Shown here piece by piece: positions 1-48,014 of a stretch of 48,014 bases of DNA. Source of the DNA: Granulicella sp. (GTDB lineage: Bacteria; Acidobacteriota; Terriglobia; Terriglobales; Acidobacteriaceae); assembly GCA_003132145.1 (NCBI GenBank), contig PKWU01000088.1, positions 1-48,014 on the forward strand. The letters are read 5' to 3'. The notes under the pieces are model-generated. The model was not told the DNA's origin. It saw nothing but the letters and a program-made list of their open reading frames with translations, and did not search any database. The first letter of the stretch is position 1, and every line of letters begins with the position of its first letter. The position numbers and the translations under genes were made by a program.

Positions 1-598
1 GCCTGATCGCCGCGGCGATGGTTACCGCTGCGGATGGATTCGCCGAACGCGACGCCGCGTTGTTGATGTTGCACGAGCGGCAGAAGGGCCGCTCGCGACG
101 CATCACCGTGGGCGCGGACAAGGCTTACGATACGAAAGATTTTGTAACGACTGCACGGGAGCTGAATGTAACGCCTCACGTTACAAAGAACGATACGGGA
201 CGATGCAGCAATCTGGATCGCCGCACCACGCGGCACGCAGGCTATGCCATCAGTCTGAGCCGGCGCTGGCTGGTCGAAAAGGGCTTTGGATGGCTGAAGC
301 AGACCGGCCCGCTACGTCAGGTCAAGCTACGCGGACTGGAGAAGGTGGACTGGCTGTTCGTCTTCAGTTGCGCCGCGCACAACCTGCTGCGACTGCCCAG
401 GCTGATCGCGCAAAGCCATGCGGAAGGACTCCGGGAGCAGTGTGCCTGAAGCACGGTCGAAGGCCTGAAATGGCCTTCAACGAGGCTACAAAAGCAGCGT
501 AAAACACTCGCAAAAGACGAGATCCGAACCGATTCAGCCTCCACAACTACACGGATCACCCATGAAGCCGCGCTGCTGATCCGATTTTCAACAAGTTC
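1..598 (+). mobile_element. IS5-family insertion sequence, left copy (5' part outside window)
   Basis: This is the 3' part of an element nearly identical in its coding portion to the complete copy at 4050-5352, but in the opposite orientation. Its right terminal inverted repeat TTCAACAAGTTC ends at 598 and is followed by TTAA (599-602), which fits the YTAR target preference of IS5-type elements. From 540 to the end its sequence differs strongly from the other copy (about 60% identity over the last 50 or so bases, no gaps), although the upstream parts match closely. The 5' end and its flanking target site lie outside the window. Confidence 0.9.
3..449 (+). CDS. IS5-family transposase, C-terminal part
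   Basis: The frame is open to the left edge, so this is a partial gene and the ATG at 18 is internal. The residues match the C-terminal 148 residues or so of the complete transposase at 4199-5290, with about six substitutions in 143 residues. It carries the last two parts of the DDE catalytic triad: the Asp in the GADKAYDT segment and the Glu in the VEKGFGWLK segment. The two IS copies face each other with their 3' ends. Function as a DDE transposase is family knowledge; whether this copy is active cannot be judged without its N-terminus. Confidence 0.92.
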   Translation: MIAAAMVTAADGFAERDAALLMLHERQKGRSRRITVGADKAYDTKDFVTTARELNVTPHVTKNDTGRCSNLDRRTTRHAGYAISLSRRWLVEKGFGWLKQTGPLRQVKLRGLEKVDWLFVFSCAAHNLLRLPRLIAQSHAEGLREQCA

Positions 599-718
599 TT
601 AAAGAACTGAGGGCATAGTATATTCGAAATGAACAGTTGAACTCGTTGAAAGCCGGCGATTGGTGTCGCGATGGTGAATTCAGTTGTTGACAAAGCATTT
701 GTTTCTTGGGGGAGTGTA

Positions 719-1453
719 ATGCCAAGTGTTGCGGACTTGAAGATCAAGATATTTGCCGATGGCGCTGACTATGACAGTCTGATGAGCCTGTATGCAAAGC
801 CCTACATTAAGGGATTCACAACAAATCCGACCCTCATGCGTAAAGCAACGGTTGCAAACTATGAAGAGTTTGCACGCAAAGTCCTTGCGGTGATCAAAGA
901 CAGACCCATTTCGTTGGAAGTATTCGCCGATGACTTCGATGAGATGGAAGCCCAAGCGCTTGTGATTGCAAGCTGGGGAAAGAACGTCAATGTTAAAATC
1001 CCCGTATCAAATACACGGAGAGAGTTTTCCGGCAAGTTGATTGAGCGGCTCTGTGCCCGTGGGGTTGTGGTCAATGTCACGGCCGTTTTCACTCCTGAGC
1101 AGGTACTACAGATCGCCAGAGTTTTAAATCCTGAGGTTTCTGCAATCGTCTCCATTTTTGCCGGGCGGATTGCAGACACCGGAGTCGATCCGGTGCCGAT
1201 AATGAAGGAGGCCTTGTCCATCCTTTCCGATTATCCCAAAGCCGAACTACTCTGGGCCAGTCCACGGGAAGTGCTCAACCTCTTTCAGGCAGACGAAATC
1301 GGATGCCACATCATTACCGTAACCTCCGATGTCCTAGGCAAGTTGACCAATGTCGGTAAAGATTTATCAGACTTCTCGCTTGAGACAGTGAAAATGTTTT
1401 ATAGTGATGCGGCTTCAGCGAACTATTCAATTGAAATTCCCGCGAAACACTGA
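719..1453 (+). CDS. tal: Transaldolase family protein
   Basis: A 244-residue protein with the transaldolase/fructose-6-phosphate aldolase TIM-barrel pattern: FADGAD near the N-terminus, GFTTNPTLM, SLEVFADDF, NVKIPVSNT with the presumed Schiff-base Lys, and VSIFAGRIADTGVDP. Transaldolase moves a dihydroxyacetone unit between sugar phosphates and can make sedoheptulose 7-phosphate, the substrate of GmhA. ATG 719 is preferred because GGGGGAG lies 4-5 bases upstream; an in-frame ATG at 671 has no ribosome-binding site. The gene now runs opposite to the heptose genes, but undoing the inversion of 599-4049 puts it directly downstream of gmhB in the same direction. Its role in heptose supply is inferred from this context. 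Confidence 0.88.
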   Translation: MPSVADLKIKIFADGADYDSLMSLYAKPYIKGFTTNPTLMRKATVANYEEFARKVLAVIKDRPISLEVFADDFDEMEAQALVIASWGKNVNVKIPVSNTRREFSGKLIERLCARGVVVNVTAVFTPEQVLQIARVLNPEVSAIVSIFAGRIADTGVDPVPIMKEALSILSDYPKAELLWASPREVLNLFQADEIGCHIITVTSDVLGKLTNVGKDLSDFSLETVKMFYSDAASANYSIEIPAKH

Positions 1454-1562
1454 GGGAAGCTTTGCGCAGGTCACTGATTTGGTAGCGCCGGGAGGTTAGG
1501 CATTTTCTCAGCGATTTACGAGTAGGATTTTCACAAACCAAGGGGTATGCGGGTGGATTTGT

Positions 1563-1594
1563 CGTCCGTGGAGGCCGTTTTCAGGCTACGGACG
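1563..1594. terminator. Inverted repeat downstream of transaldolase, possible terminator
   Basis: CGTCCGT at 1563-1569 pairs with ACGGACG at 1588-1594 around an 18-base interval that can add a few inner pairs. It lies 110 bp after the transaldolase stop. There is no T-run, so it is at best a weak or Rho-assisted terminator. It could also be the end of a lost insertion element. Confidence 0.25.
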
Positions 1595-1599
1595 CACTA

Positions 1600-1740
1600 T
1601 GCCCAAAGCGTGGCCAGATGTTTACGGTGCAGGTGATTCTGGCATTCTGATTTGGCCCAGCATGGCGGTTTAAGTTGGCCCACCTTGGGCAGAGCGGACT
1701 CTACCCTGTCTCTCCATGGATATGAGGGACGGAGGGCGAG
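1600..1740. mobile_element. Probable IS21-family end fragment
   Basis: Two direct copies of TTGGCCCA (near 1652 and 1675), followed by another GGCCCA-like block within about 90 bp, resemble the multiple terminal repeats at the ends of IS21 (istA/istB) elements. No transposase reading frame remains. The fragment abuts the point, near 1757, where the wzx coding sequence stops making sense, so an element insertion followed by deletion probably removed the rest of wzx. I see no gene in the whole 1454-1756 stretch. Confidence 0.35.
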
Positions 1741-1756
1741 TTGGACTGGAAAACTG

Positions 1757-2215
1757 ATCTGCCCCCGATCATCCCTAGCATATGCTTCAGATATCAGATT
1801 CGTTAAGGTGTTCGAAATTCCGATATCGAGTACAAAGAACATGATAACCGCGCTGCTGATCGTTATCCAGTGACCATAACTCTCTGGCCCCAGATATCGA
1901 ACCGTGATCGACACTGTGGCTGTGCTCACTAGGAACTTGTTGAATAACTCGTGTGGGCACTTACCCCAGAGCAAAAATGAGTGACCGGCAATGTATCCCG
2001 ATGCCAGATTGGCGCGTTGTAGGCAATTTCTGTGCGAAGTTAATCTGAACCAAAGTGCCCTTTCAACCTCGTGTAATCGTTTTTCAACAAGTTCCTAGAA
2101 TGCTGATATCTTTGCCAAAGAGAGCGGATAGGACCGCCGCAGCAATTCCGCGGTTTCTCCCTTTCGATACTCGTGAGGTTTGATTGCGAGGTGCCACGAT
2201 GGCCGGTGCCAACAC
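1757..2215 (-). pseudogene. Broken oligosaccharide flippase (wzx-like), N-terminal fragment
   Basis: Reading on the minus strand from GTG 2215, the frame gives RNRGIAAAVLSALFGKDISIL up to the CTAG at 2095-2098. After a 162-bp insertion it resumes in the same frame as VSTATVSITVRYLGPESYG, and continues through DIGISNTLTNLISEAYARDD to about 1757. The joined peptide has the first transmembrane segments and the YLGPExYG motif of MATE-type polysaccharide flippases. The rest of the gene is gone, replaced by an IS21-like remnant. It starts about 20 bp after the wzz-like gene, so the two were probably an operon. A separate intact flippase gene lies at 20563-22071. Confidence 0.8.
1933..2094. mobile_element. 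MITE-like non-autonomous element with IS5-type ends
   Basis: A 162-bp element bounded by GAACTTGTTGAA (1933-1944) and its exact inverse TTCAACAAGTTC (2083-2094), the same ends as the full IS5-family element at 4050-5352. It is flanked on both sides by CTAG (1929-1932 and 2095-2098), a 4-bp target duplication of the YTAR type. It has no coding capacity. Inside are a GGCACTT/AAGTGCC inverted repeat and two direct CTCGTGT copies. Removing the element and one CTAG restores the wzx reading frame exactly, so it was very likely moved in trans by the neighbouring transposase. Confidence 0.85.
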
Positions 2216-2235
2216 GGGAAATCATGCTATTTATC

Positions 2236-3510
2236 TCAGGAGGCAACGTGTTTCTTCCAGGACAATATCCGCTTGAGATGAAGTAGCTTCGCATTGGTCG
2301 ACGGCACAGATTTCAAGTGCTCCATAACCGTAAGTCCAAGTGCACAGCAGATACTAACCAGCAAGCCCGCGATAGCACTCCCGAGTACGATGAGAGTGCG
2401 CCTTGGAGAGGATTTCATGTCCGGCGGGACGGCGGGGTCGACAACCTGAATCAGCGCTCCCTCCTTTGCCTCGTCGAGCTTGGCAGCCTCGTACTGCCGC
2501 GCCAGGATATCGAAGATTGTCACGTAGTATTGCACGTCACGCTGCTTGCGGATGTATTCGAGGCTTGCCTCGGGTACTCGTCCCTTGGGAACGATGAGTC
2601 CGCTGCTGCCTTCTTCAGAGCCACCCAATTTGGCCAACTGCTCGCGCATGCCTTCCAACTCCTTCTGTGCCTGCACTAATTGGGAGTTTTCCGCGGTTGC
2701 ATACGTCTGCATCCCCTGAATCTGCACATCCCTCGCTGTAATCTCCGCGCGCAGATTTGCTGCTGAGTCAATCAGGGCGCGCGCCTGGCTGTCGGGCTGG
2801 ATCACACCCGTGCTCAGTTCTGTCATCTTCAGGGCCTCTTCGGCGTTGGCCAGGTCGTCCTTCGCCTTTTCAAGCTCCTGCTCGAAGAAGAGCCTGCGCT
2901 GGGAGGCTTCCGTGATGGCAAGATGCTCAGATAGTTTTCGAAACTGGTCGACATAGCCGTTGGCAATATCCGCCGCGCGGTGTGGATCGCTATCTACGAT
3001 CGAGATGCGGATCAGGCTATCCTTGGCGCTGTCATCAACGGTTGCATGGCCCTCGAACGCCTTGCGCGCGCTGGATAGATACCGTGCGTGGTACACCTGC
3101 ATCAGGCCAAAATGCTGTACCACGGCATCCTCAACCGTGCGGCTCGTCAACATCCCGACAAAGGTGTCGTTGGGGTTCCTAAGGCCGAGACCGCCAGCCA
3201 GCGCAGCCATGCCGCCCATGGAGCCAAGCTGGGAGGCCATCGCTGTGCTCATGGAAGAGTTCTGCTGGGGTGGAAGCAAGGTCACGGTAGCGGTGTAGCT
3301 CTTGGGCAGAAGCAGCGCGTACATGATCGCGAGAACAGTAATAACCGCGGTGGTCCAGAGGATGAGGCGCTTCCGCTCGGCAAAGACGATCAGAAGATCG
3401 AGCAGGGAGATATTGACATCCTCATCATTTGACATGCTTCCGGAGTCGGTTGGCGCGGCAGCAGAATCAACGTGTTCATTCGGTTCGGAAGGTGGAGTTT
3501 CGGGCGTCAT
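2236..3510 (-). CDS. Wzz-type chain-length determinant / polysaccharide co-polymerase
   Basis: A 424-residue inner-membrane protein. After a Pro/Glu-rich N-terminus comes the Wzz domain (DVNISLLDLLIVFAERKRLI), a first transmembrane helix at about residues 48-70, the YTATVTLLPPQ segment, and a long coiled-coil periplasmic part (about 185-320). Then come an RDVQYYVTIFDILARQYEAAKLDEA region of the GNVR type and the Pro-rich PRRTLIVLGSAIAG second membrane helix. No C-terminal tyrosine-kinase domain is present. Proteins of this family set polymer length together with Wzy. Its partner flippase just downstream is broken, and it sits in the IS-bounded inverted segment, so its present role is uncertain. 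It is transcribed divergently from the nusG-like fragment. Confidence 0.88.
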   Translation of the reverse strand: MTPETPPSEPNEHVDSAAAPTDSGSMSNDEDVNISLLDLLIVFAERKRLILWTTAVITVLAIMYALLLPKSYTATVTLLPPQQNSSMSTAMASQLGSMGGMAALAGGLGLRNPNDTFVGMLTSRTVEDAVVQHFGLMQVYHARYLSSARKAFEGHATVDDSAKDSLIRISIVDSDPHRAADIANGYVDQFRKLSEHLAITEASQRRLFFEQELEKAKDDLANAEEALKMTELSTGVIQPDSQARALIDSAANLRAEITARDVQIQGMQTYATAENSQLVQAQKELEGMREQLAKLGGSEEGSSGLIVPKGRVPEASLEYIRKQRDVQYYVTIFDILARQYEAAKLDEAKEGALIQVVDPAVPPDMKSSPRRTLIVLGSAIAGLLVSICCALGLTVMEHLKSVPSTNAKLLHLKRILSWKKHVAS

Positions 3511-3667
3511 CGGTTCCTACGGATTAGGGATTGGCGGCTATCTCTGCATTCTACAATGAGTGCCCTCCAAATTCTGTTATTGAATTATGCTCAACGCCGT
3601 AGTCCCCCTTGGAGGTTCAAAATCGCCTCACTGAATACGAGGACGCCCCCGCTGTCTGAGATTGCCA

Positions 3668-3828
3668 TATACTATTGCATTAACAACACATTTTGGTTCC
3701 TTGTTGGACGTGAGCGGAGCATGAAGATGCCTCCGTCCATTGTGGATTTAGGACTTCTGTTTTGGGGAGATTCTTGCATCCGCGAGGCGGTGTGGGAAAC
3801 ATCTCACCCGAGTGAGGATAGCGCAGCT
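3668..3828 (+). promoter_or_regulatory. Second copy of the structured nusG-paralogue leader, with promoter
   Basis: This stretch aligns almost without gaps, at roughly 80% identity by eye, with the minus-strand leader at 25195-25036 in front of the intact antiterminator gene. Shared parts: a -10-like TATACT (3668-3673); hairpin 1, GGAGCAT/ATGCCTCC with loop GAAG (3716-3734); the block CTTGCATCCGCGAGG; hairpin 2, CTCAC/GTGAG with loop CCGA (3803-3816); and GAGGATAGCG before the TTG start. Differences fall mainly in loops and linkers. The role as a 5' leader controlling a NusG-like gene is inferred. Confidence 0.6.
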
Positions 3829-4045
3829 TTGTCTGAAATATGGCATCCGGGCATCGTTCAATCGAGCAGTCGCTCCTTGGACTCCTTCTCGGCTGGTACC
3901 TTGCGCGCCTGCACCCTGTGTGCCGAAATGGTTTGCAGCCTAGACGTCTCCACGCCATGAATAGCGTGTGGTTCAACACCTGGAAATGAGGGAGATAGAG
4001 CATTGTCTGCCGCTCTATCGCACCCAGCGTAAGTGGACGACGGGT
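3829..4045 (+). pseudogene. 5' fragment of a second NusG-like antiterminator gene
   Basis: From TTG 3829 the frame begins SEIWHPG, matching SEIWRRG of the gene at 24436-25035. One extra base near 3900-3915 shifts the frame, after which the same protein is recognisable as KWFAA, then HLEMR, then LPLYRTQRKW up to about 4045. The sequence stops at CTAG 4046-4049, where the IS begins. It is therefore both frameshifted and cut off by the IS. If the 599-4049 inversion is undone, its missing 3' part should lie just outside the left edge of the window, beyond the left IS copy. Confidence 0.75.
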
Positions 4046-4049
4046 CTAG

Positions 4050-5352
4050 GAACTTGTTGAAATTCGGTTGATCTGTGCGGGTTTATTTGCTATCTGTATC
4101 GTACCGTTGGCTGAATCGGTTCGGATCTCGTCTTTTGCGAGTGTTTTACGCTGCTTTTGTAGCCTCGTTGAAGGCCATTTCTGGCCTTCGACCGTGCTTC
4201 AGGCGCACTGCTCCCGAAGTCCTTCCGCATGTCTTTGCGCGATCAGCCGGGGCAGTCGTAGCAGGTTGTGCGCGGCGCAACTGAAGACGAACAGCCAGTC
4301 GACTTTCTCCAGTCCGCGCAGCTTGACCTGGCGCAGCGGGCCGGTCTGCTTCAGCCATCCGAATCCCTTTTCGACCAGCCAGCGCCAGCTCAGACTGATG
4401 GCATAGCCTGCGTGCCGCGTGGTGCGGCGATCCAGATTGCTGCATCGTCCCTTATCGTTCCTTGTAACGTGAGGCGTTACATTCAGCTCCCGTGCAGTCG
4501 TTACAAAATCTTTCGTATCGTAAGCCTTGTCCGCACCCACCGTGATGCGTCGCGAGCGGTCTTTCTGGCGCTCATGCAGCATCAGCAGAGCGGCGTCGCG
4601 TTCGGCGAATCCATCCGCAGTGGTAACCATCGCGGCGGCGATCAGGCCGTTGCGATTCTCCACCAGCGCGTGGCCAAGGTAACTCAACTTCGACTCCTTG
4701 CCATAACTCTTCTTGTACAACCGCGCGTCCGCATCGGTGGTCGATTCATGCGTCTTGTTGCTGCGCTTCTGGCCGCGGAAGTCCGTGCCATCGCCGTCGC
4801 CGGAGCCGTCCTTGGCGCGAAAGCTCTTCTGCGAAGCCCACGCCTGAATCAGCGTGCCGTCCACGGTAAAGTGCTCGTCACTCATAAACTTTCTGGCGTG
4901 CAGATTGACTTCGGCAAAAAATCTCTGCGCCACTTCGCTGTTCAATAGCCGGTCGCGGTTCTTGGAAAACACCGCGTGGTTCCACATCGAATCGTCCATG
5001 CCGAGACCGACGAACCAGCGAAACAGCAGGTTATAGTCGATCTGCTCGACCAGCAGCCGCTCCGAGCGCACCGAATAAAACACTTGCAACAACAAGGCCC
5101 GCAGAATATATTCGGGCGCAATCGAAGGCCGGCCAGAGTCCGCATACAGCGCATCGAACTCCGCGCTCAGCGAACCCAACACCGCATCCGTCAGCTTGCG
5201 AACCGCACGCAACGGATGGTCCACCGGAACCCGCTGCTCCAACGAAACATAACTGAACATCCCATCCTGTACCCGCTCATCTCCACGCATGGATGTTAGA
5301 CGAATCAGCCTGCATGACGGTTGCGGAAACGCGTGCCTTTTTCAACAAGTTC
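4050..5352 (-). mobile_element. IS5-family insertion sequence, complete copy
   Basis: A 1303-bp element with terminal inverted repeats GAACTTGTTGAA (4050-4061) and TTCAACAAGTTC (5341-5352) and one transposase gene on the minus strand. The flanks do not match: CTAG at 4046-4049 and TTAA at 5353-5356. The same TTAA follows the 3' end of the left copy, which is what recombination between the two inverted copies would give. The right end supplies the last codons and stop of gmhB. Confidence 0.93.
4199..5290 (-). CDS. IS5-family DDE transposase
   Basis: 363 residues, full length for the family. The N-terminal domain begins with the region around FSYVSLEQRVPVDHPLR and contains LLLQVFYSVRSERLL. The catalytic core shows FTVDGTLIQAW (first Asp), a charged Gly/Asp-rich insertion near residues 160-185, GADKAYDT (second Asp) and VEKGFGWLK (Glu). 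The frame is intact with no stops, so the element could be active. It is the likely source of transposase for the MITE at 1933-2094, which has the same ends. Confidence 0.95.
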   Translation of the reverse strand: MRGDERVQDGMFSYVSLEQRVPVDHPLRAVRKLTDAVLGSLSAEFDALYADSGRPSIAPEYILRALLLQVFYSVRSERLLVEQIDYNLLFRWFVGLGMDDSMWNHAVFSKNRDRLLNSEVAQRFFAEVNLHARKFMSDEHFTVDGTLIQAWASQKSFRAKDGSGDGDGTDFRGQKRSNKTHESTTDADARLYKKSYGKESKLSYLGHALVENRNGLIAAAMVTTADGFAERDAALLMLHERQKDRSRRITVGADKAYDTKDFVTTARELNVTPHVTRNDKGRCSNLDRRTTRHAGYAISLSWRWLVEKGFGWLKQTGPLRQVKLRGLEKVDWLFVFSCAAHNLLRLPRLIAQRHAEGLREQCA

Positions 5353-5953
5353 TTAAAGCACCAAGAATAATCTTGGTGGCTGCTTCTAGATCGTCAGCAT
5401 GAAAATCTGCATGAGTCTCGCCACTATCAGCACCATCGCTCTCTTCTTTGTTGAAGACACGGATAGTACGCACACCTGCTGCCTGGCCGCATTCGATGTC
5501 GGAATCGCGGTCACCGACCATCCATGAGTGCTCCATGTCCAGGTAATACTCATCGCGGGCCTGAAAGAGATAGAACGGCGAGGGCTTTCGGCAGCTACAG
5601 GTGCCAGAGTATTCGGGGACAACTCCATGCGGATGATGCAGGCAGTAGTAAAATGCAGCAAACTCAATCTGTTCTTTGCTCAGGATGTGCAGTAAACTCC
5701 TGTGGATGCTCTCTAGAGTTTGCAGGGTCGCCTTGGCCTTAGCATAATTCGGCTGATTGGAGACAACAAAGAGTAGAAACCCCTCCTTCTGCAAGGCGCG
5801 CAGTGCAATGAGCGCATTAGGCATCATCTCAAAGTCTTCAACCGTCAGAGGCGATTCCCATATACCGGTTGACGGATTCATGACGTTACGATTGATAATA
5901 CCGTCGCGATCCAGAAAGACTGCCACACGTTTATTCAGAGCACCGACTCCCAT
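5342..5953 (-). CDS. gmhB: D-glycero-D-manno-heptose 1,7-bisphosphate 7-phosphatase (HAD family)
   Basis: 203 residues. FLDRDGIINRN is HAD motif I with the nucleophile Asp; VVSNQP is motif II; CRKPSPF supplies the motif III Lys; GDRDSDI is motif IV. The zinc-binding loop typical of GmhB is present (CLHHPHG followed by CSC). It removes the 7-phosphate of heptose bisphosphate in the heptose pathway. It overlaps the end of gmhA by 19 bp, so the two are probably translationally coupled. The last codons (ArgThrCys-stop) are made by the IS end at 5342-5352; excising the IS with one TTAA and joining to 603 gives LysAsn-stop instead. The catalytic core is untouched. Confidence 0.9.
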   Translation of the reverse strand: MGVGALNKRVAVFLDRDGIINRNVMNPSTGIWESPLTVEDFEMMPNALIALRALQKEGFLLFVVSNQPNYAKAKATLQTLESIHRSLLHILSKEQIEFAAFYYCLHHPHGVVPEYSGTCSCRKPSPFYLFQARDEYYLDMEHSWMVGDRDSDIECGQAAGVRTIRVFNKEESDGADSGETHADFHADDLEAATKIILGALRTC

Positions 5954-6552
5954 TTCATTTCGTTCTCCTTGAGCCGTGGATGAGAGACAATCAGATGCCA
6001 GACTACAGCCTGAAACGACTCTGTGTGCGGTGTTACAGTATCAGCAGAAACCGTGGGAATGATGACCGCAGCATCCGCCACCTTGGCCGTGTAACCGCCA
6101 TCGCGTCCTACCACACCGATGATCTTTGCACCGACCTCATGTGCCAATTCCAGTGCCCTAACAATGTTGGTACTGATGTTTTTTTCTCGATTGCCGCCGC
6201 CAACAGAGAACACAAACAGAGTGTCGCCCCGGCGCAGATGGCTTCCACTCAGCCATCTTGCAAAGGACGAATCCCATCCGTCGTCGTTCACGCGCGCGGT
6301 CAGCTCGCTGACATTGTCAGTCGGTGTGTAACTTTCAATGTTTGCGATCTTGCGAAAGTCGTTGACAGCGTGGGTGGCATTGCCAGCCCCTCCACCCACG
6401 CCTATAATAAAAAGCCGTCCGTTAGCGATGCGCGTTTCAAGCAAGATGTCGATCATTTTCTCGATCTGCGCTTGGTCAATCTGTGTCGCGATTGTAGCTG
6501 CTTCTGACAAGTATCTCGATGTGTAGTTTCCCATACTTTCTCCAAGCTTCAT
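5935..6552 (-). CDS. gmhA: Sedoheptulose-7-phosphate isomerase (SIS domain)
   Basis: 205 residues of the GmhA type: FIIGVGGGAGNATHAVNDFRK gives the SIS phosphosugar-binding loop, followed by FSVGGGNREKN, GVVGRDGGYTAKVADAAV and the C-terminal TPHTESFQAVVWHLIVSHP helix. It converts sedoheptulose 7-phosphate to D-glycero-D-manno-heptose 7-phosphate, the first committed step of heptose synthesis. An internal ATG (MGNYTS) is a possible alternative start. It follows a leftover C-terminal gene fragment with only one base between stop and ATG. Confidence 0.92.
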   Translation of the reverse strand: MKLGESMGNYTSRYLSEAATIATQIDQAQIEKMIDILLETRIANGRLFIIGVGGGAGNATHAVNDFRKIANIESYTPTDNVSELTARVNDDGWDSSFARWLSGSHLRRGDTLFVFSVGGGNREKNISTNIVRALELAHEVGAKIIGVVGRDGGYTAKVADAAVIIPTVSADTVTPHTESFQAVVWHLIVSHPRLKENEMKWESVL

Positions 6553-6553
6553 T

Positions 6554-6703
6554 TTACTGCTTTGAGCGAGAATCTGCCAATGTGCTCAGGTGCGTGCGCA
6601 TCATGGTGGGCAATACCTGGAGCCATGCTTCCTTCGGCAGGCCAAATCGCTCCAGGGCGCATTGGCTACGATGTAGAGCACCGACTTGTGCAACAAGCGC
6701 ACC
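6554..6703 (-). pseudogene. C-terminal scar of an unidentified operon gene
   Basis: An open stretch of 49 codons ends at TAA 6554-6556, one base before the gmhA start, as expected for a former coupled gene. It contains RFGLPKEAWLQVLPTMMRT, which reads like real protein, but no start codon or upstream body is left and a stop lies at 6704-6706. I do not recognise the family. It may be what remains after deletion of a gene between hddA and gmhA. Confidence 0.35.
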
Positions 6704-6737
6704 TTACCGGGAACAGATCTTAGTCTGAAAGCCACCA

Positions 6738-6769
6738 GGTTGATTCCGCCACAGCGGCGGTTATCAACC
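6738..6769. other. Strong intergenic hairpin between hddA and gmhA
   Basis: GGTTGAT (6738-6744) pairs with ATCAACC (6763-6769), and inside it CCGCC (6746-6750) pairs with GGCGG (6756-6760) around loop ACAGC. It lies about 50 bp after the hddA stop. There is no T-run on either side, so it is more likely an mRNA-processing or stability element, or a repeat, than a terminator. Confidence 0.5.
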
Positions 6770-6820
6770 GAAATCCCTTCATATTTCTTGCAAGATCGAT
6801 ACTGCGGAAATGCTGCGACC

Positions 6821-7804
6821 TCAATTTCGCGAGATTACTATCGAACCGTCAAAATCAAAGGTGAAGTCCATCTCCTCTATTCCAGTCTCACACATTACAC
6901 GGCGTAATCTTGGCCGGTCATTCGTTTGAAAGAGCAAGAATCCGCTGCCACCAGCGCCCACTAACTTTCCACCAGTCGCGCCGCCCTTGCTGCGCGCCAG
7001 TTCGTAGAGTTGATCGATCGAGTCGCTGCTCATTCCCTTTGAGCGACATCGTTTATGCAACCAATGTTCATGCATCAACTCGCCGAATCGTGAGATTTCT
7101 CCTGCCTCCAGAACACTCCGAATCTCAAGGCCGAGTTGTTTGATAAAGTGCAGGCCCTCAAGCATCTTTCTATTATGTTGTTCCGACTTTTCCTTCTGAT
7201 CGATCAGGATACTTGACGCGCTTCTTGTCGTTCCTACATAGAACATCATAAGCGAATCGCGAAGGTCCTGAATCGAGGATTCGCTCATCTTCAAGGAATA
7301 GACAGCTACAGTGTCATCCTGGCGGTACTCCTGACAAAGTATTCCCCCATAAGCGGCAATATACTGATCCTGTTTCCCGACTGGCTCCTGGAGTCGGGTC
7401 ATTTCAATTTCGATGGCCTCCTGAGCCAGCGCTTCCGGGCCCACGGGGTTTCGATTGAAAGCATGTAACACGTGGATAAGACCTACCAGAAAAGCACCGG
7501 ACGAGCCAAGGCCAGTTCCCGCCGGTACGTCGGCTATGCTCACAATTTCAATTGGCCCCCTAATGTCGTATACGTTAAGCACTTCGCGAATCAAACGATG
7601 ACGAATCTCCGCCCGCGTCTGCACCCTCTCCATCTCGGAGTATTTCAAAATATATCCCGGTAAAAATGCCTTGTTCACGCTTACATAGGAATACTTATTA
7701 ATTGCGGCTGACAGAACAAATCCGCCAAACTCCCGGTAGTAAGACGGCAGATCCGTCCCCCCCCCTCCGATCGATATCCGCAGTGGCGTTCTCGTTATAA
7801 ACAT
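6821..7804 (-). CDS. hddA: D-glycero-alpha-D-manno-heptose-7-phosphate kinase (GHMP family)
   Basis: 327 residues from ATG 7804, which follows GAGGAG; longer upstream frames have no such site. FITRTPLRISIGGGGTDLP is the HddA N-terminus, AGTGLGSSGAFLVGL the GHMP ATP-binding loop, and GGKLVGAGGSGFLLF the third GHMP motif. It phosphorylates heptose 7-phosphate at the anomeric position in alpha configuration, the route to GDP-heptose used for S-layer, capsule and O-antigen heptose, as opposed to the ADP-heptose route to LPS core. Its neighbours hddC, gmhA and gmhB complete the same pathway. Confidence 0.92.
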   Translation of the reverse strand: MFITRTPLRISIGGGGTDLPSYYREFGGFVLSAAINKYSYVSVNKAFLPGYILKYSEMERVQTRAEIRHRLIREVLNVYDIRGPIEIVSIADVPAGTGLGSSGAFLVGLIHVLHAFNRNPVGPEALAQEAIEIEMTRLQEPVGKQDQYIAAYGGILCQEYRQDDTVAVYSLKMSESSIQDLRDSLMMFYVGTTRSASSILIDQKEKSEQHNRKMLEGLHFIKQLGLEIRSVLEAGEISRFGELMHEHWLHKRCRSKGMSSDSIDQLYELARSKGGATGGKLVGAGGSGFLLFQTNDRPRLRRVMCETGIEEMDFTFDFDGSIVISRN

Positions 7805-7829
7805 GCATCTCCTCGTTGAAGTCAGTTTA

Positions 7830-8555
7830 TCATCTGGCGGGATAGTGCTTTGAGCCGCGCAGCATTTCGTCCGTCTCACGCAATCCGTTGGGCGTACCGA
7901 TTTCATAAAAGCGCTGTTTCACTTCAAACCCGCCTAATTGGCCTGCTTCTACCAGATCGCCATACACCATACTTAGGTCGAAGACTGCGTCCTTCCCCCA
8001 TCGCTCCAATGCATCCGGCTTCAGAATCCCCAAGCCGTAATCGATGTACTGCATTTCCGGCGTAATCTTTACCTTGTCGTAGTTTCGAATGCGGCAATCT
8101 CGGAAGTCGACATTGCTCCTGTCCCATCGATTCTCATTGTGAAATACCGTCATTAGTCCGCTTGTCCCAAAACGAAGAAACGTCTCATAGACAGGGCGAA
8201 ACTCAATGGGCAGATAGCTGTCTCCATACATAACAAAGAAATGTTCGCCAAGCTTGGGCAGCGCATTTCTGATCGCTCCGCCGGTTCCCTTCAGCGAACT
8301 GCCATCATAGGAATAGCGAACGTTGCACCCAAACTCTGTGCCGTCGCGAACATAGTCCTCAATTTGCTCTCCAAGAAAGCCACAACAAATGACAACCTCG
8401 CGGATGCCCTGACCCGTTAGCAAGCGCAGTTGATGCGCGATGAACGGTTCTCCGGCGACTAGGACCATCGACTTTGGTATGGCCGCTGTGATTGGACGTA
8501 AGCGCTTCGACAACCCTCCAGCTAACAGCGCCAGAGGTGGCAAGGGACTATTCAT
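7830..8555 (-). CDS. hddC: D-glycero-alpha-D-manno-heptose 1-phosphate guanylyltransferase
   Basis: 241 residues of the nucleotidyltransferase fold: LAGGLSKRLRPITAAIPKSM is the nucleotide-binding signature with the catalytic Lys, followed by GTGGAIRNA and FFVMYGDSYL (metal-binding Asp). It should join GTP and heptose 1-phosphate to make GDP-D-glycero-alpha-D-manno-heptose. The GTP preference is inferred from its place next to hddA; by sequence alone it could be another hexose-1-phosphate transferase. It overlaps the stop of the 8548-8679 fragment. Confidence 0.85.
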   Translation of the reverse strand: MNSPLPPLALLAGGLSKRLRPITAAIPKSMVLVAGEPFIAHQLRLLTGQGIREVVICCGFLGEQIEDYVRDGTEFGCNVRYSYDGSSLKGTGGAIRNALPKLGEHFFVMYGDSYLPIEFRPVYETFLRFGTSGLMTVFHNENRWDRSNVDFRDCRIRNYDKVKITPEMQYIDYGLGILKPDALERWGKDAVFDLSMVYGDLVEAGQLGGFEVKQRFYEIGTPNGLRETDEMLRGSKHYPAR

Positions 8556-8679
8556 GATTCGTTCGCTCGTCTTCTGACAAACTGATGATGGATTGCCTCA
8601 ACGCCTCCCGGCAGTTCCGTTCGCATTTCCAACCCAGACTCTGAATGCGATTTATGGACGTCAGGCGCATCGTATCATA
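8548..8679 (-). pseudogene. C-terminal scar of an SDR epimerase/reductase gene
   Basis: About 40 codons ending in TAG 8548-8550, overlapping the hddC start. The peptide INRIQSLGWKCERNCREAL matches the shape of the extreme C-terminus of GDP-fucose-synthase/epimerase-type SDR enzymes (…ALGWKP..SLREG…). No Rossmann fold or catalytic part is left upstream. The rest of 8680-8753 shows nothing recognisable. A further nucleotide-sugar enzyme gene was probably deleted here. Confidence 0.45.
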
Positions 8680-8753
8680 TCAAGGGCGGCGTAAAAGGAG
8701 ACCGCCGGGGTGGAGAGACTCAACCTGTACGCCCAATTCCTCATATCCCTACA

Positions 8754-9683
8754 TCAGCCCGGAATCGAGCGCCAATAGTCTAGAATCTGCCGAAGCGTGT
8801 CGTCCAAGGCGTATTGGACCTTCCACCCAAGGGCTTCCAGTTTCCTAGGATCGCCGATCTTCGATCTAGGATCGAGCGGCCGAAGTAGGGCCGGGTCCTG
8901 ACGGATCTCGACCGGAACACGGGCCATGCAGCAGTAGCTCTTCAGAATGTCCCCGATGCTGATCCCATATCCGGTGCAAATGTTATAAACTTCGCCCTGC
9001 TTGCCGGCGTCTGCGATGCGAAGGATGGCGTCAACGCCATCGCGAATGTCCATTATGTCCCGTATTGGACGCAGATCTCCCACTTGCATAAGCGTTTGCT
9101 GACCACGCTCTATGGCAACAATCCGGCGCGCGAAATCCGAGCAGACATCGCCTGTCTTCCGCGGGCCAACCAGGAAGAACGGTCGGGTCCTTATCGCGTC
9201 GAGTCCATAGCGGCGCACGCACAACTGCACGAATTCCTCCGCAGCCAGCTTAGAGGCACCATAGGGGTTGTTTGGTTCGAGCGGGGAGCTTTCATTGATC
9301 AGCCGGTTGTCGGATGGTTCTGCATATTCCGCACTGGATCCTGTAGAGATGAAGCGAGGCGCTTTGGGAAGTGCACGTGCGGATTCAATAAGGTGGATCG
9401 TGCCAAGGACGTTCACGTGATACGTCGTCGCGGGGTCCTGCCACGACGGCCCGATCAGACTCTGTGCGGCCAGATGGATGATGACATCGGGTACAAATTC
9501 AGCCAGGTCATTGGCGATTCCGCGGCGATCGGAGAGATCGATTTCAGCAGTCGTAATGCCAGCCGACCAGTCGTACGCCCCATGTCCGTGGGTCCATGCC
9601 CGAACCGTATCGCCGCGCCGCACCGCAGTCTCGACCAAGTGCCATCCAATGAAGCCTCCGGCTCCGGTGACGAGCATGCGCAT
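8754..9683 (-). CDS. SDR-family GDP-sugar 4-reductase or 4,6-dehydratase (Rmd/Gmd-like)
   Basis: 309 residues from ATG 9683, preceded by AGAGGAG. TGAGGFIGWHL is the NAD(P)-binding loop, IIHLAAQSLIG follows, the active site is STGSSAEYA with YGASK (Tyr-x-x-x-Lys), and RTRPFFLVGPRKTGDVCSDFA is the Rmd/Gmd-type substrate segment. Enzymes of this group act on GDP-4-keto-6-deoxy sugars. Beside the GDP-heptose genes, the likely substrate is a GDP-heptose derivative, as with the 6-deoxyheptose enzymes of Yersinia and Campylobacter. No clear separate 4,6-dehydratase is seen, so which of the two reactions it performs is open. Confidence 0.75.
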   Translation of the reverse strand: MRMLVTGAGGFIGWHLVETAVRRGDTVRAWTHGHGAYDWSAGITTAEIDLSDRRGIANDLAEFVPDVIIHLAAQSLIGPSWQDPATTYHVNVLGTIHLIESARALPKAPRFISTGSSAEYAEPSDNRLINESSPLEPNNPYGASKLAAEEFVQLCVRRYGLDAIRTRPFFLVGPRKTGDVCSDFARRIVAIERGQQTLMQVGDLRPIRDIMDIRDGVDAILRIADAGKQGEVYNICTGYGISIGDILKSYCCMARVPVEIRQDPALLRPLDPRSKIGDPRKLEALGWKVQYALDDTLRQILDYWRSIPG

Positions 9684-9687
9684 GGTT

Positions 9688-10707
9688 TCAGCTCCTCTTT
9701 CCAAAACCTGGAACGCTCACGACGGACTTCGTCCGCTCGGCGTGATAGGCCGCAAGTGCTAAGCGCATCGCCTCACGACCGTCCCGTCCGTCGCCAATCG
9801 GTGGCCGTCCCTCGGCGATCGCGGCCTTGAATTCACGCCATTCGGAGCGCCATGACGTATCGCTGCCGCGGTATTCGACCACGAGGTCCTGGAACGGCGC
9901 GTCGTAATCGCGTTTGCCCACGTACAGACGTTCATTGCCATAGGCCCCGCCGAGTCCCTCAATCAACAGGTATCCATCCGTGCCCAGCAACTCGAGCGAA
10001 AACAAGTTCTTCCATTGTGTAAGGCTCGAATGGAGTGTGGCAAGCCCACCCTCCGCCGAACGGAACACCGCCATGCCGTTGTCGTCGAGGGTCTGTCCGT
10101 GGAAGAAGCCGATCGTAGTCATGCAGCTCACTTCGACCAGTTCACCCATGAACCAGCGGAACAGATCGATGCCGTGAGTTCCCTGTTCCATGAATTGACC
10201 GCCTGCTGCGCGCTTAGGGTCGGAGCGCCATTCGTGCTCGTGGCTCGGTCGGCCGCAAATCCCGTAGCGGCATCGCGCCGAGATGATGCGGCCAATCTCC
10301 CCGCGCTCGAAGCGTGTATGGGCTTCGAGTATGGCTGGATGATGACGGTGATTGAACCCACATTTCAGAGTGAGCCCGGTCCGCTCGGCTGTTTTCACCA
10401 TGGCATCCGCCTCTGACATCGAGCGACAGAGTGGCTTTTCGCAGAGCACGTGCTTGCCGTTTTCCAGCGCTGCGATCGTTACCTCTGCATGGATGTGGGG
10501 AGGCGTACAAACCAGCACCGCATCGACGTCCTTGCGCTCGACTGCGTGGCGCCAGTCGGTGCTCCAGTCGCACCCATACTGCTCGGCGATCGGCGCAGAA
10601 GATTCCGATTTTTGGCCGACCACCTCGACGACTTCGTCAGAGGATTCCTTGATGGCCTGAGCGCGGCGGCGCATCTGCAGGCCGGCTCCGATGATGGCAA
10701 CTTTCAT
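9688..10707 (-). CDS. Gfo/Idh/MocA-family sugar oxidoreductase
   Basis: 339 residues. The Rossmann loop is VAIIGAGLQ at the N-terminus; VLVCTPPHIHAE and HVLCEKPL carry the EKP motif with the catalytic Lys; GGQFMEQGTHGIDLFRWF is the usual catalytic-domain His segment. These enzymes oxidise or reduce a sugar hydroxyl/keto group with NAD(P). It lies 4 bp upstream of the SDR gene and 10 bp downstream of the UGD-like gene, so all three are probably co-translated. The substrate is unknown; oxidation of a nucleotide-bound sugar at C3, or reduction of a 4-keto group, are possibilities. Confidence 0.85.
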   Translation of the reverse strand: MKVAIIGAGLQMRRRAQAIKESSDEVVEVVGQKSESSAPIAEQYGCDWSTDWRHAVERKDVDAVLVCTPPHIHAEVTIAALENGKHVLCEKPLCRSMSEADAMVKTAERTGLTLKCGFNHRHHPAILEAHTRFERGEIGRIISARCRYGICGRPSHEHEWRSDPKRAAGGQFMEQGTHGIDLFRWFMGELVEVSCMTTIGFFHGQTLDDNGMAVFRSAEGGLATLHSSLTQWKNLFSLELLGTDGYLLIEGLGGAYGNERLYVGKRDYDAPFQDLVVEYRGSDTSWRSEWREFKAAIAEGRPPIGDGRDGREAMRLALAAYHAERTKSVVSVPGFGKRS

Positions 10708-10717
10708 AGAGCTTCTC

Positions 10718-12037
10718 CTAAGTTATAGCTATCCGGCGCCCGCGGCCGATTTCGTCGTAGATCAATCCCGCTGCGGACACCTTCTTTCCATCCCAGAGGC
10801 CGGCAGTATCGAGTACATAAGTCCCGGCCATTGACCTTTTCGCCGCTTCAAAATCCAGATCCTTATAGTCACTCCATGGTGTCATGAGAACGAGGGCATC
10901 GGCACCTTCCAACGCAGCAAGAGGGTCCGCACAAACCGTGCAAGCCGAAACGGCTCTGACTTCCTCAGCATCTGCTTTGGGATCGTGGGCCGTGACGACG
11001 ACTCCGACACCAATCAGTTCCGCGATCACGTCAAGCGCCGCCGAACGCCGCAACGTACTGGTGTCAGGCTTGTAGGTAAGTCCAAGCACGGCAATGCGCG
11101 CGCCGGAAAGCGTATGTAGGGCCCGCGAAAGCTTCCGCACAACCAGCTGATTCTGCTGGATGTTGGACTGCCAAGCGCCGTCGAGCAATGGCGTGGGTAT
11201 GTCTCGACTGCGTCCGAGGCTGCGCAGGGTCTGCATGTCGCGCGCCAGTGTTCCTCCCGAAAACCCCAATCCAGGCATCAACATCGCCTTGGTCCCGATG
11301 CGCGGTTCCATCCGCAGAACTTCACCTACGCGCTTTCCGTCCGCACCAACCTCGTCGCACAAGTTACCGAGTTCGTTGGCGAAGCAGATGTTGAGCGCAA
11401 GGAATGCGTTAAGCGCGTGCTTGACCATTTCGCCCGTACGCAGGGTAACGTGCTGCCAACCGGATGCCGTGGAACCGAAAATCATCAACAGTCGATCAAA
11501 GGTATGTTGGTCGTCGCACCCGATCACCGGCAGCGCCGGTGCCCGGAACCGCTCGATCGCTTGGCCTAGACGTAGATTCTCCGGAATATAGGCGATGGAC
11601 GCGGGAGCGCTGGTCTTGCGTGCATTTATGATCTCTATCAGCCGATCACACGTGCCGACAGGTACCTGGGCTGTGACCAAGATGACGGCATCATTCGCGA
11701 TGGCTGGCGCAATCTGCTCAAAGGTCTGGAATATTCCGCCAAGATCGCTTTCGTCCATCTCGTTTACGGGCGTGTCGAACATGACGAAGACATACTGCAC
11801 ATCGCGCACGGCATCCACCACGTCTGCCGTGAAGGTCAGCCCACCACCTGCCACGCCCTTTTCCAGGAGTGCGTCCAGACCAGGTTCAAAGAGTGGTGCG
11901 CGTCCCTTCCGCAGATCCGCTATCCGCTGCACATCGGGATCCGCCCCGACGACTTCAAAGCCCATGTCCGCGAGACAGGCTGCCGCTACCACTCCTTGGT
12001 GCCAAAGACCCAAAACGGCGATTTTCATAACACCCAT
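10718..12037 (-). CDS. UDP-glucose/GDP-mannose dehydrogenase-like protein lacking the catalytic Cys
   Basis: 439 residues with the three domains of the family: N-terminal NAD domain (KIAVLGLWHQG), central domain with IPENLRLGQAI and GEMVKHALNAFLAL (Lys206 and Asn210 kept), and C-terminal domain (IAVLGLTYKPDTSTLRRSAA). At the catalytic loop, where the family has GFGFGGSCFPKD, this protein reads PGLGFSGGTLARD: the nucleophilic Cys is Thr263 and the following Pro-Lys is Ala-Arg. Without the Cys, the normal four-electron oxidation to a uronic acid should not go through the thiohemiacetal. It may be a two-electron dehydrogenase, an epimerase-like enzyme, or act differently. It overlaps the preceding SDR gene by 13 bp; ATG 12028 is an alternative start. 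Confidence 0.85.
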   Translation of the reverse strand: MGVMKIAVLGLWHQGVVAAACLADMGFEVVGADPDVQRIADLRKGRAPLFEPGLDALLEKGVAGGGLTFTADVVDAVRDVQYVFVMFDTPVNEMDESDLGGIFQTFEQIAPAIANDAVILVTAQVPVGTCDRLIEIINARKTSAPASIAYIPENLRLGQAIERFRAPALPVIGCDDQHTFDRLLMIFGSTASGWQHVTLRTGEMVKHALNAFLALNICFANELGNLCDEVGADGKRVGEVLRMEPRIGTKAMLMPGLGFSGGTLARDMQTLRSLGRSRDIPTPLLDGAWQSNIQQNQLVVRKLSRALHTLSGARIAVLGLTYKPDTSTLRRSAALDVIAELIGVGVVVTAHDPKADAEEVRAVSACTVCADPLAALEGADALVLMTPWSDYKDLDFEAAKRSMAGTYVLDTAGLWDGKKVSAAGLIYDEIGRGRRIAIT

Positions 12038-13038
12038 GCCTCGCTACCCGGCTTATTCAACATCCGGCGAACCGCGATCCGAACAGATTGATCCGAGTCG
12101 AGTCTAGAGGTCCATCCAAGCACCGCGAATTTGTCAACACGAAAATGCACGCGTGGTTGGTCGCCCGGCCACGCTTTCTTCGTCCCCTCGATTACGATTG
12201 GGGAGGAAATCAACCCCATCTCGTCGAGTACGGTGCGTGCGATATCGACGACCCGCGTGATTGTCGAGGTCCCAAGATTGAACACGTCGCACGGCTGGTC
12301 CTCCGTCATGGGGACTTGGCGGAAACCATAAAGCATTCCGTCCAGACATTCCTCGACGAGAAAGTAGTTCTTTTCCTGTCGGCCATCACCGTGAACCACG
12401 AGGCGGCTGGGATCCTTCTTCAGTCGCGCCAGAAAGTCGAATATAACGCCGTGGGTCATGCGCGCCCCAATGACGTTTCCGAAGCGATATATCCAAGCAC
12501 GCAAGCCATAGACGTGGCAGAACGACGAAATCAGCGCTTCACTCGCCGCCTTCCCAGCGCCATAGGTAGATACGGGCAGTATCGGGCCAATGGCCTCGGT
12601 CACCGGTTCTTCCGCCGCCAAGTTACCGTAAACGGCGCCGCTCGACGCGAAGATCATGTCTCGAACACCCGACCGCCGCATGGCATCCAGAATGTTGAAG
12701 GTTCCGACGATGCCATCCTCTAGGTCGCGCGCCGGGTAATCGTGACTGTTGATGATGTCGGTATTGGCCGCAAGATGCCAAACAAGCTCGTGGTTCTTGA
12801 TCTCCTCAACCAACAGTTCACGATCTAGAATGTCCCCCTTCAAGAAACGGATGTTCTGCTTAGACAAATGTCGATTGATGTATTCGAGGCGGCCGTTCGA
12901 CAAGTTATCGTAGACGGTGATCCCAACACCGGTGTCCGCAAGAAGATCGAGCACATGACTGCCGATGAATCCTGCACCCCCGGTCAGGAATATCCGTTTG
13001 ACGTGAGGGGGAATCAAATTTGTTTGCGTCAACGTCAC
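12025..13038 (-). CDS. NAD-dependent epimerase/dehydratase (GalE-like SDR), second of a pair
   Basis: 337 residues. FLTGGAGFIGSH is the NAD-binding loop, VWHLAANTDI follows, and the active site is ASSGAVYG with YGAGK. It aligns along its length with its neighbour at 13035-14000 (both have the MTHGV segment and an extended-SDR C-terminus), so the two look like diverged tandem duplicates. It starts at a GTG that overlaps the stop of the upstream gene. A role as UDP- or GDP-sugar epimerase or dehydratase follows from the family; the substrate is unknown. Confidence 0.85.
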   Translation of the reverse strand: MTLTQTNLIPPHVKRIFLTGGAGFIGSHVLDLLADTGVGITVYDNLSNGRLEYINRHLSKQNIRFLKGDILDRELLVEEIKNHELVWHLAANTDIINSHDYPARDLEDGIVGTFNILDAMRRSGVRDMIFASSGAVYGNLAAEEPVTEAIGPILPVSTYGAGKAASEALISSFCHVYGLRAWIYRFGNVIGARMTHGVIFDFLARLKKDPSRLVVHGDGRQEKNYFLVEECLDGMLYGFRQVPMTEDQPCDVFNLGTSTITRVVDIARTVLDEMGLISSPIVIEGTKKAWPGDQPRVHFRVDKFAVLGWTSRLDSDQSVRIAVRRMLNKPGSEAWVL

Positions 13039-14000
13039 CGTTCACCAGCCTCGAACTCGGAAATAACCGAACGTACAGCAGCGGTAACCGCTTCACGGGA
13101 ATTCATCTCGGCCTTCCAGCCAACGCTGCGAACCTTCGTCGTATCCAGTCTGTAAATAGGAACGTCAGCCCTCCAGCCGCGCGCGCCGCCGCTGTATTCG
13201 TAGCGGACGTCTTTCAGGCCCATCTCGCGTACCACGATGTCCGCGATGTCGCGCACCAGAAGATGATCATCCGGGGCGATATTGTAATAGCGATATCCCT
13301 CGGTTTGCCGCGATTGCAGCATTAGGATTGCGGCGATAACGTCGCTGACATGGATATATGGTTTGCTCTGGTTCCCATCACCCATAATACGCAAGCGCGA
13401 TGGATCAGCACGTAGAGCCAGCGTGAAATCGTGGCTGACGCCGTGAGTCATATGCGGGCCGACAACATTGGCGAATCGGAAAACCGTGCCGACGAAATCG
13501 AACATGTGGCAGTAGGCGCTGATAAGCGCTTCGGAAGCAAGCTTCGACGCACCGTAGGTCGAGATTGGCACCATGCGGGGATATTCCTCCGACACGGCTA
13601 CGGGCGGAACATCGCCGTATACGCCACTGCCAGATGTGAACAATATGCGCTTCACGCCAGTCTCTCGCATTGCCTCCAAGAGAATTTGCGTCAACCGCGT
13701 GCCATTGTCGAAATCGACAAGCGGCTCGTTCGCGGCGCGCGCGATGTCGGAATTTGCTGCCAAGTGAAACACAACGTCATGCCCAGCAACAGCTGGCGCG
13801 AGGGTGTCGTAGTTTGCCACGTCGCCTTCGACGATCTTCAAGCGCGAGTCGGAAAGTCGAGGGCCGAAATGCTCACGCCGGCCCGTCAGGAAATTATCGT
13901 AGACCGTAACCGTTCCTAGATCACGATCGAGAATAGAGTTCACGAGGTTCGACCCGAGAAAGCCCGCCCCTCCGGTAACAAAAATCCGCATATTCATCAA
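13035..14000 (-). CDS. NAD-dependent epimerase/dehydratase (GalE-like SDR), first of a pair
   Basis: 321 residues. FVTGGAGFLGSNL is the NAD loop, VVFHLAANSDI follows, the active site is TSGSGVYG with YGASK, and RFANVVGPHMTHGV is the substrate region. An in-frame ATG at 13991 (MRIFVTG) is an alternative start. It opens a run of five oxidoreductase genes with tiny gaps or overlaps. Two similar SDRs side by side may act at different carbons of the same nucleotide sugar, as the MlghB/C-type enzymes do in heptose modification; that is inference only. Confidence 0.85.
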   Translation of the reverse strand: MMNMRIFVTGGAGFLGSNLVNSILDRDLGTVTVYDNFLTGRREHFGPRLSDSRLKIVEGDVANYDTLAPAVAGHDVVFHLAANSDIARAANEPLVDFDNGTRLTQILLEAMRETGVKRILFTSGSGVYGDVPPVAVSEEYPRMVPISTYGASKLASEALISAYCHMFDFVGTVFRFANVVGPHMTHGVSHDFTLALRADPSRLRIMGDGNQSKPYIHVSDVIAAILMLQSRQTEGYRYYNIAPDDHLLVRDIADIVVREMGLKDVRYEYSGGARGWRADVPIYRLDTTKVRSVGWKAEMNSREAVTAAVRSVISEFEAGER

Positions 14001-14255
14001 ACTCCAATTTCAGTACTGGTGTGTAGCTCATATCATAACAGGCACTGCTCAGGGACTCTGGCGAAGTGCCCAACTGGCTGGAAGTTAGCGTCTGTCAACA
14101 CCAGGTAGAAATGTTCTGTCTTGAGGCCTCAATCCTCCAGCTAGGCGTGCTCCCTGGTGTTCCACTGAGCCAGCTCGCCAACTCGCGACGGGCGCTGCCG
14201 CCATTCGTAGATCTTCCCCCAGAAGCTCGGATGGGCGGCGTAATGGGCCCAAAAA
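14001..14255. other. 255-bp gap with no convincing gene
   Basis: A gap between the methyltransferase stop and the first SDR gene. The minus strand has a short open frame with SFWAHYAAHPSFWGKIYEW that has no family I recognise, and there is a perfect 12-base palindrome TTGAGGCCTCAA at 14121-14132. It may be a remnant of a deleted gene or element. Confidence 0.3.
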
Positions 14256-15104
14256 CTACCATTCAATCCACGCGTCCCCACCCTCACGGCAAGTCGCCGG
14301 CAAGAATTTTTCGAGTAATGCGATATCGCCGTTGTCATATGTCAAGGCTGGTAATTTAACTTTCTTGGGTTTGAAAAATATTGAAAACTCTTTTGTGCCC
14401 CTAACCAGCTTTGAGTCGGAGACGTCAATGCCGCACAGCGCTATGTTATAAGCCAGTAGTCCCGGAGACCATAAAGTAAGATGGCCCCCGAGCAGTGGCC
14501 TATGCGGGTCGGGGACAGTAATGCAGATATGTCCATCTTCGGTACAGCACTCGATGAGTTTCTGTATGAAGTTGCCGACATTTTGCTGATGCTCAAGTAT
14601 GTGAGACGCCCAGACCAGGTCGAACTTAGCCGGCGGATTAAATTGGTTAAAATCGACATGCACGACATTAAGGTTGTGTACGTCAGACTGTTTGGCGTAG
14701 ACAGAGCTGCCATAATCCACACATAAGACATTAGATCCTGCGTTCGCGAATGCCAATGCGTGATAGCCCCCGCCGGAGCCAACATCGAGGACGCTTATAG
14801 GTTTCAATTTAATGGCATAATCAAGTGCGTAAAGCGAGCGAAATCTGGGATATCCTGGGCACGTATCCTTGAAAATGTTGTAACCAAAAAGAGCGATGCC
14901 GGGCGTTAGTTGACGGCGGGCATTCAATTTTAGAAAGGTCAGCAGATGTCTGATGATGACTCTTGGAACGGTCGAATGAGGAAGAGGTTTGTGGAATTCC
15001 TCGACCGGCGATCCGGGAGGGGGAAACAACGCAATGCTTTCTGAATGCTGTGCAATGCCATCTGACTTAATAAGTCTTTTCATCCACATGGGGAATTTCG
15101 CCAT
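14256..15104 (-). CDS. Class I SAM-dependent methyltransferase
   Basis: 282 residues. SVLDVGSGGGYHALAFA is the SAM-binding motif I, VLCVDYGSSV the following acidic loop, and FDLVWASHILEHQQNVGNF the methyltransferase-11-type motif. The N-terminal 80 residues or so are unlike the fold and may contact the acceptor. Placed between glycosyltransferases and nucleotide-sugar enzymes, it probably methylates a sugar of the polymer or caps the chain. The target is unknown. Confidence 0.8.
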   Translation of the reverse strand: MAKFPMWMKRLIKSDGIAQHSESIALFPPPGSPVEEFHKPLPHSTVPRVIIRHLLTFLKLNARRQLTPGIALFGYNIFKDTCPGYPRFRSLYALDYAIKLKPISVLDVGSGGGYHALAFANAGSNVLCVDYGSSVYAKQSDVHNLNVVHVDFNQFNPPAKFDLVWASHILEHQQNVGNFIQKLIECCTEDGHICITVPDPHRPLLGGHLTLWSPGLLAYNIALCGIDVSDSKLVRGTKEFSIFFKPKKVKLPALTYDNGDIALLEKFLPATCREGGDAWIEW

Positions 15105-15181
15105 TCGTCTCCTCCTGTCTAGCCCTTTCTAGCCTCACCCGCCTAAGCGACCAAAAGCAGTTTATTCAACCCTTCTATACA

Positions 15182-16015
15182 TCAATGAGTCCTTCCATAA
15201 CGCCACTTGCGCAAGGCCATTCGCGCTCTGCGTACCCAGGGATGTATGACAAACATTCCAAACAAATACTTTGGCGAATGAGTTAAGAGGAATTCCGTAA
15301 AGAGAAATCCAGATATTTCCACATAGCTTGCCTTAATGCGGCCTAACCCGGTTCCCTGCATTTCATGTCGACGATGTTCGAATAGCAGCTTGTCCAGGTT
15401 GTAAAATCCAATCTTCGGATTTCTAGCCATTCTGATATACATCTCATGGTCTTCTGATGTGTGACCATACTTATATCCTTGCACGGAAAGCAAAACGCTC
15501 TTGCGAAACATCAAGGCCGGATGCATCAACGGGTTTCGAAAAGGAAGAACTCTCCGGATATCTCTATTCGACTGAAAATACGGATAGCTTCTCTCCAACG
15601 ATTCCGAAACCGAATCTATTAGCCGCACTCTACAGCCAAGCACATCGACATCCTTGTTCTCGTCCAAATAGCGAACCTGCTCTTCAAATCTCTCAGGAAG
15701 ACTAATATCGTCACTATCCATCCGGGCAATATATTCGCCATGGGATTCTGCAATTCCCATATTCAGAGCAAAAGCGAATCCGCCAACCGATGGCGACTCC
15801 AGTATTCTGACCCTAATATCTCCGACACACAGTTCTAGAATCTTCTCTTTTAGGTCACGACATCCCGCATCCACCATAATGAGGAATTCGAAATTCTGAA
15901 AGGTTTGAATCAAAATGCTGTTTATGGCGGGACCGAGATACGAATCCACCCTATTCACACCCATAATCACTGTGACGCGCGGAATGTTATTGTCGGGAAA
16001 CGCTCTTGTAGTCAA
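15182..16015 (-). CDS. Family 2 glycosyltransferase
   Basis: 277 residues. PRVTVIMGVNRVDSYLGPAI is the GT-A start, followed by QTFQNFEFLIMVD, ESHGEYIARMDSDD with the metal-binding DSDD, and PERFEEQVRYLDEN. The middle has HTSEDHEMYIRMA, the usual ED motif for the catalytic base. A C-terminal hydrophobic/basic stretch suggests membrane association. It should add one sugar of the repeat unit on the cytoplasmic face. Confidence 0.85.
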   Translation of the reverse strand: MTTRAFPDNNIPRVTVIMGVNRVDSYLGPAINSILIQTFQNFEFLIMVDAGCRDLKEKILELCVGDIRVRILESPSVGGFAFALNMGIAESHGEYIARMDSDDISLPERFEEQVRYLDENKDVDVLGCRVRLIDSVSESLERSYPYFQSNRDIRRVLPFRNPLMHPALMFRKSVLLSVQGYKYGHTSEDHEMYIRMARNPKIGFYNLDKLLFEHRRHEMQGTGLGRIKASYVEISGFLFTEFLLTHSPKYLFGMFVIHPWVRRARMALRKWRYGRTH

Positions 16016-16108
16016 TATACGCTCCTTTTATGCGCAAATCGAACACCGGCTATAACCGCTTCAGTGAGTATTGTTTCTGGAGTCGCTATCGGGCGAAGAC
16101 GTTCCACT

Positions 16109-17815
16109 TTAAATTGGTTTAAACACTTTCATAATAGAGAACTCTGCAAGAGCCAAAAGCAGGTGAATCCGTCTGCGAATCTTGACCAACATACTCGAGC
16201 GTTTTCTGCCAGTCGTTGTGGTTTCATGCCGCCGACTCAACGTAAGAGGCCTGTCGATATATAGAGCGTCACCGTAAGCCAAGGAGTGCCTAAATCCAAT
16301 CCAATGGTCATACAGTACGTCATACTTATGCGGGAGAGGTAGAATCTCCGAAAGAATACTGGCTCGAAAAGCCAGATTGTGCCCGCCATATCGATTCCGC
16401 ACTAGGTTTGCCCAAATACCAGGCCTAAATGGCCCATATCGCCCAAGATAGGACTCTAACAACATAGACCCATCGGCGTGAACCAAAGATGAATTCGTAA
16501 CGATAAGGGTGATGTGAGGATTGTCGATAAACGCCTGGAGAACCATACTGATCTTTTCGGGGGCCCAAAGGTCGTCCTGATCACTTAGTAAAAGGATGCT
16601 GTTGGATGCGCTGCGTAGGGCATCCTCAAAGGTGCGCGACATACCCTGGTTGTGCTCATGCTCTATGAGCCGGATTCTAACATCCTGAAAAGCGCGGACT
16701 CGGTCTCTTGTGCTATCAGTTGAACCATCATCTACAACAACGACCTCGTCATTGTCGGAGAGCTGAACGAGAATGGATTGCAACTGAGCGGTAATGTACT
16801 GCTCGCCGTTGTAGGCGGCCATGCAGACAGAAATGGGTGGCCGCTTTTCAGAGAGCTCCTGGCCCTCTCCGGCGCCCGGAAGACTCGGCATCCGCTGCTC
16901 CATTTCGCGTTTCCAGTCCTGAATCCTGCGGGTCTTCGACTGAAAGATTCGCCGCTTCAGCGCCTGCAATGACAGTTTTTGAATTGCAGGATTGTCTCCT
17001 CGCCTCCGCTGCCGCCAGACGCGACCGAGGAGTCGCCCTGTCAATACGAGTCCCCGAAAGTGTCCCTCATACAAATCTACAAACGCAGACTCTGCCTGCA
17101 TGATATTCCGGTAGCGATCCGCATTGAGGCTCTGTCGGTGAAGCAGAGATAGCTCGTGTTTCGCATGAATATCTTCCGCTACATAAATCTTCTTCCCGTG
17201 CCGGTGGAGCTGCCTGTATACATATGCATCCACGAAATCCAGCCAAAAGTAAGGATTGAAGCCGCCAATCTGCTTTATAGCACTGACTCGAAATAGAGAC
17301 GCCGAATTGTACGCATGTGTCTCTCGGTTAGAGACACCTGTAAGACCGCTCGGCCAACCACTCACCCCCCAGAATCCGAAACACATTGGAGATAGAGGCG
17401 TACCCGCATCCGAGAGTCGAGGCACGATTGCAGCAACCCGGTTGTCCGATCCGACGTCAAGCGCGATCTTACACATGCGAGAGAGATAATCAGGGGGTAG
17501 TGTCGTATCCTGGTCCAAGGTTAGCAGCCAGTCGTACTGTTCACTTTGGGCAATCGAAAGGGCGCGATTGTATGCAGCAGCAAGCCCTGCGTTTTGCTTT
17601 GCCGCTTCATACTGCACACCCTCTGGCAACGGTCCGGGGTCACGTCCATCCGCAGTATTGTCGTAAAGCAGTATCCGAATGTCCTTTTGCCCCCGCTGGA
17701 AACCGGATATCGCGACCTGAAGTGACTTATAGGCCGCTGACTCTTCGAACACCATCTTATACAAAACGATCACGGCGAGCACTCGCACATGATATTGATT
17801 GCCTGAATTATCCAA
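16109..17815 (-). CDS. Two-domain family 2 glycosyltransferase
   Basis: 568 residues with two complete GT2 domains. Domain 1 (about 1-290) has VRVLAVIVLYK, LLYDNTADG, NAGLAAAYNRALSIA and LLTLDQDTTLP, like RfbF-type rhamnosyltransferases. Domain 2 (about 325-568) has ISVCMAAYNGEQYI, VVVVDDGSTDSTRD, NQGMSRTFEDAL and LLSDQDDLW. A charged Arg/Lys linker joins them. Each domain keeps an acidic metal-binding motif, so both could be active and add two sugars in turn. A 313-bp gap holding a MITE relic separates it from the Wzy-like gene. Confidence 0.85.
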   Translation of the reverse strand: MDNSGNQYHVRVLAVIVLYKMVFEESAAYKSLQVAISGFQRGQKDIRILLYDNTADGRDPGPLPEGVQYEAAKQNAGLAAAYNRALSIAQSEQYDWLLTLDQDTTLPPDYLSRMCKIALDVGSDNRVAAIVPRLSDAGTPLSPMCFGFWGVSGWPSGLTGVSNRETHAYNSASLFRVSAIKQIGGFNPYFWLDFVDAYVYRQLHRHGKKIYVAEDIHAKHELSLLHRQSLNADRYRNIMQAESAFVDLYEGHFRGLVLTGRLLGRVWRQRRRGDNPAIQKLSLQALKRRIFQSKTRRIQDWKREMEQRMPSLPGAGEGQELSEKRPPISVCMAAYNGEQYITAQLQSILVQLSDNDEVVVVDDGSTDSTRDRVRAFQDVRIRLIEHEHNQGMSRTFEDALRSASNSILLLSDQDDLWAPEKISMVLQAFIDNPHITLIVTNSSLVHADGSMLLESYLGRYGPFRPGIWANLVRNRYGGHNLAFRASILSEILPLPHKYDVLYDHWIGFRHSLAYGDALYIDRPLTLSRRHETTTTGRKRSSMLVKIRRRIHLLLALAEFSIMKVFKPI

Positions 17816-17853
17816 TAGCTGCTCACTCTTAACAACTGGAACTATATAATCTG

Positions 17854-17975
17854 TGATCTTGTTGAAAAGTTGTTTCGGAACTTACTCCAGATCGAAAACG
17901 AGTGATCTGTAGAGCCCACTGCTGATCTAAGTATGTGTTGAGAAGCGGAACTTCCCAGCTTAATGCCATGAACTA
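17854..17975. mobile_element. Degenerate relative of the 1933-2094 MITE
   Basis: GATCTTGTTGAAAAG at 17854 and the following ACTTACTCCAGATCGAAAA and GAGTGATCTG match the left half of the MITE at 1933 (GAACTTGTTGAAT, ACTTACCCCAGAGCAAAAA, GAGTGACCGG) with one small gap; weaker similarity goes on to about 17965. I cannot find a matching right end. It fills part of the 313-bp space between two operon genes; no coding sequence is seen there. Confidence 0.5.
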
Positions 17976-18064
17976 CATAGCAGTTGTTGAGAAGAATCTC
18001 CGCACAGCTGGCTCCGTCTTGTTCGGTAATGCCGGGCAACAAAGAACCCTGGCCAGGGTAATCC

Positions 18065-18104
18065 TAACGACCATGTCGCGTTGATGTGTCGCGGCTGGTC
18101 GTTA
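18065..18104. other. Long hairpin downstream of the Wzy-like gene
   Basis: TAACGACCA (18065-18073) pairs exactly with TGGTCGTTA (18096-18104), with an inner CGCG/CGCG pairing. It begins 25 bp after the Wzy-like stop on the minus strand. No T-run follows, so it is not a classical terminator. It may protect the upstream mRNA or be part of a mobile-element relic. Confidence 0.5.
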
Positions 18105-18128
18105 TATATCAACCGTCCGCGAAGTGGA

Positions 18129-19466
18129 TTACCTTGTGGATAGTGACCCAGCAGGGTACTGCTTAGCCGAAGTTGCGGTGTTTAGAATTCTTGCAAACAC
18201 AGTCAGAGCTGCAAACACAATTAGAGTGTCAAATATGAACACAAGACCTGATGAAGGATTAATTAGAAGCGTGAGTGAACTAGAATAAAGTGCAGCAACT
18301 GCTGCACAGCCAACCGCGCTATACCGGTGCTCTTTAAGCCTGGTTATCTGGGCAAGAATCAAAGCTAAGCACAACACGAAAAGCACTCCCAGGACTGGAC
18401 CGAAGTAGACATAGGCTGTAAGGTCGAAATGATCTGTAGGCCCACCTGGTTCGGTCGAGAATGGATACAAGTAGAGCTTGACTTGGTCCCCAATATCATT
18501 ACCCAAGTGGTAGCCAAGCAGTGAAGGGATTATCCCACCTCCGAAAATCGGGCCAAACAACTGCACAATCGGATGATCAACGCGGATGGAGTGTAGCACA
18601 TCTGGAGGAAGTCCCATGAAATATATATCGCCACTGCTGATGATCCGTGATGTAAATTGCTCAACGATTAATGGCGCACCTATCAGGTATTGCGCGTCCG
18701 TGCTCGCTGGGCTGTCTGACATGTGAGAATTAATAGACAACTGTACCAGTGCATAGACAGTGGCCAGGGATAAAACCCCTAACGCAGGCCAAACAATCTT
18801 TCTAATTGGCACCGACTTTCTTCCGGAGCTGATTGCTATAGCGACAGCAGCAACATAGGCAGCCTCTAGAAGCGCGTATTTAGCTCCATTTAGCAGGGAT
18901 GAAACAAGCATAAAGGAGGCTGCACCGCATCCCAATAATAATTTATTCATACCCTTGCGGTTTGTAATTCTGATAGCAAGATACCCAACAATAAACAGCC
19001 GCAATGGATTCAAGATTCGAACGAGAAGAACAAATCCTCGATTTGACTCAAAACGGTCCGCCGAGAAAGACGGAAGTCCTGCGAACATCACATATATTAG
19101 TCCCGCTATAAAATAAATAACAACAGCTATCTGAAAAAAAGTCCACCCACCATCCAATAAACTTACCGACCGATATAACCACGGAATGGATAGTCGCGAA
19201 AATGACCGGTATCCGACTAGAAACACGAGGCCATAACCTACTACAATTGCGACCTCTGGCAGCCCAACATAGCCTTTAATGGCCAGAAGCGCAACAACGG
19301 CATAACCTATGCCGAATGTGAACGTGTAAGTAAAATGGAATGGATCCGACAGCCCCCCTGCAATTCCTGATGTCAGTCGATACAGTAGCAGCATTAGAAC
19401 TATAGATAATATGACAAGAAACTCGATATTATTAAATGCCACGTACATGAACTCAGCGTAATTCAT
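18129..19466 (-). CDS. Wzy-like O-antigen/oligosaccharide repeat-unit polymerase
   Basis: 445 residues, hydrophobic throughout with about a dozen predicted membrane helices and one larger periplasmic loop around residues 245-345, the usual layout of Wzy polymerases. Sequence conservation in this family is low, so the call rests on topology and on the position between a GT2 and the flippase. The DNA is clearly more AT-rich than the flanking core genome, as is typical of transferred O-antigen genes. It starts 14 bp after the upstream GT2 stop. Confidence 0.7.
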   Translation of the reverse strand: MNYAEFMYVAFNNIEFLVILSIVLMLLLYRLTSGIAGGLSDPFHFTYTFTFGIGYAVVALLAIKGYVGLPEVAIVVGYGLVFLVGYRSFSRLSIPWLYRSVSLLDGGWTFFQIAVVIYFIAGLIYVMFAGLPSFSADRFESNRGFVLLVRILNPLRLFIVGYLAIRITNRKGMNKLLLGCGAASFMLVSSLLNGAKYALLEAAYVAAVAIAISSGRKSVPIRKIVWPALGVLSLATVYALVQLSINSHMSDSPASTDAQYLIGAPLIVEQFTSRIISSGDIYFMGLPPDVLHSIRVDHPIVQLFGPIFGGGIIPSLLGYHLGNDIGDQVKLYLYPFSTEPGGPTDHFDLTAYVYFGPVLGVLFVLCLALILAQITRLKEHRYSAVGCAAVAALYSSSLTLLINPSSGLVFIFDTLIVFAALTVFARILNTATSAKQYPAGSLSTR

Positions 19467-19480
19467 GCGAATGAACCGCC

Positions 19481-20500
19481 TTAGTAGTTGTTGGTTTGTT
19501 TATGACTATTACTTACTTTGCAAAGAACTTTTACAACTTTCTTACCGGCCTTTTTCATCAAAAACAGAATAAACGATAGCACTTCAGTCGAACTGAGAGA
19601 AAATATATTTCTATTCAGAAAGAAGTTTCTATTCCTCAATAAAGCAATGAGCTGGGAATTAAATGAATCTTCCCAGACCGATATCAAACTGTTTTGAGAA
19701 CAATATGCTTTTTCTCTTGCAATCAAAGCAATACTAGAATTTATTAACTTATGCGTGATGGTACTGCTGGCATTTACGCCATGCAGTCTATAAAGTGCTA
19801 AGGATTGATCGACATATAAAAATTTGTATTCCTTGGATAGCTTCAACCACATTTCCCAATCTTCCATAGCGTTGCCATTCGTCCATCCGCCAACCTCTTG
19901 GATTGCCGTGGTTCTCACTACATTAGACATCGCAGGCAGATAATTTCCAGCGAGTAGTGTTCGATATGTTCCGAACACTTCACTTCTATAATCAATGTCG
20001 CGATTCCTTAATTGAAAGTCCAGAAAAGTTGAGTAGGTTTTCTCGTTCTGTATTCCGTGAATTGTGCCGTTAGGCATCAGCTGTACTTCTTGGCCGCGGC
20101 CATTAATAAACAATGCGTCCCCGAAGGCGACTGCATATGTTGGGCCTTTTGTTTCCAGCGCATTCACCAGCAACTCGATTTTTTCAGGGAAGGCAACATC
20201 GTCAGAAGCGAGCGCCGTAAAGTAAACTCCTCTGGCCATGTCGAGTGCTTGATTCAGCGTAGCGGATAAGCCGATGTTCTCCCGGTTGATGTATTCAAAA
20301 CGGACAAACCTTCGCTTGCATTCCTCAACCAGAGTCAGAACCATCTCATGGGAGCGGTCGTTTGAGCCATCGTTGAGAATGATCAGATCAATGTTACGGT
20401 AGGTCTGATGCAAGATGCTTCGTATACTTTCAACGACATATTTATCGTGGTTATAGACAGGAATCACTGCCGTAACGAGAGGCATATTGTCTGGATTCAT
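19481..20500 (-). CDS. Family 2 glycosyltransferase
   Basis: 339 residues. LVTAVIPVYNHDKYVVESI opens the GT-A fold; QTYRNIDLIILNDGSND and ENIGLSATLNQALDMARG follow, with LASDDVAFPEKIE as the metal-binding region and NAMEDWEMWLKLS as the ED motif. The C-terminal 70 residues are rich in Asn, Lys and Phe, reflecting AT-rich DNA. It probably adds a sugar to the lipid-linked repeat. Confidence 0.87.
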   Translation of the reverse strand: MNPDNMPLVTAVIPVYNHDKYVVESIRSILHQTYRNIDLIILNDGSNDRSHEMVLTLVEECKRRFVRFEYINRENIGLSATLNQALDMARGVYFTALASDDVAFPEKIELLVNALETKGPTYAVAFGDALFINGRGQEVQLMPNGTIHGIQNEKTYSTFLDFQLRNRDIDYRSEVFGTYRTLLAGNYLPAMSNVVRTTAIQEVGGWTNGNAMEDWEMWLKLSKEYKFLYVDQSLALYRLHGVNASSTITHKLINSSIALIAREKAYCSQNSLISVWEDSFNSQLIALLRNRNFFLNRNIFSLSSTEVLSFILFLMKKAGKKVVKVLCKVSNSHKQTNNY

Positions 20501-20562
20501 TGATGAACTATCCTCAACGTCAAAACGTATCCTGCGATAGCTCTACTATACGCAAGCACGTT

Positions 20563-22071
20563 TTATGATGCACCTATGCGAGCTGTCAATCGGCGTGCCA
20601 TCGCGCCGATGCGTCCTGCGGGTCCACCCAGATCACTCATGTGCGTTATTCGTCCGAGCGAGTATACCGCAAACGCGACTGCGGCTACGCAACCGACCAA
20701 CATTCCCCAGCGCGTCAGGGCGGTGAAAATATCCACGCCTACGCATATCGCAAGCGTCACGACGGACATTATGAGAACGGACCTAGACCAACGGAAGCCT
20801 ATACGCCGCCAGGCGAGCCAATAAACCAACGGCAGGTAGAGGGCGTACATTGCAAGGTATGCTATGCCGGTAATCTGTAGCCCGACATCTGGTGCCAAGC
20901 CCGTGATGAGACCTGTTGGGACGAGCCATGTAAAAGTTTCGGTTGAGAAATAGGTCTTTCCATCTCCCGCCGCGACAATCAAGAAGCCCAGTGGCCAGCT
21001 TACCACTTTGAGAACATCGCCCAGTACCTGCCAACGCAGAATCTCGATCGCAGGTGTGAAGGAGGCCGCATAGAGCAAATGAATGACCCACGGCGCTACC
21101 GCCATCATGGCGATGAACACGGGCGCACTCAAGAGCGTGGCGACTTCTGTCTGTTCGTTCACCAAGCGCCCCGCTGCTTTGTGGTCATGGATCACGCCTG
21201 TTAGTCTGGGATAGTAGTCTGTCCCCATGGCCATGAGCACAAAGGATACATACTGCATTGAGATTATCCAGGCAGCCTGATATTGGCCAAGCGACTGCGC
21301 GCCGAGAACTTTGGCGACATCGATCCGTATCCAGAGTTGCGCCAACTGTTGAACTAGCCCTGCGCCCACCATTGCGATGCCAAGGCGAAGAAGCATCTTC
21401 CATTCGCGCGTTAACTCCGGTAGGGAAACGGTCTCCGTTCTGGCTTTCGGCAGTCTCGACACATATACGTGGCCGAGAACAAAGCTCGCCAAAGGGACGA
21501 TCAGCACATATGCAACCAAGCCGGCGTTGCCCCATCGCCAGAGCAAGCCGATACCCAGCACAGTACTGATTGCCGATCCATAGACATTGAGACGGGCAAT
21601 GTCTCCAATGCGGCGCATGCCTTGGATCAACGCTGCCTGCGATGCTCCTGCAACCGAAAGTGCAACGCCTATCGAAAGCCACCCGACCGCGCCAGAATAG
21701 GAGGCTTTACCCAACGCATGGACAGCCAGGAACGAACGCAGAGACCACACAACCAGCCCGCCTGCGCTGGCGAGGACCATCGTGCCCCAGAACAACGCAC
21801 GTCGCGCCACCATGATCGCGCGAGCGTCCTCTTTACTGCAGGCCTCCGCAATCTGGCGCGTACCTACCGGGCCCAGGCCCATGGTGGCAACCGTGGATGC
21901 AGCCGCCATTAGGCCGGTGTATAGGCTGGCTAAGCCCACACCCACAGGCCCGAGCAATACGGCCAGAACCTTGGTGCGCAGCACCCCGATTGCGATATTG
22001 ATGAACGAAGCACCTCCAATAATGGAAGTGCTTCGCAATATACGATGGTACGATGCTTTCGCCTCGGTCAT
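20563..22071 (-). CDS. wzx: Wzx-type oligosaccharide flippase
   Basis: 502 residues, polytopic. The N-terminus [32 protein letters not shown] is typical of the polysaccharide-transporter/MOP flippases of the WzxE type, with about 12-14 membrane helices in all. It would move the lipid-linked repeat unit to the periplasmic face for Wzy. Its ATG overlaps the stop of the aminotransferase gene by 4 bp. It is unlike the broken flippase at 1757-2215, so the region once held two different flippases. Confidence 0.88.
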
Positions 22072-23171
22072 CCGTGAGCCGTTGTTTTCAACGCGACAAT
22101 CGCGGACGTAACGCCTGCATGTTCCAACTGCGGTCCCATGGGCAAACTGAGCAAGCGATTGGCCATGCTTTCGGCAATGGGAAACCGACCCGCGGCATAC
22201 CCCGCATCGCGATATGCCATTTGCAGATGCGGCGGAATCGGGTAGTGAATCTGCGTCCCAATGCCAGTCTCCTTTAGAGCCTTTTGTAAGCCATCCCGTT
22301 CTGCATGCTGCACTACATAGAGGTGCCAGACGGGCTCAGCCCACTCCGGCACTTCGGGCAGCACCAACCTCGTACCCGCCAACTCCGCTGTGTAGCGTGC
22401 GGCAATCGCTGTCCTGCGCGCATTCCATTCGTCCAGATGCCTCAGTTTAACCCGTAAAATAGCAGCTTGCACAGGGTCCAGGCGGCTGTTGCAGCCCTTG
22501 ACTTCATTCACATACTTCACTCTTGAACCGTAATTGCGCAGCACACGAACTCGGTCGGCAATCTCTGGGTCGTTTGATGTAATGGCACCCGCATCACCCA
22601 ATGCTCCCAAGTTCTTGCCGGGATAAAAACTCCACGCAACAGCGTCCCCATGGCCACCGATACGCTTGCCCTTATAGCGTGCGCCGTGCGCCTGCGCCGC
22701 ATCTTCCAGAACACGCAGTCCATGCTTGCGCGCCAAAGCGAGAATCGGGTCAAGATCCGCCGGCTGCCCATACAGATGCACCGGCAGTATGGCCTTGGTG
22801 CGGGGAGTAATCGCAGCTTCCACCTTGCCCGGATCGAGATTGTAGGTGAACTCCACTGGCTCGACAGGCACCGGGATGGCCCCAGTCTGGGTGACTGCCA
22901 ACCAGGTAGCAATGAAAGTATTGGACGGAACGATGACCTCGTCCCCAGCGCCAATCCGCATAGCGACTAACGCAAGACGTAGCGCATCGAGCCCGTTGGC
23001 AACGCCAACGCAATACTCGGTTTCGATAAAGGCAGCGTATTCCTGTTCAAAGGCCTCCACATCCTGCCCCCCGATGTACCAGCCGGAACGCAAAGAGGCC
23101 AGTATGGCAGGCTCAAGTTCAGCTTGAATCTCACGGTAGGCTGCTCCCAAGTCAAGAAACGGGACATTCAT
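22068..23171 (-). CDS. dTDP-3-keto-sugar aminotransferase (DegT/DnrJ/EryC1/StrS family)
   Basis: 367 residues of the PLP-dependent sugar aminotransferase fold: [15 protein letters not shown]-terminus, [47 protein letters not shown], and [17 protein letters not shown] with the PLP Lys. The close fit to the FdtB/QdtB pattern and the adjacent ketoisomerase and acetyltransferase point to 3-amination of a dTDP-3-keto-6-deoxyhexose. The product would be dTDP-Fuc3N or dTDP-Qui3N. It overlaps both neighbours by 4 bp. Confidence 0.87.
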
Positions 23172-23578
23172 CCTTGGCCCCGTGCCCGCATGAATTCGGC
23201 ATAATCGCGATAGTAATCGACTTCATCATAATAATTGGACGCCAGCACCATGCAAACGGATCCGGAAGAAAAGTTATCCAGCTCTCGCCAGATCATTGGG
23301 CAAATGTAGAGACCGTTGTAGGAGCGATTCAGATGAACGCGCTTCTTATTGTTCCCATCATCCAGGATCACATCGAAGCTGCCAGACATGGCAATAATAA
23401 GCTGGTGTAATTCCTTATGTGCATGCCCGCCGCGCTCCGCTCCGCCCGGCACGTCATAGAGGTAGTAAACCCGCTGAATCGCGAAGGGTATTTGATGACA
23501 TCCTTCAATGAAGGTCAAGTTGCCCCGCGGGTCGGAGATTTTCGGCAAGTCGATTATCTCGCAACGATCAATACTCAC
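23168..23578 (-). CDS. dTDP-4-keto-6-deoxyhexose 3,4-ketoisomerase (FdtA/QdtA family)
   Basis: 136 residues from GTG 23578, the usual size for these cupins. [15 protein letters not shown] starts the WxcM-like domain; [18 protein letters not shown] has the active-site His residues; then come [18 protein letters not shown] and [14 protein letters not shown]. It moves the keto group from C4 to C3 of dTDP-4-keto-6-deoxyglucose before amination. A longer upstream frame would run inside the acetyltransferase gene and is not needed. Whether it makes the galacto (Fuc3N) or gluco (Qui3N) isomer cannot be told by eye. Confidence 0.87.
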
Positions 23579-24068
23579 GCGCCTCTCCCTCTCCGAGAAA
23601 CCTGACGTGTTTGGCGGGGTTACCGCAAACCAAGCTTCCAGGTGCGACACTTCTGGTTACAACCGCGCCAGCAGCGACAAGCGCACGTGCCCCAATTGAG
23701 AGGCCGGGCAGAATTACCGCTCCAGCTCCAATTGACGCTCCGTCCTCTATGGTAGTCTCCAGATACTTATCCATGTACTTCTTGCTTCTTGGAAACTTGT
23801 CATTCGCAAAGGTAGCATTTGGGCCTATAAATACATCGTCTCCAACGCGAAGGCCGTCCCACAACTGGACGCCGCACTTGATCGTGACCCTATCCCCAAC
23901 CACAACATCATTCTCGATGAAAACATGTGAACAGATGTTGCAGTCTGACCCAATTCTCGCACCGGGAAGTACAACGACAAACTGCCAGATTCTCGTATGG
24001 TCGCCTATAGCATCGGAAGAAACGTCTGCGAGTTCGTGTATGATCGCGTTCATGTTAGGTTGCCCCAT
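23568..24068 (-). CDS. Sugar N-acetyltransferase, left-handed beta-helix (FdtC/QdtC-like)
   Basis: 166 residues built of hexapeptide repeats (for example IGDHTRIWQFVVVLPGA, VVGDRVTIK, VGDDVFIGPNATF, IGAGAVILPGLSIGARALV) and ending GNPAKHVRFLG, as in sugar-nucleotide N-acetyltransferases. It should acetylate the 3-amino group made by the neighbouring aminotransferase, using acetyl-CoA. It is the first biosynthetic gene of the operon and overlaps the ketoisomerase start by 11 bp. Confidence 0.87.
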   Translation of the reverse strand: MGQPNMNAIIHELADVSSDAIGDHTRIWQFVVVLPGARIGSDCNICSHVFIENDVVVGDRVTIKCGVQLWDGLRVGDDVFIGPNATFANDKFPRSKKYMDKYLETTIEDGASIGAGAVILPGLSIGARALVAAGAVVTRSVAPGSLVCGNPAKHVRFLGEGEAREY

Positions 24069-24435
24069 TCGATGAAATCTCTCAAACTCAAAAGCGCATT
24101 TAATATAGATCTTGACGTAGAATAGCTGCGTTTATTTTCCCAGAACTCAATTGCGGCTGCACTGCCGTTAGTTCTGAGAGACACGTCTTCGATCATCGTT
24201 GCTTACTGCGTCAAGGCAATACGCCTCCACATACATGTAATAGTCTCGTCATAATTGTGCTTGATAGTTTAATGGCAGACGCTGTGCGGAACGGCATAAA
24301 AATTATAAATTTATGCAGACGACAGTCTTTCATCACGTCTACATGGGATTGCGTCTGCTGGCATCCTATAGCTTCGATTCTTCAAGCAGCTCCTCCCCTA
24401 ACGCGATCGCGGGAATGTGATTCCTGGCCTCAAGC
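24069..24435 (-). other. 367-bp AT-rich leader between antiterminator and biosynthetic genes
   Basis: No gene is seen. GCAGACG occurs at 24275-24281 and 24315-24321, and its inverse CGTCTGC at 24352-24358, so two alternative long-range hairpins can form. A long untranslated stretch straight after a NusG paralogue is where the recruitment or pausing signals of such factors could sit, but I cannot point to a proven element. No standard promoter stands out on the minus strand. Confidence 0.4.
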
Positions 24436-25035
24436 TCAGCGAAGACCCACGCCATTCAGTGGCTCCAGCTCCTCTCCGTCGACTTCCACGGCAAAACTTT
24501 GCATGATGGAATCTAATGTGAGAACGACGCGGAAGCTGTACTTCATTCGCACCACAACCCCTGCCATCCCGGCAAATGCTCCAGACCGAATGCGCGCTCG
24601 CTGCCCCACCTTCAGAAGCGGGTGCGGTTGGGCGTTGCGCTCAGAAAGGCCGGATCGCAGTGTATCAATCTCGGACGCCGGCAACGATGCCGGTTCGCCC
24701 CCCGTGCCGCCCACAACTGCCAGAACACCCGGCACCTCCAGCACCGGAACTCGCTGCGCCCATTGGATGCAAATAAAGATATAACCGGGAAACAGCGGAA
24801 GATCCAGGGTAACCCTCGATCCGTCGCTCCACTTGCGCTGGGTGCGGTAAAGGGGCAGATAATGCTCAATCCCCCTCATCTCCAAGTGCTGGGCCACGCG
24901 CTTTTCATGGCGCGAAGAGGTATAGGCTGCGAACCATTTCGGCGCACAGGCAGAAGGCGCATAGGATCCGACTGAGAAGGAGTCCAGTGTGCGACTGCTC
25001 GCTTGATCAACGCCCCGTCGCCATATTTCAGACAA
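24436..25035 (-). CDS. NusG-paralogue transcription antiterminator (UpxY/RfaH-like)
   Basis: 199 residues from TTG 25035; there is no ATG in a sensible place. An N-terminal tail of about 37 residues precedes the NGN domain (KWFAAYTSSRHEKRVAQHL, IEHYLPLYRTQRKW, LPLFPGYIFICI), and the C-terminal KOW domain reads KVGQRARIRSGAFAGMAGVVV then LTLDSIMQSFAVEV. Such proteins bind RNA polymerase and let it read through long polysaccharide operons. It is the first gene of the ~20-kb minus-strand operon, which fits that role. The AGGA site 10 bases before TTG touches a hairpin (25048-25061). A frameshifted partial copy lies at 3829-4045. Confidence 0.85.
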   Translation of the reverse strand: MSEIWRRGVDQASSRTLDSFSVGSYAPSACAPKWFAAYTSSRHEKRVAQHLEMRGIEHYLPLYRTQRKWSDGSRVTLDLPLFPGYIFICIQWAQRVPVLEVPGVLAVVGGTGGEPASLPASEIDTLRSGLSERNAQPHPLLKVGQRARIRSGAFAGMAGVVVRMKYSFRVVLTLDSIMQSFAVEVDGEELEPLNGVGLR

Positions 25036-25195
25036 AGCTTCGCTATCCTCACTTGGGTGAGTTGGTTACTACACCCCCTCGCGGATGCAAGGAAACCGCA
25101 AAAAATGAAGTCGTGAGCCACAATGTAGGGAGGCATCCTCATGCTCCGCTCACATCCGACAAGGATACAGATTAGGTGCTGTGAACACTATAGCA
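25036..25195 (-). promoter_or_regulatory. Promoter and structured leader of the polysaccharide operon
   Basis: On the minus strand an extended -10, TGCTATAGT (25195-25187), would start RNA near 25180, giving a leader of about 145 nt. It can form hairpin 1 (GGAGCAT/ATGCCTCC, loop GAGG; 25147-25129) and hairpin 2 (CTCAC/GTGAG, loop CCAA; 25061-25048). The 3' arm of hairpin 2 overlaps the GAGGA ribosome-binding site. A second copy with the same hairpins is at 3668-3828. The segment GGATAGCG faintly recalls the ops element (GGCGGTAGCGTG) of RfaH; that likeness is speculative. Confidence 0.55.
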
Positions 25196-25245
25196 TATGG
25201 CGGTCACAGGCCAGCGTTGACATCCTCGTATTAATGGAAGTGTTC

Positions 25246-25274
25246 TTGAACGATCCAAGGGCTACTGGTATCCT
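25246..25274 (+). promoter_or_regulatory. Candidate promoter of the exporter gene
   Basis: TTGAAC (25246-25251) and TATCCT (25269-25274) are 17 bp apart, a normal sigma-70 spacing with moderate matches. RNA would start near 25281, ahead of both possible starts of the exporter gene. Confidence 0.3.
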
Positions 25275-25317
25275 CATTTGCCCGCAGCATACATAGGTCT
25301 CGTGGACGATTCTTACC

Positions 25318-27912
25318 ATGGCTCCGCCGTGCGGACCTCAAAGGAAGCTGTTTGAAGAAGAGTCGGGTAAACTATACTGGCAAGTGGTCGGGGCTCATTC
25401 GCAACAAGGCCTACCGCTAGAACAGGATTCAGGACAGGATCTCGATATCGTGGATTTATTGAACAATACTGCATTTCGCACAGATCAACGGCTGGTTCGA
25501 CTGGCGCTTTGGGCGTGCTGTTTGGCCCCCCTGATGGGTGGGACGATGCATGGGCAGGCTGCTCCGGTCGGCTCCGCATCCTCGACCAACCTGCCATCCA
25601 TGGGTTCCCAGTCAACGGGGACGTCTACAACCGGGTCTCCGAGCGGCGCTACTCCGGGATCGCCGGCTGTTCCGGCTATGGGACAGAACGAAATTGACAT
25701 CACCTCCCAGCGCGCCCAGGACCAGACGCAAGCGAAACTTGTGCCGCTAGCCGTGGCGCCAACGCCATTGACGGAGTTTCAGCAGATCGTAGCCGAGAGC
25801 ACTGGCCGGACGCTGCCGATCTTCGGGGCCAGTATGTTCAGCACTCCTCCATCGACGTTTGCGCCGGTCGACAATATTCCGGTGACGCCGGACTATGTGA
25901 TCGGTCCGGGGGATGAATTGCGGATACAGATCTGGGGCCAGGTGAACCAGCAAGGCTCCTTTGTGGTGGACCGCACCGGCTCCATCGCGTTGCCGGAGGT
26001 GGGAACGGTTCACGTGGCCGGTGTGCAGTTTTCCCAACTGCGCGATTTTCTTAAGTCGCAGCTAGGACGCATCTATCGCAACTTTGACCTGAATGTTAAC
26101 CTGGGACAGTTGCGGTCGATCCAGGTCTTCGTGGTCGGCCAAGCGATGAAGCCGGGCAGCTATTCGATCGGATCGCTGAGCACGCTGTTGAATGCCCTGT
26201 TTGCCTCGGGTGGGCCGCTTCCGCAGGGCAGCTTGCGCGACATTCAGGTAAAGCGCGGAAGCGAGACGATCACCCACTTCGACCTGTACGACCTGCTGCT
26301 GCACGGGGACAAGACCAAAGACGTCCGGCTGGAGTCGGGCGACGTGATCTTCATCCCCGATGTGGGACCTCAGGTCGCAGTGATGGGCAGTGTGACCACG
26401 CCGTCTATCTATGAGCTGCGCGGAGAGAAGAGCTTCAACCAGGTAATTGCGCTGGCCGGCGGGTTGACGAATGCGGCGTCCGACTCGAAACTGCGTGTGG
26501 AGAGAATCTACAACCACACTGAGCGCAGCGTGATCGACGTCGATCTTGCCAGCGGCGATTCCGCGCTTGTCCAGAATGGAGACATCGTTTCGGTGAGCCC
26601 CATCATCGACCGGTTCAAGGATGCCGTGACGTTGCGGGGAAATGTGGCGAATCCAGGCCGGTACGTCTGGCACCAGGGCATGCGCATCTCCGACCTGATT
26701 CCAAACCGCGAAGCGCTGGTCACGCGGAACTACTATCTAAGGCAGAACCAGCTCGGACAGAGTAACCTGGACTACACTGGAGCAGAGGGCTCGCTGGGCA
26801 TCCAATCGGGGACGGTGGGCGACGCCGCGGTCGGGCGCGGTGTGGCCGCGTCGGGTGTTGCCGGGAACTCCTCGGTCGGCGCTGCGCTGACAGCCAACAA
26901 CAGCCCCTTCGGGGCAAAGACCGATGTGGTCCTGAGCGCTCCCGATATCGACTGGAACTACGCAGTCATCGAACGGCAGAATGCGACCGATCTGACCACG
27001 TCGCTGCTTCCGTTCAACCTGGGCAAGGCGGTACTCGATAAGGACCCATCGCAGGACCTTGAGCTGATGTCCGGCGATGTGGTGACCATCTTCTCGCAGG
27101 CTGACATCCGGGTGCCAAGCGCGCAGCAGACGAAGTTCGTAAAGCTGGAGGGCGAGTTTGCGGGAGCGGGCGTATACAGCGTCCTGCCGGGCGAGACACT
27201 GCGTCAGTTGCTGGCGCGCGCGGGAGGATTATCCCCGGATGCGGACCTCTTCGCCTCGGAGTTTACGCGCGAGTCTGTCCGGCGATTACAGCGGCAGCGG
27301 CTCCTGGAGTACGCCGATGAACTGGAGTCGCAGATTACAAGAACCACTTCAGCATCGGCGTCGTCTGCTTTGACCGCCGCTGACGCATCTGCGGCGGACG
27401 CGGCGGCAGATACTGCGCGCGCAGTAGTGGTGCGGCTGCGCCAGGCCCAGCCGACGGGACGGATTGTGCTGCAATTCAAGCCCGACAGCAAAGGGATTGC
27501 TGCGCTTCCCAACATCGAACTTGAAGACGGCGACCGGTTTGTGGTGCCCAGGACCCCGTCTACCGTGAGCGTCCAGGGCCAGGTATACAACGCAAACGCA
27601 TTTATCTACCAGAACGGCAAGCGGGTGAAGGACTACCTGCGTCTTGCCGGCGGACCTGACAGAATTGCCGACCGAAAGCGTGAGTATATCCTGCGCGCCG
27701 ATGGATCAGTGGTGAGTTATCAATACGGCAATATGGGGCAACGCACGCTCTTTGCCGAATCAGGCTTCGATCATCAGCCGCTCTTTCCCGGAGACACGAT
27801 CATCGTGCCCCCGATGATTAAAAGCTCGGATGTCATGCGAAACCTGGTCAACATTTCCACTATCCTGCAAGGATTCGGTATAAGCGCAGCAGCGATCGAA
27901 GTGCTGAAGTAG
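25318..27912 (+). CDS. Polysaccharide export outer-membrane protein (Wza-like, multiple SLBB domains)
   Basis: Up to 864 residues, much longer than E. coli Wza. The poly-export domain (DYVIGPGDELRIQIWGQV) is followed by several SLBB repeats (IQVFVVGQAMKPGSYSIG, VAVMGSVTTPSIYEL, VTLRGNVANPGRYVW, VKLEGEFAGAGVYSV, VSVQGQVYNANAFIY). It should form the secretion channel. The likely signal peptide (LVRLALWACCLAPLMGG) begins about 58 residues after ATG 25318, so the true start may be GTG 25450. An Ala-rich linker lies near residue 690. It diverges from the operon's antiterminator gene; no partner tyrosine kinase is in the window. Confidence 0.88.
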   Translation: MAPPCGPQRKLFEEESGKLYWQVVGAHSQQGLPLEQDSGQDLDIVDLLNNTAFRTDQRLVRLALWACCLAPLMGGTMHGQAAPVGSASSTNLPSMGSQSTGTSTTGSPSGATPGSPAVPAMGQNEIDITSQRAQDQTQAKLVPLAVAPTPLTEFQQIVAESTGRTLPIFGASMFSTPPSTFAPVDNIPVTPDYVIGPGDELRIQIWGQVNQQGSFVVDRTGSIALPEVGTVHVAGVQFSQLRDFLKSQLGRIYRNFDLNVNLGQLRSIQVFVVGQAMKPGSYSIGSLSTLLNALFASGGPLPQGSLRDIQVKRGSETITHFDLYDLLLHGDKTKDVRLESGDVIFIPDVGPQVAVMGSVTTPSIYELRGEKSFNQVIALAGGLTNAASDSKLRVERIYNHTERSVIDVDLASGDSALVQNGDIVSVSPIIDRFKDAVTLRGNVANPGRYVWHQGMRISDLIPNREALVTRNYYLRQNQLGQSNLDYTGAEGSLGIQSGTVGDAAVGRGVAASGVAGNSSVGAALTANNSPFGAKTDVVLSAPDIDWNYAVIERQNATDLTTSLLPFNLGKAVLDKDPSQDLELMSGDVVTIFSQADIRVPSAQQTKFVKLEGEFAGAGVYSVLPGETLRQLLARAGGLSPDADLFASEFTRESVRRLQRQRLLEYADELESQITRTTSASASSALTAADASAADAAADTARAVVVRLRQAQPTGRIVLQFKPDSKGIAALPNIELEDGDRFVVPRTPSTVSVQGQVYNANAFIYQNGKRVKDYLRLAGGPDRIADRKREYILRADGSVVSYQYGNMGQRTLFAESGFDHQPLFPGDTIIVPPMIKSSDVMRNLVNISTILQGFGISAAAIEVLK

Positions 27913-27976
27913 CCGATGCACGGAGTCGATCCACATGCTCGGCCACTCCATATTACCCAGTAAGTAATTGGAAGTT

Positions 27977-28053
<77 letters not shown>

Positions 28054-28283
28054 ATCGTCGCGCAACCCAACATTGCGCCATCGTCGCGCGCAGGAGGATG
28101 TTTTCTCCAGTGCAGGTTCAACTATATCAGCCATCGCCACGCGGCTCAACCTTCAAGCCTGCAATCAACCAGCGCGATCGCAATTGATCTGCACGCCCGT
28201 GAGCTACCTGCGATCCAGCGAGCAGCCTGCGCACTCTCGAAGTGGCTGCGTAAGGACCGTGGCTGAGGAAGAAACTGACCTCA

Positions 28284-28336
28284 GCGGCTAAAGCCGCGTT
28301 GGTTATGAAGCCATTTACGGCACGGGTAAACCCGTG
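28284..28336. repeat. REP-like tandem palindromes
   Basis: Two near-perfect palindromes of the same style: GCGGCTAAAGCCGC (28284-28297) and CACGGGTAAACCCGTG (28321-28336), each with a TAAA-containing centre. Such paired 'GGCTAAAGCC' and 'GGGTAAACCC' units look like a dispersed intergenic repeat. They may also end transcripts from either side. The rest of the 28054-28368 gap shows only a 13-bp direct repeat GCCATCGTCGCGC (28051 and 28077) beside the tRNA. Confidence 0.5.
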
Positions 28337-28368
28337 TCCTTAAGCAAAACAGTGATAAATGACGGCGG

Positions 28369-28644
28369 CTACAAACCGAGCTTCTTGACCTCGTCGTTGT
28401 AGTACTTGCGGTAGAGGATGTCCCACTCCTGCGAACCTTCGACGATGATCTTGCGCTGGGAGGCGATCTTCAGCCGCGCGTTGGCGTCGAGCTTGGTCTC
28501 CTCGGCGAGCAGTTTTTCGAGCGCCTTGCGGGCCTCCTGGCGGATGGTGTTGCGGTCCTCCAGAAAATCGCACTCGTCGATCTCGGCCAGCGTGTCGGCC
28601 ACGGTGTGCGCCAGCTTATTCACCTTGTCGTCAGAGATCCTCAC
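28369..28644 (-). CDS. DUF507 family protein
   Basis: 91 residues, mostly helical and highly charged: RISDDKVNKLAHTVADTL then a long run of acidic and basic residues, ending in YRKYYNDEVKKLGL. DUF507 proteins have no known function. The gene overlaps its upstream paralogue by 4 bp (ATGA), so the two are made together. Confidence 0.82.
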   Translation of the reverse strand: MRISDDKVNKLAHTVADTLAEIDECDFLEDRNTIRQEARKALEKLLAEETKLDANARLKIASQRKIIVEGSQEWDILYRKYYNDEVKKLGL

Positions 28645-28919
28645 AGCACCGCCTTGTACTTGCGCACCAGCTCGTTCTTCACCTTTTTGAACATCTCCTG
28701 ATAGTTCGCGCCGGTGCGCAGCATGTCTGCCTGGAAGGCATCGAGGATGACGCGGACCTCGTCGTTGATGCGGTCTTCCAGCGCCAGCTCATCGATCATC
28801 GCCGCGGTCACCCGCTCGTTCAAGACGGTCGCCTTCGCCGTCCCGATCACTTTGGCGTCCACCAGATGCTTCACCGTCTGGCGCGCCAGATACCCAACAT
28901 AATCTCTGGAGAAAATCAT
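28641..28919 (-). CDS. DUF507 family protein
   Basis: 92 residues starting MIFSRDYVGYLARQTVKHL and ending KKVKNELVRKYKAVL. It aligns with the downstream DUF507 protein (…YxxxVKK/RK…), so this is a tandem pair that may form a heterodimer. A much longer open frame extends upstream on this strand but runs antisense to the thioredoxin gene and is not coding. Function unknown. Confidence 0.82.
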   Translation of the reverse strand: MIFSRDYVGYLARQTVKHLVDAKVIGTAKATVLNERVTAAMIDELALEDRINDEVRVILDAFQADMLRTGANYQEMFKKVKNELVRKYKAVL

Positions 28920-29021
28920 CGCTTTGCTCAAGAATACACCAGCGCGCCGTCGGGTTGGAGGTGGGACGGCTTTGCGTCGCGCTTGCCGCCTCGTGCATGA
29001 TGGAAGCAAGGACACAACATT

Positions 29022-29615
29022 ATGCCGACACGCATGCGAAGCCGCAAGAAGCCCGAACCGGGGAAGAAGAGCACGCCGATGGCGATGGGGCCAATGATCG
29101 GGCTGATGGCGGTGTGTCTGGTGGCGATGGCGGGGATGTACTGGTGGACCAGCCGGCATGCGGCGAAGCCTGCTTCCCTTCCCTCCGCGCCCGCTTCGGT
29201 TCCCGCTACGCCCGCTTTTGCGCCGAAGCACATCTACCTTGAGACGGCCAACCCGAGCGCCGACATTGCGGCCGCGCTGACGCAGGCGAAGCGCGAGCAC
29301 AAGCGGGTGATCGTGGACTTCGGCGGCGACTGGTGCGGGGACTGCCAGGCGCTGGACATCTACCTGCATCAGGCGCCCAACGACGCGCTGCTGGCCGACC
29401 ACTTTGTGCTGGTGCATGTATGGATCGGCCATATGGACGCCAACCTGGACGTGGCCAAGCGGTATGGCGTGCCGATCACGAAGGGCGTGCCCGCGCTGGC
29501 CGTTCTGGATGGCAATGGGACGGTCGTCTACGCGCAGAAGGCGGGCGAGTTTGAAGACATGCGGCACATGGAGCCGGGCTCGGTGACCGAGTTCCTGGAA
29601 AAGTGGAAGAGCTGA
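29022..29615 (+). CDS. Membrane-anchored thioredoxin-like protein
   Basis: 197 residues. A basic N-terminus (about 1-20) is followed by one membrane helix (about 24-42, GLMAVCLVAMAGMYWW), a Pro/Ala linker, and a thioredoxin domain with VIVDFGGDWCGDCQAL (CxxC) and the cis-Pro region ITKGVPALAVLDG. It resembles periplasmic thioredoxin-like proteins that reduce or oxidise disulfides or deliver reductant. The partner is unknown. It overlaps the next gene by 13 bp. Confidence 0.85.
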   Translation: MPTRMRSRKKPEPGKKSTPMAMGPMIGLMAVCLVAMAGMYWWTSRHAAKPASLPSAPASVPATPAFAPKHIYLETANPSADIAAALTQAKREHKRVIVDFGGDWCGDCQALDIYLHQAPNDALLADHFVLVHVWIGHMDANLDVAKRYGVPITKGVPALAVLDGNGTVVYAQKAGEFEDMRHMEPGSVTEFLEKWKS

Positions 29616-30616
29616 CGGCGCGAGGCCCAGCCCACGAGCCGGGGCATAGCGCTCCGGGAGCTAAGGCGCGGCCGCGGTCGCGGCGGGCGCGTGTGAAACG
29701 GCTGTTGCGCTGGTACGCGGTGGTGGCGCGCGCACTGCACCGAATGCTGCTGAGCGCGCTGGATCACGACTGCCTGAACGTTGCTCAGTCCACCGCATAT
29801 TCGGCCATCGTGGCGCTGTTTCCCGCGTTGATCGTGGCGGCGGCGGTGATCGGGCTGCTGCCGGACACGGCGCCGGTGCGCTTTCAGCTTGCGGAGTTCT
29901 TCGACCGGGTGCTGCCGGCCGGGGTGAGCTCGCTGCTGGATGCGGCGTTCGAGAATGCGCCGAAGCACACCCACTCGCTGCGCGCTCTGGTGTCGGCCGG
30001 GGTGGTGAGCTTCGCCGGCGCGTCGAACGTGATTGCAACGCTGATGGAGGGGCTGCGACGGGCGCGCGGGCTGCGACGCGATGGCTGGGGATTCTGGCGG
30101 CGGCGGAGGCGTTCGATCGAGCTGGTGCCGCTGTCGCTGGTTCCGCTGACGGTGGCGAGCCTGCTGGTGGTCTTCGGCCACGCGGTGACGGGCTGGCTGG
30201 TGGCAAGCATCGGGCCGCTGGCGCGCGAGCCGATCTACGCGGCCACCCTGCTGCTGCGCTGGGCGCTGGCGGTGGGCTCAAGCGTTGGGCTGATCGCGCT
30301 GCTGTATCACCTGGGAGTTCCAGAGGAGCGCGTGGGTGGGCGGGCGGGTGCACAGGGGTGGTGGTGGACGAGCCTGCCGGGAGCGGTGCTGGCGACCGCG
30401 CTGTGGTTTCCGGCGACGCTGATCTTCGGCTGGTACGTGACGCGGTTCACCAACTACTCGGAGGTATACGGGCCGCTGGGCGCGGGCATCGCGCTTCTGT
30501 TCTGGCTGTACATCATATCGCTGAGCGTGCTGGCCGGGGCGGAGTTCAACGTACACTTCAACGCGCAGATGGAGGCGCACTTCGGCGGCGCGGGGGCGCA
30601 CGGCAAGGACGTTTGA
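29603..30616 (+). CDS. YihY/BrkB-family inner-membrane protein
   Basis: 337 residues with about six membrane helices. LNVAQSTAYSAIVALFPALIVAAAVIG opens the domain, and WWWTSLPGAVLATALWFPATLIFGWYVTRFTNYSEVYGPLGAGIALLFWLYI carries the family's most conserved part (YxxxYGPLGxxI). Once proposed as RNase BN, this family is now regarded as of unknown, possibly transport-related, function. The first residues overlap the thioredoxin gene; a later start is possible. Confidence 0.87.
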   Translation: MEELTARGPAHEPGHSAPGAKARPRSRRARVKRLLRWYAVVARALHRMLLSALDHDCLNVAQSTAYSAIVALFPALIVAAAVIGLLPDTAPVRFQLAEFFDRVLPAGVSSLLDAAFENAPKHTHSLRALVSAGVVSFAGASNVIATLMEGLRRARGLRRDGWGFWRRRRRSIELVPLSLVPLTVASLLVVFGHAVTGWLVASIGPLAREPIYAATLLLRWALAVGSSVGLIALLYHLGVPEERVGGRAGAQGWWWTSLPGAVLATALWFPATLIFGWYVTRFTNYSEVYGPLGAGIALLFWLYIISLSVLAGAEFNVHFNAQMEAHFGGAGAHGKDV

Positions 30617-30811
30617 TCCGTCCCTGGTGAGTGTCGTCGGCTCCCACCCATTCGGCAACGAGCGCGAAATGGATGGGCACCCGCACGGTCTGTGGGAGGT
30701 TGGTAAAATGGATTTGATTGGCGCAAAATCAGAAATCTACGGTTGCTGAAGCCTCTCCAGTCAGTCGCAACGGGCCTGCGGACCCGGTAAAAGGAAGCCG
30801 GAATCGAGCGT

Positions 30812-32353
30812 ATGGAAACTGCGAACCGAATGGACGGGGCACGCACAATGACGGGCCGAAGCGGCTCGCTGGCCGGGCTCGACCACACGCGGCGGGCCAA
30901 GATTGTGGCCACGGTGGGGCCGTCGTGCTGCACCTCGGATGTCTTCCGCGAGCTGGTGCGGGCGGGCGTGGATGTGGCGCGGCTGAACTTCTCCCACGGA
31001 TCGCACGAGGGCAAGGGCGAGCTGATCCGCATGGTGAGGGCGGTATCTGTGGAGCTGCACAAGCCGATCTGCATTCTGGCCGACCTGCAGGGGCCGAAGA
31101 TCCGCACCGGAAGACTGAAGGACCATGAGCCGGTGCAACTGGTGGCGGGCAATCTGCTGACGATTACGCCGCGCGATGTGGAGGGCACGGCGTCGGTGGT
31201 GGGGACGACCTTCAAGACGCTGGCGGAGAACCTGGAGCGGAGATCGCGGATCCTGCTGTCGGACGGGCTGATCGAGCTGCGGGTGGCGCGCATCGCGGGG
31301 ACGGATGTGATCTGCGAGATCGTCAACGGAGGCGTGCTGGGCGAGAACAAGGGGATCAACCTGCCGGGAATCCCGGTGAAGGTGCCGTCGCTGACAGCCA
31401 AGGACGAGGAGGACCTGGAGTTCGCGGTGGGCGCGGGCGTGGATGCGTTTGCCGTCTCGTTTGTGCGCACCGCCGACGACGTGCGCCACGTGCAGCGGCG
31501 GCTGGAGGCGTTGCGGTCGGACGCGTGGATCATCGCCAAGCTGGAGAAGCCGCAGGCGATCGAGCATCTTGATTCGATCCTCGAGGTTGCCAACGGGATC
31601 ATGGTGGCGCGCGGCGACCTGGGCGTCGAAGTTCCGCCGGAGAAGGTGCCCGCCATCCAGAAGCACATCATCCGCCGCGCGGCGGAGTACCGCAAGCCGG
31701 TGATCACGGCGACGCAGATGCTGGAGTCGATGATCGAAAACCCGCGGCCCACGCGGGCGGAGGCGTCCGACGTGGCCAACGCGATCTATGACGGGACGGA
31801 CGCAGTGATGCTGTCGGCGGAGACGGCGGCGGGCAAGTATCCGGTGGAGACGGTGGCCATGATGGCCAAGATCGTCTCCGAGACGGAGTACCAGATCCGG
31901 CTGGACCCGCCGCACAGCCAGCCGACGGCGCGCACCACGCGGCTGTCGGTTGCGGAGACGATCTGCGAGTGCATGGCGCACTCGGCCGAGGACTTGGAGA
32001 TGGCGGCGATCGCCATCTTCACCGAGACGGGATCGACGGCGCGGCTGCTGTCGAAGTACCGGCCCGAGCCGCCCATCTACGCGCTTTCGCCGCACAAGAA
32101 GATCGTCCGCCGCGCGGCGATGCTGTGGGGGACCACCCCGATCCTGTGCGCGCACGCACGCGATACAGACCGGCTGGTGACGATCGCGGAGGAGATCCTG
32201 GAACGGCAGGCAGGCGTGGTGCGCGGGCAGATTGTGGGGATCGTGGCGGGAACGCGGACCAGGACTGGGGCGACGAACTTCATGCGGCTGCACACCATCG
32301 GCGACCGTGCCGCGACGAGCGTGGTCGAGGCGGCAAAGAAGACGGGGCTGTAA
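30812..32353 (+). CDS. pyk: Pyruvate kinase
   Basis: 513 residues. RRAKIVATVGPSC is the N-terminal signature, RLNFSHGSHE follows, ILADLQGPKIRTG leads into the B domain, and IIAKLEKPQAIEHLD is the active-site signature with the catalytic Lys; then MVARGDLGVEVP, TATQMLESMI, and the C-terminal regulatory domain. It makes pyruvate and ATP from phosphoenolpyruvate and ADP. The N-terminal 25 residues are extra; ATG at 30827 or 30848 are alternative starts. Confidence 0.95.
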   Translation: METANRMDGARTMTGRSGSLAGLDHTRRAKIVATVGPSCCTSDVFRELVRAGVDVARLNFSHGSHEGKGELIRMVRAVSVELHKPICILADLQGPKIRTGRLKDHEPVQLVAGNLLTITPRDVEGTASVVGTTFKTLAENLERRSRILLSDGLIELRVARIAGTDVICEIVNGGVLGENKGINLPGIPVKVPSLTAKDEEDLEFAVGAGVDAFAVSFVRTADDVRHVQRRLEALRSDAWIIAKLEKPQAIEHLDSILEVANGIMVARGDLGVEVPPEKVPAIQKHIIRRAAEYRKPVITATQMLESMIENPRPTRAEASDVANAIYDGTDAVMLSAETAAGKYPVETVAMMAKIVSETEYQIRLDPPHSQPTARTTRLSVAETICECMAHSAEDLEMAAIAIFTETGSTARLLSKYRPEPPIYALSPHKKIVRRAAMLWGTTPILCAHARDTDRLVTIAEEILERQAGVVRGQIVGIVAGTRTRTGATNFMRLHTIGDRAATSVVEAAKKTGL

Positions 32354-32416
32354 CGGACCGCGCCGGACTGATAGACTTCGACAACCGCGCTAGCGTGGCA
32401 ACAGTACAATCGTGGG

Positions 32417-34480
<2,064 letters not shown>

Positions 34481-34607
34481 AATGGAAGTACGACGCCGGA
34501 TTGGAACGCAATCCCGCAGTTCGCTCTTTGAAAATTGTCCGCAACCGGCCTGAACTTCGGCCCAGAACCCATGAAACTCTCCAACGCACGCGCGAAGGAT
34601 TGCTGAT

Positions 34608-36947
34608 GTGCCGCCTTTACACCGAAATGAGCGCGCCGCCCAGCAGGAAGGCATCTCTATTTTGATCAACCCGAGCAATCCGAGCATTCCTGAAGCCACC
34701 AACCCGGCGATTCCGACCGCCGCGCAGCTTTCCGAGACGCGCCTGAAGCAGTGGCACCAGCAGGGCGAGGCGCTGCTGACGATGGAGAACCTGCGCAGTT
34801 GGATCAATACGGCCGGGCTGGTCCTGTTTGTGCCGCGTCCGCAGATCGTCGCGCCCGCTCCATCGCTGGTGGAGGCCGTGCTGGGCGCGCCGGTTGCAAC
34901 CCCCACAATCGAGCAGACCACGGAAGCACGCAGCCTGCTGGCGCGCCTCGTCGCGGAGGGACTCGCCGTGCCGCTGAACCTGCTGGGCGCGGGCGCGGGA
35001 ACGATCCATGCGGGCGCGCCGGGCGATACGCCGGACTTTGTCGCATCGACGGCGGTTTTTTCCTACGTCTTCACACTGCGCGGAGACAAGGCGTGGAAGC
35101 AGCCGCTGGTTACATCGGGCGCGTTCAAGGTCTCTCCGCTGGCTCTGGCGACGCATGAGGCGCTCTCGCAGCGCGGACCGCTCTCCGCATACGATTTGAC
35201 CACCGAGGTCGGCAAAGAGGTCACCGAAGCCGCGGTGCTGCGCGCGCTGGGCGAGCTGTGGACGCACCTGCGCGTGCTTCCGCTGGCCCAGGCAGGAGAG
35301 AATGCCACGCTGTGGGAGCTGAGCGGCGCGCGATTCACCAAGCAGATCAAGGCGGGAGCCAATGCGGGACAGCCGTCGGCGCTCTCGGCGCTGATCACGC
35401 TCTACCTGGGCCAGGCGGTGGTTGCGAGCGAGGATGAGATTGAGAGCTTTCTGGCACCGCTGGCCGCGCGCTCGCGCATTCGCGACGTGATCCATGCGCT
35501 GCTCTCGGCGCGGCAACTGGAGACGGTGGCGGTGGAGGGACGCACCATGCTCTACGTCGCGGGAGCTCTGCCGGCGTTCCTTGCGCCGGAGGCGGCGACG
35601 GTCGAGGGGCTGGCGGCAGATGTTGTTGCGGGCGAGAGTGCGGTCGAGGTGGATGCAGCCGCCGACGCAGAGAGCACTGGAGAAGGCGCGCCGCGGATTA
35701 CGAAGTTCATTCCCAAGCCGCGCAAGATCGGAACGGGATACCTGGCCAAGGCGAAGCCGTCAAACGTTGGCGCAAAGCCCGGCCCGTATGAACGCGGCAC
35801 AAAGACTGGATTCGGCGCGAAGTCCGCGTTCGGCGCGAAGCCCGCGTTCAAGGCTGGATTCAAGCCGCGGTCGGACGCGGGGCCAGCGCCCGACCGCGAG
35901 CGGAGGCCGTTCAGCAAGCCCGCCGCTGGATTCGACAAAACGGCGGCCTTCAAAAAAACGGGCGGCTTCGACAAGCCGTGGGAGGAAGAGAAGCGGCGCA
36001 GGCTGGCGGCTGTAGCGAGGCCGTCGGAGGTCCCGGCTGAGTCTCAGGAGAAGGTGGGCGATCTGGCCGCATCAGAAGCAGCGGGAGACACAGCTCGATC
36101 GATCCAGCCCCGCGGGCCGCGCGTTGCCAAGCCGAGCTTCACCAAGCCACGCGAGTACAAACCACGCGGCGCGGCGAGCGATGCGCGTCCACCGCGCAAG
36201 ACGTTCAGCAAGCCGGGGACCTTCGGGCGCAAGCGGGATGGCTCGGCGGCACGGCCTACGTTTGGCACTGATGCGCGGCCACCGCGCAAGGACTTCGCTG
36301 CGCGCTCGGATTCTCGCTCGGATCGCGGCGAGCGTCCGGCGGGCGGCTCCGGCACCAAGGGCAAGTCCAGCTTCGCGGGCAAAGCGGGCTTCTCCAAATC
36401 CGCGGGCTTCGCCAACTCCAACTCCAAAGGTAAGTTCGCGGGCAAGCCCTTCGCAAGTAAGCCCAAAGACGGCGGCGAGCGCGGCTTCGGCGGCGAGAGC
36501 GGCAAGCGCGTCTACAGAAAGTTCGATGCGCCACGCGAGCGCGTTAAGCGACCGTTCTCCTCAGACCGGCCTGCGCGTTCATTCTCCTCTGATCGCCCCG
36601 CTCGTCCCACCTTCTCGGACCGGCCTGCACGCACAACCCGCGCGGAGGGGGCCGGTGGAGCTGCCGGCAGATCGCCGGGAGACTTTGCGCCGCGCAAGTT
36701 TGCGGGCAAGAAGCCCTTCGGCAAGCCGGGTGGATTCGCAGGCAAGAAGCCCTTCGGCAAGTCTTCCGGCAAGCCCGGAGTTTTTGCGGGCAAGAAACCG
36801 TTTGGCAAGTCGGGATCGGCAAAGCCTGGCGCGTCGTTCCCCGGCAAGCCCAGCAGCACATTCGCTAAGTTTGTGGGCAACAAGAAGCCCTTTGGCAAGC
36901 GGGCGCCCGCGCGCAAGTACAAACCCAGAGAGGATGAGTCCGCCTGA
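34608..36947 (+). CDS. Winged-helix (AlkZ-related-like) protein with long basic low-complexity tail
   Basis: 779 residues in two parts. Residues about 1-330 look like a multi-winged-helix protein: WINTAGLVLFVPRP, PSLVEAVLGAP, LSQRGPLSAYDLTTEVGKEV and LYLGQAVVASEDEIESFL recall AlkZ-related proteins. Residues about 365-779 are a disordered, strongly basic tail rich in Lys, Arg, Gly, Pro, Ser and Phe, with repeats such as KPAFKAGFKP, SDRPARSFSSDRPAR and, near the end, several AGKKPFGK units. The tail suggests nucleic-acid binding or condensate formation. The stop overlaps the cmk start by one base (TGATG), so the two are coupled. Confidence 0.7.
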   Translation: MPPLHRNERAAQQEGISILINPSNPSIPEATNPAIPTAAQLSETRLKQWHQQGEALLTMENLRSWINTAGLVLFVPRPQIVAPAPSLVEAVLGAPVATPTIEQTTEARSLLARLVAEGLAVPLNLLGAGAGTIHAGAPGDTPDFVASTAVFSYVFTLRGDKAWKQPLVTSGAFKVSPLALATHEALSQRGPLSAYDLTTEVGKEVTEAAVLRALGELWTHLRVLPLAQAGENATLWELSGARFTKQIKAGANAGQPSALSALITLYLGQAVVASEDEIESFLAPLAARSRIRDVIHALLSARQLETVAVEGRTMLYVAGALPAFLAPEAATVEGLAADVVAGESAVEVDAAADAESTGEGAPRITKFIPKPRKIGTGYLAKAKPSNVGAKPGPYERGTKTGFGAKSAFGAKPAFKAGFKPRSDAGPAPDRERRPFSKPAAGFDKTAAFKKTGGFDKPWEEEKRRRLAAVARPSEVPAESQEKVGDLAASEAAGDTARSIQPRGPRVAKPSFTKPREYKPRGAASDARPPRKTFSKPGTFGRKRDGSAARPTFGTDARPPRKDFAARSDSRSDRGERPAGGSGTKGKSSFAGKAGFSKSAGFANSNSKGKFAGKPFASKPKDGGERGFGGESGKRVYRKFDAPRERVKRPFSSDRPARSFSSDRPARPTFSDRPARTTRAEGAGGAAGRSPGDFAPRKFAGKKPFGKPGGFAGKKPFGKSSGKPGVFAGKKPFGKSGSAKPGASFPGKPSSTFAKFVGNKKPFGKRAPARKYKPREDESA

Positions 36948-37747
36948 TGCGAGGCCAACCCAAGCCCACGGAAAAAGCCAAACCCACGAACGCCGGCGCG
37001 CCCAGCGGCCCGCGCCGTCCGGTGATTGCCATCGACGGCCCGGCCGGCGCCGGGAAGAGCACGCTGGCGGCGCACCTGGCGCGGCGCTTCGGCTTCCTCA
37101 ACATCGAGACCGGAGCGATGTACCGGGCGCTGGCGCTGAAGGCGATCGAGGGCGACTATTCGTTCGACGAGGAGGGGCCGCTGCTGGCGCTGGCCGAGGC
37201 GACCCGCATCGTGCTTGAGCCCCAGCTCGATGGCAACCGCGTCCGGCTGGACGGCATTGATGTCTCGCAACGCATTCGCGAGGCGGACGTGACGTCGGCG
37301 GCGTCGCGGGTCTCCGTCCATCCCCGCGTGCGCGCGTGGATGGTTGAGCAGCAGCGCGCGCTGGGGGCCAAGGGCGGCGTGGTTATGGAGGGACGCGACA
37401 TCGGCACCGCGGTCTTTCCCGACGCCGAGGTGAAGATCTTCCTGGACGCCGCGCCGGAGGTGCGGGGCAACCGGCGCTTCCGCCAGGCCGCGCCCATCGA
37501 GCAGACCACGGCGCGCCAGACCGAGTCTCGCCAGGAGCCTGCGCCGGAGACAGCCGAGCAGCAGCGGGTAGAGAAACAGGTGATTGTGGAGGAGATGCGC
37601 GAGCGCGACCGGCGCGACCGCAGCCGCGCCGAGTCGCCGCTGCGCCCGGCCGAGGACGCAGTCATTCTGGACTCGACCGCCATGGAGCTGGAAGAGGTGC
37701 TGCAGCGGGCGGAAGAGATCGTCCACGCCCACCTGCCGCTGTCCTGA
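36947..37747 (+). CDS. cmk: Cytidylate kinase
   Basis: 266 residues. IAIDGPAGAGKSTLAAHLA is the P-loop, FLNIETGAMYRALALKA the CMP-binding start, EGRDIGTAVFPDAEVKIFLDA the central motif, and RERDRRDRSRAESPL the lid. It phosphorylates CMP/dCMP. There is an N-terminal extension of about 24 Pro/Lys-rich residues and an unusually long Gln/Glu-rich insert before the lid (about residues 183-212). Confidence 0.93.
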   Translation: MRGQPKPTEKAKPTNAGAPSGPRRPVIAIDGPAGAGKSTLAAHLARRFGFLNIETGAMYRALALKAIEGDYSFDEEGPLLALAEATRIVLEPQLDGNRVRLDGIDVSQRIREADVTSAASRVSVHPRVRAWMVEQQRALGAKGGVVMEGRDIGTAVFPDAEVKIFLDAAPEVRGNRRFRQAAPIEQTTARQTESRQEPAPETAEQQRVEKQVIVEEMRERDRRDRSRAESPLRPAEDAVILDSTAMELEEVLQRAEEIVHAHLPLS

Positions 37748-38024
37748 GGCGGTTGTGAATCCGGACTGGCACGGTCGTAAAGCACTTCGATAGCGAACTT
37801 CCAGGCGGAGTAGGACCGGGGCGCGGGCCTCCGTGGCGGGCCTCAATCGGCCTGCGGGCGCTGTAAATAAAACAGTTACAAATTTTCTCGCATTATTTGT
37901 TGCAATCTGTGCTAATCTTCAATCATCGTTTGAAACAGATTGGTTTCTGCGACGATTGTATGTTGTCGATCCCCGATTTGGATCTTGCGGCAAATTCATT
38001 TGTACTACGAAGGAAAGAAATAAC
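37748..38024 (+). promoter_or_regulatory. AT-rich 5' region of the cold-shock gene
   Basis: The 277 bp before the cold-shock gene shift from GC-rich to AT-rich near 37860, as is usual for the long untranslated leaders of csp genes. A small hairpin GATCC/GGATC lies near 37968-37984. AAGGAAAG near 38010 is the ribosome-binding site. I cannot name a confident promoter. Confidence 0.35.
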
Positions 38025-38225
38025 ATGGAACAAGGAACAGTGAAGTGGTTTAACGATGCCAAGGGGTTTGGCTTCATCAGCCGTCAGAACGGCGAGGACG
38101 TGTTTGTTCACTACTCGGCGATCAATTCGAACGGTTTCAAGAGCCTGCAAGAAGGTCAGGCAGTGCAGTTCAACGTAGTCAAGGGACCCAAGGGCTGGCA
38201 GGCGTCTGACGTTCAGCCTCTCTAG
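38025..38225 (+). CDS. Cold-shock protein (CspA family)
   Basis: 66 residues, one complete cold-shock domain: [15 protein letters not shown] is RNP1 and [12 protein letters not shown]2. It binds single-stranded RNA/DNA and melts RNA structure. ATG 38025 is clear because AAGGAAAG precedes it and the family begins exactly here; the frame is open further upstream but noncoding. Confidence 0.96.
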
Positions 38226-38366
38226 TCTTTTGGACACTCTCTAACATTAGCTGCATTCTATAGCGCACTAACGGCTAAACAAAGATTTGCGGGAGGGATG
38301 GCTGCGGCTGTCCCTTTTCGTCGTTTAACGGCAGCGAGTCGTCGAGAGAGTGAGTTGGCAGCCGGC

Positions 38367-39380
38367 TCAGGGCTGGGATTGATTTGGCTCGGAGCCAGTC
38401 GTGGTGCGGGGAACCTCGGCGACACCGGGAAGAATCGTGAAACTGGTGCGGAACTTGCGGTAGTCGGATTCTACCGCGTGAATCTTGCCGCTGAAGCTGA
38501 CGAAGATCAACGCGCGGACAGATCCTTCCGCGTCGATGTGAGCGGGCAGCCAGACCTCGCCGTTGACCCTGGTCTGCTCGAAGGTGAAGTGGGTTCCCTT
38601 CTTGATGTCGACCAGCAGCCCTCCGCCGATCTTGAATGCGTTGACGAAGTGCCCCTCCACGCGCGCCAGAACGCAGTCCTGCTCATCGACCCACACGGTT
38701 CCGGCCAACTCGCGGATCAGGTTTTCAGAGGGGTTAAGGGTCTTGGCCCTGGGGTCGCCGGAGTAATCCACCTCGATGGCGGGGCGGTCGTTCAACTGCA
38801 CGCGACGCGGGTTGGTGAAGGCGCCCAGCTCCAGCAGACGCGAGACGGTGACCTCCTGGTTTCCGCTTGAGTCGGTCTCCTTGCCCTTTGCGTCGGCCTT
38901 CTCGCGCTTCTCATGGGCCTTCGCGGCCTCCTTATCGATACGTCCATTCTCTTTCGCAATCTCCTCCGCAGTGAGGTCTTTGCCGTCTTTTTTGACCACA
39001 CGGCGTACCGGCACGCCGTCGATCCAGAAGTGGTCGGACTCGGTGACAGTCGTCTTTTTGACTCGGCCGTGGCCGTCCAACTCCTGCACGGTCGCCACCG
39101 AGCGGTAGATGTAGTTCTTTTCGATGGCCTCGGCCTTGCGCTGGTTCTCTTCAACCTGGTGCATGAGGGTGGGAATGTCGGGGAGTGGCTTATCGGGAAG
39201 TGGCTCGTCGGCGAGGGGCTTGCTGGCGGGGACCTCCACTTCCCTGCTGGCCTGCGCCGCGGGTTGGGTTGCCGGTGAGGTTCTGCTGCCGGTCTGCGCG
39301 TAACCGGAGAGGCAGATCGCCGCACATCCCAACAGAAGCGGCATCGCCTTCCGAATTATCGAGACGCCCGCAGTCATCAA
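38367..39380 (-). CDS. Secreted or lipoprotein of unknown function
   Basis: 337 residues. The N-terminus has a signal sequence (MPLLLGCAAICLSGYAQ); LLGC could be a lipobox, or cleavage may follow YAQ. A Pro-rich repeat of (L)PD(K)P units sits near residues 52-70. The rest (about 75-320) resembles the outer-membrane lipoprotein-sorting (LolA-like) fold in lines such as NYIYRSVATVQELD, VWVDEQDCVLARVEGHF and GEVWLPAHIDAEGSV. A Lys/Glu-rich stretch (about 145-170) interrupts it. Similar single proteins are common in Acidobacteriota, from memory; the role is unknown. Confidence 0.75.
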   Translation of the reverse strand: MMTAGVSIIRKAMPLLLGCAAICLSGYAQTGSRTSPATQPAAQASREVEVPASKPLADEPLPDKPLPDIPTLMHQVEENQRKAEAIEKNYIYRSVATVQELDGHGRVKKTTVTESDHFWIDGVPVRRVVKKDGKDLTAEEIAKENGRIDKEAAKAHEKREKADAKGKETDSSGNQEVTVSRLLELGAFTNPRRVQLNDRPAIEVDYSGDPRAKTLNPSENLIRELAGTVWVDEQDCVLARVEGHFVNAFKIGGGLLVDIKKGTHFTFEQTRVNGEVWLPAHIDAEGSVRALIFVSFSGKIHAVESDYRKFRTSFTILPGVAEVPRTTTGSEPNQSQP

Positions 39381-39548
39381 TCCATTCTAAGGCTCCTGCT
39401 TGACTCTACGAGGGCGCTGGCGAAGAGATGGGAATCCGGTCAGGCATCAGACTGGGTGGTGTTCAAGTTGCGATAAATGTATCGCCGGATGGTGCCCCCG
39501 AGTCCGCATTGGAGGGTCTGGCATCTAAAGGACGACAGAGGAAACGGA

Positions 39549-42041
39549 ATGGCCAGCAGCACACAGATTCAACCAACCGCCGCGAGTGCGGACGCCGCAT
39601 CGAACCACTCAGCCCAGCGCGACGCGATCTTCGACATCTACCGCCGCTGGGGCTACCTGCAATCGCGGCTCGATCCGCTGGGCCAGTACCTTCCGCCGGA
39701 GCCGTTTCCCGTGGCCACGCCAACCGGCCCCATCGCCGACGAGGCGCGCGCGTTTTATAGCGGCACATTCGGCATCGAGTTCATGCACATCCCAAGTCAG
39801 GCCCAGCGGCTCTGGCTGGCCGAGCAGGTGGAGCAGCAGACGCGCCGCGCCGACCAGCCCCATGTCCTCTCGCTTCTCATCCGCGCGGACATCTTCGAGC
39901 AGGTGATCCAGTCGCGCTACATGGGCACCAAGCGATTTTCGCTGGAAGGCCTGACCGTTCTGATCCCTTTCCTCGACGAAGTGCTGCGCGTGAGCTATCT
40001 GGCCGGGGTCAGCAAGGCGCTGATTGCGATGAGCCATCGCGGGCGGCTGAACGTAATGACCAACATCATCGGCCGCGCGCCCTCGGAGATCTTTGCCGAG
40101 TTCGAGGACGTGGACCCGCGCAGCGTTTTAGGCGGCGGCGACGTGAAGTACCACATCGGCGCGACCGGCGAGTACCAGGCCGAGGACGGCGGCGCGATCG
40201 AGCTGCATCTGGTCTCCAACCCAAGCCATCTCGAGGCGGTCGATCCGGTGGTGCTGGGGCGGGCGCGCGCCTGGCAGACGCGGCTTGGCGAGGATGGAGC
40301 GCAGCGAGTGCTGCCAATCATGATCCACGGCGATGCGGCGTTCGCGGGCCAGGGCATCGTCGCCGAGAGTCTCGTCCTCGGTTCGCTGAACGGCTACGAT
40401 GTAGGCGGAACGGTGCATGTCATCGTCAACAACCTGCTTGGATTTACCGCTCTGCCAGAGGAGGGAAACGCCTCGCGCTACGCCAGCGACCTGGCCAAGC
40501 GCCTGCCCATCCCCATCTTCCATGTGAATGCGGAGGACCCCGACGCGGTGGTGCGCGTGGCGGCCATTGCGGCCAACTTCCGCCACCGCTTCCACTGCGA
40601 TGTGCTGGTGGATCTCATCGGCTACCGGCGTCATGGCCACAGCGAAGTGGACGATCCGACGGTGACGCAGCCGCTTCGCTATGCGCGGATCAAGGACCGG
40701 CCCTGCCTCTACCATCTCTACGCCGAGCAGATGCGCGTCGATCCTGCCGCCGAGGTCAAGCAGGTGCAGCAGGAGTTCCTCGCCGACCAGAAGACCGCGA
40801 GCGTGGCCAGGAAAAAGCCTCGGCTGGCGCGCATGCCAGGCTACTGGGATCCCTACAAGGGCGGGCCGTTCCTGCCGGAGTACGAGGTGCCGACGGGGAT
40901 TGCGGCGGAGCGCGTGGCCGATCTGTGCCGGAGAATGACGCGCGCGCCCGAGGGCTTCCACATCCATCCCAAGGTGCAGAAGCTCTACGAGCAGCGCGTG
41001 AAGATGGGCGCCGGCGAAGTTCCCTTCGACTACGGCGCGGCGGAGCTGCTCGCCTTCTCTTCCCTGCTCGTCGACGGCACTCCGGTGCGGTTGAGCGGGC
41101 AGGACTCGCAGCGCGGTACCTTCAGCCAGCGCCACGCCGTACTGGTGGACATCGAGAACGAGCAGCGTTATTTCCCGCTGCAACATCTCAACCCGGAGCA
41201 GGCGCGCTTCGAGGTGTACAACTCGATGCTCTCGGAGGCCGCGGTGCTGGGCTTCGAGTACGGCTACTCGCGCGACAGCCCCGAGACACTGGTGCTGTGG
41301 GAGGCACAGTTCGGCGACTTCGCCAACGGCGCGCAGATCATCATCGACCAGTTCATCGCGGCGGGCGAGGCCAAGTGGAATCTGCTCTCTGGCCTCGTGA
41401 TGTTGCTGCCGCACGGCTACGAGGGCCAGGGGCCAGAGCACTCCAGCGCGCGCGTGGAGCGCTACCTGCAGCTCGCGGCGGGAGACAATATGCAGATCTG
41501 CCAGCCATCGAACGCCGCGCAGTACTTCCATCTGCTGCGGCGCCAGGCGATGCGCGCGTGGCGCAAGCCGCTCATCGTCTTCACGCCCAAGAGCATGTTG
41601 CGCAACGCGGACGCGGCTTCGCCGCTCGCGGAATTTTCCGCCGCGCATTATCTCAATGTGATTCCCGACAGCTCGGTCCGCGAGCCGCGGCGGCTACTGG
41701 TCTGCTCTGGCAAGGTCGGCCACACTTTGCGCGTGGAGCGCGAGCGGCGCAAGGACAGCTCGGTCGGGATTATCTTTCTGGAACAGCTCTATCCGTGGCC
41801 GGAGGAAGAGATGCAGGCCGCGCTCGACCAGCATCCCGAGGCCGGCGAGATTGTGTGGGTGCAGGAGGAGCCGGCCAACATGGGCGCGCTCACCTATGTC
41901 CTGCCCCATCTGCGCCGCATGAGTGCGGACCGCGCCGTGCTCAGCGTCAAACGCTCTGCCAGCGCCAGCCCTGCAACCGGCTCGGCCAAGGCGCACGCAC
42001 TGGAGGAGAAGACGCTCGTAGATCTTGCCTTCGGCGCATAG
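39549..42041 (+). CDS. sucA: 2-oxoglutarate dehydrogenase E1 component
   Basis: 830 residues from ATG 39549, preceded by AGAGGAAAC; an upstream in-frame ATG at 39477 has no such site. FSLEGLTVLIPFLDEVL, AMSHRGRLNVM, GDVKYHIGATGEY, HGDAAFAGQGIVAESL and YRRHGHSEVDDP are E1o signatures for thiamine-diphosphate binding and the 2-oxoglutarate pocket; the transketolase-type Pyr domain and C-terminal domain follow. It decarboxylates 2-oxoglutarate in the TCA cycle. The E2 gene (sucB) is not next to it; it converges with the MFS gene with 8 bp between them. Confidence 0.95.
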   Translation: MASSTQIQPTAASADAASNHSAQRDAIFDIYRRWGYLQSRLDPLGQYLPPEPFPVATPTGPIADEARAFYSGTFGIEFMHIPSQAQRLWLAEQVEQQTRRADQPHVLSLLIRADIFEQVIQSRYMGTKRFSLEGLTVLIPFLDEVLRVSYLAGVSKALIAMSHRGRLNVMTNIIGRAPSEIFAEFEDVDPRSVLGGGDVKYHIGATGEYQAEDGGAIELHLVSNPSHLEAVDPVVLGRARAWQTRLGEDGAQRVLPIMIHGDAAFAGQGIVAESLVLGSLNGYDVGGTVHVIVNNLLGFTALPEEGNASRYASDLAKRLPIPIFHVNAEDPDAVVRVAAIAANFRHRFHCDVLVDLIGYRRHGHSEVDDPTVTQPLRYARIKDRPCLYHLYAEQMRVDPAAEVKQVQQEFLADQKTASVARKKPRLARMPGYWDPYKGGPFLPEYEVPTGIAAERVADLCRRMTRAPEGFHIHPKVQKLYEQRVKMGAGEVPFDYGAAELLAFSSLLVDGTPVRLSGQDSQRGTFSQRHAVLVDIENEQRYFPLQHLNPEQARFEVYNSMLSEAAVLGFEYGYSRDSPETLVLWEAQFGDFANGAQIIIDQFIAAGEAKWNLLSGLVMLLPHGYEGQGPEHSSARVERYLQLAAGDNMQICQPSNAAQYFHLLRRQAMRAWRKPLIVFTPKSMLRNADAASPLAEFSAAHYLNVIPDSSVREPRRLLVCSGKVGHTLRVERERRKDSSVGIIFLEQLYPWPEEEMQAALDQHPEAGEIVWVQEEPANMGALTYVLPHLRRMSADRAVLSVKRSASASPATGSAKAHALEEKTLVDLAFGA

Positions 42042-42049
42042 TCGCGACA

Positions 42050-43774
42050 CTACTTGCCTGAATCGTTTTCTGCTGGTGGTGTGGGGTTGGCGATCTCGCG
42101 CGCGTAGAGCTGGTAGCTGATGCGCGGCCTCTCGCTGCCCCGGTGCAGCGCCCACACCTGCTCGCGGATGCGCTCGTCAGCGGCGGTGTGGCGCTCGCGC
42201 GAGCGCAGGTAGTCCAGCCAGCTCTCCATGATGAAGGTCTCGTTGAGCAGTTCGGGGTTGATGGCGTCGCGATAGATACCCCAACGCAGCGCGCCGTCAC
42301 GCAGGCGGACGCGGCGCAGTTGGTGGATCGCGCGGGTGAACTCGGCGTAGTTCTCCACCGGGACCTGGTAGTAGATGGAGATGCGAACGGGGCCGGCGAG
42401 CGCTGGGTCGGTGGCCTCTTCGGACTCGCCAGCGACTGGCTCGGCTTCGAGGAACGGCGTGAGTTCGGGCGCGGCGCGCTTCCACTTGTGCGGAGTGGTG
42501 TCTGGCACGCCGCCCTTGAGGATGCGAAAGCGCCGCACCAACGGGTAGGTCGCTGCAAATCCTGCCGCCGCGCAGATCAGCGAGATGGGCGTACTGGCGC
42601 GCTCCGCAATCAGTCCCCACACCACCGAGCCGAGCGCGAGTCCGCCCTGGAAGGTCATCATGTAGGCGCCCAACGCGCGTGCCTGAACCCAGTCCGGCAC
42701 GGAGATCTGCACCGAAGTATTCAGCGAGGCCATGCTGCTGGTCCACGAGTAACCGGCGACGACGAGCGCGGGAATGATGACGGAGGGCCGGTGAATGCGG
42801 GCCAGAACGATCAGCGTGAAGGCGGTGTAGAAGGTGGCGGCGGCAATGATGTGGTCGGTGGAGAAGCGGTGCCGCAAGCGCGGCAGGGTGAGCGCGGCCG
42901 CCACCGCGCCAATCCCCAGCGAGCCGTTCAGAATGCCGTAGCCCAACGCGCCCTGATGCAGGTCGTTGCGCGCAACCACCGCCAGCAGCGACCAGATCGC
43001 CGAGAAGAAGAAGCAGAAGGTGAAGACCCGCAGCAGCGAGGCCTGAAGATTGGGCGCGTAGCGCACATAGCGCAGGCCAGAGCGGATGGAGGCCGCAATC
43101 CGCTCCGAGGGCAGCGTCGATTTGAAGAGCGGGATGCGCTTCCAGTTGAACAGCACCCAGATGACCGCGGCGAACGAGACCGAGTTCAGCAGAAAGACGT
43201 AGGCGCTGCCGGTGTCGGTGCGCTTAAAGGCGGCGACCATCAGGCCGCCCAGCGCGGGGCCGACGGCGCGGGCGAGATTGTTGGAGGCGGCGTTCAGCGA
43301 GACGCTGTCGGGCACCAGCTCGCGCGGCACGAGTTCGGGCACAATCGCCTGCCATGCTGGATTGTTCATCGCCGAACCGATGTTCAGCAGGAAGGTGAAC
43401 GCCAGCAGCGACCACGGCGAGATGTGGCCGAGGAAGGTGAGAACAGCGAGGACGCCGACCGAGCCCAGCATCCAGCACTGCCAGAAGATCAGCAGGCGGC
43501 GGCGGTCGAAGAGGTCCGCGGTGGCCCCGGCCAGCAGCCCCAGACAGAGCACAGGCAGGCTGGCCGCCGTCTGCATCAGCGCGATCAGCAGCGGCGACGC
43601 AGTCAGCGAGGTCATCAGCCAGGTGCCCGCGGTGTCCTGCATCCAGGTGCCGATGCTAGAGACCGTGGAGGCGATCCAGCGATTGCGAAAGATCGCAATG
43701 CGCAGCGGAGCAAAGCCGCTCAGAGGCTCGTGGGAGGAAGCATCGTGCGTCGCATATGGTGTCTCGAAGGGCAT
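42050..43774 (-). CDS. MFS transporter (MFS_3/EntS-like) with C-terminal antibiotic-monooxygenase-like domain
   Basis: 574 residues. The first 420 or so form a 12-helix MFS protein (GFAPLRIAIFRNRWIASTV, GTWMQDTAGTWLMTSL, LFDRRRLLIFWQ), like the enterobactin-exporter group. The last 130 or so form a cytoplasmic ferredoxin-like domain (VRISIYYQVPVENYAEFTRAI to YQLYA) of the ABM type, a known pairing in this family. Substrate unknown. Confidence 0.88.
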   Translation of the reverse strand: MPFETPYATHDASSHEPLSGFAPLRIAIFRNRWIASTVSSIGTWMQDTAGTWLMTSLTASPLLIALMQTAASLPVLCLGLLAGATADLFDRRRLLIFWQCWMLGSVGVLAVLTFLGHISPWSLLAFTFLLNIGSAMNNPAWQAIVPELVPRELVPDSVSLNAASNNLARAVGPALGGLMVAAFKRTDTGSAYVFLLNSVSFAAVIWVLFNWKRIPLFKSTLPSERIAASIRSGLRYVRYAPNLQASLLRVFTFCFFFSAIWSLLAVVARNDLHQGALGYGILNGSLGIGAVAAALTLPRLRHRFSTDHIIAAATFYTAFTLIVLARIHRPSVIIPALVVAGYSWTSSMASLNTSVQISVPDWVQARALGAYMMTFQGGLALGSVVWGLIAERASTPISLICAAAGFAATYPLVRRFRILKGGVPDTTPHKWKRAAPELTPFLEAEPVAGESEEATDPALAGPVRISIYYQVPVENYAEFTRAIHQLRRVRLRDGALRWGIYRDAINPELLNETFIMESWLDYLRSRERHTAADERIREQVWALHRGSERPRISYQLYAREIANPTPPAENDSGK

Positions 43775-43806
43775 TGTATCCAGTGTCTAGTGTATTGATG
43801 CGCTGT

Positions 43807-43852
43807 GCGCGGTTCGCGGTTCGCGGTACGGGGCGCGAGGTTCGCGGTACGA
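43807..43852. repeat. Short GC-rich direct repeats
   Basis: Units of about ten bases (GGTTCGCGGT, TTCGCGGTAC) recur three to four times in 46 bp between the MFS gene and the region before hicB. They look like replication-slippage repeats; no function is evident. Confidence 0.5.
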
Positions 43853-43894
43853 TCCCAAGCGAGTGATTGCCAACTTGCAAGCGGCCTCAGCGCT

Positions 43895-44050
43895 TCAACG
43901 CTGCTCCGCCGCATCGCACAGCTTCTCCACCCGCTTCTGCCGCGCCTCCGGCGTCTGGTAATAGAAGACCGCCAGCAGCTCGCCGCGCCGCTGCGTCATC
44001 GCCAGCAGCCGCCTGAAACCGCTTTGCGCGATCCGCCACAGACCCCTCCC
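43895..44050 (-). pseudogene. Possible C-terminal fragment of a YdeI-like protein
   Basis: A minus-strand frame ends with FYYQTPEARQKRVEKLCD and a stop near 43895. The ARxKRVEK pattern is like the C-terminus of YdeI/DUF1905 proteins. No start or upstream domain is left before the hicB promoter region. The match is short and could be chance. Confidence 0.2.
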
Positions 44051-44075
44051 GACGCCATTATCGTATAGTGTCCGT

Positions 44076-44285
44076 ATGAGCGAACTTGTCTTCGAAGTCA
44101 CGCAGGAATCCGACGGCGGATATATCGCGGAAGCTCTGGGCGAGAACATCGTCACCGAAGCCGACTCGTGGGAGCAGTTGCGCGCCAATGTCAAGGAGGC
44201 CGTCGAAGCCTACTACTTCGACGAACCAAAACCGGCTAACATACGTCTCCACCTTCGCAGAGACGAAGTCTTAGCCGTCGCATGA
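44076..44285 (+). CDS. hicB: HicB-family antitoxin (short form)
   Basis: 69 residues: LVFEVTQESDGGYIAEALG is the partial RNase H-like HicB fold, then ADSWEQLRANVKEAVEAYY. It lacks the C-terminal DNA-binding domain of longer HicB proteins. It should bind and neutralise the HicA RNase made by the next gene, which it overlaps by 4 bp (ATGA). The antitoxin comes first here, the reverse of the classical hicAB order. Confidence 0.85.
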   Translation: MSELVFEVTQESDGGYIAEALGENIVTEADSWEQLRANVKEAVEAYYFDEPKPANIRLHLRRDEVLAVA

Positions 44286-44521
44286 AGCTACCGCGCAACA
44301 TCAGCGGAGATCGGCTCGCAGACCATATCTGCCGCCACTGGGAATACACGCGGATCGCGCAGGTTGGAAGCCACATCATGCTGCGAACCGAAATCCCTTC
44401 CCGGTCAAAGCAGGTGATCCCAGCGCACACGCCATTGCGGATCGGAACCTTCAGCAAAATCCTCAGTCAGATCGCAGCGCATAAGCAAGTCTCCCGCGAA
44501 GAGATTCTCCGCGACCTCTAG
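44282..44521 (+). CDS. hicA: HicA-family toxin (mRNA interferase)
   Basis: 79 residues. ISGDRLADHICRHWEY, then QVGSHIMLR with the catalytic His of the GSH motif, then IPAHTPLRIGTFSKIL, form the double-stranded-RNA-binding-like fold of HicA. It cleaves mRNA when free. All key residues seen are intact, so the pair may be functional. lpxB follows after 25 bp. Confidence 0.87.
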   Translation: MKLPRNISGDRLADHICRHWEYTRIAQVGSHIMLRTEIPSRSKQVIPAHTPLRIGTFSKILSQIAAHKQVSREEILRDL

Positions 44522-44546
44522 ATAACTTCCTTTCAGGCTTATCGCC

Positions 44547-45818
44547 ATTGCTGTCATCTCCAATCCGCGCGTCTTTCTCTCCGCCGGCGAGGCCTCGGGC
44601 GACCACTACGGCACGGGGATTATTGCGGAGCTGCGCGCGCGGCTGGCTGATGCGACGTTCACCGGACTGGGCGGAACGGCGATGGCCGACGCGGGGCTGG
44701 AGCGCGTCGTGCGCGCCGAAGACGTGGCCCACATGGGCTTCACCGAGGTCGTGCGCCACACACCGTACATCTACGCGCAGTACCGCAAGCTGGTGGCGTC
44801 GATCCAGTGCGCGCGGCCCGACGTTGCGATTCTCATCGACTTTCCCGAGGTCAACTTCCGCCTTGCCAAACACCTGCGGCGGCTGGGCGTTCCCGTGCTG
44901 TGGTTCGTCAGCCCGCAACTGTGGGCGTGGAAGCGCGGACGCCTGCGCCTGGTGCGGAAATTCGTCGACCGCATGATGGTGATCTTCCCGTTCGAGGCCG
45001 CGTTCTATCGCGCGCGCGGAGTCAGCGCGGAGTTTGTCGGCCATCCGCTGGCCGCGCTTCCGCTGCCGGCCATCTCCCGCGAACAATACGCTGTCGCACA
45101 CCTGTACGCCAATCCGAACAATCAGCAGTCCAGCTCCCACCTGCATCGGCCCTGGATCGCGCTACTACCCGGCAGCCGATGGAACGAAGTGTCCGCCAAT
45201 CTGCCGATCATGCTTGAGGCCGCCGCGCTGCTGGGCCCTGGATACGACTTTCTGATCCCAGTAGCGAGCACTCTTGGCACGGGTAAAGTTAGCGACCTTG
45301 TCTTCAAGGAAATATTGCCTCGCATCAAATGGCCGACATCATCCATTACCCTCGTCCCCGACGCCCGCGAAGCCCTGCTTCACGCGCGCGCCGCAGTCGT
45401 GGCCAGCGGCACGGCGACCGTGCAGGCGCTGACCATCGGTACGCCATTTGTCGTGGTCTACCGCGTCTCCGCGCTCACCTTTGCGCTGGCAAAGTGGATG
45501 ATTCGCTATCCCGCAGAGATCCCTGCCGAGCGCGACGCCGACGGCAATCTGCCGGTCGCGATGGTCAATTTGATTGCGGGCAAACGCATCGTTCCAGAAC
45601 TGCTCAACCGCCGCTTCACGGCTACCAACCTGGTCGCCGCGCTGCGCCCGCTGCTGGACGAGACGCCCGCCCGCGCGCAGATGATCGCCGCGCTCGCCGA
45701 GGCCCGCGCCAAGCTGCTGCCCGCGCCCGCCCAAACAGGGCAACCCGCCGACCCCATTCGCCGCGTCTCGGACGCCGTCGTCGCGCTGCTCGGTCCAACC
45801 GCTTCCGCCGCACCCTGA
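44547..45818 (+). CDS. lpxB: Lipid-A-disaccharide synthase
   Basis: About 423 residues. Motifs run from FLSAGEASGDHYGTGII through TGLGGTAM, FTEVVRHTPYIY, LIDFPEVNFRLAKHLRR, WFVSPQLWAWKRGR, GHPLA, LLPGSR and VASGTATVQAL. It condenses UDP-2,3-diacylglucosamine with lipid X in lipid A synthesis. The odd point is the start: between the in-frame stop at 44523 and the essential GEASGD there is no ATG, GTG or TTG. ATT 44547 is my choice; the first ATG (44682) would cut off the substrate-binding loop. Either a rare start codon or a sequence error is possible. Confidence 0.88.
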   Translation: MAVISNPRVFLSAGEASGDHYGTGIIAELRARLADATFTGLGGTAMADAGLERVVRAEDVAHMGFTEVVRHTPYIYAQYRKLVASIQCARPDVAILIDFPEVNFRLAKHLRRLGVPVLWFVSPQLWAWKRGRLRLVRKFVDRMMVIFPFEAAFYRARGVSAEFVGHPLAALPLPAISREQYAVAHLYANPNNQQSSSHLHRPWIALLPGSRWNEVSANLPIMLEAAALLGPGYDFLIPVASTLGTGKVSDLVFKEILPRIKWPTSSITLVPDAREALLHARAAVVASGTATVQALTIGTPFVVVYRVSALTFALAKWMIRYPAEIPAERDADGNLPVAMVNLIAGKRIVPELLNRRFTATNLVAALRPLLDETPARAQMIAALAEARAKLLPAPAQTGQPADPIRRVSDAVVALLGPTASAAP

Positions 45819-45955
45819 AGCTCCGCAACAAACGTCTAACCATTTGGGTCTCAACAAGAGACAGACTTCAGGCGCGCGCATCCAATCGCCAGAATCACGC
45901 ACGCGGCTTTACGATTACAGTTAAGGGTGAACGCATCTTGAGGATTCACGAACGC

Positions 45956-47992
45956 ATGTCTCTCCGAACCCGAATCCGAACCACCCGCAGCCTCCTCGCT
46001 CTCGCCGCCGCGATCGTCACCCTCTGCGCGCTTGCGCTTCCCTGCTGGATGACTGCGAATGCCGCGCCTGCGCGCGCGCAACTCAACATTACCGGCTACG
46101 TCATCAACGCCGATCTCGACCCAGCGACTGGCAGGCTGACGGCCACGGCAGATGTCAGCTTCACCGCGCTGGAAGACCTGACCACGGCGACCTTCGAGCT
46201 GAACAACGGCCTCAACATCACATCGCTCACAGACAACAGCGGCGCCGCGCTCAACTCCGAGCGACTGGCCGCCAACTTCACCGTGCGCGTAACGCTGCCC
46301 GCGCCGCTGGCCAAAGGCTCCAGCAACACCTTCCACTTCGCGTATGCAGGCGTGCTGACCGGCTCCGACACCAGTCCGGTTGACGGGATTAAACTGGCCG
46401 CCATCGCCGACCCCATCAGCATATTGCTCTACGCGGGCCGCTGGTTCCCGCTCTCGACGCCCGGCCTGTTTACCGACCGCTTCACCAGCGAGATGCACAT
46501 CCGCGTGCCCGCCGATTACACCGCCGTCGGCAGCGGGACGGCGACAAAGAAGACGCTGCCCGACGGACGCAGCGAGTTCAGCTTCGTCTGGTCGAAGCCG
46601 GGATTTCCCGGAACCATCGTCGCGGGCAAGTTCCTGCCGCCGATCACCGCATCGGGCATCAGCAACATTCACGTCTATGTGACCCAGAAGCGCAAGGACG
46701 GCACGCCGGACTTCGCCGCTCTCGCCGGGCGCGAGTTCGAGTATATGACCAGCGTCTTCGGCCAGCCGGAGTCCGGCCGCATCAACATCGTCGAGCTGCC
46801 GGAGGACGCGGTCTCCGCCGCGTGGGCGCCGGAGATGGCATGTATCGCGGGCAACCGCATCGTCGATCGCACGGCAGCCTCGCAGCGCCTGCTGAGCAAC
46901 ACGCTGGCGCATCAGTGGTGGGGCTCGGAGGTCTCGCCCGCAACGCTGAACGACGCGTGGATCACCAACGGCATGAGCCGCTACGGCGAGTTGATGTACT
47001 TGGAGGACTCGGCCGGCAAGAACGCATTTCAGACCGCCATCGGCGACGTCTCCGCCGGCGCGCTGGCCTACGACACCGAGCCGCTGAGTACGCTGGGGCG
47101 GCTCGATCCCTTCTCGCCGCAGTTCCAATCCATGACGCTGGAAAAAGGCGCGATGGTCTTCCACATGCTGCGCTGGGAGATGGGCGACGACGCCTTCCAG
47201 AGCTTCCTGCGCAACCTGCTCTCGCAATATACCGACAAGGGGATTCGCAGCACCGATGTGGAGACGGTGGCCGAGGCGCAGGCGGTCAACGGTTCGCACC
47301 TCGAACTCACCTCATTTTTCTCGCAGTGGATCGACGGCACCGGCGCGCCCGCCTTCGCGGACAAGTACTCCGTCTACCGCCTGGGCAACAACAAGGGCTT
47401 CCGCACGGTGGGATCGATCGGCGAAGATCTCGACCTCTTCCGCATGCCGGTGGAGCTGCGCATCGAGACTGACGGCAAGACCGAAGACCGGCGCATCGAC
47501 GTGGCAGGCAGCGACTCGCCCTACACCGTCGAGACATTCGGCCGGCCGCGACGCATCACCATCGACCCGGAGAACTGGCTGCTGAAGAGCACGCCCGACC
47601 TGGCCATCCGCGTGGCCGTGCTGCGCGGCCAGCAGATGGTTGCTCAGGGCGACCTGATCGGCGCGCTCGCGGAGTACCAGAAGGCGCTCGACGAAAATAA
47701 GTTCAGCTCGCTGGCCGCCTACCGCATCGCCGAGGTCTTCTTCATGCAGCGCAACTACCAGGCCTCCGCCAACAGCTTCCGCGACGCCCTGCGCGGCGAC
47801 GGCGACCCGCGCTGGACCGAGGTATGGAGCCACATCCACCTGGGCTACATCTTCGATGTCACCGGCCAGAGGGAGCGCGCGGTCAACGAGTACCGCCTGG
47901 CCGTGCAGACCAACGACAACACGCAGGGCGCCATCAACGAGGCACGCGCGCGCATGGCAACCCCCTACAAACGCGAACGCACCGACAACTAA
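45956..47992 (+). CDS. M1-peptidase-like protein without metal site, with C-terminal TPRs
   Basis: 678 residues from ATG 45956. A signal peptide (about 8-38, SLLALAAAIVTLCALALP) is followed by an M1-like beta-sandwich domain and a gluzincin-like domain. In the metal site the first His and catalytic Glu of HExxH are Asn315 and Thr316 (NTLAHQWWG, second His 319 kept), and the distal Glu ligand is Asn338 (WITNGMS). It therefore should not bind zinc or cleave peptides in the usual way. The C-terminus (about 555-660) has two to three TPR units. It may be a binding or scaffold protein of the periplasm. Confidence 0.85.
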   Translation: MSLRTRIRTTRSLLALAAAIVTLCALALPCWMTANAAPARAQLNITGYVINADLDPATGRLTATADVSFTALEDLTTATFELNNGLNITSLTDNSGAALNSERLAANFTVRVTLPAPLAKGSSNTFHFAYAGVLTGSDTSPVDGIKLAAIADPISILLYAGRWFPLSTPGLFTDRFTSEMHIRVPADYTAVGSGTATKKTLPDGRSEFSFVWSKPGFPGTIVAGKFLPPITASGISNIHVYVTQKRKDGTPDFAALAGREFEYMTSVFGQPESGRINIVELPEDAVSAAWAPEMACIAGNRIVDRTAASQRLLSNTLAHQWWGSEVSPATLNDAWITNGMSRYGELMYLEDSAGKNAFQTAIGDVSAGALAYDTEPLSTLGRLDPFSPQFQSMTLEKGAMVFHMLRWEMGDDAFQSFLRNLLSQYTDKGIRSTDVETVAEAQAVNGSHLELTSFFSQWIDGTGAPAFADKYSVYRLGNNKGFRTVGSIGEDLDLFRMPVELRIETDGKTEDRRIDVAGSDSPYTVETFGRPRRITIDPENWLLKSTPDLAIRVAVLRGQQMVAQGDLIGALAEYQKALDENKFSSLAAYRIAEVFFMQRNYQASANSFRDALRGDGDPRWTEVWSHIHLGYIFDVTGQRERAVNEYRLAVQTNDNTQGAINEARARMATPYKRERTDN

Positions 47993-48014
47993 AGCGGTTT
48001 CACCGCAGGTCTTT

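Follow-up and report, generated by a model that had tools for sequence, protein, structure and literature searches.

The stretch of Granulicella sp. DNA analysed here (the window: 48,014 nt, contig PKWU01000088.1, assembly GCA_003132145.1) contains one intact and one broken gene for a NusG paralogue, each preceded by a similar leader of about 160 nt, which raises the question of whether this leader carries a signal and, if so, of what kind and for which protein. An initial annotation, made from the letters of the window, had read it as a structured RNA element with two hairpins, perhaps an antiterminator-responsive leader.

The two leader copies and their genes

The genes and the 5' leader features concerned are the following.

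24436-25035, minus strand: NusG paralogue B, UpxY family (NF033644), first gene of a polysaccharide operon
5342-24068, minus strand: polysaccharide gene cluster behind nusG B, from open reading frames and Pfam matches in the part of the frames that was searched
3829-4050, plus strand: 5' half of nusG paralogue A, with a frameshift and in-frame stops, ending in CTAGG at the end of an insertion sequence (IS)
4199-5290, minus strand: transposase (DUF772 / DDE_Tnp_1) of the IS breaking nusG A
25188-25200, minus strand: promoter-like CCATATGCTATAG, conserved, at about the upstream limit of the aligned likeness between copy B and the third copy L007
25147-25129, minus strand: 5' hairpin of copy B, GGAGCAT-GAGG-ATGCCTCC, from the sequence
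25113-25153, minus strand: 5' hairpin region of copy B with a weaker outer stem GTGAGC/GCTCAC (25153-25148 with 25118-25113)
3716-3734, plus strand: 5' hairpin of copy A, GGAGCAT-GAAG-ATGCCTCC, from the sequence

Copy A (3674-3828, plus strand) and the leader of copy B (25190-25036, minus strand) are identical at 121 of 153 positions (79%) with 2 gap columns, which bears out the nearly gap-free match described at first. A third copy lies on contig L007 of a Granulicella bog MAG (125/153 identical to B, 117/151 to A), and in the own assembly (G000, 89 contigs, 3.17 Mb) the leader query matches at these two copies only (the E values being 7e-98 and 2e-34). The likeness of B and L007 begins near the promoter-like CCATATgCTATAg (25200-25188) and extends into the gene, and the identities in coding DNA are 59/76 and 119/144 for B and A and 54/76 to 154/176 for B and L007. 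Leader and coding sequence are conserved to about equal degree in the three copies, and the match alone therefore speaks for common descent of gene and leader; the level of leader conservation, offered initially as evidence for an RNA element, is uninformative by itself, and the evidence for an element has to come from the leaders of other paralogues rather than from the two window copies alone.

Among these three copies, 27 of 29 columns are invariant in the block 25061-25033, 32 of 42 in the 5' hairpin region and 13 of 25 in the linker, so that the last 29 leader bases are more invariant than the other leader parts measured and the placing of changes mainly in loops and linkers was roughly right. 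Both hairpins are present in A and B, as first described. The inner stem of the 5' hairpin (25147-25129) has identical pairing in all three copies, with no covariation there, and its outer stem, judged by eye from the alignment, contains a single wobble in L007 and is interrupted in A. This hairpin is common to A, B and L007 and was seen in none of the other leaders inspected, an inspection that was not systematic. A second GCGGAGC within it was set aside as a pause site because its base at -1 is G. Two further candidates were rejected, namely the whole leader as one fold (158 nt folded; z of -1.05, -1.83 and +0.90, the three minimum-energy folds disagreeing) and a leader peptide from ATG 25136 (86, 77 and 28 residues in B, A and L007, respectively, differing in sequence).

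Between 24800 and 25420, a consensus scanner found no sigma-70-type promoter, and the search for intrinsic terminators or attenuators (G+C-rich stem and T run) gave none, so that no intrinsic terminator is seen there that an antiterminator would have to overcome. Rfam families had no match in the window above the gathering cut-off except one tRNA, and none at 3400-4100 with E up to 5. A whole-leader DNA search of 61 genomes (60 of them relatives) returned, besides the own copies, four weak matches of 21-29 bases; one of these, L003, has no GCGRAGC.

Protein B scores 111.2 bits against the UpxY model (NF033644, cut-off 100), and it falls below the cut-offs for RfaH (TIGR01955, 65.2 vs 144.5 bits; NF006534, 51.7 vs 124 bits), LoaP (34.1, cut-off 125) and NusG. 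Its gene heads a same-strand polysaccharide cluster (24068-5342), whose status as an operon is read from gene order and which includes genes for FdtA, DegT aminotransferase, flippase, glycosyltransferases, UDP/GDP-sugar dehydrogenase, epimerases, GHMP kinase, SIS and HAD proteins. A Poly_export/SLBB polysaccharide-export gene (25318-27912, plus strand) is divergent from the nusG B leader. The TTG start (25035), described initially as kept in both copies, is doubtful, because the 33 codons after it show no coding signature (8, 11 and 10 differences between B and L007 at codon positions 1, 2 and 3) and because in relatives GCGRAGC, followed by a comparable T-N-Y-R, lies about 90 nt upstream of the conserved domain; to judge from these comparisons, the true start of paralogue B probably lies downstream. 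The 3' half of a nusG copy such as A is found at G000:C83 near 30121-29762 (minus strand), close to a contig end, with the same IS end and CTAGG, so that one insertion probably split nusG A, followed by a rearrangement (between IS copies) or by an assembly break.

A short element in paralogue leaders of the family

The block that is most invariant in the three copies forms the core of the proposed element, with this anatomy in the window.

25033-25061, minus strand: copy B core with stem CTCAC (25061-25057), loop CCAA, stem GTGAG (25052-25048) and linker GATA
25043-25033, minus strand: 3' part of the copy B core, with mini-hairpin GCGAAGC (25043-25037), then TTTG (25036-25033)
3803-3831, plus strand: copy A core with CTCAC, CCGA, GTGAG, GATA, GCGCAGC and TTTG, in front of the broken nusG

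In copy B, a third pair of the mini-hairpin is given by the flanking A25044 and T25036; the mini-hairpin loop of copy A is GCA, departing from GRA. The leaders of other NusG paralogues of the genus have, in part of them, a similar layout of a stem, 3-5 bases and GCGAAGC or GCGGAGC, and the clear genus paralogues in that reading share about 29-44% protein identity.

A profile built from 16 paralogues (A7) has matches at E <= 1e-25 in 175 of the 300 family genomes, and 57 of the 79 genera in the family are represented among them. Upstream DNA was available for 126 distinct genes, comprising the genus loci and the best-scoring part of the family list (30 loci and 60 stretches); the rows G425:C111, G536:C924, G424:C118 and G474:C222, as well as all lower-scoring ones, were left out. 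The 118 genes counted score 90 bits or more with the profile and have 560 or more upstream bases, six housekeeping-type NusG genes, copy A and L065 (almost no upstream DNA) being excluded. In 97 of the 118 leaders, GCGNAGC is found between -125 and -35, counted from the first profile column, and in every case as GCGRAGC, compared with 4/118 and 5/118 in equal windows at -325 and -525, and 2/118 for the reverse complement. The genus set, in which 17 of 32 leaders of UpxY-family paralogues have GCGRAGC, served to define the motif; in the 86 leaders from other genera of the family, fetched afterwards, it is present in 80 (control windows 1 and 4, reverse 2). It is absent at -125 to -35 from the six housekeeping-type nusG genes. 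Homologues of the signal thus exist upstream of acidobacterial NusG paralogues, where the initial annotation had proposed to look for them.

Of the 21 paralogues without the motif at -125 to -35, two (L040 and L127) have a copy further upstream. L040 (G062:C6, minus strand) has the element four times in tandem, at spacings of 191, 191 and 219 bp, within about 0.7 kb before one paralogue gene. Bases upstream of about -30 and beyond about +14 from the motif carry almost no information, which means that the element is kept while its surroundings drift.

The distance from the element to the conserved domain, with a median of 92 nt in relatives, bears on translational control, in which the stem-loop would mask the Shine-Dalgarno-like GTGAGGA before TTG 25035. 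The elements of the window do abut TTG and contain GTGAGGA; the distance in relatives, the lack of GAGGA in elements of types a and d and the missing coding signature after TTG between B and L007 make this reading very improbable, and it is rejected.

Similarly, the model R3 bears on descent. Its 13 element sequences come from 11 genes of other genomes, the window copies and L007 being excluded; they were chosen as window-like, and the tree made later put them in the clade of the window protein. Within the window, the best R3 match is copy B (E 3e-10), followed by copy A (E 1.3e-6) and then by a match with E 2.7, and in the own genome the order is the same (2e-8 and 8.9e-5, next 0.095). That a gene was duplicated with its upstream DNA, and that the leaders match by common ancestry only, fits the nearly equal identities of leader and coding sequence in A, B and L007; yet the core is kept in leaders of other genera with uninformative flanks, and the R3 ranking contradicts such an account, which is almost certainly wrong as a full explanation. 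Of the six weaker matches of R3 in the own genome (E >= 0.095), five were inspected, and none of these has a clear setting. One weak match (L217; G000:C30:11111-11158, minus strand; E 0.31) has GGATAGCGTAGCTTTG and is possibly a decayed element.

The model R1 was built from eight type d elements (A5) and run on 62 genus and 349 class genomes, two overlapping sets. Its 11 strong sites (E < 1e-8), which are the 8 training sequences and 3 new ones (L056, L059 and L060), all lie before a same-strand NusG paralogue, and the weak matches L057, L058, L061 and L062 have no paralogue downstream. R1 has no match in the own genome, and within the window it ranks copy B second (E 0.15); R2 finds copy B in the own genome at E 0.037 and misses copy A. 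The R1 and R3 searches of whole genomes can miss sites, since the best candidates of a first pass were scored, at most 96 and 17 (R1) and 150 (R3) per genome.

The element subtype follows the protein phylogeny. In a tree of 124 proteins, the subtypes need 22 changes, compared with a mean of 74 after shuffling, with subtype labels that were set by regular expression (L138 being mislabelled d). Type a occupies one side of a branch (26 rows), and the window protein falls in a 13-row clade (support 100/99) that has its own element form, with the linker GATA, GATG, GGTA, GAAG or GCTA followed by GCGRAGCT. Twelve of the 13 rows have GCGRAGCT, and the thirteenth is L040, labelled 'none' by position, with its tandem copies further upstream. 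In a sister clade (L010-L013, L016, L017, L019 and L023; support 100/99), GCGRAGC is mostly absent from the usual place; several of L010-L013, L016 and L017 have another leader motif, approximately TATGTGYGNYACCRCACTGAYG, about 230-330 nt before the conserved domain, which is perhaps a replaced recognition element.

Pairing, covariation and pause register

Compensatory changes in the stem, another expectation raised at the outset, are present in the homologues. In the two helices of type d, four pairs are changed on both sides, and 94.9% of cells are paired, compared with 19-48% in slid controls. In type b, 97.5% of cells pair and one of eight pairs is changed on both sides, an outer stem pair (C-G in 20, G-C in 7), a number that is reached by 478 of 500 shuffles; when the type b structure is slid by +2, the covariation score is higher (0.147 vs 0.115), though just 55% of the cells then pair. 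When the stem arms of all 98 elements were swapped, a comparison that mixes types, own arms gave -7.10 and swapped arms -5.62 kcal/mol, and none of 2000 permutations reached the real pairing. Within types, the permutations reaching the real value were 57 (a), 42 (b), 2 (c) and 261 (d) of 5000, the result for d not being significant.

These results also bear on a double-stranded DNA operator of a classical regulator, for which a short conserved motif upstream of operons would be typical. Such an operator is highly improbable here, because the motif is strand-specific (97 forward vs 2 reverse of 118), the stem arms covary and, in A, B and L007, the element lies downstream of the promoter-like sequence.

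The mini-hairpin has a third pair in 97 of the 98 elements (G.T 69, A-T 12, C-G 9, G-C 7). The commonest, G.T, fits RNA (as G.U) better than DNA, so that the pairing may be at the RNA level. Extraordinary stability is described for DNA hairpins in which a GNA or GNNA loop is closed by two or more G-C pairs, GCGAAGC having a Tm of 78 °C (PMC4686876). By sequence, the window mini-hairpin fits the d(GC-GNA-GC) class, and the ops core of Escherichia coli likewise falls among these GNA/GNNA hairpins; DNA folding of the 11-mer of the window gave -0.4 kcal/mol with a program that is not known to have a bonus for this loop class.

Elemental pause signals are described as having G-10, Y-1 and G+1, and an RNA duplex 11-12 nt upstream is described as lengthening pauses (PMC12288461). 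Over the 98 elements, G-10 is present in 98 (the motif itself having been the anchor), Y-1 in 95, R+1 in 95 and G+1 in 56. In copy B, the predicted pause would have the RNA 3' end at T25034, with G25033 as the next base. The distance from the stem end to the assumed RNA 3' end is 13-15 nt (14 in B), compared with 11-12 nt for published pause hairpins, and it is 10-12 nt if the 3' end is placed at the C of GCGRAGC; the upstream stem may hinder backtracking instead of acting as a pause hairpin.

Relation to known systems and proposed function

The ops element of Escherichia coli, the partner of RfaH, is the best-described DNA address for a NusG paralogue. It is reported as a consensus pause at which the non-template strand folds into a hairpin, with C3:G8 as closing pair and G4-A7 as loop, and TG at positions 11-12 is shared by its targets (PMC5995543), and the pause is placed at U11 (PMC11001881). 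The 12-mer consensus GGCGAAGCTATG of the acidobacterial element shares GGCG at positions 1-4 and TG at 11-12 with ops (GGCGGTAGCGTG). Additionally, both have two G-C pairs closing a small loop, pause-like flanks, a position in polysaccharide operon leaders and a NusG paralogue as partner. However, the acidobacterial loop is GRA and not GGTA, with no T to flip out, and its partner belongs to the UpxY family and is encoded just behind the element; the ops core GCGGTAGC was found at -125 to -35 in none of the 118 paralogue leaders. The best reading, by analogy, is that the element would work like ops, yet is not ops.

In JUMPstart, found in enterobacterial O-antigen and capsule operons, a predicted RNA stem (CTCTGGT/GCCAGGG) likewise lies directly before ops, differing in stem sequence, loop, host (enterobacteria) and protein (RfaH). 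A JUMPstart 39-mer has matches of at least 90% identity in 1576 of 5426 E. coli genomes and of at least 99% in 785, located between galF and rfbB in the two genomes inspected. The UpxY system of Bacteroides capsule operons shares the protein family of paralogue B; there, the paralogue gene is described as lying inside its own target operon, whose 5' leader, ahead of upxY, is the place where the protein acts (PMC7819879, PMC7593976). In the open-access literature searched, neither a description of an acidobacterial element of this kind nor a defined recognition sequence for UpxY was found, nor an answer as to how UpxY-type antiterminators find their own operon.

The proposal here is that the 3' end of the leader is probably a site of the ops/JUMPstart kind, at which RNA polymerase would pause and the UpxY-family antiterminator encoded in the operon would be recruited. 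As RNA polymerase transcribes the leader, the stem-loop CTCAC-CCAA-GTGAG would form in the nascent RNA, and the enzyme would reach an elemental-pause sequence in which G-10 is the first G of GCGAAGC, with a pyrimidine at -1 and a purine at +1. During the predicted pause, the exposed non-template strand, with a putative and very stable d(GC-GRA-GC) mini-hairpin, would offer a binding site to the N-terminal domain of the paralogue, which could then stay on the polymerase through the long polysaccharide operon and act in antitermination, as RfaH stays on after ops. The leader is thus conserved, structured and linked to an antiterminator, much as first supposed; the conserved unit, however, is about 30-45 nt at its 3' end and not a 160-nt RNA with two hairpins.

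The same element could be read as RNA throughout, with the nascent stem-loop and the GRA mini-hairpin bound by the paralogue in the manner of LoaP, without DNA hairpin or pause. LoaP of Bacillus is likewise a NusG paralogue with a leader hairpin and a very long operon (dfn), and it is reported to recognise a dfn RNA hairpin with a UNCG loop, at which no pause is discernible (PMC12691694); protein B differs by its score against the LoaP model, given above. The covariation of the stem at the RNA level and the G.U third pair favour an RNA ligand, but the most invariant part lies in pause register (Y-1, R+1) and is ops-like in its sequence, its length and the class of its mini-hairpin, this mini-hairpin has just 2-3 bp, and the upstream stem and loop differ between element types, which together leave the all-RNA reading unlikely. 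The invariant GCGRAGC looks at least as much like a pause and non-template-DNA site of the ops type as like an RNA ligand.

The wider distribution was followed with the pattern TGTRRSYVASRKVGCGRAGC, which fits 56 of the 98 elements and has matches in 114 of 300 family genomes, compared with 10 genomes for the reversed pattern (hand count). Of 30 loci inspected, 20 lie 75-328 nt upstream of a paralogue, and another two are at polysaccharide genes, with well-formed elements and no NusG paralogue within 1.5 kb on either side: L170 (1501-1520, plus strand), between a sugar-transferase-like frame (by eye) and a glycosyltransferase (Pfam), and L178 (1501-1520, minus strand), at the start of a Poly_export protein gene. 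Their location suggests action in trans. Seven of the 30 have neither a paralogue nor a polysaccharide gene and were taken for chance matches. A search of genome contigs with protein B matched 52 stretches, one of them encoding a relative.

For the Acidobacteria, it is about an even chance that recruitment is subtype-coded across the family, each UpxY-type clade having its own composite signal of a nascent-RNA stem and a non-template-DNA GRA mini-hairpin in pause register, with proteins acting in cis and in trans. If true, ops/JUMPstart would have here a counterpart of independent or very ancient origin, and NusG paralogues would in general be addressed through stable DNA mini-hairpins (GNA, GNNA). 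In PMC11001881, the question is raised whether other modulators are recruited by ops-like hairpins whose loop has A, G or C; the acidobacterial element, with A or G in its loop, would be such a case in nature. The candidate signal is strand-specific, matched to protein clade and found in more than 100 acidobacterial genomes (the 114 of this one pattern), so that recruitment, pausing and specificity are directly testable on short templates.

Outside the family, where its possible presence is argued from context, a phylum-wide pattern search gave matches in 29 of 247 genomes, compared with about 23 for the reversed control (hand count). At four of 30 loci, in other acidobacterial families (L183, L184, L207 and L208), the pattern comes just after the 3' end of a NusG paralogue gene; the other matches inspected precede mixed genes (export protein, FemAB/GNAT, radical SAM, sigma-54 activator, oxidoreductase and several without a Pfam match). 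The element-like matches L202, L204 and L205 lie near genes with sigma-54 activator domains and may be due to chance. At L179, the remaining one of the 30 loci inspected within the family, a long inverted repeat, CTGACAGGGC-GAA-GCCCTGTCAG, is built around GCGAAGC at about 1501-1545, and ahead of it is a reading frame resembling ribonucleotide reductase.
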